Origin: Bacteroidota bacterium
Lineage (GTDB): Bacteria > Bacteroidota > Bacteroidia > Cytophagales > UBA9547
DNA: 50,625 bases
Assembly: GCA_004293915.1 (NCBI GenBank)
Contig: RDZG01000065.1
Span: 1 to 50,625 of the forward strand
Direction of reading: 5' to 3'
Position numbers and translations under genes: made by a program
Shown here: positions 1 to 50,625 of the stretch, one piece after another
How the letters are laid out: every line of letters begins with the position of its first letter
How positions within the stretch are numbered: position 1 is the stretch's first letter
Notes under the pieces: generated by a model
The model's database searches: none
What the model was told of the DNA's origin: nothing
The model's input: the letters and a program-made list of their open reading frames with translations, nothing else

Positions 1-363
1 CTACATAAAGTCTTGAATTACCTCCCAAAATAAAGAGTCTTCCATCTGAAGGTGCAAAGACCAAATCTTTTGGCACAAATGAGGTGTTTGTTTGCTGAAT
101 ATTCACCATGTTATTACCAGAAAATGTAAATACATTGATTCTATTAAGAGTTCCAGTTGTTCCAGAGGCAAAAAGCCTTCCCGTAGCGGTATGTATTGCC
201 AAGTAACTATTGTAATTGATTTGTCCAGCTACAGTGGAAGTACAGCCCAAACTACCATTGTTATCAATTTCGTTGAAAATACTCGATTGTGCATTTAGAT
301 TCAAACTTGTAAATCCTCCAATTAAGATTGTAATGAAAAGATTTGATAGTAATTTTAATTTCA
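1..363 (-). CDS. Secreted beta-propeller-like protein, 5' part (partial)
   Basis: This open frame starts with ATG at 363 and runs off the left edge after 121 residues without a stop. The first 26 residues form a typical signal peptide: MKLK, then a hydrophobic stretch, ending in LNAQ. The mature part has short repeats of the form 'YLAIHTATGRLFASG' and 'DLVFAPSDGRLFILGG', which look like blades of an NHL or lactonase-type beta-propeller. The protein is therefore probably exported to the periplasm or cell surface. Its C-terminus, where a type IX sorting domain might sit, is outside the window. The propeller call is by pattern only; the frame and signal peptide are clear. It is similar in style to the NHL part of the large protein at 11755. 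Confidence 0.75.
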
Positions 364-423
364 TGATGTATTTTATTAATGTGAATATTTATCACAAAAA
401 TACTTACACTTGAAATCTTGCTA

Positions 424-448
424 CTACCCTTTTGGGGTAGTTTTTTTT
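424..448 (+). terminator. Terminator-like hairpin
   Basis: CTACCC (424-429) pairs with GGGTAG (435-440) and is followed by eight T on the plus strand. It lies between the minus-strand toxin remnant and the minus-strand partial gene. No plus-strand gene precedes it, so it may act mainly on antisense transcription or as a weak bidirectional stop. Confidence 0.4.
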
Positions 449-470
449 GGGAAAGTAGATAAAAGAATTA

Positions 471-769
471 TTATTTTAATCCAAGTATGGCAGTATATGC
501 TGGCATTTTAGAAGAAATAATATGTTCTATAAAATATACATCGTCAATAATGTTATATGTGATGAAATATTGCATATTGCTTTTAGGGCTATCGTAGCGG
601 GCAAAATAAGCACCATAAATTGGGATTTTACATTTTCGCAAACTCAAATTTGGAATTGTAGTAATAAAATCATAAATTTTATATACATAATTTTCTGCCA
701 ATTTTACAAAGCAATAATCATTTCATCTAACTCTAAAATTAAATCAGTACTTAATTTTATTTTTTCCAT
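471..769 (-). pseudogene. RelE/ParE-type toxin, frameshifted
   Basis: An ATG at 769 starts a frame reading MEKIKLSTDLILELDEMIIAL, which stops at TAA 706-704. The next frame continues at once with KLAENYVYKIYDFITTIP and runs to 471. Joined by one missing base the product would be 99 residues, and 299 bases fits that exactly (3x100 minus 1). The joined protein resembles small Bacteroidota ParE/RelE-family toxins: an 'LDEM' helix, 'YVYKIYDFITTIP', a central beta-sheet and a C-terminal 'YFITYNIIDDVYFIEHI'. It would act by inhibiting translation or gyrase; the target cannot be told from the sequence. Its ATG overlaps the end of the antitoxin gene by 13 bases, a layout typical of coupled toxin-antitoxin operons. 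As written the toxin is broken, unless the indel is an assembly error. Family assignment is by remembered pattern. Confidence 0.6.
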
Positions 770-981
770 AAATCTCGAACTGTGTTAAGTAAATGTTCTC
801 GACCTTCTTCAAAAGAAACATAATTTCTGTTTTTTACCATAGTTTGAAACACATCTTCTTCCATCAATCCTAATTCTACCAATGGAGCTTTTGCTTGTGG
901 ATGTTTTTTTAGGTCAATAGTAATTTTGGTAACCATTCCTTTGGCGTTTGTTTCGGTACTTATTCCTGCAATTCGTGACAT
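757..981 (-). CDS. Putative antitoxin, 74 aa
   Basis: This is a small 74-residue protein starting MSRIAGISTETNAKG. It has a short beta-rich N-terminus (MVTKITIDLKK) and a helical C-terminal part with FEEGREHLLNTVRDLWKK. This shape, and the position directly upstream of and overlapping a ParE-like toxin frame by 13 bases, fit an antitoxin of a type II system. I do not see a classic ribbon-helix-helix or HTH consensus, so DNA binding is uncertain. The N-terminus would probably dimerise and the acidic C-terminal helix would wrap the toxin. The frame is intact although the toxin frame is broken, as expected if an antitoxin persists or if the toxin indel is an assembly artefact. Confidence 0.6.
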   Translation of the reverse strand: MSRIAGISTETNAKGMVTKITIDLKKHPQAKAPLVELGLMEEDVFQTMVKNRNYVSFEEGREHLLNTVRDLWKK

Positions 982-1061
982 GGCATGAGTTGGTTATGAC
1001 TGTTACAAATTTACTAAAAAACTATAAAATTGCTTTATATAAACTATAAAAAATCAAATTT

Positions 1062-1694
1062 CTAAATATACTTTTGCTTGTTTGCCACTTCTATTGCTTC
1101 TTCTTTAGAATCTACTTGCAGAATACTATAAATCTTTTTGATATGATATTTTACATTGTCTTTTGAAACAAATATAAGTTCGGCTATACTCTGATAGCTT
1201 TTGCCTTGGGCTAATAAAGTAAGAATCTCAGTTTCTCGCTCGTTGAGAGGTGATTTTTGATTTTTGTTGAATGAATTAATCACCATTTTTGCAATTTTCA
1301 TGCTCATGGGTGCTCCTCCTTGCAAACATTCTTCAATGGAACTTTCTAGCTCTTGGTTGTCGATATTTTTTGTTAAATATCCAGTAGCACCTGCACAAAG
1401 TGCAGCAAACACATTTTCACTATTTTCAAATACAGTAATAATGATAACATCAGTTTTAGGGGAGAGTTTTTTGATTTTTTTTGTACCTTCAATGCCATCC
1501 ATACCTGGCAAATCGATGTCCATTAGTATTACTCTTGGCAAATCGTTTTTTAGGTTTTTTATCGCATCTTCACAATTAAAATAAGAACCTGCTAAACGTA
1601 ATTTAGGCACATTATTGATATATTCAGATAAAGTTTCATTTACTGTTTGATTGTCTTCTATAACCAAAATTCTTGTTTTATCAGGTGTAATCAT
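1062..1694 (-). CDS. LuxR/NarL-family response regulator
   Basis: This 210-residue protein has a CheY-like receiver domain (about residues 7-125) and a C-terminal LuxR-type HTH (about 145-205). In the receiver the acidic pair is E13-D14, the phospho-accepting Asp is D59 in VILMDIDLPG, and the conserved Lys is in 'GYLTKN'. The HTH carries the hallmark LNERETEILTLLAQGKS and VKYHIKKIYSIL. It would be phosphorylated by the kinase encoded just upstream (stop at 1733, 38 bp away) and bind DNA as a transcription factor. The target genes are not evident. A hairpin with a T-run sits between the two genes and may lower read-through. The domain assignment is secure. Confidence 0.93.
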   Translation of the reverse strand: MITPDKTRILVIEDNQTVNETLSEYINNVPKLRLAGSYFNCEDAIKNLKNDLPRVILMDIDLPGMDGIEGTKKIKKLSPKTDVIIITVFENSENVFAALCAGATGYLTKNIDNQELESSIEECLQGGAPMSMKIAKMVINSFNKNQKSPLNERETEILTLLAQGKSYQSIAELIFVSKDNVKYHIKKIYSILQVDSKEEAIEVANKQKYI

Positions 1695-1719
1695 TGTACA
1701 AAAATAAAAACTTTAACCA

Positions 1720-1747
1720 AATAAAAACTACCTTATTCGGGTAGTTT
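1720..1747 (-). terminator. Hairpin with T-run between kinase and regulator genes
   Basis: On the minus strand AAACTACC (1747-1740) pairs with GGTAGTTT (1732-1725), and the sequence then continues TTATTTGG. The stem straddles the kinase stop codon and lies just before the regulator start at 1694. It could be a partial terminator that sets the kinase:regulator ratio. The motif resembles the hairpin at 424-440. Confidence 0.35.
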
Positions 1748-2933
1748 GCAAATTAATGTACACTCAATTCCTTGTGGTTTGTTTTGCGAAATTTCAAACT
1801 GAGCATCAATTTTTTTTGCTCTATGCTGCATGTTTTTAAGTCCATTTCCTTGTTTAATTAAATCACCCGATTTTCCTATTCCATTATCGGTAATTACAAT
1901 TTGTAACTCTTTTGAAGTAATTTTAAAATTAAACCAAATTGTTTGGGCTTGTGCATGTTTAATAATATTGGTGATAGATTCTTTTACAATAGGCAAAATC
2001 TCTAGGATATAGCTTGTAGGGAGTTTTATTTCTGGCAAAATATTTGGTTCAGTTTCGATATAAAGTTTGATGTTTGAATGTTTTAAAAAATCATCTAGAT
2101 AATCTCTCAAATACATAAATAACTCGTGCGAATAATCGCTTTTTGGGTCTTTTGCCCAAATAAAATCTCTAAAATTATCATATAAATCGTTTGAACTTGC
2201 CGTTATTTGGTCTAGCACATTTTGTTTTTCGGCATCTGTCTTTTTTAGTTTTACTAGTTTTGCCAAATGACTAATTGAGGCTAATTTATTCCCAATTTTA
2301 TCGTGAAATTCTCTGGCAGTTTCTTCTCTTTGTCTTTTTTCTTCTTGAACTTTTATTACTTCTTGCAGTTTAATATTTCCTTTTATCAAAATAAACATCA
2401 TTGAAGCCAAAATTGAAAACACAAAAATCAAATTGATTAATTTGTATCGATACATTATATACATTAAAGGCTTTTATATGATAAATTTCCAATAAATAAA
2501 ATCCAATAACTGTAAAAACGGAAGCTACTAACAAAAACAATCCCAAACGCAAATCAATGAAAAGCATGCCTGACACAGATAATATCAAATACCAATATAA
2601 ATCATGTGAATAAATGCCGCCACCCAAATAAATACTTGCTGTAATCATTCCAAAACCCACAAAAGACATGATTTGAAGCACAGTGTTTATATTTCCTTTT
2701 ACTTTTATAAAATAAAGACACACACACATTACCACTAAACCCAAATAATTATAAAAGGCTTTTATATCAAGAATAACTCCATTGAAAATAAAAAAAGAGG
2801 TATAAATTGATAGAATAATTAAAAAAGAAAAAATCAACAAAACCAACATTTTGGATTTTTCGTGTTTTTCAGGATTTTCTTTGATAGAAAAATGAATAAA
2901 CCAATCTGTATATTTTGAGAGTTTTTTAATCAT
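1733..2933 (-). pseudogene. Sensor histidine kinase (NarL-partner type), frameshifted
   Basis: Two overlapping frames together make one membrane histidine kinase. The first (2933 to 2370) starts MIKKLSKYTDWFIHF and contains four to five hydrophobic segments ending near 'GFYLLEIYHIKAF'. The second (2464 to 1733) begins with the last membrane segment (LINLIFVFSILASMMFILI), then a coiled linker and a HisKA_3-type box REFHDKIGNKLASISHLAK with the phosphorylatable His. The HATPase boxes follow: VKESITNIIKHAQA (N box), ITDNGIGKSG (G1) and GNGLKNMQHRA (G2). The 1201 bases equal 3x400+1, so one net extra base between about 2420 and 2464 breaks the frame. It is the obvious partner of the LuxR regulator downstream. 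The second frame could in principle be made alone from ATG 2464. A separate two-gene design is less likely because the overlap cuts through a membrane helix series. Confidence 0.75.
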
Positions 2934-2989
2934 ACTTTTCAGCTAAAATTTGGAGTTTTTCTATAAAACTGCAACAACATTGGTTTAAA

Positions 2990-2997
2990 CAAAAGTA
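2990..2997 (-). promoter_or_regulatory. -7 box (TAnnTTTG) upstream of the kinase
   Basis: The minus strand reads TACTTTTG, matching the Bacteroidota -7 consensus TAnnTTTG, 57 bp before the kinase ATG at 2933. I see no good -33 TTG at the usual distance, so this is a half-match only. Confidence 0.3.
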
Positions 2998-3170
2998 TAT
3001 AAAATTTCTTTTATTTACGATTTTTGCGAATAGTCTTTTAGTAGTCGTGATTTGTAAGAGAAAATTTTGACAAAACATTTTTAAAAGTCTGTAATTTGTA
3101 TTGTAATAGCAATAAATATTTGTTTTGTGTTTCTCAAAATTAAAATAGAAATTAAAAACACAATAATTAT

Positions 3171-4641
3171 GTGTTAATTTGCAATTGCATTACACATCAA
3201 ATTGTTGGCTTGAAGTTTGTTTTAATTAGTTTGTTATTTTTTCATGTTTTTGCTCAGGCACAAAATAGTTCTATAGCCAATGATAGCCTCACAAAAAGTA
3301 TTCCAAAGTATTATTTTATAGAAAAAGTTGTAATCGAAGGCAATAAACGCACCAAAGAAAAAATCATTCGTAGAGAATTAAAATACAAAGAAAACGATTC
3401 GATTCCATCACTAAAATTGGATTCGATACTGCTTTGGGAACGAAACAAAATATTTAATACCAATTTGTTTGTTACTGTTGATGTAAAACTAATCCGAAAC
3501 GACAGCAATCAAAATGCAACTTTACATGTGCATGTGCGAGAACAGTGGTACACCGTGCCACAATTGGTTTTTGATGTGCCAAACCAAAGTATAACATATT
3601 TTATAAACGAACTAAAAGGCGATTTGAGCAAAGTCAATTTTGGTGCCAAATTGTTTCAACGCAATTGTTTTGGCAGAAACCAAACCTTGAGGCTTACCGT
3701 ACAGGCTGGCTTTACCAGAAATATTGATGTTTCTTATGAAATTCCCTATATCAACAAAAAACAAACTTTAGGTATAATTATGTACACTTCGGTTTCAAAC
3801 AGTCGAGATTTACAGTTTGCAACAATTGAAAATAAATGGAAAAGTTTAGACTTAACACCTTATGGAGATTTCAGATATCTGAAAAATCGTATCAATAGAG
3901 AATCTTTTCGGGTTGGAGCGGGTATAAATTACAGACCTGGCTTTTTTACGAATCATTTTTTTGAAATGGCTTATTATCACAATACTTTAACAAACGACAC
4001 AATTGCAAAAATCAATCCTGAGTTTTTTCTAAATGGACAAACCAAACAACGTTATTTTTATTTGCATTATGCCATCAATGACGACCACCGAGATGTTCGC
4101 CAGTTTGCGCTCAAAGGCTATGTGAGCAGAGTTGATATAGAACAACTTGGGATTACTCCTTTTGAAACGCAAAACATTACTAGGCTTACCGCAACTCATG
4201 CTCGTTATTATCCACTTACAAAGCGTTTTTCGTATGCTGGAAGGGTGAAAATGAAAGTTTCGTTTCCTGATTTACAGCCATTTGTAGATTTTAGGGCTTT
4301 GGGAGGAGGGCAAGATTTGGTTCGTGGCTACGATATTTATCAAATAGATGGGCAACATTATTTTTTATGGCGAAACTCGCTCCGTTTCAAAGTTTTTTCA
4401 AAATTATTTAACCTCGGAAAATATTTATTTCAGTTTGTTTTCAGATGCGGGCTATGTGGTAAACCAATCCGATATAAGCACAATGTATTTTAGAAACGAT
4501 AAATTTAGCAACAAACCATTAGGAAGTATAGGTATTGGTTTAAATATTGTAACGTTTTATAACTCCGTATTTAGGCTCGAATGGTCTCTCAACGGAGCCA
4601 ATTATTACAATGTTAGTTTTAATATTTTTGCAGATATTTAA
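3171..4641 (+). pseudogene. Omp85/BamA-like outer-membrane protein, frameshifted near the C-terminus
   Basis: The product has a signal peptide, best read from a TTG at 3210 (MKFVLISLLFFHVFAQAQ), although the frame is open from a GTG at 3171. A POTRA domain follows (about residues 45-120 of the long frame) with FIEKVVIEGNKRTKEKIIRREL. A long beta-barrel follows, including the family signature 'FRALGGGQDLVRGYD'. The first frame ends at 4493 with an aberrant tail. The correct continuation, SENIYFSLFSDAGYVV and then NVSFNIFADI, is in another frame ending at 4641. The shift lies in the T/A-run around 4390-4410; 1471 bases equal 3x490+1. The family inserts or secretes proteins and lipids through the outer membrane. 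This short single-POTRA type is not the housekeeping BamA. If the indel is real, the last strands with the membrane-anchoring C-terminus are lost. Confidence 0.75.
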
Positions 4642-4815
4642 ACCCAAAATACGCATTAGAAATCTATTACAAACCATAATTACTTCATAATAAGGCACTT
4701 TCATTAAAATTTGACCTTAATTTAGTTCACTAAATTCTTGCCCAAATTTTAACTCCAAATACCTTATTATCTTGTACTTATGGCTTTCATAACGATGTAT
4801 ATTGCGTATTTTGGA

Positions 4816-5868
4816 TTAAACAGCAATTTCCACTTTTTTTGTTTTATCCAAAGTAGCGTTTCTAATAGCAACTTGCTGTGCAACAGACTGAGCCAAAACC
4901 TCAAATGCTTTGCCAACAACTGCACTTTGCAGGGCTACAGGCATACCCGAATCGCCACCTTCTCGCACACTTTGTACTAACGGAATCTCTCCCAAAAAAG
5001 GCACATTGTTTTTCTCTGCCAATATTTTTCCACCGCCTTTTCCAAAAATGTAATATTTATTATCGGGCAATTCTTCAGGTGTGAAATAGCTCATGTTTTC
5101 GACCACACCCAAAATTGGAACATAAGTAGCCACTTTTTGAGGTGTAGTTACAATTACCGCACCAGTAATGGGCAGCGTTTGTACTAACGTTAGGTGAATA
5201 TCGCCAGTGCCAGGTGGCAAATCTATGAGCAAATAATCTAAATCTCCCCACATCACATCGGTAATAAATTGGCGTAATGCACTGCTAACCATGGGTCCAC
5301 GCCAAGTAACAGCACTTTCGGCTGGCACCAAAACACCAATCGAAATCAATTCTACACCATATTTTTCGAGTGGGATAATAAAATTTTTACCTTCGATGGA
5401 GGTCATGTTTGGTTGCTCTTTTTCGACACCAAACATAGTTGGAATGGATGGACCAGAAATATCGGCATCTATCAAGCCAACTCTTGCACCTGCTTTGGAG
5501 AGTGCAACTGCCAAATTGGAGGTAACAGTAGATTTGCCAACTCCACCTTTGCCAGATGCTATAGCAATAATATTTTTGATTTTGGGTAATAATTTATCCA
5601 CTCCCTCACGAATGGTCGATACTTCAGCCGTCAGTTTTATAACTACTTCTATTTCAGCGCCATACATGCCTTGAATAGCATCTATACAGCGTTTTTTGAT
5701 TAGCTCCTTTAGCGGACAAGCAGGCGTTGTAAGTACAACTGTAAAGCCAATTTTTGAGCCATCAATCATGATGTCTTTTATCATGCCAAGCGAAACCAAA
5801 TCTTTTTTCAAATCGGGTTCTTCAACTGTGCTTAGGGCTTTTAAAATATCTTTTTCTACTAAATTCAT
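4816..5868 (-). CDS. apbC: Mrp/ApbC/NBP35-family P-loop ATPase (iron-sulfur carrier)
   Basis: This 350-residue protein has an N-terminal MIP18/DUF59 domain (about 1-85, with the conserved LTTPACPL) and a deviant Walker A P-loop SGKGGVGKSTVTSNLAVAL (about 105-123). Switch motifs are DADISGPSIP and LLIDLPPGTGD. The family carries and transfers Fe-S clusters in the cytoplasm. After TTPQKVA (residue 247) the chain goes directly to YVPILGVVENMSYF. Relatives have about 15 more residues there (an ADA-R/K-KG helix), so a clean in-frame deletion seems present. The CxxC pair found in many Mrp proteins is absent, as in other Bacteroidota versions with 'ELPDNKYYIFG'. It is encoded alone, convergent with the Omp85-like gene. 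Family is certain; activity with the shortened helix is uncertain. Confidence 0.92.
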   Translation of the reverse strand: MNLVEKDILKALSTVEEPDLKKDLVSLGMIKDIMIDGSKIGFTVVLTTPACPLKELIKKRCIDAIQGMYGAEIEVVIKLTAEVSTIREGVDKLLPKIKNIIAIASGKGGVGKSTVTSNLAVALSKAGARVGLIDADISGPSIPTMFGVEKEQPNMTSIEGKNFIIPLEKYGVELISIGVLVPAESAVTWRGPMVSSALRQFITDVMWGDLDYLLIDLPPGTGDIHLTLVQTLPITGAVIVTTPQKVATYVPILGVVENMSYFTPEELPDNKYYIFGKGGGKILAEKNNVPFLGEIPLVQSVREGGDSGMPVALQSAVVGKAFEVLAQSVAQQVAIRNATLDKTKKVEIAV

Positions 5869-5952
5869 TGATGATATTTATGGTTTTATAAATGCAAAAA
5901 TATATAATCTAATTTATAAATTGTGTAAAAATTATAATTGAAAAATTCATTA

Positions 5953-7470
5953 CTATTTCACATTCAATTTACTATTTTTTCGGCTGTAAAAAAAGTAAAT
6001 AATCAGTCCGATGGCAAGCCAAATCAAAAATCGAATCCAGTTTGTGGCTCCCAATTGGCAAAGCAATGCTAAGTTGCAAATCAAACCCAAAACGGGTATC
6101 AAAGAAAGATTTTTCCAAATTGCAAAAACAGAAATCGCAAAAGCTAAAGCATAAAAAATCATACTTTCAGTACTGGTATTTGGCTTAAAATCAACCAAAT
6201 AAGAAATGAAAAGTAAAACTAAAAAAGTGAGGGGCAAGCCAATTTTTGAGTTAATATATGTGATTTTAAATTTAGATTTTATGTCTTGTTTTGTGCATTC
6301 TAAATAAATTATTCCGGAACAAACCAAAGCAAAAGCAAATAAAGTGCCAATACTTGTGAGGTCTATAATGTCGTTTATATCAAAAAAAAGTGCGGGAATA
6401 GCAACTGCAAAACCCGTTACTATGGTAGCAAAAGAAGGAGTTTTGTATTTTGGATGAATTTGCGAAAATTTCTTAGGCAACAGTCCATCTCTGCTCATAG
6501 CATACCAGATTCGAGGTTGCCCCAATTGATAAACCAAAATCACACTGCTCAATGTGATAATAGAAATAAAAGACACACATCCTCCAATAAAATGCAATCC
6601 TACATAGTCAAACACAAAAGCTAAAGGGTCTGGCACATTGAGTTTAGTGTGATAAACCATTCCGGTAATGGTAAGCGTAAGTAAAACATAAATTAGTGTA
6701 GAAATTATCAAAGACAAAATCATGGCTTTTGGAATATCTTTTTGCGGATTTTTGCATTCTTCGGCTGTTGTAGAAATGGCATCGAAGCCTATATAAGCAA
6801 AAAACACAGATGAAATAGAAACCAAAACTCCCGAAACACCATTGGGTGCAAAGGGTTGCCAATTGGCAGGAGTAATATAAAAAGCTCCTATGCAAATAAT
6901 TGCAAAAATGACTAATAACTTAATGATTACCAGTATGTTATTAGTTTCTTTTGATTCTTTAATCCCAATATAACAGATATAAGTTATCAAAATGGTGATG
7001 GCGGCAGCAGGGTAATCGATATGCAAACTGGTATTAAAAACATTAAAATTTGTTTGTAAATCAATGCCAAAACCACGCATAAAATGTTGAAAATAACCGC
7101 TCCACGAAATTGCCACTGCCACGTTGCTCACTGCATATTCCATAAACAAATCCCAGCCAATAATCCAAGCGGCTAATTCACCAAAAATAACATACGTATA
7201 TGTGTAGCAACTGCCTGATGCCGGTATGGCAGAAGCCAATTGTGCATAGCAAAGTGCCGAAAAACCGCAACTGATGGCAGTAAAAATGAACAAATAAATC
7301 ACGGCTGGTCCGCCAGAACTTACTGCCGTGCCAATGGTACTAAAAATACTTGCTCCAACTATGGCAGCTATTCCAAAAAATGTTAAATCTCTAACAGTGA
7401 GTGTTTTATTAAGACTTTCTGATACTTCGGAAGAATCTGAAATGGATTTTTTACGAAAAAGATTATCCAT
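5953..7470 (-). CDS. APC-superfamily amino-acid permease
   Basis: This 505-residue integral membrane protein has about 12-14 hydrophobic helices. I chose ATG at 7470 (MDNLFRKKSISDSS): the longer open frame starts inside the upstream gene and adds a non-membrane leader. The first helix carries the APC signature GIAAIVGASIFSTIGTAVSS, the equivalent of the G-x-G-I-F substrate loop. Further on are AFVFDYVGLHF and YQLGQPRIWYAMSRDGLLPKKF, typical of the cationic amino-acid transporter (CAT/YfnA-like) branch. It would import amino acids by proton symport or exchange; the substrate cannot be read from the sequence. The start lies 5 bp after the stop of the small gene at 7476, so the two form an operon. 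Confidence 0.88.
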   Translation of the reverse strand: MDNLFRKKSISDSSEVSESLNKTLTVRDLTFFGIAAIVGASIFSTIGTAVSSGGPAVIYLFIFTAISCGFSALCYAQLASAIPASGSCYTYTYVIFGELAAWIIGWDLFMEYAVSNVAVAISWSGYFQHFMRGFGIDLQTNFNVFNTSLHIDYPAAAITILITYICYIGIKESKETNNILVIIKLLVIFAIICIGAFYITPANWQPFAPNGVSGVLVSISSVFFAYIGFDAISTTAEECKNPQKDIPKAMILSLIISTLIYVLLTLTITGMVYHTKLNVPDPLAFVFDYVGLHFIGGCVSFISIITLSSVILVYQLGQPRIWYAMSRDGLLPKKFSQIHPKYKTPSFATIVTGFAVAIPALFFDINDIIDLTSIGTLFAFALVCSGIIYLECTKQDIKSKFKITYINSKIGLPLTFLVLLFISYLVDFKPNTSTESMIFYALAFAISVFAIWKNLSLIPVLGLICNLALLCQLGATNWIRFLIWLAIGLIIYFFYSRKNSKLNVK

Positions 7471-7475
7471 TTTTG

Positions 7476-7856
7476 TTACTCTTCGGGATAGGGAATAAAC
7501 ACAAAATTGACAAAATCTTCGTCCACCACAAACAAACAGCAAAACTCGTCTGGATTTTTGTAGGTTGCATAAAAGTCTTCTAATTTATCGGCATCAATCA
7601 ATTTTCGTTGCATAAACTCCTCGAGCATCGAAGCATAATAATGCCATTCTGTATCGAATTCGTATTTTTTATACAATGGATTCCCAATCGCAATTTCGAC
7701 TTTTGAAACCGGGAAAATAGGATATTGACTAAATCCACGTTGGCGAATTTGATACGAAGCTTCTTTTATATTATCTGCAACTTTTATAAAATCAGAACTA
7801 ATGTGTCCCAAATATTGTCCATCTAAAAAATCGGGTTCATAGTCTAGTTTTTCCAT
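7476..7856 (-). CDS. Conserved hypothetical protein, 126 aa
   Basis: The gene encodes a small soluble, acidic-aromatic protein starting MEKLDYEPDF; ATG 7856 is preferred over an upstream TTG at 7877. No signal peptide or membrane helix is visible. It has a conserved-looking IKEASYQIRQRGFSQYPIFP and a C-terminal EFCCLFVVDEDFVNFVFIPYPEE. I recall similar short proteins in Bacteroidota genomes, but no function. It is transcribed just ahead of the amino-acid permease (5 bp gap) from a -7 box at 7882-7875. The cytoplasmic location and operon position do not reveal a role. Confidence 0.75.
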   Translation of the reverse strand: MEKLDYEPDFLDGQYLGHISSDFIKVADNIKEASYQIRQRGFSQYPIFPVSKVEIAIGNPLYKKYEFDTEWHYYASMLEEFMQRKLIDADKLEDFYATYKNPDEFCCLFVVDEDFVNFVFIPYPEE

Positions 7857-7874
7857 TTTCGCAACTTGTTTTTG

Positions 7875-7882
7875 CAAAAATA
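7875..7882 (-). promoter_or_regulatory. -7 box for the 7476/permease operon
   Basis: The minus strand reads TATTTTTG, matching TAnnTTTG, 18 bp before ATG 7856. It forms a divergent pair with the plus-strand box at 7928. No clear -33 TTG at 17-19 bp. Confidence 0.3.
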
Positions 7883-7927
7883 AACAAAGGGATTTGTATT
7901 TTATAAAAGCATTTGTAGAATAATAAT

Positions 7928-7935
7928 TATTTTTG
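7928..7935 (+). promoter_or_regulatory. -7 box for the DUF4403 gene
   Basis: TATTTTTG matches the TAnnTTTG consensus, 29 bp before ATG 7965. No well-spaced -33 TTG was found. Confidence 0.35.
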
Positions 7936-7964
7936 AACGTTTTATTAAAAAGCTGATTAAAAGC

Positions 7965-9338
7965 ATGAAAAAGATAGTTTTATATATTGTTTTGTTGGGT
8001 TTAAGTTTGGCATGTACAAAAAAAAACAAACCAACAAAATCAAAAATTAATGCAGTTGATAAACTTACAGAAGTTCAGAAATCGGTTATAAATCTGTCTA
8101 TAAAACTCTCAAACACGGTTTTGGCTGCAAAAATTGGTTCTTATATACCAACTGTGGTTTATAAAGATGATAATATCGATGACGATAATTATGCTTTTAC
8201 TGTTACTCGAATTGGAAATCCAGAAATTAGTGCTGCCTCCGAAGGCTTTATGCTTTCGCTGCCATTAAAAGTTGAGGCACGAGCAAAAGTAGAAATGGCT
8301 GGTTTTGGTGGAGTTTATCCTGTTTATTGCGAAATAAAACCAAAATTTCAGCTTATTCCAACGGCTACTTCGGATTGGAAAGTAAAAGTAAAAACCATTT
8401 CGCAAGGTTTTGAATGGCTTGTAAATCCATCTGTAAAAGTTGGTTTTTTTACGGTTGATGTTACCTCGATGGTAGAAACTGTTTTGAAAAATCAGCAAAC
8501 CCAAATTGCCGAAATTATTGATTCGTATTTGGCAAATAAAATCGACCTAAAACCCAATGCAACAGAGCTTTGGGCAAATGTGCAAGAACCTATTTTTTTA
8601 TCAGCCGAAAACCAAGCTTGGTTTCGTTTTGTGCCAGATTCGATTGCTTTGATGCCTATTTATTGTGAAAACAACATGATAAAATCGGGATTTAGACTAA
8701 AAGGAAATGCCGAAGTGATTTCTGGAAATAACCCCGAAAGTGCAAAAAAAACACTGCCAAATGCGGGAAATTTGGCTGGAATTTCAGCTGATTTTTCGGT
8801 TTTCACATCTATAGCAGTTTCGCACGATATAATTTCTGAAATTGCTAAAAAACAGATGGTACAAAAGACATTTACCTTTGATGGAAACAAGTCTTTAACG
8901 ATAAATGATTTGAAATTTGGCGAAAAAAACCAAATGATGCGTTCAGAATCAGATGTTTCGGGTACATATAATGGTAAAATTATTTTGCAAGGGAATCCCT
9001 ATTACGATTCGTCAAGTCAAAATATTCGCATACAAAACCTTGATTTTGAGTTCGATACCAAAAACAAATTGCACAAAACTGCCGCTTGGCTTGGCGAAGG
9101 AAAAATTTTAAAAAACATAAGTCCATATCTTCAATTTCCAATGAAACAACAATTGACAGACATTGAAAATAGCATCAAAAAGTTTTTGACAAACAACAAA
9201 ATCACGCCAAATATTATTTTGGATGGAAAACTTTCAAAACTAAATCCGCAAAAAGAAATATTTGTTACTGACAAAAACTACATTTTATTTTTAGAATTTA
9301 ATGGAAGTACTGAAACCGAAATTTTGAAACTAGAATAA
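7965..9338 (+). CDS. DUF4403-family lipoprotein
   Basis: This 457-residue protein begins with a lipoprotein signal, MKKIVLYIVLLGLSLACTKK, with lipobox LSLAC. The body is beta-rich with the layout I associate with DUF4403: an N-terminal repeat ending in 'NYAFTVTRIGNPEIS' and 'FMLSLPLKVEARAKV', and a middle 'LWANVQEPIFLS...AWFRFVPDSI'. In the second half there is a duplicated lipid-binding-like unit (ISPYLQFPMKQQLTDIENSIKKFL). It should be anchored in the outer or inner membrane, facing the periplasm. The biochemical role of the family is unknown. It is monocistronic, followed by a dispersed-repeat hairpin and the convergent DUF3108 gene. Confidence 0.78.
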   Translation: MKKIVLYIVLLGLSLACTKKNKPTKSKINAVDKLTEVQKSVINLSIKLSNTVLAAKIGSYIPTVVYKDDNIDDDNYAFTVTRIGNPEISAASEGFMLSLPLKVEARAKVEMAGFGGVYPVYCEIKPKFQLIPTATSDWKVKVKTISQGFEWLVNPSVKVGFFTVDVTSMVETVLKNQQTQIAEIIDSYLANKIDLKPNATELWANVQEPIFLSAENQAWFRFVPDSIALMPIYCENNMIKSGFRLKGNAEVISGNNPESAKKTLPNAGNLAGISADFSVFTSIAVSHDIISEIAKKQMVQKTFTFDGNKSLTINDLKFGEKNQMMRSESDVSGTYNGKIILQGNPYYDSSSQNIRIQNLDFEFDTKNKLHKTAAWLGEGKILKNISPYLQFPMKQQLTDIENSIKKFLTNNKITPNIILDGKLSKLNPQKEIFVTDKNYILFLEFNGSTETEILKLE

Positions 9339-9427
9339 CAAGCTCTATTCTAAATTAAAAAACATTCGTTAAATTCCTTTTTAGATTTGAAAATATAAGT
9401 TCCAATGCAAATTTATTTCTATATTTT

Positions 9428-9474
9428 GCCACGAATTCACTAATTTTTTGGTGCTTTTTTCGTGCATTCGTGGC
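9428..9474. repeat. Imperfect palindrome, dispersed-repeat type
   Basis: GCCACGAATTCAC (9428-9440) and GTGCATTCGTGGC (9462-9474) form an inverted repeat with one mismatch around a 21-base AT-rich loop. I recall similar 'CCACGAATTCAC' hairpins as dispersed intergenic repeats in Bacteroidota. It lies in the convergent gap between the DUF4403 and DUF3108 genes, where it may also help stop transcription. Confidence 0.55.
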
Positions 9475-9571
9475 TAATATTTTGTTAGAATGATTTCATC
9501 CTATTCTATCTTTTATTGCAATGTTTTAAAGTTATATTTTGTTGTAAATTTCAAAACTTAGCCGAGTAACC

Positions 9572-10342
9572 TTACTTTTTTATATTTTTTAAAATTTCAT
9601 ATTCGCTAACCTCCACTTTTATTTTGCCATATTTTGTAGCAAAATCTATTTCGAGCGGAATACGTTTTGCATCGTCAGAAATCCAAATTTTAACAGGGTT
9701 TTCTTGTTTTGATAAACTTTGTACATTGGACAAAACAGGCGAAAATACAAAAGCTCTAAATTTTCCAATTTTAGTTTTTATGCGATCTCGTTCCAAAAAC
9801 CGCAATGCAGTTGGATAGTTTTTTCCTTCAAAATGCACATTTACTTCGATTTGGTCATTTTTCTTTAATTTGCTAATATTTGCATTTCTGATTTGAAAAT
9901 AGGCACTTACTGCATCCTGCGAAGTTGGCAAAATGGGATAATTTTTAATATCATACATTTTTGTGTTGTCGTTTCTTCGGGTCGAAATGGCTTCTAGGTT
10001 TTTATGATCAAATTCTACAATTTCATACGCCTTAAAATTATTTTCGTGTTGATCTCTAATGAATTTTTTGGGCAAATGAGTAACCGTATCAATAAAACTA
10101 AAATAGGTATTCTCAATGTGTGCAAAAAGCCCAACAGCACCTTTTGTTTTGCCCACAACTTTGATTTGATAAACAGCTGTAGAGTCTATTTTTTTTGCAA
10201 CCGAATCGGTTTCTACTGTTATTTCTGCCGCATTTATAAATCCATAATGCACCACATAGGTTATTTTTTCGGTTGGATAAAAATACGTTTGTGAAATGGC
10301 TTGCAAGCTAAAAATTAAAAAAACTACTACTACAATTCGCAT
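9572..10342 (-). CDS. DUF3108 domain-containing periplasmic protein
   Basis: The protein is 256 residues from ATG 10342 (MRIVVVVFLIFSLQAISQ), which gives a clean signal peptide; the open frame extends four codons upstream. The start of the mature chain, FYPTEKITYVVHYGFINAAEI, is characteristic of DUF3108. So are KFIRDQHENNFKAYE, 'TSQDAVSAYFQIR' (the usual 'D.ls..Y.lR') and the C-terminal PVKIWISDDAKRIPLEIDF. The family is made of secreted beta-rich proteins of unknown function in many Gram-negative bacteria. It appears monocistronic and convergent with the DUF4403 lipoprotein gene. Family assignment is fairly sure; the role is unknown. Confidence 0.82.
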   Translation of the reverse strand: MRIVVVVFLIFSLQAISQTYFYPTEKITYVVHYGFINAAEITVETDSVAKKIDSTAVYQIKVVGKTKGAVGLFAHIENTYFSFIDTVTHLPKKFIRDQHENNFKAYEIVEFDHKNLEAISTRRNDNTKMYDIKNYPILPTSQDAVSAYFQIRNANISKLKKNDQIEVNVHFEGKNYPTALRFLERDRIKTKIGKFRAFVFSPVLSNVQSLSKQENPVKIWISDDAKRIPLEIDFATKYGKIKVEVSEYEILKNIKK

Positions 10343-10595
10343 GATTACGTACAAATAAAATTTTTACAAAGGTGGATTTTTGAGATTAATGCAACAATAG
10401 TTAAATTATTTAATTTTTAAACATATAGATTCTAAAAGTAATATTTTTCAATCCAGTTTTCATAATATTTTCTACCATCGAAAACCATCTCATTTATTCG
10501 TAAAATTCTTTTATGCTAAAAACAAATATTTTTTATAATTTTAAGTCCAAGAAAATATAAGATATAGATTTTACTAAATCAACAAAATACTAGAG

Positions 10596-11663
10596 ATGGG
10601 TTTTTCAATTAAAAATTGGTTATCTTCTTTTCAAAAATACTTTTTTTATTACCGTGATGGCTTTTATGAATTGCCCTATATCGCCAATAGCCCAGAGTTA
10701 ATGCTTGCTTCTTTTGGCTCTATGCCTTTTGTAAAACATTATCCTAAAAAATCATATTTTACCACCGACAATATGTTTTTGAAGGGAAAAGGCTATTACC
10801 AAAAACTTGAAGAGGGCTTATGGCTCATTATTTCTGATATGGAAATAAAAAAAGACCTTAGTTTTAAATTGTACTACGAACCTGGTATAGAAGCAAACTA
10901 TCATACCTTAAATATATATCTAAGTAAAGATACCAAAGTAGTTCGATTCCCTAAAATGAATCTTGATTTAGCATTTGAAGATCATACATGGGGTTTATAC
11001 AAAGCAGGCACAAAAGGCTTGAATTCGCATTTTAAAGGACAAAAATCAATGTTCCTGAATATTTATTTTAGCATCGATTGGGTTAACCAAAATATAGCAT
11101 CAAATGGTGTACTTAAGAACAAAGTTTTGGAAGATTTTTTTAAATCATCCAACGAATCGCTTTTTCTACCTAATTTTTTAGAAAATAAAAAAGAGGTGTA
11201 TGAAAATGTTATTGATAGTTTTTTGAATAGAGACAAAAATGAAGGAATTGATGTATTAATGCTCAAAAGAAATACACTTGAAATTATATCCACATTTGTG
11301 AATATAATAGATGATGATTCGATTTTTAAAACTGCATCTGCAACTTCGGAAAAAGACAAACGAAAAATTGTAAAAGCAGAATATATCATCAATAATGCTA
11401 TTTTTAGTGAATTTCCCTCCATTGAATATTTAGCAAAGGAGGTAGGAATTTCTTTAAGCAAATTGAAAACAGATTTTAAGGCTGTTTATGGCACAACTCC
11501 CTATCAGTATTATTCTAACAAACAGATGAATTACGCTAAAAAAATACTTAGCCGTAAGGATGTTTCTATAAAAGAAGTGGCTTATACCTTGGGCTACAAC
11601 AATGCCAGCAAATTTGCAGATGCCTTTAGGCGTGTACACGGGCACTTGCCATCGGAACTATAA
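10596..11663 (+). CDS. AraC-family transcriptional regulator
   Basis: This 355-residue protein has a C-terminal AraC-type double HTH (about residues 255-355). The first HTH is FPSIEYLAKEVGISLSKLKT; the second and signature are SIKEVAYTLGYNNASKFADA, followed by FRRVHGHLP. The N-terminal 250 residues show no domain I recognise; they may bind a ligand or mediate dimerisation. There is no membrane segment, so it is cytoplasmic. It is followed 91 bp downstream, same strand, by the gene for a very large surface protein, so that gene is a reasonable candidate target; this is inference from position only. Confidence 0.88.
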   Translation: MGFSIKNWLSSFQKYFFYYRDGFYELPYIANSPELMLASFGSMPFVKHYPKKSYFTTDNMFLKGKGYYQKLEEGLWLIISDMEIKKDLSFKLYYEPGIEANYHTLNIYLSKDTKVVRFPKMNLDLAFEDHTWGLYKAGTKGLNSHFKGQKSMFLNIYFSIDWVNQNIASNGVLKNKVLEDFFKSSNESLFLPNFLENKKEVYENVIDSFLNRDKNEGIDVLMLKRNTLEIISTFVNIIDDDSIFKTASATSEKDKRKIVKAEYIINNAIFSEFPSIEYLAKEVGISLSKLKTDFKAVYGTTPYQYYSNKQMNYAKKILSRKDVSIKEVAYTLGYNNASKFADAFRRVHGHLPSEL

Positions 11664-11680
11664 TTTGGCTTTTCGGGATA

Positions 11681-11688
11681 TACTTTTG
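11681..11688 (+). promoter_or_regulatory. -7 box for the 1149-aa surface protein
   Basis: TACTTTTG matches TAnnTTTG, 66 bp before ATG 11755 and just after the AraC-type gene. A TTG at 11665-11667 is 13 bp away, shorter than the usual spacing. Confidence 0.35.
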
Positions 11689-11754
11689 GCTTTTTGGAGC
11701 ATACTATTTCTTTATTTATAGGGTAACTTGCACTCATCATTTAAATAAAAAAAC

Positions 11755-14700
11755 ATGAGAAAGTTATATCAAAACAAAACAGTCAAATTAATTGGCATAT
11801 TTAGAAATATTGCCATAGTTTTTTGTTTAGGATTACTAAACACGATGCAAGCCCAGATAGCATGGACATTGCAAGGCACTTCTATTGCTGGAACAGCCGA
11901 TAATATGGGTTTTAATGGAGACCGAATGGGAAGTTCTGTAAGTCTAAGCGATGATGGCATGACTATGGCAGTAGGTTCTCCCAACCACACTTTTTCAGGA
12001 ACGAGTGATTTGGGTGGTAAAGCCAGTGTATATTCTTGGAACGGCACCGCTTGGGTGCCAAAAGGTTCTCCTTTATTTGCAGAATCTATTGGCGATTTTT
12101 TTGGTGCGGAGGTAAGCCTTAATGCAGATGGCACTTGCTTGGCAGTAGGTTCGTATGGCAATGCAACAGGTGGTTCCAATGCAGGGAGTGTGCGTGTTTT
12201 TACTTTTTCAGGTTCAGCTTGGTCGCAGTTAGGTGCTACTACTTATGGCACTGTTGCCAATCAAGAATTAGGAAAATCGGTTAGCATTAGTGCCGATGGC
12301 AAAACAGTAGCGGTGGGTGTGCCAGGAGCAACGAATAGTGGTGGGACACAAAGCGGAGAAATACGCATGTATGTTTGGAATGGCTCTTCGTGGGCTTTGA
12401 GAGGAACTGCCATTTTTGGTGAAGCAACGGACGATAATTTTGGCACAAAAGTATCGATTTCTGCGGATGGAAACCGTGTGGCAGCTTCTTCTCCTAATAA
12501 CGATGCTCCTATAAATAATGCAGGTAGTGTGCGTTTGTATGATTGGAATGGTTCCGCATGGACGCAAGTTGGCACTACGCTCAAAGGAACAGTTGATTCT
12601 GAATTTTATGGTTCTGCCCTTGAAATAAGTGCCAATGGCAATATTTTGGCTGTGGGCTCACCATCGTATTTTAATGCGGGTTCTACTACGGGTGTCAGTT
12701 ACTTATATAATTATAATGGTTCTAATTGGGTACAAAAAGGGGCATCCTTTATAGGCATAGGAAACGAAGGTTTAGGAAATGCTATGGCTTTGAGCCGCAC
12801 TGGCGATACCTTGGCTATTGGTGCAAAAAACTACGCAGAAGACCCAATCTACAATATAGGAAAAGTAAAAATCTTTCGTTGGAATGGCTCTATTTCTAGT
12901 TGGGTAGCTTTGGGAGCTGAACTCAAAGGTTCGAGAGCAGATGATAATTTTGGTACTGCTGTAAGCCTAAGTGCCAATGGAAAAACATTGGCAGTAGGTG
13001 CAATTGGCAATGATGGTTTAGCCAACGATGGAGGCAAAGTGGTAGTTTATAACCTTTCTTGTGCTGGCGTAACCACTATTACAAATCAACCTACTTCTCA
13101 AACAGTATGTGGTAGCAATTTAGCTACTTTAAGTGTAACTGTTTCGGGTGGTAATGCCACTTATTTGTGGAGCAATGCTTCCACTATGCAAAGTATACAA
13201 ACAGGTGCTGGATCTTTTACTGTTACCGTAACAGGTGCTTGTGGTACAGCTATTTCTAATATAGCCACAGTAACTACATTTGCCAATACCCAAATTACCC
13301 TACAACCACAAAGCCAAACCATTTGTGGCAGCAATGTGGTAACACTAAGTGTAGCAGGTACAGGCTCAAATATAACCTACCTTTGGAGCAATGGAGCTAC
13401 CACTTCAACTATTCAACCTACAACAGCAGGAACATATATAGCTACCGTTAGTGGTACGTGTGGTTTGGTAGGTTCTAACGTAGCTCAAGTTACCCTAGGA
13501 GGATTGCCTTCTATCACTGGTATTTCACAAGGTACAGCGGTATTACCTAGTTTTACTACTGCTAGTTTAAGCGTAACCGCCACAGGCTCAAATTTGCAAT
13601 ACCTTTGGAGCAATGGAGCAACGACCAGAACCATAACAGGCGTGGGTGCTGGCGAATATTTTGTAACCGTTACAGGCAGTTGCGGTTCTGTGGTTTCTGA
13701 AAATGTTAGGGTTGGTAATGTTGTAATACTAAGTGGCAATAGCGGCTATAGACCCATTTCTACGTTTGGAAGTGAAGGCTCTGCAAACAATCAGTTCAAT
13801 CAACCCTATGGCATTACGCTATCTCAGGATGGAAGAATATTTATCGCAGATGCTCAAAATAGTAGAATAAGTGTATGGACTCAAAGTGGAAACAACTTTA
13901 GTAATATAGCTACGTTTGGAAGTGAAGGCTCAGCAAACAATCAGTTTTATGGAACAAATGGAGTTACAGTGGCAACTGATGGAAAAATATTTGTAACAGA
14001 CTATAATAATTCTAGAATAAGTGTGTGGACACAAACTGGAAACAACTTTGGTAATCTCACAACTTTTGGAAGCTTGGGAACAGCAGCTAATCAATTTTAT
14101 GCCCCAAGAAGAATTGCCATTTCATCTGATAATAAGATTTATATCGCTGACCAGGGAAATAATCGCATAAGTGTATGGACGCAAAGTGGCAACAACTTTG
14201 GTAACCTCACTACTTTTGGAACTCAGGGTAATGGAGCTAATAATTTTAATAATCCAAGTGGCATAGCGATAACTGCTGATGGGAAAATTTGTATTACTGA
14301 TTTTCTTAACAGCCGCATAAGTGTATGGACACAAAGTGGCAACAATTTTGGTAATCTCACTACTTTTGGAACTCAGGGTAGAAATGCCAATCAGCTTTAT
14401 GGTCCATTTGGAATTGCGATAGCATCGGATGGAAAAATTTATGTAACAAATTTTTTTAACAATAATATTACGGTATGGACACAAAGTGGCAATAACTTTG
14501 GCTACCTCGCTACTTTTGGAACTTATGGAACTAATGTAGATCAATTGTCTGGGCCTTTAGATATTAATGTTTCTTCCAACGGCAACATTCTGATTGCAGA
14601 CTTCTACAACCACCGCATTTCATTTTGGAAAACTCCTGCTCCTATTTACTATTTGCAAGTTACCTTTGACATTACAGCTCCTACTACCTTTACGGGCAGC

Positions 14701-15204
14701 ACCGCTACGCTCACTTGGCCCACTGTAAATGGTTTAGGTCTTATAGCTGTTACTTATTGTATCCGTATTTCAAAAGATAGAACTATGGGTTCAGGTGTAA
14801 AAACCGTATGTGGGCTTACAGGAAATAGCTACAAATACAATCCAAATGACCCTAATGGCAGAACAGAAGCTGGTTTGGAAGAGTATTTCTGGCAAGTGGT
14901 AGGTGTAGATGCAGAAGGTAATTATTCGCAATGGTCTGAGGTGCAACAGTTTTCGCTGGATGCTACTGCAACTTCTACCAACCCACCAATCTACCAACCT
15001 ACCAATGTAAGTATTTATCCCAATCCATCAGCCAATGGAGAATTTAGAATGGAAAACGGAGAATCTGTAACCATTACAGATGTTGTAGGAAAAGAAATTT
15101 TATCAACCACAAAATCTACATTTACCATTGCAAGCAAAGGCATTTTCATTGCCAGAGTAAAATCCAAATCTGGAATAACAATTCTAAAATTGGTGGTTGA
15201 ATAG
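11755..15204 (+). CDS. Modular cell-surface protein with type IX sorting domain
   Basis: This 1149-residue secreted protein has a signal peptide (to about residue 34, LLNTMQAQ). Residues about 40-440 carry about seven propeller-like repeats of the form 'GxxVSLSADGxTLAVGxP ... VRVYxWNGSAW' (FG-GAP/PQQ-like). Residues about 440-665 carry three Ig-like units with 'TYLWSNGATT' and paired Cys. Six exact-length 50-residue NHL repeats with 'SRISVWTQSGNNFGNL' follow (about 670-960), then a fibronectin-III-like module (about 965-1085). The end is a type IX sorting tail starting IYPNPSANGEF and ending in a conserved-style ILKLVVE. It should be exported by Sec and then across the outer membrane by the Gld/Por machinery encoded further right, and displayed on the surface. 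An adhesive or binding role is inferred from the modules. An intrinsic terminator follows the stop. Confidence 0.88.
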   Translation: MRKLYQNKTVKLIGIFRNIAIVFCLGLLNTMQAQIAWTLQGTSIAGTADNMGFNGDRMGSSVSLSDDGMTMAVGSPNHTFSGTSDLGGKASVYSWNGTAWVPKGSPLFAESIGDFFGAEVSLNADGTCLAVGSYGNATGGSNAGSVRVFTFSGSAWSQLGATTYGTVANQELGKSVSISADGKTVAVGVPGATNSGGTQSGEIRMYVWNGSSWALRGTAIFGEATDDNFGTKVSISADGNRVAASSPNNDAPINNAGSVRLYDWNGSAWTQVGTTLKGTVDSEFYGSALEISANGNILAVGSPSYFNAGSTTGVSYLYNYNGSNWVQKGASFIGIGNEGLGNAMALSRTGDTLAIGAKNYAEDPIYNIGKVKIFRWNGSISSWVALGAELKGSRADDNFGTAVSLSANGKTLAVGAIGNDGLANDGGKVVVYNLSCAGVTTITNQPTSQTVCGSNLATLSVTVSGGNATYLWSNASTMQSIQTGAGSFTVTVTGACGTAISNIATVTTFANTQITLQPQSQTICGSNVVTLSVAGTGSNITYLWSNGATTSTIQPTTAGTYIATVSGTCGLVGSNVAQVTLGGLPSITGISQGTAVLPSFTTASLSVTATGSNLQYLWSNGATTRTITGVGAGEYFVTVTGSCGSVVSENVRVGNVVILSGNSGYRPISTFGSEGSANNQFNQPYGITLSQDGRIFIADAQNSRISVWTQSGNNFSNIATFGSEGSANNQFYGTNGVTVATDGKIFVTDYNNSRISVWTQTGNNFGNLTTFGSLGTAANQFYAPRRIAISSDNKIYIADQGNNRISVWTQSGNNFGNLTTFGTQGNGANNFNNPSGIAITADGKICITDFLNSRISVWTQSGNNFGNLTTFGTQGRNANQLYGPFGIAIASDGKIYVTNFFNNNITVWTQSGNNFGYLATFGTYGTNVDQLSGPLDINVSSNGNILIADFYNHRISFWKTPAPIYYLQVTFDITAPTTFTGSTATLTWPTVNGLGLIAVTYCIRISKDRTMGSGVKTVCGLTGNSYKYNPNDPNGRTEAGLEEYFWQVVGVDAEGNYSQWSEVQQFSLDATATSTNPPIYQPTNVSIYPNPSANGEFRMENGESVTITDVVGKEILSTTKSTFTIASKGIFIARVKSKSGITILKLVVE
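13762..14640 (+). repeat. Six tandem 150-bp NHL-coding repeats
   Basis: Units begin at 13762, 13912, 14062, 14212, 14362 and 14512, exactly 150 bp apart. Each encodes 'TFGxxGxxxNQ...DGKI...RISVWTQSGNNFG'. Units 1-2 and units 3-5 share long nearly identical stretches, suggesting recent tandem duplication or gene conversion. The last unit is the most diverged and closes the propeller. Confidence 0.9.
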
Positions 15205-15230
15205 TTAATAATTATGTATTAAAATAAAAA

Positions 15231-15263
15231 AGCCCTGATTTGTAAAAAGTCAGGGCTTTTTTT
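15231..15263 (+). terminator. Intrinsic terminator after the surface-protein gene
   Basis: AGCCCTGA (15231-15238) pairs with TCAGGGCT (15250-15257) and is followed by a run of T; an A-run precedes it, so it can act in both directions. It lies 27 bp after the stop at 15204. Confidence 0.9.
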
Positions 15264-15356
15264 ATTCAAAACCAGATTTTTTGCTTATTTTCAGATTTTG
15301 AAATATAAAAACATTCTATATAAATTCCAATAAATAATTACAAATTCCTTTTTAAC

Positions 15357-15389
15357 TTTTCCCCATTGGGGAAATAAGAAAGGGGTTTT
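15357..15389. repeat. Short palindromic REP-like hairpin
   Basis: TTTTCCCCATTGGGGAAA forms a near-perfect hairpin and is followed by AAGAAAGGGGTTTT. The layout CCCC-hairpin-then-GGGG echoes the ends of the elements inside the oxidoreductase at 44341 and 45880, although the sequence is different. It lies between convergent genes. Confidence 0.45.
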
Positions 15390-15428
15390 CTAAAAATTTA
15401 ATTGTAAAAATTTAATGGACTCAATATA

Positions 15429-17891
15429 TTATCTTTTTCTATCCGTTTCCTCTTTTAGTTTTTCTTCTTGTTGTTTGTATTTTTCTTCTAACTCTTGGTC
15501 GATAGATTTTGGAGCTGAGTATTTTTTACCAAAATTATATGTCAAACTAAAGGTAATGAGCCTATTGTCCCATTTGTATTGGTCGTTTATTTGGGTTTGC
15601 GAATTATTGGTTTCGCTGTTGCCACGCCAATAATAAGTCCAAAAAACATCGTTTACCGCTAATTTTGCAATTAATTTATCTTCAAAAAGTTTCTTACGAA
15701 CACCAAAAGAGAGCTGCCAAAGTTCTTTATATCGCATCATACTCCAAGCCGTTGGCGATTCGTAATTGAACGAAAGTTCCAAATCCCATTTACGAGGCAG
15801 CAAAATATTTTGAGTAGAATTGATTATAAATGCAAATCGGCTATTAGAAATTTTTCCAACATTTACTTCATTTCCTTGTATATTATTTTGATAAAAATAC
15901 ACATAATTGGTAGTTGTAAACCACTTGTTTACAGGATAATAGAGCGAAAGTGCCACACCCATATTTTGAAAAGATGCAATATTTGAAAAAGTATATTTTG
16001 TTTGAAGATTTACTGGATTTACTACATATACATCGCCAATAAATTGTTCTGTGCGACTATAATTTAATGTGGCAGAAAGTGCACCCTGAAAAAAAGAATT
16101 AATAAACTCAAAATTGTGTGTAAACTGTGGCAAAAGCAACGGATTTCCTTGAAAGGAAGTAAAAATATCCATCAAATAGGCAAATGGATTGAGCGATTTA
16201 TAATCTGGTCTATCAATTCTGCGGCTATATTGCAATGTAAAATTTGTATTTTTTGAATATTTGTAATTTACACTTGCCGATGGAAAAGGTCGTGTATAAT
16301 CTCTTTGTATCGGTTGCCCAAGTGTTTTGTTTTCGGCTCTGGTTCGGGTATATTCTATTCTGCAACCTGCTTGCAATTTCCATTTCCCTAATTCTTTGGC
16401 AAGGTTTATATATCCAGCTGGAATTATTTCTTTATAAATAAAATAATTGCTTGATAATGAATCAGTTCCGTTATTTTTAGGAATTGAAAAACGAATATCG
16501 TTGTCGCTCGATATGCTTGTAAATTTAGCACCTGTTTCGAGTTTTAGTTTCCAAAAAATATTTTTTTCAAAATCTATTTTTATTCCAAATTGATTTAAAA
16601 TTGCCGGAATTCGGGTTGTAAATGCAGCAAAATTTCCAAGTGGTTGCGAAAACCTATCTAGCGTTTGGGTAGAAAAATTTTGTACACTTTTAAGATTGTA
16701 AGTACTGCCATCTGCCATAATACTTAGTTTTGTACCACTAGTATCAAAATTGTGTTTATAGGTAAGCGAAGAACTAATATTATAGTTTTTTGTATCCGAA
16801 TTTTCTGTAGAATTAAAAGTGTTATTGACCTGATTATCAGACTTTAAAAACAACTGCGACTTGCTTCCTCCAAGCCAATTTCCATATTCATAGTTTCCCA
16901 TTCCGCTCCATTGAATACTATTTTTATCATCAAAATCATAGCTTACGCCACCATTAATATTGTGGTTTTGCATCGGATTAGGATAATCAGTAACTGTATT
17001 AAATTTGGATTCTAGTAAGTTTGAATTTAAAAAATTACGTGTAACCTCCATGCGTTCTAGATTTTTTTTATAGCCATATTGATAACCCACATTAGTCGAA
17101 AGTTTTGATTTTCTATAGTTTAAATTTATTCCAATATTTGCTTTTGGAAATACACCCTGACTGTAACTGGCAGTAGTTGAGCCATTTAATCCTTCGTAAG
17201 CACCTTTTTTTAATTTTATATTGATAATCCCAGCATTGCCTTCGGCATCATATTTGGCAGAAGGATTGGTAATGATTTCAATATTTTTTACTTGATCGGC
17301 AGGAATAGATTTTAGTAAAGCTCCCAATTGGGCTTCGTCCATATACAAAGGTTTGTCGTCTATCATCACCATAACCCCATCTTTTCCTTTTAGTTTTACA
17401 CCTCCATCTTTATCAACTGTTACGCCAGGTGCACGCTTGAGCACTTCCGAAACCGAAACACCTGTACTCACTATGCTATTTTCTACATTTACTACAGTTT
17501 TATCTGGTTGTTGTTCTATAAAAGCTTTTTGGGCTAAAATTTCTACCTCATCTAATTTTTTTGATTCGGATAACACATTCATATTCAATGATTTATCTTC
17601 ATTTAATTCAAAAACATTAGATTTTGTTTTTTTATACCCCAATTGCAAAGTTTGAATATAATAATTCCCTTTTTTAATATTTTCAAAAGAAAAAAAACCT
17701 TTTTCGTCTGTAATTGTACCAACAATTTGAGTAGAATCTGTGGATTTGAAAAGCACAACAGACGCAAATTCTAATGGCTTATTTTCAGTATCTTTTATAT
17801 TACCTGAAATAGTAAATTTGTTTTGAGAAAAACATTTGTAGCTAAAAAATAGTAAACCAAATAAAGTTATAAAGATAAATTTTGGCTTCAA
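15429..17891 (-). CDS. TonB-dependent receptor-like outer-membrane barrel protein
   Basis: This 820-residue protein has a signal peptide ending near 'YKCFSQ'. An N-terminal carboxypeptidase-regulatory-like beta-sandwich follows (about 25-115, ISGNIKDTENKPLEFASVVL). Then comes a plug domain (about 130-230) with VSEVLKRAPGVTVDKDGGVK and IEIITNPSAKYDAEGNAGII. The rest is a long outer-membrane barrel of the 'outer membrane beta-barrel family' type ending in LTYNFGKKY. The last 30 residues form a charged helix. The plug motif 'PSAKYDAEGNAGIINI' is characteristic of this Bacteroidota subgroup, whose substrates are mostly unknown (peptides, siderophores or metals). No SusD partner is next to it, so a polysaccharide-utilisation locus is unlikely. 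It is transcribed alone. Confidence 0.87.
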   Translation of the reverse strand: MKPKFIFITLFGLLFFSYKCFSQNKFTISGNIKDTENKPLEFASVVLFKSTDSTQIVGTITDEKGFFSFENIKKGNYYIQTLQLGYKKTKSNVFELNEDKSLNMNVLSESKKLDEVEILAQKAFIEQQPDKTVVNVENSIVSTGVSVSEVLKRAPGVTVDKDGGVKLKGKDGVMVMIDDKPLYMDEAQLGALLKSIPADQVKNIEIITNPSAKYDAEGNAGIINIKLKKGAYEGLNGSTTASYSQGVFPKANIGINLNYRKSKLSTNVGYQYGYKKNLERMEVTRNFLNSNLLESKFNTVTDYPNPMQNHNINGGVSYDFDDKNSIQWSGMGNYEYGNWLGGSKSQLFLKSDNQVNNTFNSTENSDTKNYNISSSLTYKHNFDTSGTKLSIMADGSTYNLKSVQNFSTQTLDRFSQPLGNFAAFTTRIPAILNQFGIKIDFEKNIFWKLKLETGAKFTSISSDNDIRFSIPKNNGTDSLSSNYFIYKEIIPAGYINLAKELGKWKLQAGCRIEYTRTRAENKTLGQPIQRDYTRPFPSASVNYKYSKNTNFTLQYSRRIDRPDYKSLNPFAYLMDIFTSFQGNPLLLPQFTHNFEFINSFFQGALSATLNYSRTEQFIGDVYVVNPVNLQTKYTFSNIASFQNMGVALSLYYPVNKWFTTTNYVYFYQNNIQGNEVNVGKISNSRFAFIINSTQNILLPRKWDLELSFNYESPTAWSMMRYKELWQLSFGVRKKLFEDKLIAKLAVNDVFWTYYWRGNSETNNSQTQINDQYKWDNRLITFSLTYNFGKKYSAPKSIDQELEEKYKQQEEKLKEETDRKR

Positions 17892-18092
17892 TTTTGTTTA
17901 AATTAAATAAGGCACAAAAATCTACTCAAAATACTATATAAAATTTGACTTTAGTCAAATAAAATTGAAAATTTTACTCTTCTAATATTTCACTTTTAGT
18001 AAAAAAGATGAAACTAAACTACTATTTTAAAATTATTTAGTAAAATTTAGCTGTGTATTTTTATAAATCTTTTTCCTGTCGATTGATATCGC

Positions 18093-18100
18093 TACTTTTG
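18093..18100 (+). promoter_or_regulatory. -7 box for tatC
   Basis: TACTTTTG matches TAnnTTTG, 32 bp before the tatC start at 18132. No TTG at the usual -33 distance. Confidence 0.4.
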
Positions 18101-18131
18101 CAGTTAGTTAACAAAAATAAAATTATTCACA

Positions 18132-18971
18132 TTGGCTTTAGATCAAATTGAAGATGTGCCGCAAGGCGAAAAAGAAATGTCGTTTTTCGACCATTTAGAA
18201 GAACTTCGTTGGCACTTAATTCGCTCATTAGTAGCTATTTTAGTTTTTTCTATTATAGCATTTTTTATGAAAGATTTTATTTATGGCGTACTCATTTTAG
18301 GACCTGCAAAGCCCGATTTTTGGACGTACAAAATGATGTGCAAACTGGCTTTTGCCGTTGGCGAACCATCACTTTGTGTAGATAAATTAAACTTTACGCT
18401 CCAAAGTCGCACCATGACAGGTCAGTTTATGATGCATATTTCAAGTTCTTTTGTGATTGGATTGATATGTGCATTTCCAATTATAGTTTGGGAATTATGG
18501 CGATTTATCAAACCTGGACTATATTTAAAAGAACAATCGGCAACAACAGGAGCCGTTTTTTATGTAACTTTATTGTTTGCTTTAGGTGTTTTGTTTGGTT
18601 ATTATATTATTTCACCACTCTCTATTCAGTTTTTAGCTAATTATCAACTCGACCCAACCATTTTAAACCAATTTGATATCACAAGTTATATTTCCACACT
18701 AATTATGATGGTTTTGGCTAGTGGATTGATGTTTCAATTGCCTGTTGTGGTATTTATTTTAACGAAAATGGGTGTTTTGACACCAAGTTTCATGCGAAGC
18801 TATCGCAAACATGCTTTTGTAATAATTTTAATCATTGCGGCTATTATCACACCAAGTCCAGATATGGTAAGCCAACTTTTGGTTGCCATTCCTGTCTATT
18901 TTTTGTTTGAAATTAGTATATTTATTTCTGCATTTGAACTAAAAAAACAAATGCGAAAAAGTGAAATATAG
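18132..18971 (+). CDS. tatC: Twin-arginine translocase subunit TatC
   Basis: This 279-residue protein has six membrane segments and starts with the TatC signature 'EMSFFDHLEELRWHLIRS', in which the conserved E in the HLEELR motif binds the twin-arginine signal. Also present are IVWELWRFIKPGLYLKEQ and the later 'ITPSPDMVSQLLVAIPVYFLFEISI'. The frame opens with TTG at 18132; ATG at 18177 (MSFFDHLEELRWHL) is a realistic alternative start. TatC with TatA exports folded proteins across the inner membrane. No tatA is next to it here. It is divergent from the TonB receptor gene and convergent with the chromate-type transporter. The family call is secure. Confidence 0.95.
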   Translation: MALDQIEDVPQGEKEMSFFDHLEELRWHLIRSLVAILVFSIIAFFMKDFIYGVLILGPAKPDFWTYKMMCKLAFAVGEPSLCVDKLNFTLQSRTMTGQFMMHISSSFVIGLICAFPIIVWELWRFIKPGLYLKEQSATTGAVFYVTLLFALGVLFGYYIISPLSIQFLANYQLDPTILNQFDITSYISTLIMMVLASGLMFQLPVVVFILTKMGVLTPSFMRSYRKHAFVIILIIAAIITPSPDMVSQLLVAIPVYFLFEISIFISAFELKKQMRKSEI

Positions 18972-18995
18972 GCTAGCTTTTGACCAATTTCAATT

Positions 18996-19029
18996 TTCGA
19001 TAGTTTTGTATTTTGTAAAAGCTATCGAA
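18996..19029. terminator. Hairpin between convergent tatC and chrA genes
   Basis: TTCGATAG (18996-19003) pairs with CTATCGAA (19022-19029), with further TTTT/AAAA pairing inside. The right arm overlaps the stop of the transporter gene. It could stop transcription from both sides, although no long T-run follows on either strand. Confidence 0.45.
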
Positions 19030-20212
19030 CAATATATCCAAGCAAAAATCCAGCTAAAATGATAACTGTTGGAGGTACACGTTCCGAAATCAAAGCAATA
19101 AAAGTTGCCAACATCACTCCCCCATTCAAATAATTAAGTTCAATTGTATCAAACAAAAATACAGCAACTGCCAAAACCAAGCCCGAACTAACCGAATTTA
19201 TGCCCTCTAAAGATGCTTTTATGGCTCTATATTTTTTTAAATCATCCCATAATCTGTAAAGAAAAAATATTAAAAATGTGCCAGGTAGAAAAATTCCTGC
19301 TGTAGATAAAAAGCTTCCAGCAATTTGTCCCAATATGCCATATTCTTTCATCGACATAGCTCCAATATACGAACTAAATGCAAAAACAGGACCCGGAATA
19401 GCTTGTACCAAAGCATAACCAGTCAAAAATTCTTGCGAATTTAGATACTTATTTACATCAACATATTCGGTATGTAACAGCGGGATTAAAACTTGTCCTC
19501 CACCAAAAATCAAACTCCCGTTTCTATAAAAACTTTCAAAAAGCTTTACCCCTTTTGCTAATCCGGGATCTAAAAGCATTTGTCCTAAAATAAATGTAAT
19601 TAAAAAAACTAAAATAAAAAGGATAAAATTTGCCCATTTTACATCCAAAACTGGCTCCGAATCATCTTTTGGTAAACGATTAAATTTGAATGTTGTAGAT
19701 AATCCACCGATAACTAAAAGCAAAGGTGCAACCCAAGGAAAACGCAAAAAATAACCAATTACCGCAGAAATAATCATCACTATCGTTGCAGTTTTTGTAG
19801 TTATAACTTTTGAGCCAATAACCCAAGCTGCATAAGCCACAAAACCAACTGCCATAGGTTCAATAAATTTTATAAATGGCATTTCTAAGTTTTGATCCGT
19901 AAAATATCCAATCAAAATAGCTGCAGCTGTCATAAAAATCATCGATGGAAGCACCCAAATTAATAAAGTTAAATAAGCCAAAGTAGCACCTCCCATTTTA
20001 TACCCAATTGCAGTAATGGTTTGAGTTGAAGTAGGTCCTGGAATGATTTGACAAAGTGCATTTAATTCGATAAACTCAGGTTCAGTAAGGTATCGCCTAA
20101 AATTTACCATGCGTTTCAAAAACATTGGAATATGCGAGTGCGGACCGCCAATTGCAGTAAAAGAAAGAATAAAAACATCTTTTAAAAACACCAAATCTCT
20201 TAATCCTAACAC
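19022..20212 (-). CDS. chrA: Chromate transporter (CHR) family protein
   Basis: This 396-residue protein has two homologous CHR halves and about 10-12 membrane helices, the full-length 'long' form of the family. The first half has the signature FTAIGGPHSHIPMFLKRMV and ALCQIIPGPTSTQT. The second half repeats it as LIFGGGQVLIPLLHTEYV and YALVQAIPGPVFAFSSYIGA. Characterised members expel chromate in exchange for, or together with, sulfate or protons; many environmental homologues have an untested role. A GTG start is used. It lies 18 bp downstream of alanine dehydrogenase on the same strand and is probably co-transcribed. The family is certain; the real substrate is not. Confidence 0.88.
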   Translation of the reverse strand: MLGLRDLVFLKDVFILSFTAIGGPHSHIPMFLKRMVNFRRYLTEPEFIELNALCQIIPGPTSTQTITAIGYKMGGATLAYLTLLIWVLPSMIFMTAAAILIGYFTDQNLEMPFIKFIEPMAVGFVAYAAWVIGSKVITTKTATIVMIISAVIGYFLRFPWVAPLLLVIGGLSTTFKFNRLPKDDSEPVLDVKWANFILFILVFLITFILGQMLLDPGLAKGVKLFESFYRNGSLIFGGGQVLIPLLHTEYVDVNKYLNSQEFLTGYALVQAIPGPVFAFSSYIGAMSMKEYGILGQIAGSFLSTAGIFLPGTFLIFFLYRLWDDLKKYRAIKASLEGINSVSSGLVLAVAVFLFDTIELNYLNGGVMLATFIALISERVPPTVIILAGFLLGYIVR

Positions 20213-20230
20213 AGTCTGATTGTAAAATAG

Positions 20231-21445
20231 TTACAGTCTCGAAATCATAAACAACTTCATGTCTTTATATTTTAAATCAAAGCGCTTCGAAAGCATTTGA
20301 TTTGTCAAGCTACCTTTATAGGCATACACGCCTTTCATCAACCAATCTTTGTTAAAAATAGCCTCTTCTAACCCACCATGATTGGCAATTTGCAAAAGCA
20401 TGGGAGTAAAAATATTGCTCAAAGCAGTTGTGGCTGTCCGAGCTACTCTTGATGCAATATTTGGTACGCAATAATGAATAACATCATGAACCTTATACGT
20501 TGGTTTTTTGAGTGATGTTAAACGTGAAGTTTCAAAACATCCACCTTGATCAATGCTAACATCTACAATAACTGAGTCAGATTTCATTCTCGAAATCATT
20601 TCGGATGTAACCACACACGGACTTCTATCATCTTCGGCACGAATTGCTCCAATCACAACATCGGCATCAGCCAAGGCTTGTGTAAGTGTATAAGTATCTA
20701 TGGTTGAGGTATATATATGAGCGCCAAGGTTTTGTTTCAATCTACGAAGTTTGTAAATATGATTATCAAAAATTTTAACTTCTGCACCTAGCCCCATTGC
20801 CGTTCTTGCAGCATATTCTGCAACCGTTCCTGCTCCAAGTATTACTACTTTTGTTGGAGGAACACCTGTAATTCCGCCTAGAATAATTCCTTTACCTTCG
20901 TTTGCACTGCTTAAATATTCTGCCGCAATCAACATAACTGTACTGCCAGAAATTTCACTCATGGCTCTAACGATTGGTTTTCCGCCAACTTTGTCTTCAA
21001 TAAACTCTAATGCCAAGCCTGTTACACGTTTTTCAATTACTGCTTCAATGTATTCTTGCGAAACTTTTGCCAATTGCAATGCCGAAATAAGTATCTGACC
21101 AGCACGCATATAATCAACCTCCATCAATGTTGGAGGCATTACTTTTAAAATAATATCGGCTTGATAAACCTCTTTTGTAGAATATACAATTTTTGCACCT
21201 GCATTGCTGTAATCCAAATCAGAATATTTTGCAGTTTCTCCAGATTTTGACTCCATCCAAACTTCATGACCATTATTGACCAAAACAGCAACTCCTTCGG
21301 GTGTTAAAATTAGCCTACTTTCGTATTCTTCAATTTCTCTTGGAATACCAATAAACAAGGATTTGTGTTTCAAATTTACCTTTTGCAGCTGCTCTTCGGG
21401 ATACATTGCGTGGGCTTGTGCCAAATCAGAAAAAGATTTTTTCAT
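20231..21445 (-). CDS. ald: Alanine dehydrogenase / PNT-family NAD-dependent enzyme
   Basis: This 404-residue protein from ATG 21445 has an N-terminal AlaDH/PNT domain with FIGIPREIEEYESRLILTPE. A Rossmann domain follows with VVILGAGTVAEYAARTAMGLGA. Family members oxidise alanine to pyruvate and ammonia with NAD, or run the reverse reaction. The Lys of the pyruvate site is present in DIILKVMPP, and the Asp region is VDVSIDQGGCFETS. At the position where classical alanine dehydrogenases have the catalytic His, this protein reads 'SALQLAK' (Gln). I recall the same in the long Bacteroidota form, so the substrate may differ. It sits between tsaE (34 bp upstream) and the chromate-type transporter. 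Confidence 0.85.
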   Translation of the reverse strand: MKKSFSDLAQAHAMYPEEQLQKVNLKHKSLFIGIPREIEEYESRLILTPEGVAVLVNNGHEVWMESKSGETAKYSDLDYSNAGAKIVYSTKEVYQADIILKVMPPTLMEVDYMRAGQILISALQLAKVSQEYIEAVIEKRVTGLALEFIEDKVGGKPIVRAMSEISGSTVMLIAAEYLSSANEGKGIILGGITGVPPTKVVILGAGTVAEYAARTAMGLGAEVKIFDNHIYKLRRLKQNLGAHIYTSTIDTYTLTQALADADVVIGAIRAEDDRSPCVVTSEMISRMKSDSVIVDVSIDQGGCFETSRLTSLKKPTYKVHDVIHYCVPNIASRVARTATTALSNIFTPMLLQIANHGGLEEAIFNKDWLMKGVYAYKGSLTNQMLSKRFDLKYKDMKLFMISRL

Positions 21446-21479
21446 CAATTACAGTGAATAAAAAATAAAAATACAAAAA

Positions 21480-21905
21480 TTATCTTATTTTACAATGAAT
21501 AAATCGAGTTTGATTATCAATAATTTCTAATGTAATATTTAATACCGATTTTGGCAAAAGAGAAGGGATTTTTGAAGGCCACTCTACCAAACAAAAAGAC
21601 TTACTTTCAAAATATTCGTCAACACCAATATCTAAAGCCTCGGATTCGTGTTTAATTCTATAAAAATCAAAATGATAAATTGTTTGATTGTCTATTCCAA
21701 CATATTCATTTACAATAGAAAAAGTTGGACTAGATACCGTATCTTTCACTCCTAATAATAAACAAACTTCTTTAATAAATGTAGTTTTCCCAGCACCCAT
21801 TTGTCCATGTAAAAGCCAAATATTGCAATCAGAAAATTTAAAAAGCAATGATTTTGCAATGTTTCTTAACTCAAAAAGAGTAAAGGTTGATTCAAAATCA
21901 TTCAT
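21480..21905 (-). CDS. tsaE: tRNA threonylcarbamoyladenosine biosynthesis ATPase TsaE
   Basis: The protein is 141 residues from ATG 21905, which overlaps the upstream gene's stop by 8 bases; the open frame extends seven codons further. The Walker A motif is LLHGQMGAGKTTFIKEV, followed by 'SSPTFSIVNEY', 'IYHFDFYRI' and 'CLVEWPSKI', the standard TsaE set. It provides ATPase activity to the TsaB-TsaD-TsaE complex that makes t6A37 on ANN-decoding tRNAs in the cytoplasm. Overlap with the barrel gene upstream and 34 bp to alanine dehydrogenase downstream suggest one transcript. Confidence 0.95.
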   Translation of the reverse strand: MNDFESTFTLFELRNIAKSLLFKFSDCNIWLLHGQMGAGKTTFIKEVCLLLGVKDTVSSPTFSIVNEYVGIDNQTIYHFDFYRIKHESEALDIGVDEYFESKSFCLVEWPSKIPSLLPKSVLNITLEIIDNQTRFIHCKIR

Positions 21906-22434
21906 TTTTAGGAAATTTATAAACAATTCCTGCGGAAATACTAAACAGATTTACATCGCCTGGTGTAAAAAAAATGTGATGAAATTTTAAATTTACATCT
22001 AATGCCAAAGTTTCGGAAAATTCATAGATAACTCCAAGATTTGGTGCAATTCCAATCCCTCTAAAGTTATTAGCACCACCAAAACCAAAATTACTTGCTT
22101 GACTACTATTATAATATCCAATATCAGAGCCAATATATGGAGAGAAACTAGATTTTTGAAATAAATACTCAAAAGAAAAACCATAATTTGTGAGCAAACC
22201 CGTAGAACCTGGTACATTGTTATTACTAACATTTAAACTACCAAATGCCCCAACAACATACGAATCATTAATAATATATTTTGCAGATAATCCTAAACCA
22301 ATTGACCTAGAATAGGTTTGATTTTGATTTAAAAAAGCTATAGGGATAAAAACATTTCCATTTAAACCAAGCTTAACTTGTGCAAAACTATTTAGAGTAA
22401 AAAAAACAGAAAATAAAATAAATAACTTTTTCAT
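21898..22434 (-). CDS. Small outer-membrane beta-barrel protein
   Basis: This 178-residue protein has a signal peptide (MKKLFILFSVFFTLNSFAQ). It then has alternating hydrophobic strands such as SIGLGLSAKYIINDSYVVGA, ending in FSISAGIVYKF, a typical aromatic barrel end followed by PKNE. The size fits an 8-strand OmpX/OmpW-like barrel. There is no specific family motif. It lies directly after the gldN terminator and overlaps tsaE. Function is unknown; membrane location is inferred from strand pattern. Confidence 0.75.
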   Translation of the reverse strand: MKKLFILFSVFFTLNSFAQVKLGLNGNVFIPIAFLNQNQTYSRSIGLGLSAKYIINDSYVVGAFGSLNVSNNNVPGSTGLLTNYGFSFEYLFQKSSFSPYIGSDIGYYNSSQASNFGFGGANNFRGIGIAPNLGVIYEFSETLALDVNLKFHHIFFTPGDVNLFSISAGIVYKFPKNE

Positions 22435-22459
22435 ATATAGCTATACTTTTAACATTAAA

Positions 22460-22488
22460 CTAAAAAGGAGCCAATGGCTCCTTTTTAG
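22460..22488 (-). terminator. Terminator closing the gldKLMN operon
   Basis: A perfect 13-bp stem, CTAAAAAGGAGCC / GGCTCCTTTTTAG with loop AAT, lies 17 bp after the gldN stop and is followed by T-rich sequence on the minus strand. It separates gldN from the barrel gene at 22434. Confidence 0.85.
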
Positions 22489-22505
22489 TTTAAAAATTTT
22501 AAATA

Positions 22506-23498
22506 CTAAAACTCCCAAAGATTATGTTCAAATTCCATTAAATCATTTGCAGCTTTTTCTGAACCATAACGACCTTTTTTCAAATCACCGCCATAAGTAT
22601 CAACAATTTGCTCATCATTTGGATTAGAAATTTTATAGATAAAGGAAGAAAATAGTCTCAAATCAAATGCATCTATAAAGTTGCGATGTTCAGCATCATT
22701 TTCTCTATTAAACCAATTTGCTCTATTATCTTTTCTAAACAATTCAACCAAATCTTTAAACTTAACACTAGCAACTGGTTGGTTAAAACCCCTAGGATTA
22801 ATAGAAGCTGGTATATAAATAGTAAGTGCTAATATGTCATAATACATTCTAGAACGTTTTCTATCAAATATAGCATCTTCTTTTAAAGACATAAGAGTCA
22901 TTAATTTAGGATCCAAGTATGCAGAATTAGCATAACTTTTCATAGCTTCTTTCTTCTCATCTGGTGCCATACCTGTAGTATCAGGAGGTTGAACATTTGG
23001 ATCAACTGTGTTTGCTTTAAACTGTTCATCAGTCAACAATAAACCATCATCTAATGAATCCGTTTTATATGGTTTTAATTTACCCAGCTTAATATATTCC
23101 ATAATTAAAGTAGGTAATTCATGATTAACTGACATAAAACCTTTATTTTGTTTTTCTTTCATGTCAAGAAATCTCCAAACCATTTTTCTATACATTATAT
23201 CTTTATCCAATATAGGTCTAGCAGAATACTTGTTAAAATTATCGGGAGAAATTACTCTTCTAATTTTAGCTTCATATTCAGCCAACTTTCTCTGACGCTC
23301 TGCTTCAGCTTCTGCCTTTTTCTTATTTTCCTCATCCAGCTTAGCTTGATTTGCTGCATCAGCTTCTGCTTTTAATTGTTCAGCAGATTTAGAAGGTACA
23401 GCACTTGTAGTTGCACCTTTCTTTTTTTTCTGAGCAAAAATCGGAGTTACACCTAAAGCTAAAAGTAAAGTACAAGATATTAATGTATTACGTAACAT
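22506..23498 (-). CDS. gldN: Gliding motility / type IX secretion protein GldN
   Basis: This 330-residue protein has a signal peptide (MLRNTLISCTLLLALGVTPIFAQ), a charged Lys/Glu/Ala-rich coiled region (about 25-75), then the conserved GldN body. The body includes DKDIMYRKMVWRFLDMKEKQN, DAIFDRKRSRMYYDILALTI and a C-terminal ending 'LMEFEHNLWEF'. GldN (PorN) binds GldK in periplasmic rings under the outer membrane in the type IX secretion machine. The start is 10 bp after the gldM stop, and the operon terminator follows. The family assignment rests on both sequence and the gldK-L-M-N order. Confidence 0.95.
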   Translation of the reverse strand: MLRNTLISCTLLLALGVTPIFAQKKKKGATTSAVPSKSAEQLKAEADAANQAKLDEENKKKAEAEAERQRKLAEYEAKIRRVISPDNFNKYSARPILDKDIMYRKMVWRFLDMKEKQNKGFMSVNHELPTLIMEYIKLGKLKPYKTDSLDDGLLLTDEQFKANTVDPNVQPPDTTGMAPDEKKEAMKSYANSAYLDPKLMTLMSLKEDAIFDRKRSRMYYDILALTIYIPASINPRGFNQPVASVKFKDLVELFRKDNRANWFNRENDAEHRNFIDAFDLRLFSSFIYKISNPNDEQIVDTYGGDLKKGRYGSEKAANDLMEFEHNLWEF

Positions 23499-23508
23499 TG
23501 ATTATATG

Positions 23509-25137
23509 TTAAATTATTGGAACGGTATAAATTGTTTGAGAAATAGTAACACCCTCTGTTTTGTCATAGAAGTTTGTACGCAAAATCTCTTTAATTTCTA
23601 TTGTAATCCTATCGTTAGGCAGTGCTAAAGATGCAAATGAGCTCAAATCAATTAATTCAGATGTGGCATCCATTTGTTTTACCAAACGTGAACCTCTCAA
23701 AAGATAAGCAGACCATTTAGTAACTTTATATCTAGCATCTTTTGGATTTGAAGCCAAAAAGTCAGCCAAAGGAATAGCCTTTATTTGTAATTGACGTGGA
23801 CCAGGAGCTTTAACACCATTTTTCAAATCTACAGGTTTTCCACCAGTCAAAATAGAAATATCAGGTTTTGGAACAGGTTTTACAGGAAAATTAACATCTC
23901 CAATATAATTACCACTAGATGAAACTTTAATACTAACATTTTTAGCATTAGGAATAACAAATATTTCTCCTTTTTGAGAACCATTTTGAGTAGCAGCTCC
24001 ACTTGCTTGGAATGTTGGATTATAAACAGAACCAAGAGCAGGTACATTTATTTGCAAAGGATTTCCACAATTCATATAAAGTGCTGATACAGCGCCTGAT
24101 TGTACTTGAATTACAGGTTTTGCAACCACATACTCACCTTTAACCATAAATGTAGTATCTCTTCCTCTGTTTTTGAAAGTAACAGCTCCAGACCAAGTCT
24201 TTTTAGCCAAACCATCTTTGTCATAAGCACCACCAGTAGCAACAAATTCAAGTTTGCCTCTGCCATCTTTATCTACTTGCAATTGACGTCCATCAACTTT
24301 AACAACTGGTTTGAGCGCAGAAGAAGAGGCAGCAAGAAATACCTCTGCCATGTACTTTGTACCAGCAGCTACTACACGAGAATCAGCTCTATACATTGCA
24401 AACACTTGATCAAATTTGATATCAGAAGCACCTAATTCAGCAGCTAAAAGGCTTAAAGCATCTGACTCATATTTTAAAACTTCAGATTCCATCATACTCA
24501 TTACAGCCATAGAAGCACACATAGGAGTTTGACCAAAGTTTAAGGCAGCAAAATCTTTACGTTTTTGTTCACTTCTTTTGCTAATCCTATTATCATCTTT
24601 GGCATCTAATGCAATCGGAGTAAATACCTTTAATTTACCACTCTCACCTTCACCTTCTTTTAATTTTAGGTTATTAAGATAATCTACAAAACCATTGATT
24701 TTCTTTTGAAACTCATAGGCTTTACCATTTTTCTTACCTTCAGCACCTATCATAAGTACTTCAACTAAAGTCTCTTCTTTAGCACCTTTCCACATTTCTC
24801 CACCCTCTTCGTATCCACCTGTTTTTGTAACAAGTTCATCGCGAGTTTTGTCTATGTAGCTTTTTATTTCATGAGCTTCTTTGACAACCTCTTCTGCTTT
24901 TTTCAAAACAACTAAATCTGAAGACTTGCTACCATTGTCAGCCACAGTCTTTGCAATAATTTGTTTTATTTCAGCGTTATTCTTGTCGTTTTCGTCATTT
25001 GCATACTGCAAACTATCATCCAAGAACTTAAATTTTTCCATGATTGCAGAACTCACTTGGAGTGCTAACAACGCAAGCAAAACTAGGTACATTAAACCAA
25101 TCAGTTTTTGCCTTGGGGTTTCCTTACCACCTGCCAT
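23509..25137 (-). CDS. gldM: Gliding motility / type IX motor protein GldM
   Basis: This 542-residue protein has one N-terminal membrane helix, RQKLIGLMYLVLLALLALQV, with the conserved Arg just before it, and a large periplasmic part of helical and Ig-like domains. The C-terminal half has 'AKPVIQVQSGAVSALYMNCGNPLQI' and the end IEIKEILRTNFYDK. GldM dimers are rotated by the GldL ring using the proton gradient, and they transmit force across the periplasm to GldK/GldN. It is slightly longer than well-studied relatives. It lies between gldL (48 bp) and gldN (10 bp). Confidence 0.96.
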   Translation of the reverse strand: MAGGKETPRQKLIGLMYLVLLALLALQVSSAIMEKFKFLDDSLQYANDENDKNNAEIKQIIAKTVADNGSKSSDLVVLKKAEEVVKEAHEIKSYIDKTRDELVTKTGGYEEGGEMWKGAKEETLVEVLMIGAEGKKNGKAYEFQKKINGFVDYLNNLKLKEGEGESGKLKVFTPIALDAKDDNRISKRSEQKRKDFAALNFGQTPMCASMAVMSMMESEVLKYESDALSLLAAELGASDIKFDQVFAMYRADSRVVAAGTKYMAEVFLAASSSALKPVVKVDGRQLQVDKDGRGKLEFVATGGAYDKDGLAKKTWSGAVTFKNRGRDTTFMVKGEYVVAKPVIQVQSGAVSALYMNCGNPLQINVPALGSVYNPTFQASGAATQNGSQKGEIFVIPNAKNVSIKVSSSGNYIGDVNFPVKPVPKPDISILTGGKPVDLKNGVKAPGPRQLQIKAIPLADFLASNPKDARYKVTKWSAYLLRGSRLVKQMDATSELIDLSSFASLALPNDRITIEIKEILRTNFYDKTEGVTISQTIYTVPII

Positions 25138-25185
25138 TGTATTTTATATTAAATATGTTTAACAATAATTTTATAACTTGATTGA

Positions 25186-26004
25186 TTACCCTTTCATAGC
25201 ACTTAACATGTTACCATAAACAGTGTTAAGAGAAGTTAAGTTACCAGTTAATTTAGAAAGTTCACCTTTAAATGCTTGTGTATCTTTGCTAGCTTCAGAC
25301 ATATTTTCCATTGCAGAAGAAAGACTACCATAGAATTTATTCATAGATTTCAAATGAACATTTACATCTTGTAATTCCATTTCATAAACTGCATTCAATG
25401 CACCTAAGTTTTTAGTAATACTTTGAACTTGATTATGATATTCTTTAGCATCCGAAGAAGCATCTGCCATTGAAGACATTGCAGTTACAGTTGCAGAATA
25501 AGATTTGTTTAACTCAATTAATGAAGAACTTGCATTTTTTACATTGTTTGCATATTCTTCAGTTGCAACAGCTGCACTCGCAACTTGACCCATTTGAGAA
25601 ACTGATTGGCTTAACGATTGGAATCCAGTTCCAAGTTTAGATAGTGTATCAGGGGTGATATTAGCTTCAGCTAACATATCGTCCATTTTTTTAACTAAAC
25701 CTTTGCCATCTTTTTTCTCTTCTTTTTTATGAGAAACATGAGAATGAACATCGCCTAATTCAGGGTGTACAATAGTCCAATCTGGTTCAGTTACTGGTGG
25801 AGCAAAAGCAAAAAGCAAGAAAAGTACAGCTTCTGTACCTAATCCAACAATTAGCATTGGTGCAGCACCTGGCCAGTGCATGATTTTAAAAAGGGCACCT
25901 AAAATTACGACAGCTGCACCTACACCAGTAATAACTGGAGCAATTTTGGTGTAAAATTTGTCTTTACCTGATAGTGGATGTGATGATCTATACGCTACAC
26001 TCAT
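25186..26004 (-). CDS. gldL: Gliding motility / type IX motor protein GldL
   Basis: This 272-residue protein has two N-terminal membrane helices: APVITGVGAAVVILGALF, then MLIVGLGTEAVLFLLFAFA with the membrane-buried Glu thought to handle protons. The motif FKIMHWPGAAP joins the helices. The rest is a cytoplasmic helical domain rich in Ser/Met with weak repeats ('LNAVYEMELQ', 'LNTVYGNMLSAMKG'). It forms the pentameric stator-like ring with GldM. It is 51 bp after gldK and 48 bp before gldM. Confidence 0.96.
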   Translation of the reverse strand: MSVAYRSSHPLSGKDKFYTKIAPVITGVGAAVVILGALFKIMHWPGAAPMLIVGLGTEAVLFLLFAFAPPVTEPDWTIVHPELGDVHSHVSHKKEEKKDGKGLVKKMDDMLAEANITPDTLSKLGTGFQSLSQSVSQMGQVASAAVATEEYANNVKNASSSLIELNKSYSATVTAMSSMADASSDAKEYHNQVQSITKNLGALNAVYEMELQDVNVHLKSMNKFYGSLSSAMENMSEASKDTQAFKGELSKLTGNLTSLNTVYGNMLSAMKG

Positions 26005-26055
26005 TTTAATAAATAGTTAGTTGTTAATTAAGAATAATTGATTTAAGGTTAATTT

Positions 26056-27153
26056 TTAAAATTCTTGTCCTGATGAGCGACCCAAGTAAGTCATTGCACA
26101 ACGGAATCCAATAAATGATTTTGTAGAGTCTGCATATTCATACGTTCTACTACCTAATTCTAAATAATAAGCTACATCTTTCCAAGATCCGCCTCTAATA
26201 ATTTTACGTTTTTCTTTATCGTCAAAGTATGTTGGATTCATATCCCAAACTACAGGAACAGCCGATTCATAAAATGCATCTTCGCACCATTCTGCAACAT
26301 TACCTGACATATCATACAAACCATAATCATTTGAGAAGTAAGAGCCAACAGGTGATGTGTACATAAATCCATCATCATAATAGTTTCCTCTTCCTGGTTT
26401 TAAATTTGCTAACATACAACCTTTTGAGTTACGTATGTAAGGACCACCCCAAGGATATTTAGCCATATCTCTACCACCACGACCTGCATATTCCCATTCA
26501 GCTTCAGAAGGTAATCTGAAATTAGGATTTGCAAATAAATTCATTCCACTCAAATCTGTTCTCCATTCGTTCATATAACGCGTTCTCCAATTGCAGAATA
26601 TACGAGAAGCATACCAATCAACACCTACTACAGGATATTCATCAAAAGCAGGATGATAGTAATAATATTCCATCATTGGATCTCCCATATGGTGAGCAAA
26701 ATCTCTTACCCAAACCGAAGTGTCAGGATATAACTCTCTGATAATATATTCATCTCCTTTAGATTTGATTGTAGAATCTAACCAAGCTTGTGTATTTTTC
26801 CAATCAGGATATTCATCAGGCTTAAGCAAGAATTGTATAAATTGACGATACTCATTATTTGTTATTTCAGTTTCATCCATATAGAATCCACCGATTGTTA
26901 TTTGCTTGTTGTAATTAATTTGTGTAGCTGGAACATCTTGATCTGCTTGTCCCATATGAAATGTTCCTGAAGGACACACAACCATACCATAAGGTACTTG
27001 TTGAGACCAACCAACTCTATCTGGAACACCTACTAAATCACCTGTAGGAAAACCTGAATTACCACCTTTTTTTCCACAAGAATCAATGATGACCAGTGTA
27101 ATAACTGCAACTATAAAATTGATAGAACTTTTTATAAACGCTCTTTTGTTCAT
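26056..27153 (-). CDS. gldK: Gliding motility / type IX lipoprotein GldK
   Basis: This 365-residue lipoprotein has lipobox VIIDSC at about residue 26. It carries a formylglycine-enzyme (FGE-sulfatase) fold without the enzyme's role: FHMGQADQD, EITNNEYRQFIQFLL, RLPSEAEWEYAGRGG, GLYDMSGNVAEWCEDAFYE and IIRGGSWKD. GldK (PorK) forms outer-membrane-linked rings with GldN. It is shorter than the well-known F. johnsoniae and P. gingivalis proteins but keeps the whole fold. It is the first gene of the gldKLMN transcript, with a good promoter at 27186-27214. Confidence 0.95.
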   Translation of the reverse strand: MNKRAFIKSSINFIVAVITLVIIDSCGKKGGNSGFPTGDLVGVPDRVGWSQQVPYGMVVCPSGTFHMGQADQDVPATQINYNKQITIGGFYMDETEITNNEYRQFIQFLLKPDEYPDWKNTQAWLDSTIKSKGDEYIIRELYPDTSVWVRDFAHHMGDPMMEYYYYHPAFDEYPVVGVDWYASRIFCNWRTRYMNEWRTDLSGMNLFANPNFRLPSEAEWEYAGRGGRDMAKYPWGGPYIRNSKGCMLANLKPGRGNYYDDGFMYTSPVGSYFSNDYGLYDMSGNVAEWCEDAFYESAVPVVWDMNPTYFDDKEKRKIIRGGSWKDVAYYLELGSRTYEYADSTKSFIGFRCAMTYLGRSSGQEF

Positions 27154-27185
27154 ATATAAATGTATAAGAAACTTTTAAAACCTTT

Positions 27186-27214
27186 CAAAACTATATTAAA
27201 TTTTTAATAAACAA
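27186..27214 (-). promoter_or_regulatory. Promoter of gldKLMN
   Basis: The minus strand reads TTG (27214-27212), 18 bp spacer, TAGTTTTG (27193-27186), a full match to the Bacteroidota TTG/TAnnTTTG pattern. It is 33 bp before the gldK ATG. The second TAGTTTTG at 27219-27212 overlaps the -33 box. Confidence 0.65.
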
Positions 27215-27239
27215 AACTAAAATGTAAAAAAAATTAAAA

Positions 27240-28238
27240 TTAATATCTAAAACGTGGTGTCCTTATCACTGGTTTCGGTATTAATTCTTTTACAGGAATG
27301 AAATAAGATGCCATAATTTCGTGCGATGTGCCTGCCTTAGCTGCATTACCAATTATGGTTAAATCAAAGGAATAACCCACTCTGAGTGCGTTATTCTTGA
27401 GTAGACCTATACCAAGTATAGCAACAAGTGCATCTAAGTGCCTATACGATAATCCACCCCAAAATTTATAATTATTATAAATTGCTAAAGCTGAAAAATC
27501 GAACTGCAAATTTGAAAACTTTTTTAAATCTCCTTTAGTAATAATCGATGGGGCTAACATCCAATTTTCATTTAGCCTAGCATTATAGCCCGCTGTGAAA
27601 TAATAATGCCTGTATAAATCGCTTTCATAATTAATAGATGATTTACTAAATTTATATAGACTAGGCTGATTGATATGATTTAAACTAAAACCAGCATAGA
27701 AATTTTTGTTTTGAAGCCAAATACCACCACCTAAATCAAAAGTTGTATTATTAGGATAGCTTTTTATGAAATCTATTGTTGGATCGCTATCTTGATTAGG
27801 TTTTAGCTTATTTGCATCTATACCAGCTCGATAAATACCTGCACTAATACCAAACCCAAGTTTTGTGTTTTCTGATATATCTATATGATAGGCATAGGAA
27901 CCTCTAATATATAAATTAGATTGTGGACCTAAAATATCATTTACTACATATAATCCAACACCACTGTTTATAGCTCTAATTTTAGTAGATGCACTAAGCA
28001 TTTGTGAATACGGTACGCCAGAAACTCCATCGTTTGTTGCTTTTAGCCCCGTCCATTGGCTGCGATATAAGCCCAAAATTTCGGTTTGGTTATTTATGCC
28101 CACATAAGCAGGATTCATGTAAGCATGTGTAAACATATATTGGCTAAACTGTGGATCTTGCTGGGCAAATACCGAAATACTAAACAAATAAATTAGTATT
28201 TTGAAAAATCTACATTTTAGACTATATATATATAACAT
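27240..28238 (-). CDS. PorP/SprF-family type IX secretion membrane protein
   Basis: This 332-residue protein has a signal peptide (ending VFAQ) followed by the family hallmark QDPQFSQYMFTHAYMNPAYVG and 'YRSQWTGLKATNDGVSGVPYSQ'. The remainder is beta-barrel strands ending in the conserved LRVGYSFDLTI and a basic tail. PorP/SprF proteins are outer-membrane partners needed for export or anchoring of type IX cargo. It sits 86 bp upstream of gldK and 4 bp downstream of hemD. This order (hemD, porP/sprF, gldK-N) is common in Bacteroidota. Confidence 0.92.
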   Translation of the reverse strand: MLYIYSLKCRFFKILIYLFSISVFAQQDPQFSQYMFTHAYMNPAYVGINNQTEILGLYRSQWTGLKATNDGVSGVPYSQMLSASTKIRAINSGVGLYVVNDILGPQSNLYIRGSYAYHIDISENTKLGFGISAGIYRAGIDANKLKPNQDSDPTIDFIKSYPNNTTFDLGGGIWLQNKNFYAGFSLNHINQPSLYKFSKSSINYESDLYRHYYFTAGYNARLNENWMLAPSIITKGDLKKFSNLQFDFSALAIYNNYKFWGGLSYRHLDALVAILGIGLLKNNALRVGYSFDLTIIGNAAKAGTSHEIMASYFIPVKELIPKPVIRTPRFRY

Positions 28239-28242
28239 AAAA

Positions 28243-29028
28243 TTATAAATTATTGGCTTGTTTGATATACAGTTCCAAAGCTCCAGTCATTGATGGGGCA
28301 TTTGGCATTGGTGCTTCTATATCTAAAATCAAATTGGCATCTCTCACTGCTTTTGCTGTGGTGCTACCAAATGCTGCTATTCTGGTTTTTCCTTGTACAA
28401 AATCCGGAAAGTTTGTAAACAATGACGTAACACCTGATGGACTAAAGAAAACTAAGATATCATATTTTACATCCGATAAATCAGACAAATCAGAAGCCAC
28501 TGTATTGTATATGATTCCTTCATTATAATTAAATCCATTTTGTTTCAAGAAATCAGGAATATCATCGTTTCTCAAATCTGAACAAGGATAAAGAAATTTT
28601 TCTGCTTTATGCTTTTTCATAATTTCGAACAAATCCGATGCTTTTTTCTCGCCTACAAATATTTTTCGTTTACGAAGTACGATATATTTTTGCAAATAAT
28701 TTGCAGTTTGTTCAGAAACACAAAAATATTTTAATGTTGGCGACAATTCGACTTTGCCTTCTTTGCACAAACGAAAGAAATGATCTACAGCATTTCTACT
28801 CGTTAGAATAATGGCTGTAAATTCGCCAATATCTATTTTTTGTTTTCTAAATTCTTTAAATGGCACTCCTTCTATGTCAATAAATGCCCTAAAATCAACT
28901 TTTAAGTTATGCTTTGTTGATAATGTAATATATGGAGTAGCATCTGATGGTTTTGCCTGAGTCACTAAAATACTTGAGACTTTATTAAGTCTTTCATTTG
29001 TAACTTCTTTTGTTTCAACACTTTGCAT
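28243..29028 (-). CDS. hemD: Uroporphyrinogen-III synthase
   Basis: The protein is 261 residues from ATG 29028 (MQSVETKEVTNERLNKVSSIL), which overlaps the upstream stop codon by one base (TAATG); a longer frame starting at 29094 would lie inside the neighbour. The two-domain HemD fold is suggested by FTAIILTSRNAVDHFFRLCK in the first half and 'YDILVFFSPSGVTSLFTNFP' and 'IAAFGSTTAKAVRDANLILD' in the second. It closes hydroxymethylbilane to uroporphyrinogen III in the haem pathway, in the cytoplasm. No other haem genes are nearby; the link to type IX genes is positional and widespread in the phylum. Confidence 0.9.
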   Translation of the reverse strand: MQSVETKEVTNERLNKVSSILVTQAKPSDATPYITLSTKHNLKVDFRAFIDIEGVPFKEFRKQKIDIGEFTAIILTSRNAVDHFFRLCKEGKVELSPTLKYFCVSEQTANYLQKYIVLRKRKIFVGEKKASDLFEIMKKHKAEKFLYPCSDLRNDDIPDFLKQNGFNYNEGIIYNTVASDLSDLSDVKYDILVFFSPSGVTSLFTNFPDFVQGKTRIAAFGSTTAKAVRDANLILDIEAPMPNAPSMTGALELYIKQANNL

Positions 29029-30128
29029 TATAAAATTGAAAAATCTTGAGTTATTTTTAATAGATATATAAAAGGGAATATATCGCAGATGCAAATATAA
29101 GCAAATAAATATTTCTTTCTAAATCCTATTATTTTATAACTCACATAAATTTCTCTTGCAAACAATAAAATAAACAAAAGCAGCTTAAATGTTAATAGCA
29201 TTTTACTATTTAAAAAATTCAAATTAAAGTACGGAGAAAATAATAAAAACAGAAATGGCACTAAAATAAGTACAAAAAATAAAATCAAATAAGCATGTTC
29301 GATTACAAGCGTTTTTGATAGTAAAGCAGTTTTAAAAATTGTATTAAATAATAAATGAAGTACTATTTTAATTAAAAGCAGTATTATAAAAAAAAACGCT
29401 AAACTAAATACTGCATTTAGTGTTGGATTTTGAACATAGTTCATGTATTGTTTGTCTAAAAAAACCCAAGAACCAATCAGCAACAAAGTAGCGACAAGCG
29501 AAAGCTGAACGATAACTTCGTTTTGATGAAGTTGAATTTTTGAAGAAGTTTGTCCATAAGAGCGGTTATTGTTAGAAGAATTTGCAGGAAAAACATTTAC
29601 TAAAACTTCAGGAAAAAACATTTTTGCCAATACAAAACATAAAATGCAAAATATTAGCCCAATAATATATTTTTGGTTTGCATTTTTTTTCAACTTCAAA
29701 ATATCGCTAAACGAAAAAATACTTTCTTTTACTGCTTCCGTTTTTTTATATTTATTACCATTATAGCAAAAAATACTGCTATTTGATAGCTTTTCTAAAG
29801 ATGAAATCGTTACAAACCCTTGCGATTGTTTTAAAAACTGATTAACAGGAATCACAAAAGTATCGCCTTTAGGAATGTTTGCATAAAACTTATTGTCTAA
29901 AAAAATACTTAAATCTGTGCCAGATATTATTTTTAGTGTGGTACTAATGTCACTCTTTGAAAGAAAAAAACTAATGTTCTTTTGCGTATTAATTGGATCA
30001 ACTAGTGGCACATATAAATTTAATTCTTCATCAAAAATTAGAAAATCATCTTCTAATGATTTAATGTCGTCTGTAGAAAAACATAAAAAATAGCTAAAAA
30101 ACAATGCTATTGTTATACTAAATTTCAT
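29028..30128 (-). CDS. DUF4271 membrane protein
   Basis: This 366-residue protein has a signal-like N-terminus (MKFSITIALFFSYFLCFS), a periplasmic domain (about 20-150) and seven to eight membrane helices from about residue 152 to 360. The end, FAYICICDIFPFIYLLKI, is typical of DUF4271. The gene overlaps the transferase gene by 11 bases upstream and hemD by one base downstream, so translation is coupled. DUF4271 is regularly found next to hemD in Bacteroidota; the function is unknown. Confidence 0.85.
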   Translation of the reverse strand: MKFSITIALFFSYFLCFSTDDIKSLEDDFLIFDEELNLYVPLVDPINTQKNISFFLSKSDISTTLKIISGTDLSIFLDNKFYANIPKGDTFVIPVNQFLKQSQGFVTISSLEKLSNSSIFCYNGNKYKKTEAVKESIFSFSDILKLKKNANQKYIIGLIFCILCFVLAKMFFPEVLVNVFPANSSNNNRSYGQTSSKIQLHQNEVIVQLSLVATLLLIGSWVFLDKQYMNYVQNPTLNAVFSLAFFFIILLLIKIVLHLLFNTIFKTALLSKTLVIEHAYLILFFVLILVPFLFLLFSPYFNLNFLNSKMLLTFKLLLFILLFAREIYVSYKIIGFRKKYLFAYICICDIFPFIYLLKITQDFSIL

Positions 30129-31161
30129 TTAATTTTTTATTATTATCGAAAGTACCATTGAAATATTCCAAAACTAAACCAACTATAATAGAAATGGCAA
30201 TAAAAATATAAATACTTTGGTATACGGGCATAAAATCTAAAGCTACTGCTAAAATATAACACAGTATATTATATGCCAATATAATCAATACAACTTGCAC
30301 AGATGAAAAATTTTTGTTTTTGAGTATGTGATGGACATGCGTTTTGTCTGGAGAAAAAGGAGATTTGCCTCTTAAAATACGCATCAAAAACACACGTATT
30401 GTATCTGAAACTGGTACAATTAATAATGCAACTGCAACTACAGGTGCAGATTGCAATGGTCTGATTTCTGTAAATTTAACTGCCAAAACTGCAATTAAAA
30501 ATCCACAAACGAGCGAACCTGTATCTCCCATAAAAATAATTGCTTTTTTGAAATTATAACGTAAAAAACCTAAAACACCACCAACTAAACAAAAACAAAT
30601 ATCAGCATAAGCTCTGCCATCGAATGTGCCAAAATTAAAAAAATACAAGCCCAAAACTGTTGCAACACACACTGCAACACTACCTGCCAAACCATCGAGA
30701 CCATCTAATAAATTTATTGCATTTGTAATTCCAATAATGACTAAGAAAGTAAATGCATAACTAATTCCTTCTGGCAAAACACCTAAACCAAATATTCCTT
30801 GAAAATTTGTTATGCGAATATTTCCAATAAAAACCACAATTCCAGTTGCTAATACTTGTACAAAAAATTTTTTAAAAACTGAGACACTAACTAAATCATC
30901 TTTAAGTCCAATAAAAAAAAGGACAATACAACCAGCAATTATTTGTTGAATTTCTTTATTAAAATGTCCAAAAATAGTTAAAGCTGAAACTAAACCAGCA
31001 AAAATAGCAATTCCTCCCAAACGTGGTGTGAGCGAAACATGTATGGTTCGCTTGTTTGGTTCGTCTAATAATTGTTTTAGATGGGCTACATTAATAATGG
31101 ATGGAATGGCAAAAACCGAAACCAAAAACGACCATACAAAACATAAAATTGTGTTTATCAT
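30118..31161 (-). CDS. Undecaprenyl-phosphate sugar-1-phosphate transferase (WecA/MraY family)
   Basis: This 347-residue, about 11-helix membrane protein has the polyprenyl-phosphate transferase motifs LTPRLGGIAIFAGLV, FIGLKDDLVSV (first Asp pair), ITNAINLLDGLDGLAGS and AIIFMGDTGSLVCGFLIA. It ends this core with the 'DKTHVHHIL' loop that marks the WecA/TagO side rather than MraY. It would put a HexNAc-1-phosphate on the lipid carrier to start O-antigen, capsule or related glycan synthesis at the inner membrane. It is first in the run to DUF4271 and hemD. Confidence 0.9.
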   Translation of the reverse strand: MINTILCFVWSFLVSVFAIPSIINVAHLKQLLDEPNKRTIHVSLTPRLGGIAIFAGLVSALTIFGHFNKEIQQIIAGCIVLFFIGLKDDLVSVSVFKKFFVQVLATGIVVFIGNIRITNFQGIFGLGVLPEGISYAFTFLVIIGITNAINLLDGLDGLAGSVAVCVATVLGLYFFNFGTFDGRAYADICFCLVGGVLGFLRYNFKKAIIFMGDTGSLVCGFLIAVLAVKFTEIRPLQSAPVVAVALLIVPVSDTIRVFLMRILRGKSPFSPDKTHVHHILKNKNFSSVQVVLIILAYNILCYILAVALDFMPVYQSIYIFIAISIIVGLVLEYFNGTFDNNKKLNEI

Positions 31162-31174
31162 ATTGTTAAGTGAA

Positions 31175-31182
31175 CAAATTTA
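31175..31182 (-). promoter_or_regulatory. -7 box upstream of the transferase gene
   Basis: The minus strand reads TAAATTTG, a TAnnTTTG match only 14 bp before ATG 31161; the transcript leader would be very short. No clear -33 box. Confidence 0.3.
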
Positions 31183-31293
31183 GCTAAAAAACAGTTAAAT
31201 TAATTAAAACTTAAAGAGTATATTTTATTAGTATTTATATTTGTAAATTAAAAAAAGTAAATGCGACTCGTTTAATCATTTATCAAAAAGAAA

Positions 31294-31533
31294 ATGAAAT
31301 TTATAATAATCACACTTTTAGTTATTTTTATTTTTGGGAAAGTATTCAAATATGCGTTCAAATATTGGGTAATGAGTACATTGCAAAAATCTCAAAATCA
31401 AGGTTTTAACTCTCAAAATAACCAACAAACAAAAAAAGAAGGTTCGATTCATATTAATCAAACCGAAAAAAAAGAATCTAATTTAAAAGGCAATAAAGGT
31501 GGAGAATATATTGATTACGAGATTGTTAAATAA
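31294..31533 (+). CDS. DUF4834 small membrane protein
   Basis: This 79-residue protein has one N-terminal helix (MKFIIITLLVIFIFGKVF). A polar Gln/Asn/Lys-rich middle and the ending KEGSIHI...GGEYIDYEIVK match the DUF4834 layout as I remember it. It is anchored in the inner membrane with a short tail. Function is unknown. It converges on purD, with the stop codons only one base apart, and no terminator is visible between them. Confidence 0.75.
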   Translation: MKFIIITLLVIFIFGKVFKYAFKYWVMSTLQKSQNQGFNSQNNQQTKKEGSIHINQTEKKESNLKGNKGGEYIDYEIVK

Positions 31534-31534
31534 T

Positions 31535-32812
31535 CTAAACGAACTCAAATCCTATATCATCTCTAAAATATTTACCTTTCCATTGAATAGTTTTTGCAGC
31601 TGATTTTGATTTTTCTAATGCCTCAGTAATGTTTTTTCCTGTTCCTGTAAGTGCCATTACTCTACCACCATTTGTTACTATGTTTCCATTTGGGTCGGTT
31701 TTTGTGCCAGCATGAAAACACAAAACATCTTTTGTGTTTTTAATTTCAGTAATCACATCGCCTTTTTGATAGTCGTCTGGATAGCCTCCTGCAACGAGCA
31801 TAATAGTAGTTGCAGCAAAAGGTTGAAATTCGATTTTAACTTCGTTCAATTTTTGATTTTGAACTTTTGATAATATTTCGACCAAGTCAGATTTTATGCG
31901 AGGCATCACCACTTCGGTTTCTGGATCACCCATTCGGCAATTGTATTCAATCACAAATGGCTCATTATCAACTTCTATCAGCCCGAAAAATATAAATCCT
32001 TTGTATAAAATATTTTCTTTTGCCAAACCATCAACGGTTGGTTTAATTATGCGTTCATTAACTTTTTGCATAAATAGAGCATCGGCAAAAGGTACAGGCG
32101 AAACCGCACCCATTCCGCCTGTATTTGGACCAGTATCTCCAATGCCAATACGTTTATAATCTTTGGCTTCGGGTAAAAGCACATAGTTTTTGCCATCAGA
32201 AAGAGCAAAAACCGAAACTTCTAAGCCCTTCAAAAATTGTTCTATAACTACTTTTGCACTTGCATCGCCAAACTTTAAGTCCGAAATCATCTCATAAAGT
32301 GTAGCTTTAGCTTCAGCTAAATCAGAAGTAATAATTACACCTTTGCCCGCAGCCAAACCATCGGCTTTGAGGACATAAGGAGGTTTAGCAGTTTCTAAAT
32401 ATGCCAAACCTTTATCTAAACTTTTTGAATCAAAAGTTTGATAATCAGCGGTTGGAATGGCGTATTTTTTCATAAATTGTTTTGAAAAATCTTTGCTGCC
32501 TTCCAACATTGCTCCTTTGGAATCTGGACCAATTACAGAAATTGATTTTAGTTTGTCGCTTGCCAAAAAATAGTCGTGAATACCTTTTACCAAAGGTACT
32601 TCTGGACCAACGACTACCATTTCGATTGCATTTTCGATACAAAACTTGCCAATGTTTTCGAAATCATCAACCGCAATAGCAACCAAAGTGCCGTAAGGTT
32701 TCATGCCTGGATTGCCAGGTGCAATAAATAATTGTGATAATAATGGACTTTGGGCTAGTTTCCATGCTATGGCATTTTCTCTGCCACCTGAGCCTATTAA
32801 AAGTATGTTCAT
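31535..32812 (-). CDS. purD: Phosphoribosylamine-glycine ligase
   Basis: This 425-residue ATP-grasp enzyme has the normal PurD length. The N-terminus MNILLIGSGGRENAIAWKL is diagnostic. ATP-grasp parts include YVLKADGLAAGKGVIITSD and the signature RIGIGDTGPNTGGMGAVSPV, with FVIEYNCRMGDPETE as the metal-binding segment. It joins glycine to phosphoribosylamine in purine synthesis. Its start is only 8 bp after the stop of an HNH restriction gene, so it now appears to depend on the promoter of the restriction-modification operon or on read-through. Confidence 0.97.
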   Translation of the reverse strand: MNILLIGSGGRENAIAWKLAQSPLLSQLFIAPGNPGMKPYGTLVAIAVDDFENIGKFCIENAIEMVVVGPEVPLVKGIHDYFLASDKLKSISVIGPDSKGAMLEGSKDFSKQFMKKYAIPTADYQTFDSKSLDKGLAYLETAKPPYVLKADGLAAGKGVIITSDLAEAKATLYEMISDLKFGDASAKVVIEQFLKGLEVSVFALSDGKNYVLLPEAKDYKRIGIGDTGPNTGGMGAVSPVPFADALFMQKVNERIIKPTVDGLAKENILYKGFIFFGLIEVDNEPFVIEYNCRMGDPETEVVMPRIKSDLVEILSKVQNQKLNEVKIEFQPFAATTIMLVAGGYPDDYQKGDVITEIKNTKDVLCFHAGTKTDPNGNIVTNGGRVMALTGTGKNITEALEKSKSAAKTIQWKGKYFRDDIGFEFV

Positions 32813-32820
32813 TTGTAAAA

Positions 32821-33927
32821 TTATAAACTTGTCAAATCTTTAATATTATCTTGGAATACAAAATTTCTATGATAGTCTAGATATTCCTGCCTATCCTCTG
32901 GATATATTCTCAAGTTGTTTTTAGCGTTAGGATTAATATTAAGTTTTTCCCAAGTATATGATGAAAGTAAAGTGCCACAAACTAAATCTCCGTTGTCTTT
33001 AAAGGTTATGTAGCCTTGGTCAAAAAGTTTGTCGTAAGTTGGAGTTAAAGCAAGTCCGTTTAAATAATCAATTGCTTGGTCTTCTCGTCCCTCCTTAATA
33101 CAAACTCTGTAAGGTTTGATATGGCTTGCAATTAGCAGTTTCTCGTCTGTTATTTTTGTGAATGGACATTGTGGCATATGCTCAATAACTTTCTTTCTGT
33201 ATTGGTCAGCACCTTGTCGCCCAATTGATTTTGTAGTTTCTCTTTTAGCTTTTTCTTCAACTTCTAGTTCGGCTGTCGTACCAATTAGTTTTGGGTGAAC
33301 AATTGACCTAAATTGATAATCTAACAATATTCTGAAATAGAAAAGTGGTTTTTGATTTTCTTTATTTCCAACTACTGGTATGAGTTTTAGAATTGATAAA
33401 TAACTAATCTTTGGTAGAACTAATTTTCTCCAAATATCCCAAATTGGTTCATCTGAACGAATATAACCTCTGCTTAATTTGTTATCTGTGAAATCCGAAA
33501 CATCATAGATGCTAAAAAATATTTTTTCATCTTCAAGTGCAGTGATGCTCTCTAAATTTTGAGTGTAAAATTCTGCAATATCAAAATTGTAGATTTGCTC
33601 TTGTTTTTGATATTCAATTCTTGCATCGTACATATATTTTAGCAAGTTTGACTTGCTAAAAAAGCAATTCCCTTCTTGAATTGGGGTAAAAATTCTTTCT
33701 CCATTTTCTATCCCTTTTCCCCAATCTGAATATTCAAAAAAATCACTTAATCTTTCACCACTTTTCCCTAAATAACCACCCACATATTTTCTTGATTCGC
33801 CATTGCCTTTGAACATTTGAAGTTTATTCTTGCGATAAATGAAACTATCCTCAGCTCTTAAATTTTGAATTGAGTCAATAATAAAGTACTCCTTGCCTTC
33901 GATATGTATTTTTTGAAAATTCTCCAT
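32821..33927 (-). CDS. HNH-type restriction endonuclease (partner of the C5 methyltransferase)
   Basis: This 368-residue protein has a C-terminal HNH_2-like nuclease domain (about 240-320): QCPFTKITDEKLLIASHIKP with H269, then YLNGLALTPTYDKLFDQGYI with N290 and D299. These are the usual metal and catalytic positions, although the third motif has Asp rather than His. The first 230 residues have no domain I know and probably recognise the target. The gene starts 3 bp after the methyltransferase stop, which strongly suggests a type II restriction-modification pair. The recognition sequence cannot be deduced. No frame damage is seen, so it may be active. Confidence 0.8.
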   Translation of the reverse strand: MENFQKIHIEGKEYFIIDSIQNLRAEDSFIYRKNKLQMFKGNGESRKYVGGYLGKSGERLSDFFEYSDWGKGIENGERIFTPIQEGNCFFSKSNLLKYMYDARIEYQKQEQIYNFDIAEFYTQNLESITALEDEKIFFSIYDVSDFTDNKLSRGYIRSDEPIWDIWRKLVLPKISYLSILKLIPVVGNKENQKPLFYFRILLDYQFRSIVHPKLIGTTAELEVEEKAKRETTKSIGRQGADQYRKKVIEHMPQCPFTKITDEKLLIASHIKPYRVCIKEGREDQAIDYLNGLALTPTYDKLFDQGYITFKDNGDLVCGTLLSSYTWEKLNINPNAKNNLRIYPEDRQEYLDYHRNFVFQDNIKDLTSL

Positions 33928-33930
33928 AAT

Positions 33931-35409
33931 TTATTTAGCAAATTTAGTAATGTCCATTTGTTTTAATAGTGCAATAAGAACATCTACTACAATGCTATTG
34001 CCTGCTTGTCTATACATTTGTGTGTCGCTAACAACTTGCTTAAAATCGTCTCGGAAACCCATTAAGCGTAAGCATTCTTTTGGTGTTAGTTTTCTAATTC
34101 GTCCGGTATGAGTAACATAATTGTCAACCCCAGCACGGTGCATTTTATGCATACTTTGTAAAAGTGGTCTTGCAACTTCAAGGTCTGTTTTTACTGATGT
34201 TTTAAAGTTTTTTGTTCCACTACTTAGAACGTAATCTCTTACCTTATCGGACAAATAATATTTTTCTTCAACTTTATTTACATCAAAAACAAAATCTGAA
34301 AATTCAGGTTCGTTACCTTGCTCAAAAACAAAATCACCGTGCCAATTAAATTGTTGATTTGCTTTTTGACAAAGTGCAACTTCTCCGTTTATTTGTGTAT
34401 AACGTTTATTTCTGTTTTTTGAACTGGTTACGAATTTTACACCTTTTTCTTTCAAGTAATATTTGCTGTCTGTGTAATCTTCTAAAAAGTCTTGCATTTT
34501 ATGTTCAAGTGCAATTGATTCTGGAAATTGAAAATCAATTGTCTTGTCTTTGAAACCAACAACAAAAATTCTTTCTCTATGCTGTGGCATTCCATAGTTT
34601 TTTGCATTTAGAACTTGGAAATAATACTTATAACCTAATTCGTCAAATGTCGCTTTAATGGTTTCAAAAGTGTTGCCATTGTCGTGATTGATTAATCCTT
34701 TTACGTTTTCAAAAATGAAAACATTGGGTTGACTTTCTTTAACAACTCTAGCAAATTCATAAAATAATGTTCCTCTTGTGTCTTCAAAACCTCTACGTTT
34801 TCCAACCATAGAAAATGATTGACAAGGGCTACCACCAACTAATAAGTCTAATTTCCCTTTGTATTTTTTTCCGTTGATGTCGTGTACATCATTGTACCAA
34901 TTGCTCTCAGAAATTTCGTAGTTTGCAAAATAACTTTGCTTTGCAAAATTATCAATGTCGCTTGCAAATTGAATTTCAGAATTTAAGTTTAATCGTTTTA
35001 ATGCGTACTCAATTGCACCAATTCCTGAAAACATTGTTCCAATTCTAATGGTTGCGTTAGGGTTTGAAAATTCTTTTTCTCTCCAGTCTTCTTGGAATTT
35101 CAAAGTCTTTTGATTAGAAATATAATACCCTAATTGTTCGTTTACTATATTTAAAACTTCTTGATATTCAGGATATGTCTTAAGTTCTTCTACAATTTTT
35201 GTTGAGTAGTGATAATTTAAAAGTGTTTTTTTGTCGGTTTGTAATATTAAAGATAAGCCTTCCAAATGCTCCAAATTTAAACATCTTTCATCCTTTTCAA
35301 TCTTGCCCAACATTGACACATCAATCTCAATATGGGAAGCAACTTTTTTTAATGGGAAACCCAATTCACTCCTACGTTGCTTTATAAATTCTCCAAATGT
35401 AACTTCCAT
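33931..35409 (-). CDS. DNA cytosine-5 methyltransferase with N-terminal XRE domain
   Basis: The protein is 492 residues from ATG 35409; an upstream TTG adds eight residues that lie in the probable operator. Residues about 5-65 form an XRE/Cro-type HTH (FIKQRRSELGFPLKKVASHI, then MLGKIEKDERCLNLEHLEGL). The methyltransferase follows: motif I IGTMFSGIGAIEYAL, motif IV VGGSPCQSFSMVGKRRGF with catalytic C196, motif VI FENVKGL, motif VIII YGMPQHRERIFVVGF and motif X YRQAGNSIVVDVL. It would methylate the target cytosine and protect DNA from the HNH enzyme encoded next. The fused HTH probably represses its own promoter, as known for other C5 methyltransferases with such extensions. It is the first gene of the operon, placed between mltD-like and purD. 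Confidence 0.93.
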   Translation of the reverse strand: MEVTFGEFIKQRRSELGFPLKKVASHIEIDVSMLGKIEKDERCLNLEHLEGLSLILQTDKKTLLNYHYSTKIVEELKTYPEYQEVLNIVNEQLGYYISNQKTLKFQEDWREKEFSNPNATIRIGTMFSGIGAIEYALKRLNLNSEIQFASDIDNFAKQSYFANYEISESNWYNDVHDINGKKYKGKLDLLVGGSPCQSFSMVGKRRGFEDTRGTLFYEFARVVKESQPNVFIFENVKGLINHDNGNTFETIKATFDELGYKYYFQVLNAKNYGMPQHRERIFVVGFKDKTIDFQFPESIALEHKMQDFLEDYTDSKYYLKEKGVKFVTSSKNRNKRYTQINGEVALCQKANQQFNWHGDFVFEQGNEPEFSDFVFDVNKVEEKYYLSDKVRDYVLSSGTKNFKTSVKTDLEVARPLLQSMHKMHRAGVDNYVTHTGRIRKLTPKECLRLMGFRDDFKQVVSDTQMYRQAGNSIVVDVLIALLKQMDITKFAK

Positions 35410-35427
35410 CTTTATTAATTTGAGTAC

Positions 35428-35485
35428 GGACAATTTAAGTCCAAAAATATGGAATACATTTTTTAGTTACAACAAATAATGTATT
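35428..35485 (-). promoter_or_regulatory. Promoter and candidate operator of the restriction-modification operon
   Basis: On the minus strand TTG (35472-35470), 20 bp, TATTTTTG (35449-35442) make a plausible promoter. The palindrome GGAC-N7-GTCC (35428-35442) overlaps its start point, and the inverted pair AATACATT/AATGTATT (35453-35460, 35478-35485) brackets the -33 side. This is where a self-repressing XRE domain would bind. Confidence 0.5.
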
Positions 35486-35499
35486 TTATGTATTTAATT

Positions 35500-37341
35500 C
35501 TACCGTTTAGTTTTTATCAACTCACCTTGCATCACAAAACCTGTTTTTTTATCGTTCCAAATCACTAAGTTTTCGACTGAAAAATTGAGTTCTGCGGCTA
35601 GTTCTTCTATGGTAGTGGTTTGTTTTGTTACCCAAATTGTATAATTAGATTTCAAAGAATTAGTATTTTTTTGAACTATAATCTTTTGATCGAACTTCAA
35701 ACCTTCTGCTCCAATCATATTCCATGCTTTTATGCTATCAGCTTTTGTAGCGTAATGCCTGCTTATCGAAAAAAGTGTTTGTTGAGCACCAACCACATGA
35801 TAAACCAAAGCCGAATCTTTTATTATGTCCTTATTAATGAGTTGTTTAACTAACTTGTATTGAACTGGCACTATAACTTCTTTTGGAGCTAAATATAAAT
35901 CGGTTTCTGGTTGCGTTTTTTCGATAATTACAGGTTTTGGTTGTTCTAATATTGGTTTTTGCACCGTTTTTTGAGTATCCGCAACAATGGTTTCTACTTT
36001 AGGTTTTTCAATCGGTTTAGGAATTTCTTTTTTTACAAACTGTATGGGTTCATCGCTTGCTCTTTTTTGTTTTAAATACAAAATCCGACCTTCTATTAAG
36101 GCTTCATTATCTTCTAACCTGTTTTTTTTGATTAATTGTTTGAGTTTTACACCATATTTTTGCGAAATATCCCAAAGACTTTCTCCTAACTTAACTATAT
36201 GTGTTAAAACTATTGCTTTGTTATTTTTTTCTTCTAAATAATAATTTCTACCTGGTTTTACTTCTTCAAAGTTTTGCAAATCATTGAATTTTAAAAACTT
36301 TTTAGGAGAAATGCCTCCCGCAAAAGCCAATTTAGCTGGCGTATCGTTTTCGCGTGCCTGAATTGCCTTCAAATTATTGATAGTAATCAACAAAGGCACA
36401 TCAGAAGTTGTGGTATTATATGATTGTACATTTTGAACCTTATTTTGTTGATTATCAGACGGTTCTACAACTGGCGAAAGTTTATTTTTAGTTAAATTTA
36501 TACCTAAATTAGCTGCAATTTGATTTCTTTCAAGATAAGTAGCTGGTAGCAAAACGGTGTAATCCTTATCATCAGGAACACGTTGATTTGTGAGCCATTT
36601 GTTATATAATTTTAGATTATCTTCATTTATTTTTGTTTCAGATGCTATTTCTGATAATGTTTTACCTTTTGTATTTGTGTTATAAGGCAAAAGCGACAAA
36701 TCGGGATTTTGATTATAACCCACTTTGTCTTCGTAAGCTAATTTATGTGCCAAAAATTTTATGGCATACCAGTGTGTGTTCATATCCAAATTCATTTCTG
36801 AAGCACCTGCATATTCCGAACGCACATATTGTTTTACACCACCCAAGCCTGTATTGTATGCAATTAGTGCGTAAATCCAATTCGAGGTTATTAAATAGTT
36901 TTTTTTAAGATATTTTGCAGCTCCATGCGATGATGCAATAATGTGTTTGCGTTCATCTATATCGCTATTGACCAAAAGACCTACTTCCTGAGCTGTTTCT
37001 TTTTTAAATTGCCAAAAGCCAACTGCATTAGAACTCGAAACTGCATCGGATTGTAACCCACTTTCTTGTATAACCAAATATTTAAAGTCGGTTGGAATGT
37101 TTTCTTCTTCAAATGCTTTATTAATAAATGTTAAATAAGTATCTGTTAATTTTACTTTATTATCATGAAAGTTTTTGTTTTTGAGCAAAGAAGCCACTTG
37201 TTTTTGAATTTCTATACGCAATTCTTGACTCAAATTCAGTTGAATTCCAGCAAAATATATGCTTGAAGGAATTTCTACAGGTTGAGAAAACGCAAAAAAT
37301 GAACCTAAAAACAAAATCACAACATTTAACTTTTTCTTCAC
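35500..37341 (-). CDS. LysM lytic transglycosylase (MltD-like)
   Basis: This 613-residue protein has a GTG start and a signal peptide (ending FFAFSQ). An SLT/goose-lysozyme-like domain (about 75-200) has YLVIQESGLQSDAVSSSNAVGFWQFKKETAQEVGL and 'ALIAYNTGLGGVKQY'; the catalytic Glu is in IQESG. Several LysM-like repeats follow, one clear at 'HIVKLGESLWDISQKYGVKL' and a later one at 'YHVVGAQQTLFSISRHYATK', with a Pro/Lys/Gln-rich linker between. It would cleave peptidoglycan strands in the periplasm, bound through LysM. Two genes upstream is ftsZ; the restriction operon lies downstream. Confidence 0.9.
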   Translation of the reverse strand: MKKKLNVVILFLGSFFAFSQPVEIPSSIYFAGIQLNLSQELRIEIQKQVASLLKNKNFHDNKVKLTDTYLTFINKAFEEENIPTDFKYLVIQESGLQSDAVSSSNAVGFWQFKKETAQEVGLLVNSDIDERKHIIASSHGAAKYLKKNYLITSNWIYALIAYNTGLGGVKQYVRSEYAGASEMNLDMNTHWYAIKFLAHKLAYEDKVGYNQNPDLSLLPYNTNTKGKTLSEIASETKINEDNLKLYNKWLTNQRVPDDKDYTVLLPATYLERNQIAANLGINLTKNKLSPVVEPSDNQQNKVQNVQSYNTTTSDVPLLITINNLKAIQARENDTPAKLAFAGGISPKKFLKFNDLQNFEEVKPGRNYYLEEKNNKAIVLTHIVKLGESLWDISQKYGVKLKQLIKKNRLEDNEALIEGRILYLKQKRASDEPIQFVKKEIPKPIEKPKVETIVADTQKTVQKPILEQPKPVIIEKTQPETDLYLAPKEVIVPVQYKLVKQLINKDIIKDSALVYHVVGAQQTLFSISRHYATKADSIKAWNMIGAEGLKFDQKIIVQKNTNSLKSNYTIWVTKQTTTIEELAAELNFSVENLVIWNDKKTGFVMQGELIKTKR

Positions 37342-37359
37342 ACTATGCTATTTTAAAGA

Positions 37360-37367
37360 CAAAAGTA
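37360..37367 (-). promoter_or_regulatory. -7 box for the transglycosylase gene
   Basis: The minus strand reads TACTTTTG (TAnnTTTG), 18 bp before the GTG start at 37341. No well-spaced TTG. Confidence 0.35.
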
Positions 37368-37438
37368 ATGTATTTTAATTTAATTACTTTTTAACTATTC
37401 TTTAATTTTACTTTAATCAGGCACTTTGATTGATTTTG

Positions 37439-37446
37439 TAAATTTG
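37439..37446 (+). promoter_or_regulatory. -7 box for the candidate small RNA
   Basis: TAAATTTG on the plus strand matches TAnnTTTG. It points away from both neighbouring minus-strand genes and towards three stem-loops. The nearest TTG (37426-37428) is only 10 bp upstream, short of the usual spacing. Confidence 0.35.
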
Positions 37447-37452
37447 TAAAGT

Positions 37453-37599
37453 ATAAAACATTAAAAAAATCAGTTCTAAAGAGTTTAAATTAGAACCGAT
37501 TTAGAAGATAGTTTTGAGGGAGGTACAAACGGAATTAATCCATAATTCTGTTTGGTTTAATTGCAAAATCAACCATATTTTGTATGGTTGATTTTTTTT
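37453..37599 (+). ncRNA. Candidate structured small RNA between ftsZ and the transglycosylase gene
   Basis: On the plus strand, opposite to both flanking genes, a -7-like box (37439) is followed by three ordered hairpins. These are GTTCTAA/TTAGAAC (37473-37496), a 12-bp stem CAAACGGAATTA/TAATTCTGTTTG (37526-37554, one G-U pair, loop ATCCA), and a 13-bp stem (37565-37595) ending in T8. That last hairpin is a strong plus-strand terminator but a weak minus-strand one, and no plus-strand protein frame needs it. The transcript would be about 145 nt. The start is inferred, and I do not recognise a known RNA family. It could instead be a bidirectional terminator of ftsZ plus unrelated palindromes. 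Confidence 0.45.
37565..37599 (+). terminator. Strong hairpin terminator beside ftsZ
   Basis: AAAATCAACCATA (37565-37577) pairs perfectly with TATGGTTGATTTT (37583-37595), loop TTTTG, and the T-run extends to 37599 on the plus strand. On the minus strand, after ftsZ, only four T follow. Confidence 0.8.
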
Positions 37600-39052
37600 A
37601 ATCTACATTATCGTGCAAAAACTTATTATTTCCTAGCACATCGCCATCTTCGTTTAGGCTAAATTTAGAAACAACTCTTTCAGACGAATGAGGAGGTTCG
37701 TAAAGATTTTTTTGTGTGCGTAAGTAAGCTGGCTCATTAAACATTTTTCTGAGTTCTTCTTGGTCGATAGAAGATACAACTGTGCGTTCAGAAATTTTTG
37801 TAATTCTTGCTCTTCCTGTTTCCTCTTGTTTTTTGCGTTTATCTTCGTCAAGTTCTTGATAATCAGAAACTATTGCTTTTTCGTGTTCTGGACTAAACAA
37901 TGTTGGTTGTATAACATTGGGTTTGTTATCGTTTGGAATAACCACACGAGCAGCATCCACATTTTTGAAAATACCATCGTTTGAATCAACAATAACTTGT
38001 TCTTCGGCTCTTGAAGGATATTTTGCTGAAACCGTTTTTTGTGATTCTAAATCAGTAACTTTAGTTGAAACAGTTTCTTTTTCAAATTTAGAAGCTTCAA
38101 AACCAGTTGCAATAACAGTAACTCTTATTTTATCTTCGAGCGAAGCATCAATACTTACGCCACATTTGAGCAAAGCATCCATTCCAGCAGTTTCTTGAAA
38201 ATAATCATTAATTTCTGCGTACTCATCCATTGTAAGACTTTCGGCAGTTGATGTAATTGAAACCAGTATCTTTTTAGCCCCCGAAATATCTGTATTATTC
38301 AAAAGTGGAGAATGTAAAGCTGCTTCAGCCGCTTTTATTGCCCTATCTTTTCCGCCTTGAACAGAAGAACCCATTACGGCAGCACCAGCCGATTTCATTA
38401 CCATATTGACATCTTGAAAATCAATATTTATAAATCCTGGATTTGTAATTATTTCAGCAATCGATTTTGAAGCAGTTGTTAAAATATCATCTGCTTTTGA
38501 GAAAGCATCTCTAAAGTTTAGGTTGCCATGTATTTCTCTGATTTTATCATTTAAAATAATGATTACCGTGTCGCAATGTTGTTTGAGTTCTTTTACACCT
38601 TCTTCGGCTAACATTACTTTTTTGCGACCTTCAAAATTAAATGGCATGGTTACAATTCCAACCGTTAGCACATCCATTTCTTTTGCAATTTTTGCTATTA
38701 CAGGAGCAGCTCCTGTGCCAGTTCCGCCACCCATACCAGCTGTAATAAACACCATTTTGGTATCTAAAAGCACTTCACGGATGCGTTCTTTGTCTTCTAG
38801 CGCAGATTGTTTGCCCATATCAGGATTTGTACCTGCTCCCAAACCTTCGGTAAGGAGCGAACCAATCTGAATTTTATTTTCAATTGGACTTGTTTTTAAT
38901 GCTTGTGCATCCGTATTACAAACCCAAAATTCAACATCTTGAATGCCTTGCTGAAACATATAATTCACAGCATTGCTACCGCCTCCACCTACTCCAATAA
39001 CTTTAATAATAGGTTTTCTAGATCCGTTAGGTAATTCGAACTTATAGTTCAT
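37598..39052 (-). CDS. ftsZ: Cell division protein FtsZ
   Basis: This 484-residue tubulin-like GTPase has the G-box GMGGGTGTGAAPVIAKIA (the tubulin signature) and an N-terminal KVIGVGGGGSNAVNYMF. The T7 loop region is DAFSKADDILTTASKSIAEI. The long polar linker (about 330-460) and C-terminal NEDGDVLGNNKFLHDNVD are as in other Bacteroidota FtsZ. It polymerises at midcell with GTP and scaffolds the divisome. ftsA and other mur/fts genes are not adjacent, so here ftsZ stands outside a dcw cluster. Confidence 0.98.
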   Translation of the reverse strand: MNYKFELPNGSRKPIIKVIGVGGGGSNAVNYMFQQGIQDVEFWVCNTDAQALKTSPIENKIQIGSLLTEGLGAGTNPDMGKQSALEDKERIREVLLDTKMVFITAGMGGGTGTGAAPVIAKIAKEMDVLTVGIVTMPFNFEGRKKVMLAEEGVKELKQHCDTVIIILNDKIREIHGNLNFRDAFSKADDILTTASKSIAEIITNPGFINIDFQDVNMVMKSAGAAVMGSSVQGGKDRAIKAAEAALHSPLLNNTDISGAKKILVSITSTAESLTMDEYAEINDYFQETAGMDALLKCGVSIDASLEDKIRVTVIATGFEASKFEKETVSTKVTDLESQKTVSAKYPSRAEEQVIVDSNDGIFKNVDAARVVIPNDNKPNVIQPTLFSPEHEKAIVSDYQELDEDKRKKQEETGRARITKISERTVVSSIDQEELRKMFNEPAYLRTQKNLYEPPHSSERVVSKFSLNEDGDVLGNNKFLHDNVD

Positions 39053-39100
39053 AGCATTAAAATTATGTGTATAAAATATTATATATCAGTTAGTTAACTC

Positions 39101-39108
39101 CAAAAATA
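39101..39108 (-). promoter_or_regulatory. -7 box for ftsZ
   Basis: The minus strand reads TATTTTTG, a TAnnTTTG match 48 bp before the ftsZ ATG. No clear -33 TTG. Confidence 0.35.
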
Positions 39109-39294
39109 GAGTAACATTTTTTAAATACGAATTGACTTAAAATTAGTATTCCTTGCGAATATATACACATTTATCAACAAGTTATTAACATAAAGCATGG
39201 AGTTTTGGGTAAAAAAATAAAATTATTTTAATCTACAAAAAATAGTACCGAAAACTATTTATAATAAAAATACAACCATAACTAAAAATAATTA

Positions 39295-39302
39295 TAGTTT
39301 TG
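39295..39302 (+). promoter_or_regulatory. -7 box for the 39326 gene
   Basis: TAGTTTTG matches TAnnTTTG, 23 bp before ATG 39326. No clear -33 TTG is visible. Confidence 0.4.
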
Positions 39303-39325
39303 TTAAAAGAAAAATACTATACTTT

Positions 39326-41321
39326 ATGAAAAGAAAAGAATTTATTGGAAATTTAACTGCACTTGGCATTGGTTCGCTTTTAATTGAAAATCAAGATGCT
39401 AATGCAAGTTCAAATGCAGATTTTAAATTATCAAATGAATATTTTTCAGCTGAATCTATCATAATTCCTAGCATTTTAGATAAAATCGAAAACGAATACA
39501 TTTCGTTTTCATGGATGAATGATGCCTCTGCTGAAATTATTGATAAAAAAAATCAATCAACTTGGCGAATGGGTTCAGTTGCTATACAAGAACAAGATGA
39601 GATTGAAAACAATCATGTTTGGGTGCGGCAAGACCGCTCAATTTGTGAGCAATATCCAGCTCGATTTAGAGGTGTGATGAACAATGGAGTAGCCAGTTTT
39701 ACCATGTTAAACACCGAACTTCAAGCTGTTGGAACTTTCAAATGTAAAGTTACATTGGAAAAAGAATTTCTTAATTTTATAATTTCTGATATTGATGAAA
39801 ATATTCCAAATTTGTCGTTTCCACCTCCAATAGAAAACGATTTTTTGGTTTTGCCACAAGGTGTGGGAAAATTAATAAAAGAATCAAACGACAGGAAATT
39901 TTTAACTTGGGTTGCTCATTTGAATATGCGATTTGTTGGCGGATTGAACAAAAACAATTCTGGATATTGCCTTATTTGATGATAATTTTGAAGATTCTGG
40001 AATTTTGCAATTGGGTCTGAACGTGATGCCTGTTTGGCAAAAATCTTTGGGAAAATATACTCCGAACAGAACTTTAAAATATGCTTTTACATCAGGTGGA
40101 TATGTTGGAATAGCAAAAAAATTTAGAGAATGGGCAAAGTCTAAAGGATTATTAAAATCGTTGGACGAAAAACTTAAACAAACGCCACAATTAAAATCTA
40201 TGATTGGTGGCAGACAAGTAACTTTTTATCAATGTATTCCAAAAACAAAATACTCGACTCAAGAAAACCAATTACAAAGTAGCGAAAGATTAGCAAAAGC
40301 AAAACTTGAAGGAGAAAATCCTCCTCCAAATGTGTTATTTACATATAAAGATGTGAAAGAAATAGTAACCGAATTAAAAACAAATTGGGGATTTAAAAAA
40401 GGAATGATAAATTTAAGAGGCTGGATAAAAGGTGGTTATGATTATTCTCATCCAGACATTTGGCCTCCAGAACCGCTTTTGGGTTCAATTGAAGAATTGA
40501 AAAACTTATCTAAAACTGAACCAAATTACTTTACATTATTGCATGATAATTACCAAGATATTTATGCACAAAATCCGAGTTTTCCTAAAGGAATAAATCA
40601 AGATAAAAAAGGAAGATTTATGAAAGGTGGCATGTGGGCAGGCGGACAAGCTTATATTTTAAACTCACGTGATAGTATAAAATACGCCAAACGAAACTGG
40701 GAACAAATAAAACAATTGAACACAGGCGGAATGTTTATTGATACCACTTCGGCTGTGCAACTTTACGAATCGTTTGAAAAAGGAAATACATCAACAAAAG
40801 CTGAAGATTTAAAATATAAAATGGAATTAATTACATTTTATAAAAACCAAAACCAAGTTTTTGGAAGCGAAGAGGTAGCTGATTTTGCTATAAAAGATGT
40901 TGATTTTTTTGAAAACAGACATGCCAGAAAAGCAGGAGAATCTATTCCGCTTTGGTCCTTAGTTTTTCATGATTGTGCTATGATGAGCAGATATGTGGAC
41001 AAATCGAACATGAAACTAACCGCAAAACCTTGGCTAGAGGATATGCTTTGGGGATATTTTGTGCTTTTCAGAATGGGAACCTGGGGCAAAACAGAATGGA
41101 AACACCAAAAAGAAGAGTTTATGGCTTCGTTACCAGCTGACGAATGGTTTGGCAAAATTGCAACCGCAGAAATGACAAACCATGAGTTTTTGACAACTGA
41201 TTTTGAAGTCGAAAAAACTACATTTTCAAACGGGAAAAGTATTATTGTCAATTTTGGAGAAGATTCCAAAACTGTTCAAAACCTAACTATTGAAGGGCTA
41301 TCATATAAAATTTTAGAATAA
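39326..41321 (+). pseudogene. Secreted protein, possible glycosidase-like, frameshifted in the middle
   Basis: Two frames form one protein of about 664 residues. The first (39326-39979) has a signal-like start MKRKEFIGNLTALGIGSLLI and a beta-rich domain ending SGYCLI-stop at TGA 39977. The next frame continues directly with FDDNFEDSGILQLGLNVMPVW and runs to 41321. Total 1996 = 3x665+1, so one net extra base near 39970 breaks it. The second part has motifs reminiscent of (beta/alpha)8 glycoside hydrolases of the GH101/DUF5696 sort, e.g. GMINLRGWIKGGYDYSHPD, TGGMFIDTTSA and VFGSEEVADFAI, where Asp and Glu lie at barrel-strand-like ends. I cannot name the family with confidence. It is a single-gene unit with its own -7 box and terminator. 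Confidence 0.55.
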
Positions 41322-41349
41322 AAAAACCGCAAGTTTTTTGCGGTTTTTT
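41321..41349. terminator. Bidirectional intrinsic terminator
   Basis: AAAAAACCGCAA (41321-41332) pairs perfectly with TTGCGGTTTTTT (41338-41349). It sits between the convergent 39326 gene and the DUF6175 gene and has T-runs on both strands. Confidence 0.9.
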
Positions 41350-41368
41350 AAAAGAAATATTATGTTTT

Positions 41369-42310
41369 TTATTTTTCTCCTAATATCAACGTTGCCTGAC
41401 CTAAGCCTTTCATAGTGAGCTTACTAGAAACTTTATATGGTTCGGCAGCAAGATATTTTTGCAATTTACGAACAAAAGCACGTGTATCAGATGCATTGCC
41501 TTTATCATCATAAATTGGAATACGAACTTGCTCAAAAAACATCATATTTTCAGTTGCTTCTGTAGTTGAAAAACGACCTTTAACTGCTTGTTTTTTTACC
41601 CACTCTTCAATCAGTTCAGAAATTGTTACACCATCTTTAACTTCTTCGTCCAAATCTTTATCCCACGAATCAAACTTGCGAATACGAATTGTAACCTCTC
41701 TGCCATTTGCAAACATATCGTCAAAATACTTTTGTAATTGAACATTAAAACGGTCAATTTGTGAAATCACAGCCTCTTCTAACAACACAGGAACCTCAGC
41801 AGAAAACGATGGTTTGCCTGTGCCTTGAGCACCAACAATTTGTTTGTCGGTGTAAGCATCTAACCCTTGCAAATTAAAAACTACAGTTTTTTTAGGACCA
41901 GTTGTAGCAATCGAATACGTGATTTGGACAATAATATCAGCTTTTGCCACACGTTTTAATTTATCAAAAGGGCTTTCAGTAATACTTGCAGCCGTTTTTG
42001 ATTGTTTCACGCTTGTTTCGGCATTGTCTTGGTCTATATTTTTAATGGCGGATTGTAGGTCTTTCATAGGAAAACCCCTATCAGTCATCAATGTATTGAT
42101 TTTAGAAATCACCATTTGCAATTCATCACTCAAAAGTGCTTTACGGTAATCAACGACTTTTATTTTCTGACCTTGATTATCAATTTCTGTCATATATCCA
42201 TTTTTATTGCACCAAGCATCACTCGGTACAACCATCAAAGTAGGTTTTTTGGCTTGCGAAAAAGCAAAAATCGAACCTAATAAACATACTAAAACACCAA
42301 CTTTTTTCAT
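41369..42310 (-). CDS. DUF6175-family secreted protein
   Basis: This 313-residue protein has a signal peptide (MKKVGVLVCLLGSIFAFSQ) then PTLMVVPSDAWCNKNGYMTE. It continues with ISKINTLMTDRGFPMKDL, KRVAKADIIVQITYSI, VVFNLQGLDAYTDKQIVGAQGTG and EVTIRIRKFDSW. I recall the same order in DUF6175 proteins of Bacteroides. The middle resembles the ancient envelope-assembly lipoprotein fold (CsgG/FlgO/LpoB-like: 'AD.iv.l.y...G....v...lDaytgk.v...tG'). It is the last gene of a three-gene run after two paralogous lipoproteins. A periplasmic or outer-membrane complex is a reasonable guess; no function is known to me. Confidence 0.8.
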   Translation of the reverse strand: MKKVGVLVCLLGSIFAFSQAKKPTLMVVPSDAWCNKNGYMTEIDNQGQKIKVVDYRKALLSDELQMVISKINTLMTDRGFPMKDLQSAIKNIDQDNAETSVKQSKTAASITESPFDKLKRVAKADIIVQITYSIATTGPKKTVVFNLQGLDAYTDKQIVGAQGTGKPSFSAEVPVLLEEAVISQIDRFNVQLQKYFDDMFANGREVTIRIRKFDSWDKDLDEEVKDGVTISELIEEWVKKQAVKGRFSTTEATENMMFFEQVRIPIYDDKGNASDTRAFVRKLQKYLAAEPYKVSSKLTMKGLGQATLILGEK

Positions 42311-42364
42311 TTTATTATATTGATTTATTTTTATTTAACTTAAAAAACAATTAACAATTAACAA

Positions 42365-42865
42365 TTATTCTATAATACCTTTAGATTTTAGTTCTTTTCT
42401 GAGTTCTGACACCAAAACTGTTAATCTCAAACTAAAAACTTTTTCTCTGCCTTCGGCTCTCAATCGGACTTTGGTTTGACGTGGCGTGTCTTCTTTTGTA
42501 ACAAATGCTTTGTACGGACCATTATCTTTGAAAAACTCGTTGAAAAACTCACGTTTTTCGTCATACGTGTTTTGATTAAAAACAATTGGACGCGTATCGC
42601 AACCCGTTCTGCCCAAGCGTGTGCCTTTGAAAAGTACATTAAAAACAGCATTTTTTTTTGCTTGTTCACGAGCATCTTCACGGTTTGCACCTGCTCCAAA
42701 CGAGCGAACTTGCTGACTTCCATCGAGTTCTGTTCCCAAACATTCGATTTCGTATTCGTAAAAACCAGCTGTAGTATTTCTTGCAGCATTAGAAAACGAA
42801 CGATTATTACACGAACTACTAATTAATAAAATAGCTAATCCGAAACCTAAAATATGTTTATACAT
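42365..42865 (-). CDS. Lipoprotein of the DUF6175 cluster (paralogue 1)
   Basis: This 166-residue lipoprotein has signal and lipobox 'LLISSSC' (Cys19). The mature part has GFYEYEIECLGTELDG, then EDAREQAKKNAVFNVLFKG, a second Cys (GCDTRP) and a C-terminal helix LTVLVSELRKELKSKGIIE. It is clearly a paralogue of the protein encoded 13 bp upstream: the same 'YEhEC', AK-NAV-F-G helix, matched Cys spacing (46 versus 45 residues) and 'LR-EL...GII/VI' end. The two Cys may form a disulfide. It faces the periplasm or surface. I know no function; the helix motif recalls LPP20/FlgT-type envelope proteins. Confidence 0.78.
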   Translation of the reverse strand: MYKHILGFGLAILLISSSCNNRSFSNAARNTTAGFYEYEIECLGTELDGSQQVRSFGAGANREDAREQAKKNAVFNVLFKGTRLGRTGCDTRPIVFNQNTYDEKREFFNEFFKDNGPYKAFVTKEDTPRQTKVRLRAEGREKVFSLRLTVLVSELRKELKSKGIIE

Positions 42866-42878
42866 TTTGAATTATAAA

Positions 42879-43388
42879 TTAAAAACCTGAATCTAAACGT
42901 CTGATAACTCCTGCTTGTTCTAATTCTTGACGAAGCAAATCTTTTTGAACCGAAATGGTTACTCCCAATTTGTACTGGTTTCCAACTTTTACACGGTCTT
43001 CAGGAGCAATGGAGCCATCGTTGCTGTTTGTGGCATATTTCAAATATTTTCCACCATCAGCAAAAAAAGCTTTAAAATAATCTTTGTATTGTTCTTCAAC
43101 ACCAGCACTAGTTGCTAATGCCGATTGTTGATAGCAGTTTGCATTTGAAGCAAATCCCCTAAAAATTACTGCATGAACTGCATTTCGTTTGGCTTCGTTC
43201 AATGCCTTTGTTTGGCTTTTGGAATAACTCCATACTTTTAATAAATAAGTACCTTCAACCCCTGTGTTCACACATTCGACTTCATAAGTCCAAGTATTGA
43301 GGTTTGTAGCCACAGTAGGCGTTTTTTTACAAGAAACGGTGGCAAACATTCCGAATGCCAAAGCAAAATTTACGAGTGTCTTTTTCAT
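42879..43388 (-). CDS. Lipoprotein of the DUF6175 cluster (paralogue 2)
   Basis: This 169-residue lipoprotein has lipobox 'FATVSC' (Cys20). It shares with its neighbour the pattern WTYEVECVNTGVEG, ALNEAKRNAVHAVIFRGF, a second Cys (NANCYQQ), YFKAFFADGGKYLKY and the end LLRQELEQAGVIRR. It is first in the minus-strand run of lipoprotein, lipoprotein, DUF6175 with gaps of 13 and 54 bp, so the three are probably one transcript and one complex. No known domain is recognised beyond the shared core. Confidence 0.78.
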   Translation of the reverse strand: MKKTLVNFALAFGMFATVSCKKTPTVATNLNTWTYEVECVNTGVEGTYLLKVWSYSKSQTKALNEAKRNAVHAVIFRGFASNANCYQQSALATSAGVEEQYKDYFKAFFADGGKYLKYATNSNDGSIAPEDRVKVGNQYKLGVTISVQKDLLRQELEQAGVIRRLDSGF

Positions 43389-43553
43389 TTAATTTTAAAA
43401 CTAATACGGTATTACGGATATATCAAATAAACGTTGGGTTTTCTGAAAATATTTTAATTGAGGTTTGATTTTTTATCATAAATACATTTCGTAAAAATGA
43501 TTCATAAAATCACATTCTCCAAAACCATTCTTTTAATAATCCTCTTTTAATCT

Positions 43554-43561
43554 TAGTTTTG
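43554..43561 (+). promoter_or_regulatory. -7 box for the FAD/Fe-S oxidoreductase
   Basis: TAGTTTTG matches TAnnTTTG, 23 bp before ATG 43585. No TTG at 17-20 bp. Confidence 0.4.
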
Positions 43562-43584
43562 CAAATTGAAAAGCGGGTTAAAAA

Positions 43585-46500
43585 ATGGAAATACAATTAC
43601 AAATTGCCATTGAGCAATTAAAGCAAGGTTTTAAAGGAGATATTTATACAGATGAAGTGCAACGCACTTTATATAGTACGGATGCTTCGGTCTATAAACA
43701 AAAACCACTTTTTGTAACACGTCCAAAAACTATTGCTGATATCAAGAAAATCATAATGTTTGCTACAGAACATAAAACTTCTGTCGTTCCACGTACTGCC
43801 GGGACTTCTTTGGCAGGGCAAGTGGTTGGCGAAGGAATTATTGTGGACGTATCCAAATACTGGAATCAAATTCTCGAAGTCAATAAAGAAGAAAAATGGG
43901 TTAGAGTACAACCTGGAGTTGTTCTTGATGAATTAAATAAACACTTGGAGCAATACGGCTTGTTTTTTGGACCAGAAACTAGTACTTCAAATCGTTGCAT
44001 GATGGGTGGCATGGTTGGAAACAACTCTTGTGGCTCTCATTCAGTGATTTATGGCACTACTAGAGACCACGTTTTAGAACTAAAAACAATTTTGGCTGAT
44101 GGCTCTGAAACTGTTTTTAAAGCATTGAGTCAAAGTGAGTTTATGGATAAATGCTTAGGTAGAACTTCCGCTTCTGATTTAGAAACGAATATTTACCAAC
44201 ATATTAAAGAAAATTTATCTTCAGAAATTGTTAAAAATGAGATTATAAAAGAATTTCCAAAACCAACCATCAAAAGAAGAAATACGGGCTATGCCACTGA
44301 TGAATTGTTGGATACAGAATTGTTTAGCCCTGAAAACATAAGCCCCCAAACCCCCGAAGGGGGCTTTGCTTCCTCAAAATATAATCCATATCTTACTTAT
44401 AAAAATAATTATTCTTGGAATAAAATTGGACAACTCCCCCTTCGGGGGCTGGGGGGCTTCAATTTCTGCAAACTTTTGGCAGGAAGCGAAGGTACTTTGG
44501 CATTTACAACCGAAATAAAATTGAATTTGGTTGATATTCCACCACGAATAAAAGGTGCAGTTGCGATTCATTTAAACTCCATCGATGACGCCTGCAAAGC
44601 CACTATTATCGCACTAAAATATAAACCTGGGGCAGTAGAATTATTGGATGATATCGTTTTAGAAGCATCCGCTCAAAATATTGAACAGAAAAAAAATATG
44701 TTCTTTATCAAAGATTTACCTAAAGCGGTAATCATTGTTGAGTGGGCTCGAGAAACCAAAGAAGAGATAGAAAAACTTGCTCAAGAACTTGAAAACGAAT
44801 TAAATACGCTCAATTTCGGCTATCATTTTCCACGATTGTGGGGAGCCGAAATCAGTGCTGCATGGAGTTTACGCAAAGCAGGTTTAGGACTTTTGGCTAA
44901 TGTACCTGGAGATCCAAAAGCCGTTGCCTGTATTGAAGATACAGCGGTAGCCGTAGAAGATCAGCCCGCTTTTGCGGCAGAATTTGCCCAAATCATGGCA
45001 AAATATGGTAAGACAAGTGTTTATTATGCCCATATAGGCGATGGAGAGTTGCATTTACGTCCAATTTTAGATTTGAAAAAAGCCGAAGACCGAGAACTGT
45101 TTTTCAAAATTACAGACGATGTTGCCACTTTAGTAAAAAAATATGGCGGCTCGATGAGTGGCGAACATGGCGATGGTCGTGTGCGTGGCGAATTTGTTCG
45201 TAAAATGGTGGGAGAAAAGAACTACCAACTTTTTTTAGATATAAAAAAAACGTGGGATCCAAATAATATTTTTAACCCAGGAAAGATTGTGAATTCTCCA
45301 AAAATGAATGAACAATTGCGTTATGAATCAGGACAAGAAACGCGTCAGTTTAAAACCGTTTTCAATTTTGATGAAACAGGTGGAATTTTAAGATTAGCCG
45401 AAAAATGCAATGGTTCTGGAGATTGTCGCAAAAGCAGTGTGATTGGCGGAACCATGTGTCCAAGCTATATGGCTACCAAAAGCGAGAAAGAAACTACACG
45501 AGCCAGAGCCAATATTTTACGTGAATTTTTGACCAATTCACCAAAAGAAAATGCCTTCGACCATAAAGAAATAAAAGAGGTTTATGACCTATGTTTGAGC
45601 TGTAAAGGTTGCAAAAGCGAATGCCCAAGCAATGTGGATGTGGCAACCATGAAAGCAGAATTTCTGCAACATTATTACGATGCAAACGGTGTTCCGTTTA
45701 GAACTCGAATGATAGGAAATTTTGTTAAAAGCATGGAATTGGCTTCAAAGATTCCTGCTATTTACAACTTCCTAATGTCGAATAAAATCACAGGTTCAAT
45801 TGCCAATAAAGTTATGGGCATTCATCCAAAAAGAAGCTTTCCTTTGTTGGCAAAGAAAACTCTCTACAAAACCCTTTGCAGCCCCCTAACCCCCGAGGGG
45901 GGAACTCCCATCGCTCACCCTATTCTTAAAGATTCATATGTAACTTTAACAAAATTAGGATTAAGAATTTCTCCTGTAAATTTAAATATCAGTAAAAATA
46001 GAGACTCAAAAGCCCCCTTCGGGGGTTTGGTGGCTTTTCTTTTTGCAGATGAGTTTACTAATTTTAATGATGTAGAAATAGGAATCACTACCGTAAAATT
46101 GCTCAATAAATTAGGCTATGAAGTTATTATACCTACACATGTGGAAAGTGGACGCACTTTTTTAAGCAAAGGATTGGTGCGAGATGCCCAAAAACTAGCC
46201 ATCGAAAATGTGAAATTATTGAAAGACATCATCACTTCAGAAACGCCATTGATAGGCATAGAACCTAGTTGTATATTGAGTTTTAGAGATGAATATCCAA
46301 AATTAGTACCAAAAGAATTAATTTCTGATGCTCAAAATTTGGCAAAAAATTGTCTTTTGGTAGATGAATTCTTGGCAAAAGAATTAGACAAAGGCAATAT
46401 TAAAAAAGAACAATTTACTCAAGCAGAGAAAAAAATAAAACTGCATGGACATTGCCACCAAAAAGCACTCGCTAGTGTTACTCCTACAAAAAAACTACTG

Positions 46501-46752
46501 GAATTTCCAACCAATTACAAGGTAGAAATGATTCCATCGGGCTGCTGTGGCATGGCTGGTAGTTTCGGATATGAAAAAGAGCATTTTGAAGTAAGCATGC
46601 AAGTGGGAGAATTGGTACTTTTTCCAGCTGTTCGCAAAGCAACTGATTATGAAATAGCTGCGCCTGGAACAAGTTGTAGACATCAAATACACGATGGAAC
46701 GGGCAGAAAAGCAAAGCATCCTGTGGAGATTTTGTGGGAAGCGTTGGTGTAA
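43585..46752 (+). CDS. FAD-binding and Fe-S-binding oxidoreductase (D-2-hydroxyacid dehydrogenase type) with two in-frame insertions
   Basis: This 1055-residue fused enzyme has an FAD_binding_4 domain (about 35-200; PRTAGTSLAGQVVGEGIIVDV, GGMVGNNSCGSHSV). An FAD-oxidase C-terminal domain follows (about 285-575; YYAHIGDGELHLRP, GGSMSGEHGDGRVRGEF). Two Fe-S motif regions are CNGSGDCRKS...GTMCPSY and LCLSCKGCKSECPSNVDVA. A CCG domain pair (about 890-1050) has GIEPSCILSF, LHGHCHQKAL and IPSGCCGMAGSFGYE. Relatives oxidise D-lactate or similar 2-hydroxyacids and pass electrons to quinone at the inner membrane. Codons 253-292 and 766-818 are extra segments bounded by REP-like palindromes; without them the length is 962, close to the family's usual size. 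The frame stays open, so the protein may still be made. Confidence 0.9.
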   Translation: MEIQLQIAIEQLKQGFKGDIYTDEVQRTLYSTDASVYKQKPLFVTRPKTIADIKKIIMFATEHKTSVVPRTAGTSLAGQVVGEGIIVDVSKYWNQILEVNKEEKWVRVQPGVVLDELNKHLEQYGLFFGPETSTSNRCMMGGMVGNNSCGSHSVIYGTTRDHVLELKTILADGSETVFKALSQSEFMDKCLGRTSASDLETNIYQHIKENLSSEIVKNEIIKEFPKPTIKRRNTGYATDELLDTELFSPENISPQTPEGGFASSKYNPYLTYKNNYSWNKIGQLPLRGLGGFNFCKLLAGSEGTLAFTTEIKLNLVDIPPRIKGAVAIHLNSIDDACKATIIALKYKPGAVELLDDIVLEASAQNIEQKKNMFFIKDLPKAVIIVEWARETKEEIEKLAQELENELNTLNFGYHFPRLWGAEISAAWSLRKAGLGLLANVPGDPKAVACIEDTAVAVEDQPAFAAEFAQIMAKYGKTSVYYAHIGDGELHLRPILDLKKAEDRELFFKITDDVATLVKKYGGSMSGEHGDGRVRGEFVRKMVGEKNYQLFLDIKKTWDPNNIFNPGKIVNSPKMNEQLRYESGQETRQFKTVFNFDETGGILRLAEKCNGSGDCRKSSVIGGTMCPSYMATKSEKETTRARANILREFLTNSPKENAFDHKEIKEVYDLCLSCKGCKSECPSNVDVATMKAEFLQHYYDANGVPFRTRMIGNFVKSMELASKIPAIYNFLMSNKITGSIANKVMGIHPKRSFPLLAKKTLYKTLCSPLTPEGGTPIAHPILKDSYVTLTKLGLRISPVNLNISKNRDSKAPFGGLVAFLFADEFTNFNDVEIGITTVKLLNKLGYEVIIPTHVESGRTFLSKGLVRDAQKLAIENVKLLKDIITSETPLIGIEPSCILSFRDEYPKLVPKELISDAQNLAKNCLLVDEFLAKELDKGNIKKEQFTQAEKKIKLHGHCHQKALASVTPTKKLLEFPTNYKVEMIPSGCCGMAGSFGYEKEHFEVSMQVGELVLFPAVRKATDYEIAAPGTSCRHQIHDGTGRKAKHPVEILWEALV
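44341..44460 (+). mobile_element. REP-flanked miniature element inserted in frame (120 bp)
   Basis: The left end, AGCCCCCAAACCCCCGAAGG and then GGGCT, is matched in inverted orientation by the right end CTCCCCCTTCGGGGGCTGGG and then GGGCTTC. Between them are about 68 bp of AT-rich sequence. The segment is exactly 40 codons in phase 0, giving SPQTPEGGF at its start and LPLRGLGGF at its end. It falls between FSPEN and FNFCKLLAGSEG, where relatives are contiguous. The ends look like those of the second element at 45880. Confidence 0.75.
45880..46038 (+). mobile_element. Second REP-flanked miniature element in the same gene (159 bp)
   Basis: The left end AGCCCCCTAACCCCCGAGGG (then GGGAACT) and the right end AAGCCCCCTTCGGGGGTTTG (then GTGGCTT) are related inverted repeats, sharing their core with the 44341 element. 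The interior is unrelated AT-rich DNA. It is 53 codons, phase 0, and its left end is read in the same frame as in the first element (SPLTPEGG versus SPQTPEGG). It lies just before FLFADEFTNFNDVEIG, where relatives have no such segment. Confidence 0.72.
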
Positions 46753-46774
46753 AGCGTAAGATAAACAGAAAATA

Positions 46775-47974
46775 ATGAATACTACAACTCACAAGTTTTC
46801 GTATCATCTAATATTAAAAATACTCTTCCCGATTTTAATTTTAGGATTGGGAGGTATTTTTTTGTATGTTATTTTTACTGATGTTTTGAGTAATTTTAGA
46901 GAATATTCAATACTTCAATTAGTTGTTCTTTTATCACAATACATCTTATTGATTTTCTATGGCATAGACTATATTTTTACTGAAATAGAAATTGATGATA
47001 ATGGAGTTTCTAAAAAAGAACTTTTTAGAAATACATATTTATCCTATAATGAAATAAAGCATTTTGAAAAAAGAAAAAATGGAATATTTATATTTTCTAA
47101 AAATGAAAATGATAAAGCGATTTTTATAGCAAAGCAACTTTATAAATTCAAAGGAATAGGACAACTTTTGTCTTTGAAGATAATAGAAGCTCCAGAAATT
47201 GAAAGTGCAAAAAAAGATAAACAATATTTAATAGATGCAGCAATAAATAATCATCATTTTGGAGATACCGTTAAAACGAGATTATTTGTAATGAATTTGT
47301 TTAAATATGGAAATTATATCTTATGGGGTGCTTCAATTATGCTATTGATTTGGTTGGCATTTTCTACAGTAGAAACAGAATTAACTTTTAGTATCTTAAT
47401 TTCATTACCAATATTTTCATACATATTATTAAAATTTTTCAACAATTACTTTGACTTTATGAATATTAATGGTGCTGAAAAACTAGATGTTTCTAGTATG
47501 ATTCTAGTGCCTTCATTTGGGTTATTTATATGTTCATTTTCTTCGTTTAGATTGTTTGAGAGCAATTTAGTTTTAACCATTTCTATTCTTTTGAGCCTAG
47601 CTGTAGTTTTAAGCCTATTTGATATTTTTATAAAACTTAAAAAAGTATCTTATTTTGTACTAATAATGACCTTAACTATTCCATTAGCAAGTTTTAGCAT
47701 TTACTTTTATAAAACTATTAAAATAGTAAATATATATTTTGATAATTCAACTGCTAAATCCTTTAAGGTTAAAATATTAGATAAATATATTCAAAAAGGT
47801 AAATCAAAAACCCATTGCATAGTAATAGAAAAATGGTACAAAAGATCATCAGAAGAAAGTGAAGATGTGAGTGATGAGTATTACGATAAAGTAAAAGTTG
47901 GCGATTCTATTACAATTGAGCTTTATAATGGAAGCTTAAATACAGCGTATTATGTTTTGAAAAATGAAAATTAA
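46775..47974 (+). CDS. Unknown multi-pass membrane protein, 399 aa
   Basis: I do not recognise this family. The N-terminus has two membrane helices (about 12-35, ILKILFPILILGLGGIFLYV; 45-65). A soluble PH-like stretch follows (about 68-135; IEIDDNGVSKKELFRN, YNEIKHFEKRKNGIFIFSK), as in membrane proteins with 'IxxxxI' bacterial PH folds. Four to five further helices occupy about 175-320. The end is a small beta-rich C-terminal domain (about 325-399; YDKVKVGDSITIELYNGSL). It is very Phe/Ile/Lys rich and appears more AT-rich than its neighbours. It starts 22 bp after the oxidoreductase stop and is followed by a second copy of that gene's 3' end, so it looks like an inserted gene. Confidence 0.7.
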   Translation: MNTTTHKFSYHLILKILFPILILGLGGIFLYVIFTDVLSNFREYSILQLVVLLSQYILLIFYGIDYIFTEIEIDDNGVSKKELFRNTYLSYNEIKHFEKRKNGIFIFSKNENDKAIFIAKQLYKFKGIGQLLSLKIIEAPEIESAKKDKQYLIDAAINNHHFGDTVKTRLFVMNLFKYGNYILWGASIMLLIWLAFSTVETELTFSILISLPIFSYILLKFFNNYFDFMNINGAEKLDVSSMILVPSFGLFICSFSSFRLFESNLVLTISILLSLAVVLSLFDIFIKLKKVSYFVLIMTLTIPLASFSIYFYKTIKIVNIYFDNSTAKSFKVKILDKYIQKGKSKTHCIVIEKWYKRSSEESEDVSDEYYDKVKVGDSITIELYNGSLNTAYYVLKNEN

Positions 47975-47987
47975 TTATAAAAACAAC

Positions 47988-48071
47988 ACAAGCAGTAGGC
48001 ATCAAATCCACGATGGTACGGGCAGAAAAGCTAAGCATCCAGTGGAGATATTGTGGGAGGCGTTGGTGTAG
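47988..48071 (+). pseudogene. Ghost 3' end of the oxidoreductase gene
   Basis: These 84 bp match the last 84 bp of the oxidoreductase (46669-46752) at 74 of 84 positions. They would encode the same end, TSSRHQIHDGTGRK...ILWEALV-stop. Eight of the ten differences fall at third codon positions or within the stop codon without changing the product, and one further difference is synonymous; only one residue differs (Cys to Ser). There is no start codon or upstream part. It therefore derives from a homologous gene that evolved under selection, not from a fresh duplication. Confidence 0.85.
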
Positions 48072-48124
48072 TGATAAATGTTAATTCAAAATTAATTTAT
48101 GATTTAGATTTTCATATTTTTTCT

Positions 48125-48132
48125 TAATTTTG
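48125..48132 (+). promoter_or_regulatory. -7 box for the OmpA-family gene
   Basis: TAATTTTG matches TAnnTTTG, 23 bp before ATG 48156. No clear -33 box. Confidence 0.4.
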
Positions 48133-48155
48133 ATAAAGATTAAAATAATATCATT

Positions 48156-49685
48156 ATGAAACTTTCACATCTATATTTTACTTTTTGTGTATTTTGTGTA
48201 AACCTATTATTCGCACAAAAGGAAGCAAATAATTGGTATTTTGGAAGAAACTGTGGAGTTACATTTTCGTCAGGAAAACCAACGGCTATTACAGATGGTC
48301 TTTTATCAACCGAAGAAGGATGTGTAACAATTAGTGATAATCAAGGCAAAATACTATTTTATACAGATGGTGTAACTGTTTGGGACAAAAATCATCAAGT
48401 GATGAAAGGTGGGACTAAACTTTTTGGCAGTTCTTCTGCAACACAATCTGGTGTAGTCATTCGTAAACCAAATTCAAATAATGAATTTTATTTGTTTACA
48501 GTAGATGAAACCGCAAAGGCAAATGGACTTTGTTATACGCTGATTGACTTAGACAAAAATAATGGATTAGGAGAAATTGATACTACAAAAAAGAATATTC
48601 AGCTCAAAACACCTGTTACAGAAAAACTAACGGCAGTTTTGCACAGAAACAATAGAGATATGTGGGTAATTGCTCATGAATGGAAATCCAGAAAATTCAT
48701 TGCTTATTTGGTAAAACCTGATGGAATTAACCCTATTCCAGTAGTCAGCGAAACGGGATATTTGCACGATGGGAATGGAACTAATACACAAGGGTATATG
48801 AAAGCGAATCCTGATGGAACTAATTTGGCAGTTGCTATCGAAGATTCGTGTAAATTAGAAATATTGGATTTTGATAATGCTACGGGCAAAATAAGTAATC
48901 CTGTATTATTAAGTTTTCCTTTAAAATTATATCTCTATGGTGTTGAGTTTTCGCCTGACGGTTCAGTATTATATTGTTCGGCAGCAGGAACTGGGGAAAT
49001 ATATCAGATTAATCTTCAGGCAGGTTCTGAAGCTGCCATCAAAAAGTCAATAACAATGATAGGAAAATCTGAAAATAAAGAATGGATTGGTGCATTGCAG
49101 ATTGCTATTGATGGAAAAATTTATTTTCCAGTTTATGGTAAAAGTTTTTTAGGAGCAATCAACAATCCAAATGAGCTGGGTTCAAATTGTGATTTCAAAC
49201 TTAATGTAGTGGATTTAGCAGGAAAAATTACTTCATTAGGACTTCCTACTTTTGCTCAAAATTTTTTTAAACAAGATCAAACTGTTAAAAATTTAAAATA
49301 TTTCGATGAAAAATCAGTGTCTATCAAAGATAAAATTATTCTAAAAAACATACGATTTGATTTTGGTAAATTTGTCATTAAACCTATTTCATTTCCTGAG
49401 TTAGATTTGGTTGTAAAAATTCTTAAACAAAAACCAACTTATTTTATCGACTTAAATGGGCATACAGATAATATTGGAAATAAATCAGATAATATCATTT
49501 TGTCGTTCAATAGAGCAAAAGCCATTAAAGATTATCTGATAAAGAAAGGAATTGCTGAAAAAAGAATTAGCTATTTTGGTTATGGAAGCAGTAAACCAGT
49601 AGCAAACAACGATAGCGAAGAAGGAAAAGCAAAAAACAGAAGAGTTGATTTTTCACTTTCTCTCGAACCTGTGATTAGAAATTAG
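48156..49685 (+). CDS. OmpA-family protein with N-terminal propeller-like domain
   Basis: This 509-residue protein has a signal peptide ending LLFAQ. An N-terminal beta-propeller-like domain (about 25-370) starts NNWYFGRNCGVTFSSGKPTA, with 'ILFYTDGVTVWDKNHQVM' and 'GVEFSPDGSVLYCSAAGTG'. A C-terminal OmpA domain (about 395-505) has LKNIRFDFGKFVIKPISFPE, DLNGHTDNIGNKSDN, LSFNRAKAIKDYL and 'RISYFGYGSSKPVANNDSEE'; the peptidoglycan-binding D and R are in NGHTDN and AKNRRVDF. This domain pair is frequent in Bacteroidota, some near type IX genes. It would tether a propeller to the cell wall in the periplasm or under the outer membrane. Single gene. Confidence 0.9.
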   Translation: MKLSHLYFTFCVFCVNLLFAQKEANNWYFGRNCGVTFSSGKPTAITDGLLSTEEGCVTISDNQGKILFYTDGVTVWDKNHQVMKGGTKLFGSSSATQSGVVIRKPNSNNEFYLFTVDETAKANGLCYTLIDLDKNNGLGEIDTTKKNIQLKTPVTEKLTAVLHRNNRDMWVIAHEWKSRKFIAYLVKPDGINPIPVVSETGYLHDGNGTNTQGYMKANPDGTNLAVAIEDSCKLEILDFDNATGKISNPVLLSFPLKLYLYGVEFSPDGSVLYCSAAGTGEIYQINLQAGSEAAIKKSITMIGKSENKEWIGALQIAIDGKIYFPVYGKSFLGAINNPNELGSNCDFKLNVVDLAGKITSLGLPTFAQNFFKQDQTVKNLKYFDEKSVSIKDKIILKNIRFDFGKFVIKPISFPELDLVVKILKQKPTYFIDLNGHTDNIGNKSDNIILSFNRAKAIKDYLIKKGIAEKRISYFGYGSSKPVANNDSEEGKAKNRRVDFSLSLEPVIRN

Positions 49686-50009
49686 AGCATTTTATTCGTA
49701 AGAAATTGTCATTGAGTTTTATGAAGTTATAGGTATTGTTAATTTGAAATAGATATTCGTTACACCTAACCTAATTGAATAAAAAGCTTAATGGGTGAAT
49801 TTTAGAATACTATCCTACTTTACTCAGTTGACGAATTTAATATTATTACAGAAAAAGAGAAATATAATTTTCCAACAATAAATAAAAACTACTGTCATCC
49901 GACAAAATTTTAAGAATAGATAAATTATCTTAAAAAAGTACAATAGCGAAATTTTGCAATTCCGCTATTTTTTATGATTTTGTGAGTTCTCAAGCTAAAT
50001 AAAATCACG
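49686..50009. other. Intergenic stretch before a transposase remnant
   Basis: This 324-bp AT-rich region has no coding frame I can support. It contains a small inverted repeat (TTTTAAGA 49908-49915 with TCTTAAAA 49928-49935) and a terminator hairpin at 49942. The left end of the insertion sequence probably lies within about 49890-49945, but I cannot place it without the right end. Confidence 0.5.
49942..49973 (+). terminator. Terminator-like hairpin upstream of the transposase remnant
   Basis: AATAGCGAAATT (49942-49953) pairs with AATTCCGCTATT (49958-49969) with one mismatch, followed by a T-run. It may protect the insertion sequence from read-through or end the OmpA-family transcript. Confidence 0.6.
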
Positions 50010-50549
50010 ATGCAAAATAGTAAATTATCTGGACAACCCATTATTTGTCAATTACTTTCTTTAATTCCCAAAGAATTAGTAGCTAAATACGAATCTGATA
50101 AATATTACAAAACACTAAAAACATACAAACAATTTGTTTTTATGCTTTTTGGAGTCATTAGTAAATCCAACTCGTTAACTACACTTTGTAAGTGTACGAT
50201 ATTTTTAGAAAATAAGCTCAGCTATGTTGGCATCAATGAATTGCCTGCAAAAAGTACCCTTTCCAATGCCAATATCAATAGAAAGAGTGATGTGTTTGAG
50301 AAATTATACTACGCTTTGATAGCAACCTATCAGTCAGAATTGACTTCTATTTTGATGCATGAAGACATCAATGGCGAAGCTCCTTGTGCAAAATTAAAGC
50401 GATTTGATAGTACCACTATTACTTTATTCAGCGACATTTTCAAATGAGCAGGTCGTTTGCCCTTACCCGAAAATGGCAGTAAAGTTGGGGGCATAAAAGC
50501 CCAAACTTTATTGGCATTTAATAACCTGTCGGTGCCTGAAATACGTTGA
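50010..50549 (+). pseudogene. IS4-family transposase, interrupted and truncated
   Basis: The frame starts MQNSKLSGQPIICQLLSLIP and has the N-terminal DUF4372-like part of IS4 transposases (YKTLKTYKQFVFMLFGVISK, KSTLSNANINRKSDVFEKLYY). It then has the first catalytic region KRFDSTTITLFSDIFK. A TGA (50445-50447) follows where relatives have Gly. The same frame then continues AGRLPLPENGSKVGGIKAQT up to a second stop at 50547, after which no transposase sequence is visible. About 180 codons of the usual 380-400 remain. The element is dead as written. Confidence 0.8.
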
Positions 50550-50589
50550 CCGTTTTGAAGAGTAAAAACGGATTAAACTATTTATAAAA

Positions 50590-50625
50590 ATGGCAACATT
50601 AGAGACTTACAAATTGACCGAATCA
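50590..50625 (+). CDS. Possible start of a gene, cut by the window edge
   Basis: ATG at 50590 opens a frame MATLETYKLTES to the end of the window, 18 bp after a CCGTTTT/AAAACGG hairpin (50550-50571). Only 12 codons can be seen, so it is not identifiable and may be chance. Confidence 0.2.
   Translation, partial: MATLETYKLTES

Follow-up and report, generated by a model that had tools for sequence, protein, structure and literature searches.

Two in-frame palindromic segments in a Bacteroidota oxidoreductase gene and their likely relation to DUF559 nuclease cassettes in essential genes

The gene of a FAD-binding/4Fe-4S oxidoreductase in the window (the whole 50,625-nucleotide stretch of Bacteroidota DNA that was analysed) carries two segments of 120 and 159 bp, and in both the ends are formed by a GC-rich unit (GCCCCCnAACCCCCGAAGGGGG) in inverted orientation. 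Judged from sequence comparison, both segments are genuine, genus-specific insertions that lie in frame and have the potential to be translated. On balance, they are probably miniatures without a nuclease that belong to a family of palindromic elements inserted in frame, in which a nuclease would drive the movement. The full-length form would carry a stop-less DUF559 endonuclease of the Vsr/EDxHD type between two units and be translated within the host protein without splicing.

The host gene (43585-46752, plus strand) is intact and encodes 1055 amino acids with the domains FAD_binding_4, FAD-oxidase_C and Fer4. Its dN/dS against the congener G005 is 0.048, which indicates purifying selection. 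Segment 1 (44341-44460, plus strand) was found only in the genome of the window (G000), and segment 2 (45880-46038, plus strand) is common to G000 and G005. Both begin at a codon boundary, 756 and 2295 nt from the gene start, and encode the peptides SPQTPEGG and SPLTPEGG, respectively. The left unit of segment 1 is of type a (AAGCCCCCAAACCCCCGAAGGGGGCTTT; 44340-44367, plus strand), and the right unit (CTCCCCCTTCGGGGGCTGGGGGGCTT; 44434-44459, minus strand) encodes PLRGLGG. Segment 2 starts with a type b unit (GCCCCCTAACCCCCGAGGGGGGAACTCCCA; 45880-45909, plus strand); its right unit is of type a (46009-46036, minus strand) and encodes APFGGLVA. Without both segments the oxidoreductase has 962 residues. 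The original prediction was correct about the positions, lengths and inverted ends of the segments, their start in phase 0, the SPxTPEGG peptides and the length after removal. The oxidoreductase is present in 22 of the 39 related genomes searched. The unit-encoded peptides are absent from all 20 long homologues of other genera, where the protein alignments break at both points, and the genera without both segments include members of the same family and of the same order; the absence of the segments from homologues was thus also borne out.

The two interiors are unrelated to each other, as had been proposed. In segment 1, however, a foreign origin of the interior was rejected, since this DNA and the loop that the congeners G005 and G006 have at the corresponding position are homologous (a score as high arose in 0 of 2000 shuffles); the right unit matches a 24-nt gap in the alignment with G005 and G006. 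As the interior is local host DNA, just the two terminal GC-rich units have been added there, and a separate insertion of units fits better than one deleted cassette. This suggests that the two ends can be added independently, an outcome that simple cut-and-paste leaves unexplained. The unit pair of segment 1 folds into a single long hairpin (z = -6.2). Segment 2 shows 1 difference in 159 nt between G000 and G005; whereas its flanks show 26 in 300 and 46 in 300. Such near-identity, far above that of the flanking gene and seen between species with about 10% difference in their genes, suggests a recent transfer of segment 2 between the lineages.

The end unit is a GC-rich hairpin with an outer C-run, 2-3 nt, and then C5-nnn-G5. 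Unit counts, which rest on genome searches and retrieved stretches, gave about 22 copies in the own genome at no more than 3 mismatches, compared with 3 for a reversed-pattern control; many of these units lie in frame within essential genes, so that the ends do recur elsewhere as had been expected. The exact unit occurs in 19 of the 390 genomes of the order (14 of 129 genera) and the control in none, which excludes chance. In-frame units within the genus were found in metH and valS (two places each), purL, leuS, ileS and metG, and the unit-bearing loops vary between sister species. At one valS codon, the sister species G000 and G005 hold different unit families. Among the sense-oriented units in genes of the genus, counted with shared ancestral copies included, 11 are read in phase 0, 6 in phase 2 and none in phase 1; a start in phase 0 is therefore no general rule. 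About 26 different unit pairs, taken from several genomes, have common ends and unrelated interiors, and thus conservation concerns the unit and not a fixed 120-bp element. The view that the segments are copies of one miniature element is not supported by these pairs, and a single MITE family was likewise rejected, as the interiors do not match one another. Comparison of empty and filled sites revealed no clear target-site duplication. Two intergenic loci of G006 (L162 and L164) contain tandem unit arrays mixed with other G-rich repeats of the TCCCATAGGGAGGGGG type, in one orientation throughout.

Only a nuclease cassette was found to share these ends. In metH of the own genome, a unit pair encloses an in-frame DUF559 domain. 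The left end of this cassette is the 28-nt unit a, identical to the left unit of segment 1 and shared with the right unit of segment 2; unit b is common to the right end of the cassette and the left end of segment 2, and segment 2 is the end pair of the metH cassette in reversed order. The metH site is filled in G000 and G005, and G006, G004, G009 and G002 (one congener and three other members of the family) have a 12-aa loop there. Both DUF559 copies of the own genome are in frame within essential genes, namely metH and leuS. In leuS of G005, G000 and G006 (L167, L168 and L170), the stretch before KMSKS is almost unalignable, and the rest is 70-95% identical. The cassette has about 160 aa, mostly DUF559 and linkers, and its architecture recurs in dozens of genomes, including those of named isolates; cassettes are present, for example, in Flavobacterium cucumis DSM 18830, Winogradskyella sediminis and Marivirga aurantiaca.

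DUF559 was found in 194 of the 390 genomes of the order. Among the 150 matches listed, the open frames are bimodal in length, with 85 at 113-225 aa, 65 at 305-1645 aa and a gap between 225 and 305 aa; in a sample of the phylum, 26 of 137 frames reached at least 300 aa. At 73 of the 119 loci studied closely (about 72 without L176, a weak and doubtful match), DUF559 has at least 140 aa of host on each side, a fraction that is biased because embedded copies made up most of the query with which two thirds of these loci were retrieved; the fractions from the 150 matches and the phylum sample are less biased. The embedded hosts, assigned by comparison with identified hosts, are about 29 MetH, 10 IleS, 9 LeuS, 5 MetG, 5 RecG and 3 UvrA, together with MutS, ValS and singletons. 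In every embedded copy, the reading frame of the host runs through the insert without a stop; a spliced intron needs no such openness. A Pfam scan of eight hosts detected no Hint or other splicing domain of inteins, only DUF559/MTES_1575 and the host domains. An AlphaFold model of RecG with the cassette was too poor for use (pLDDT 45). A search of the CC-licensed literature found no description of an in-frame DUF559 insertion. At L202 of G340 (frame 751-2640, minus strand), a DUF559 cassette joins the CoA-transferase subunits scoA and scoB into one frame. In six genomes of the family f13 (L190, L194, L196, L198, L201 and L206), DUF559 is a C-terminal extension of phosphoribosylformylglycinamidine synthase.

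The DUF559 domain has the fold of homing-type nucleases. Profile comparison gave matches to I-Bth0305I, a homing endonuclease (E 9.5e-7), and to the DUF559 structure 3HRL; fold comparison, for which Foldseek was also run, gave Z scores of 15.4 for 3HRL, 11.1 for I-Bth0305I and 9.8 for Vsr. The core residues do not vary, whether the copy is embedded or free. The embedded domains are under purifying selection, with dN/dS of 0.072 (metH) and 0.055 (leuS) between G000 and G005. The DUF559 copies group according to host site (39 changes, compared with 77.5 after shuffling), which may partly be due to vertical descent. The main metH site has at least three origins of DUF559, and the recG copies form one clade. 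No clear dip in divergence, of the kind that a co-conversion tract might leave, surrounds the metH cassette; a tight dip was seen at segment 2 only.

The units and the nuclease are linked by position. DUF559 is accompanied by flanking inverted repeats in 57% of the embedded copies, 83% of the one-sided and 86% of the free-standing ones, compared with 2% of displaced positions in the same loci (n=1131), 1% of unrelated loci and 26% of Y1_Tnp genes. The C-run and hairpin architecture is present on both sides at 37 of 118 DUF559 loci, whereas only 1 of 1131 controls has it. In 31 of 72 embedded cassettes, no inverted repeat exceeded the threshold. Co-occurrence of the exact unit and DUF559 across the order is weak (14 of 19 genomes with the unit and 180 of 371 others, p 0.036). 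Among unit-rich genomes, G067 and G039 gave no DUF559 match and G130 only a partial one. None of the miniature interiors was recognised as DUF559. These gaps, the weak co-occurrence and the cassettes without a repeat count against a nuclease-driven model.

The elements might be compared with several known systems. The Rickettsia palindromic elements (RPE) are short elements that lie in frame in protein genes and are kept as peptides (PMC10969869). The present segments are similar in that palindrome-bounded DNA is inserted in frame into otherwise conserved, unrelated genes and persists as peptides. However, only the ends of about 25-28 nt are conserved here; whereas an RPE family is defined by conservation of the whole element of about 100-150 bp. 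The host phylum, Bacteroidota, is also different, and the present ends are shared by a full-length form that bears a nuclease. To our knowledge, the RPE have no counterpart of the DUF559 nuclease cassette. The likeness to RPE noted in the original prediction thus applies to the behaviour, but RPE are not the closest explanation, since the interiors are not conserved and the DUF559 cassette shares the ends; the cassette is more likely the parent system of the window segments than an RPE-type element.

Like the REP/REPIN-RAYT systems, the units are GC-rich hairpins that occur singly or as inverted, fold-back pairs and are tied to a nuclease gene flanked by them. Unlike in those systems, the partner is a DUF559 nuclease of the PD-(D/E)XK/Vsr type, whereas RAYT is a Y1 HUH tyrosine transposase, and the elements enter coding sequence in frame. 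A link to RAYT/IS200 was rejected, as 30 Y1_Tnp loci, located in seven of the eight unit-bearing genomes searched, have no unit at a distance of up to about 1.5 kb. Known EDxHD homing endonucleases are free-standing or lie in self-splicing introns (PMC3943268). By profile and fold, DUF559 has the catalytic domain of the EDxHD enzyme I-Bth0305I and of Vsr, and conserved genes are likewise invaded at recurrent sites; however, the domain here is fused into the host protein and has palindromic ends. Inteins are also nuclease-bearing, in-frame inserts of conserved proteins, but the splicing domain that they contain was not detected in the eight hosts scanned here.

The units might instead be autonomous palindromes of the REP or RPE kind, spread by host repair or by another transposase, with DUF559 as a passenger that is often found between repeats. 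We consider this unlikely, though it deserves attention. Many units are single or lie in the intergenic tandem arrays of G006, two genomes hold units without DUF559, paired copies have unrelated interiors, and the units of segment 1 flank host DNA; all of these would agree with autonomous units. However, inverted pairs accompany 57-86% of the DUF559 copies and only 1-2% of the controls, and they belong to many unit families. Moreover, units are near none of the 30 Y1_Tnp loci in unit-rich genomes, and DUF559 is itself conserved and clustered by site.

It is more doubtful still that the embedded DUF559 domains and the loop units are domesticated, immobile parts of the hosts, for example for regulation or DNA contact. 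Presence is patchy at the same site within one genus, the metH site was occupied several times, hosts such as MetH and the tRNA synthetases are unrelated, and one valS codon holds different unit families in sister species; whereas the purifying selection on embedded DUF559, the DNA enzymes among the hosts (RecG, MutS and UvrA) and the single recG clade could be taken in favour of domestication. An assembly or pseudogene artefact of the own genome is hardly credible. Although the window is a contig from a draft assembly of 156 contigs, segment 2 is also found in the independent congener genome G005, the gene is open and under purifying selection, and dozens of genomes show the same architecture.

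The reading as nuclease-less relatives of the DUF559 cassettes would work as follows. Two inverted units would make one element that folds back on itself. The structure, family membership and selection are established by the comparisons above. Mobility and a cutting mechanism are proposed in addition, in which the DUF559 nuclease would cut the empty allele or the DNA near hairpins, and repair of the break would copy in the whole cassette or the hairpin ends alone. The survivors would be the in-frame insertions in tolerant surface loops, and such elements would therefore accumulate in long essential enzymes (MetH, IleS, LeuS, ValS, MetG and PurL). The window oxidoreductase would be a carrier of two such footprints.

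Selfish elements are commonly assumed to be tolerated in essential genes only with the help of splicing. Here, a nuclease-sized domain lies inside MetH, tRNA synthetases, RecG, MutS and UvrA with no splicing module detected, and loops of the same enzymes have been remodelled by smaller hairpin footprints that differ from one sister species to another. These observations suggest that selfish DNA can reside in working proteins in a manner not described so far. There is perhaps an even chance that the elements represent a new mobile class, in which palindrome-ended, stop-less cassettes of a homing-type nuclease and their nuclease-less miniatures invade essential genes in frame, are tolerated there unspliced and are widespread in Bacteroidota. 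If the nuclease does drive insertion, this would be a direct route from mobile DNA to new protein segments. The reading would give a testable role to DUF559, a family that is very common but whose function is unknown; it would also explain odd peptides in Bacteroidota proteins, such as SPLTPEGG and PLRGLGG.

Some other features of the window were also observed. An ORF that resembles a cytosine-5 methyltransferase and has a helix-turn-helix at its N-terminus adjoins an HNH-like ORF (32821-35433, minus strand), and from their translations the two look like a restriction-modification pair. Two adjoining ORFs in different frames (39326-41321) resemble one split gene, possibly the result of a frameshift. 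A transposase-like ORF is located close to the contig end (50010-50447).

Follow-up and report, generated by a model that had tools for sequence, protein, structure and literature searches.

Displaced gene ends behind an oxidoreductase gene and housekeeping genes of a Cytophagales genus: probable traces of imported gene ends and their neighbors

Introduction

C-terminal displacement at rhs loci leaves an intact gene followed by truncated 3' parts, each with its downstream gene (Jackson et al. 2009, PMC2935791). Rhs displacement resembles what we describe here probably in its homologous recombination in a shared part, and certainly in its stacked arrays, which we met at polA in two genomes (G001 and G002) and at an oxidoreductase gene in one (G002). 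In rhs, however, displacement alters the protein, because its tips consist of non-homologous toxin domains; our anchors, in contrast, are housekeeping genes with homologous ends that specify almost the same amino acids, and the change is confined to the neighbor. Displacement of T6SS effector-immunity genes works by homology-facilitated illegitimate recombination (PMC5361080). It has in common with our loci an old downstream gene that is kept and sequential stacking, and our loci would probably share its upstream homology anchor and its non-homologous far joint. There, the anchor is an effector gene and the cargo an immunity gene (PMC5361080), whereas here the anchors encode DNA polymerase I, Mfd, AspS, MiaA, and the oxidoreductase, and the cargo is toxin-antitoxin-like or unknown. 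Because the displaced ends are homologous alleles and not toxin tips, our loci are not members of the rhs or T6SS displacement systems.

Insertion with long target duplication was reportedly described by Nobusato et al. in 2000. In Helicobacter, it concerns restriction-modification genes in the portions of two reports available to us (PMC1643837, PMC3154945). The likeness is that a small gene unit lies between long direct target repeats and that a relative carries the empty allele; in our material, a relative has a single copy at a batA-like gene (an empty site in G001) and at the oxidoreductase (also in G001), and there is no exact empty site for the window. The differences are that we found no restriction-modification cargo among the ORFs tested and that here the repeats mostly end at stop codons, diverge silently, and are stacked. 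Finally, the PabI locus of H. pylori ELS37 is duplicated around an integrated ICE, with one junction interpreted as homologous, the other as non-homologous, and a truncated duplicate gene (PMC4615327). That locus differs in being, within the part of the report consulted, a single case, with a 1,577-bp duplication around an insert of ~50 kb. By analogy, gene-end displacement may work like the rhs, T6SS, and long-target-duplication systems but act on housekeeping genes. A literature search, which most subscription journals lay outside, did not turn up any description of such arrays behind housekeeping genes.

Results

The window, by which we mean the whole stretch of 50,625 nucleotides analyzed, is contig C56 of G000, a 3.85-Mb genome from a group of uncultured aquatic bacteria. 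Its congeners G001 and G002 are both Cytophagales metagenome assemblies, and the analysis was carried out on assembled sequence. The genes, gene ends, and inserted segment of the window described below lie on the forward strand. The anchor gene, detected as an ORF and by profile search (43585 to 46752), encodes a 1,055-amino-acid (aa) oxidoreductase with an FAD-linked oxidase and a 4Fe-4S domain; the nearest NCBIfam model is YdiJ-like, with a score under that model's cut-off. The end of this intact gene (copy 1, 46669 to 46752, stop codon TAA) is followed by an inserted segment (46753 to 47986) with a 399-aa ORF (46775 to 47974), which begins 22 bp past the oxidoreductase stop codon and finishes 13 bp ahead of a displaced oxidoreductase end (copy 2, 47987 to 48071), recognized by repeat comparison, with the stop codon TAG and a change of Cys to Ser. 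Beyond it lie a block with an OmpA-family gene (48111 to 49741) and, at the contig end, a transposase fragment (DUF4372, 50010 to 50625), the last ~100 bp of which are found again on other contigs. When the composition of the inserted segment was set against its flank, a comparison already envisaged in the original prediction, its GC content was 24%; the anchor gene has 38% and the whole window 33%. The oxidoreductase gene itself contains GC-rich inverted repeats (44340 to 44460 and 45880 to 46035) coding for 'S-P-x-TPEGG' stretches, with matches of 28 to 35 bp at several dozen sites across G000, G001, and G002.

The best direct repeat between 44500 and 50625 pairs 46669 to 46751 with 47988 to 48070 (83 nt, 89% identity, spacing 1,319). 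Adding the last base of the stop codon gives a repeat of 84 nt (46669 to 46752 and 47988 to 48071) with 10 differences, nine of which are synonymous, TAA/TAG counted; the one nonsynonymous difference is the Cys-to-Ser change. This confirms that the oxidoreductase end recurs behind an unrelated gene with mostly silent differences, as originally noticed. In the comparison of the window with G002, the start of copy 2 moves one base 5' (C47987). The other direct-repeat families of the window (at least 40 nt, at most 12 kb apart) are internal repeats at 11.9 to 14.6 kb. When 10 random substitutions were placed on the intact end, at least nine were synonymous in 0 of 4,000 simulations (mean, 1.67), a test that leans towards selection because changes on the side of the intact gene are tolerated only if silent. 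Copies 1 and 2 diverge by 11.9%, and the mean for the window versus G002 over 28-codon stretches of the oxidoreductase is 10.9%.

The oxidoreductase protein of the window is 87% identical to that of G001 and 95% identical to that of G002. In G001, a DUF6932 gene and an HTH gene lie within 70 bp 3' of the intact oxidoreductase (L047:5045-5964). In G002, the contig with the oxidoreductase (C203) ends, and another contig (C46) starts with the same exact 93 bp. The order on C46 is an ORF and a dCTP deaminase-like gene, a first oxidoreductase remnant (r1, 52 bp), a SocA/Panacea-like gene and a 160-aa ORF, a second remnant (r2, 84 bp, L311:2655-2739), and a DUF6932 gene and an HTH gene. L047:4909-5892 of G001 aligns to L311:2672-3668 of G002 with 69% identity, from inside the gene end through the DUF6932 and HTH genes. 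Therefore, this pair stands behind the intact gene in G001, which is the unstacked site, and behind a displaced end in G002, where two further cassettes are stacked between the intact oxidoreductase and the DUF6932-HTH cassette. These two arrangements, together with those at the other genes described below, support the proposal that homology-driven entry of a segment next to the 3' end displaced a diverged allele of this gene end, now seen as copy 2.

Remnant r2 and copy 2 of the window share their left junction (CACAAGC) as well as the Ser codon and differ at 4 of 84 sites; the cargo to their left is unlike, as is the DNA to their right beyond 8 bp. The last 51 nt of r2 show two differences from the intact end of the window and seven from G002's own end. 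Because of this pattern of similarity, oxidoreductase-end alleles appear to circulate between species. A mirror arrangement is present at the 5' side in G001, where 102 bp of a diverged oxidoreductase start lie 841 bp upstream of the intact gene; the encoded protein start (MEIQLQIA-EQLKQ) resembles the starts in the window and G002 more closely than that of the intact G001 gene. Separately, a phage-integrase-family gene (XerD-like by eye) lies 5' of the G002 oxidoreductase, outside the cassettes (L046:2053-2976).

We then asked how common such remnants are at oxidoreductase loci. The ORF was found in 84 of 86 sequences, with at least 1.5 kb of sequence downstream in 79 and upstream in 78. No remnant lay within the available flank at 79 other oxidoreductase loci with the ORF; the positives were the window and G001 only (G001 having been entered twice), and the remnants of G002 lie beyond its contig end. 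A search of the congeners for the empty site originally expected, in which the oxidoreductase is followed directly by the OmpA-family gene, gave a negative result, and we found neither a donor of the window insertion nor a strain lacking only that insertion.

The identification of the 399-aa gene as cargo is supported by the comparison with G001 and G002, from which relatives of it are absent, and by the same architecture elsewhere. Remote relatives (19 to 31% identity) occur in 25 of 290 other genomes of the same order searched. The protein had no Pfam or NCBIfam match, and PADLOC gave nothing usable. Helices are predicted in its membrane-like stretches, with a mean pLDDT of only 43 for the predicted structure.

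The OmpA-family gene adjoins rimP-nusA-infB in G002 (C287; L158:6674-8311), where it is 94% identical to the window copy. The OmpA block next to copy 2 looks, by this comparison, like a separately relocated gene that arrived on its own. The last 35 bp of the OmpA gene with 207 bp downstream (window region 48111 to 49889) are also present at G002:C67 (L312:5864-6105), beside a small gene pair; this piece is possibly a displaced OmpA end. A ~120-bp repeat on the same stretch (L312:5719-5849) occurs some 40 times in G002, and its copies in G001 are more diverged.

Displaced 3' ends of polA are present three times in G001 and twice in G002, with small cassettes between them, several of which are toxin-antitoxin-like. 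The order in G002 is polA, HicA/HicB, a polA end, a DUF4160 gene with a 149-aa ORF and a small gene pair on the opposite strand, a polA end, and tgt. The order in G001 is polA, a DUF6934 gene, a polA end (248 bp), a 283-aa ORF, a polA end (79 bp), a DUF6934 gene, a polA end (~120 bp), a weak BrnT match, and a kdsC-like gene. Stacking is thus seen at two anchors, polA and the oxidoreductase. Two intact and five displaced polA ends make seven in all, and the DNA behind each is different, starting within a few bases of the stop codon. Silent changes account for 12 of 14 differences in r1 and 3 of 10 in r2 of G001, and for 10 of 14 in r1 and 10 of 12 in r2 of G002; r3 of G001 was left out of this test for an indel. 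Over 78 nt, r1 and r2 of G002 each differ from the polA end of G000 at 7 positions, versus 10 and 9 positions from the polA end of G002 itself.

We scanned for displaced ends at other genes, taking direct repeats of at least 45 bp, 250 to 8,000 bp apart, with one copy on an ORF end and the other outside ORFs. The scanned stretches came from contigs met in other searches, a choice blind to the feature and not random. There were hits at 6 of 411 ORFs in G000, 9 of 386 in G001, and 1 of 138 in G002; the control genomes G006 (0 of 141), G004 (0 of 52), G018 (0 of 80), G037 (0 of 71), and G053 (0 of 64) had none, and 78 oxidoreductase loci gave 2 of 545. The congeners thus had 16 hits on 935 ORFs versus 2 on 953 in the controls (Fisher p = 0.0006), a count that takes in all hits, unclean ones included, that has 78 loci all centered on the oxidoreductase among its controls, and that leaves out the stretch L312, which was chosen because of a match. 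An inverted-repeat control gave 0 in all groups run. Several hits (L171, L270, L278, and L280) are tandem paralogues or repeats and not clean cases.

Five clean 3' cases share the repeat architecture of the window: miaA (89 bp, 99% identity), mfd (84 bp, 98%), aspS (46 bp, 89%), a batA-like gene (50 bp, 100%), and a 4,708-aa ORF (173 bp, 95%). In these five and the window, homology stops within 5 bp of the stop codon, and in the window insertion the shared homology terminates at the stop codon itself; mnmE is the exception, with homology running 210 bp beyond the stop codon. The genes mfd, aspS, miaA, and the batA-like gene each have a single displaced end. Silent changes number 3 of 3 at mfd, 3 of 9 at L180, and 0 of 1 at miaA; across all loci, most diverged copies differ silently. 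Scores for miaA, mfd, aspS, mnmE, purC, tgt, and nusA reached the NCBIfam cut-offs, and those for the batA-like and kdsC-like genes were below; rimP, infB, two cargo genes at aspS, a DinD-like ORF, and a PIN-like ORF at L184 were named by eye.

Gene order differs widely among the congeners, and therefore an unstacked comparison could be made only at the batA-like gene and the oxidoreductase; synteny at miaA, mnmE, and mfd is uninformative because the congener flanks sit on different contigs. In G001, the next shared gene block begins 160 bp past the batA-like stop codon, which is an empty site. In G000, a Schlafen AlbA_2 gene, the 50-bp remnant, and a further ORF fill this position. The cargo ORFs tested matched HicA/HicB, DUF4160, DUF6934, SocA-like, GT87, Schlafen AlbA_2, or dCTP deaminase-like families, or nothing.

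Four further observations concern repeated gene ends. The purC 5' end (254 bp, with 104 bp upstream) is duplicated 273 bp upstream at 97% identity (L177:98-1085). The mnmE end and the next gene are duplicated in G001 (L201:8265-12732), with a DinD-like ORF (by eye) inside one copy. In G001, L188:3730-13084 contains a 5' remnant of a gene end among repeated paralogues and looks by eye like a polymorphic-toxin or immunity region. On the 3' side of the aspS remnant of G001 (L274:9400-16069) are PIN-like, cytosine methyltransferase-like, and other defense-like ORFs (by eye).

Identity between G000 and G002 is 89% at the oxidoreductase, 94% at OmpA, and 92% over a stretch of polA; five other gene-sized blocks of the window (30626 to 43500) are 71 to 79% identical. 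The higher identity of the anchors fits inter-species recombination at these genes, and stronger constraint on polA could contribute. No identity excess was seen for miaA, mnmE, the batA-like gene, or mfd in the pairs compared (68 to 79%).

Discussion

The probable explanation for these loci is gene-end displacement, in which the gene end of an incoming relative, together with its neighbor, pushes the resident's old end downstream. We favor import of a gene end with its neighbor because the protein is unchanged and because the gene is followed first by a new cassette and then by the old end with the old cassette. A related strain would supply DNA with the 3' part of the anchor gene plus whatever gene sits behind it. 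On the homologous side, this DNA would recombine within the coding sequence of the resident gene; on the non-homologous side, its far end would be joined to the resident gene at a point between a few dozen and some 250 bp short of the stop codon. The anchor would thereby be whole, with the donor's end, the cargo would be its new neighbor, and the old end and the old neighbor would be shifted downstream. Repeated rounds would stack cassettes, with the newest adjoining the gene, and a mirror version would act at 5' ends. In this scheme we infer the direction of transfer, the donor, RecA-type recombination, and the nature and chemistry of the second joint. Two observations count against it: simple independent displacements do not predict the junction and Ser codon common to copy 2 and r2, and some pairs have no silent excess (r2 of polA in G001, L180, and miaA).

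An alternative that we consider unlikely is a circular intermediate, as proposed for rhs, in which cargo and one gene end are excised via the gene-end repeats and reintegrate by a single crossover in the gene end. Such a circle would give the same final structure, account for stacking, and let cassettes leave and return. Remnant r2 of G002, with its left part like copy 2 and its last 51 nt like the intact end of the window, has the pattern of a crossover in the repeat. Long identical runs at miaA (52 nt), mfd (38 nt), and r1 of polA in G001 (68 nt) also suit it, and for such pairs the circle is better placed. However, the longest runs are short in the window (14 nt), in r2 of polA in G002 (17 nt) and G001 (18 nt), and in r1 of the G002 oxidoreductase (12 nt), which is little for a crossover restricted to the repeat if divergence came first. 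The gene bodies of the window and G002, in contrast, share 16 runs of at least 30 nt. Therefore, a crossover in the gene body with a non-homologous joint is our first choice and a circle with one crossover in the repeat our second.

Local tandem duplication of the gene, or of its end and neighbor, followed by deletion or decay, could explain the G001 mnmE locus, where a duplicated segment later received an insert, and short arrays of paralogues are present at L271, L275, and L278. It is very improbable as a general account, since differences are mostly silent in the window, in three of the four polA remnants tested, and at mfd, and none of the three congeners has a full second oxidoreductase at the remnant's place; these results favor the original view that copy 2 is not a local duplication. 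In addition, the cassettes between repeats are mostly unrelated to one another, the two DUF6934 genes of G001 being the exception.

Phage 21 and e14 integrate at the 3' end of icd and bring a replacement gene end. Site-specific integration of this kind would likewise leave a restored gene end with cargo behind it and the old end displaced, and the left junction common to copy 2 and r2 would fit it. However, there was no integrase among the cargo ORFs tested, so the integrase-like site use first suggested for the window found no support. Junction position and sequence vary between genes and within polA, no common motif was seen by eye across the junctions examined, and 5' ends are used too. We therefore regard this explanation as highly improbable. 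An assembly artefact, in which mixed strains carry different neighbors behind the same gene, draws on G001 and G002 being metagenome assemblies and on the absence of hits in three single-contig control genomes, but we give it scarcely any weight, since the joint between cargo and remnant offers an assembler no shared sequence, the pattern is found in three separate assemblies, and the fragmented assemblies G004 and G006 also gave no hits (on 52 and 141 ORFs).

A broader reading is tentative, and we hold it to be somewhat short of an even chance: housekeeping genes in this genus may serve as docking anchors for cassettes that need no recombinase, with the gene end as the transfer signal, spread between species by ordinary recombination in the gene, and arrays in chronological order. 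The anchors would be polA, mfd, aspS, miaA, and the oxidoreductase, and the cargo small toxin-antitoxin and unknown cassettes. Such arrays could be compared to integrons, with the gene end replacing attC.

Gene gain without an integrase, transposase, or phage is common and leaves few traces. On the proposed explanation, the scars described here would record the order of arrival and reveal that each cassette brought its anchor's allele along. As a record of arrival, they make it testable which genes become hotspots and why. They link recombination in essential genes with how small toxin-antitoxin-like genes spread, and they would caution that phylogenies inferred from polA and similar genes include imported ends.
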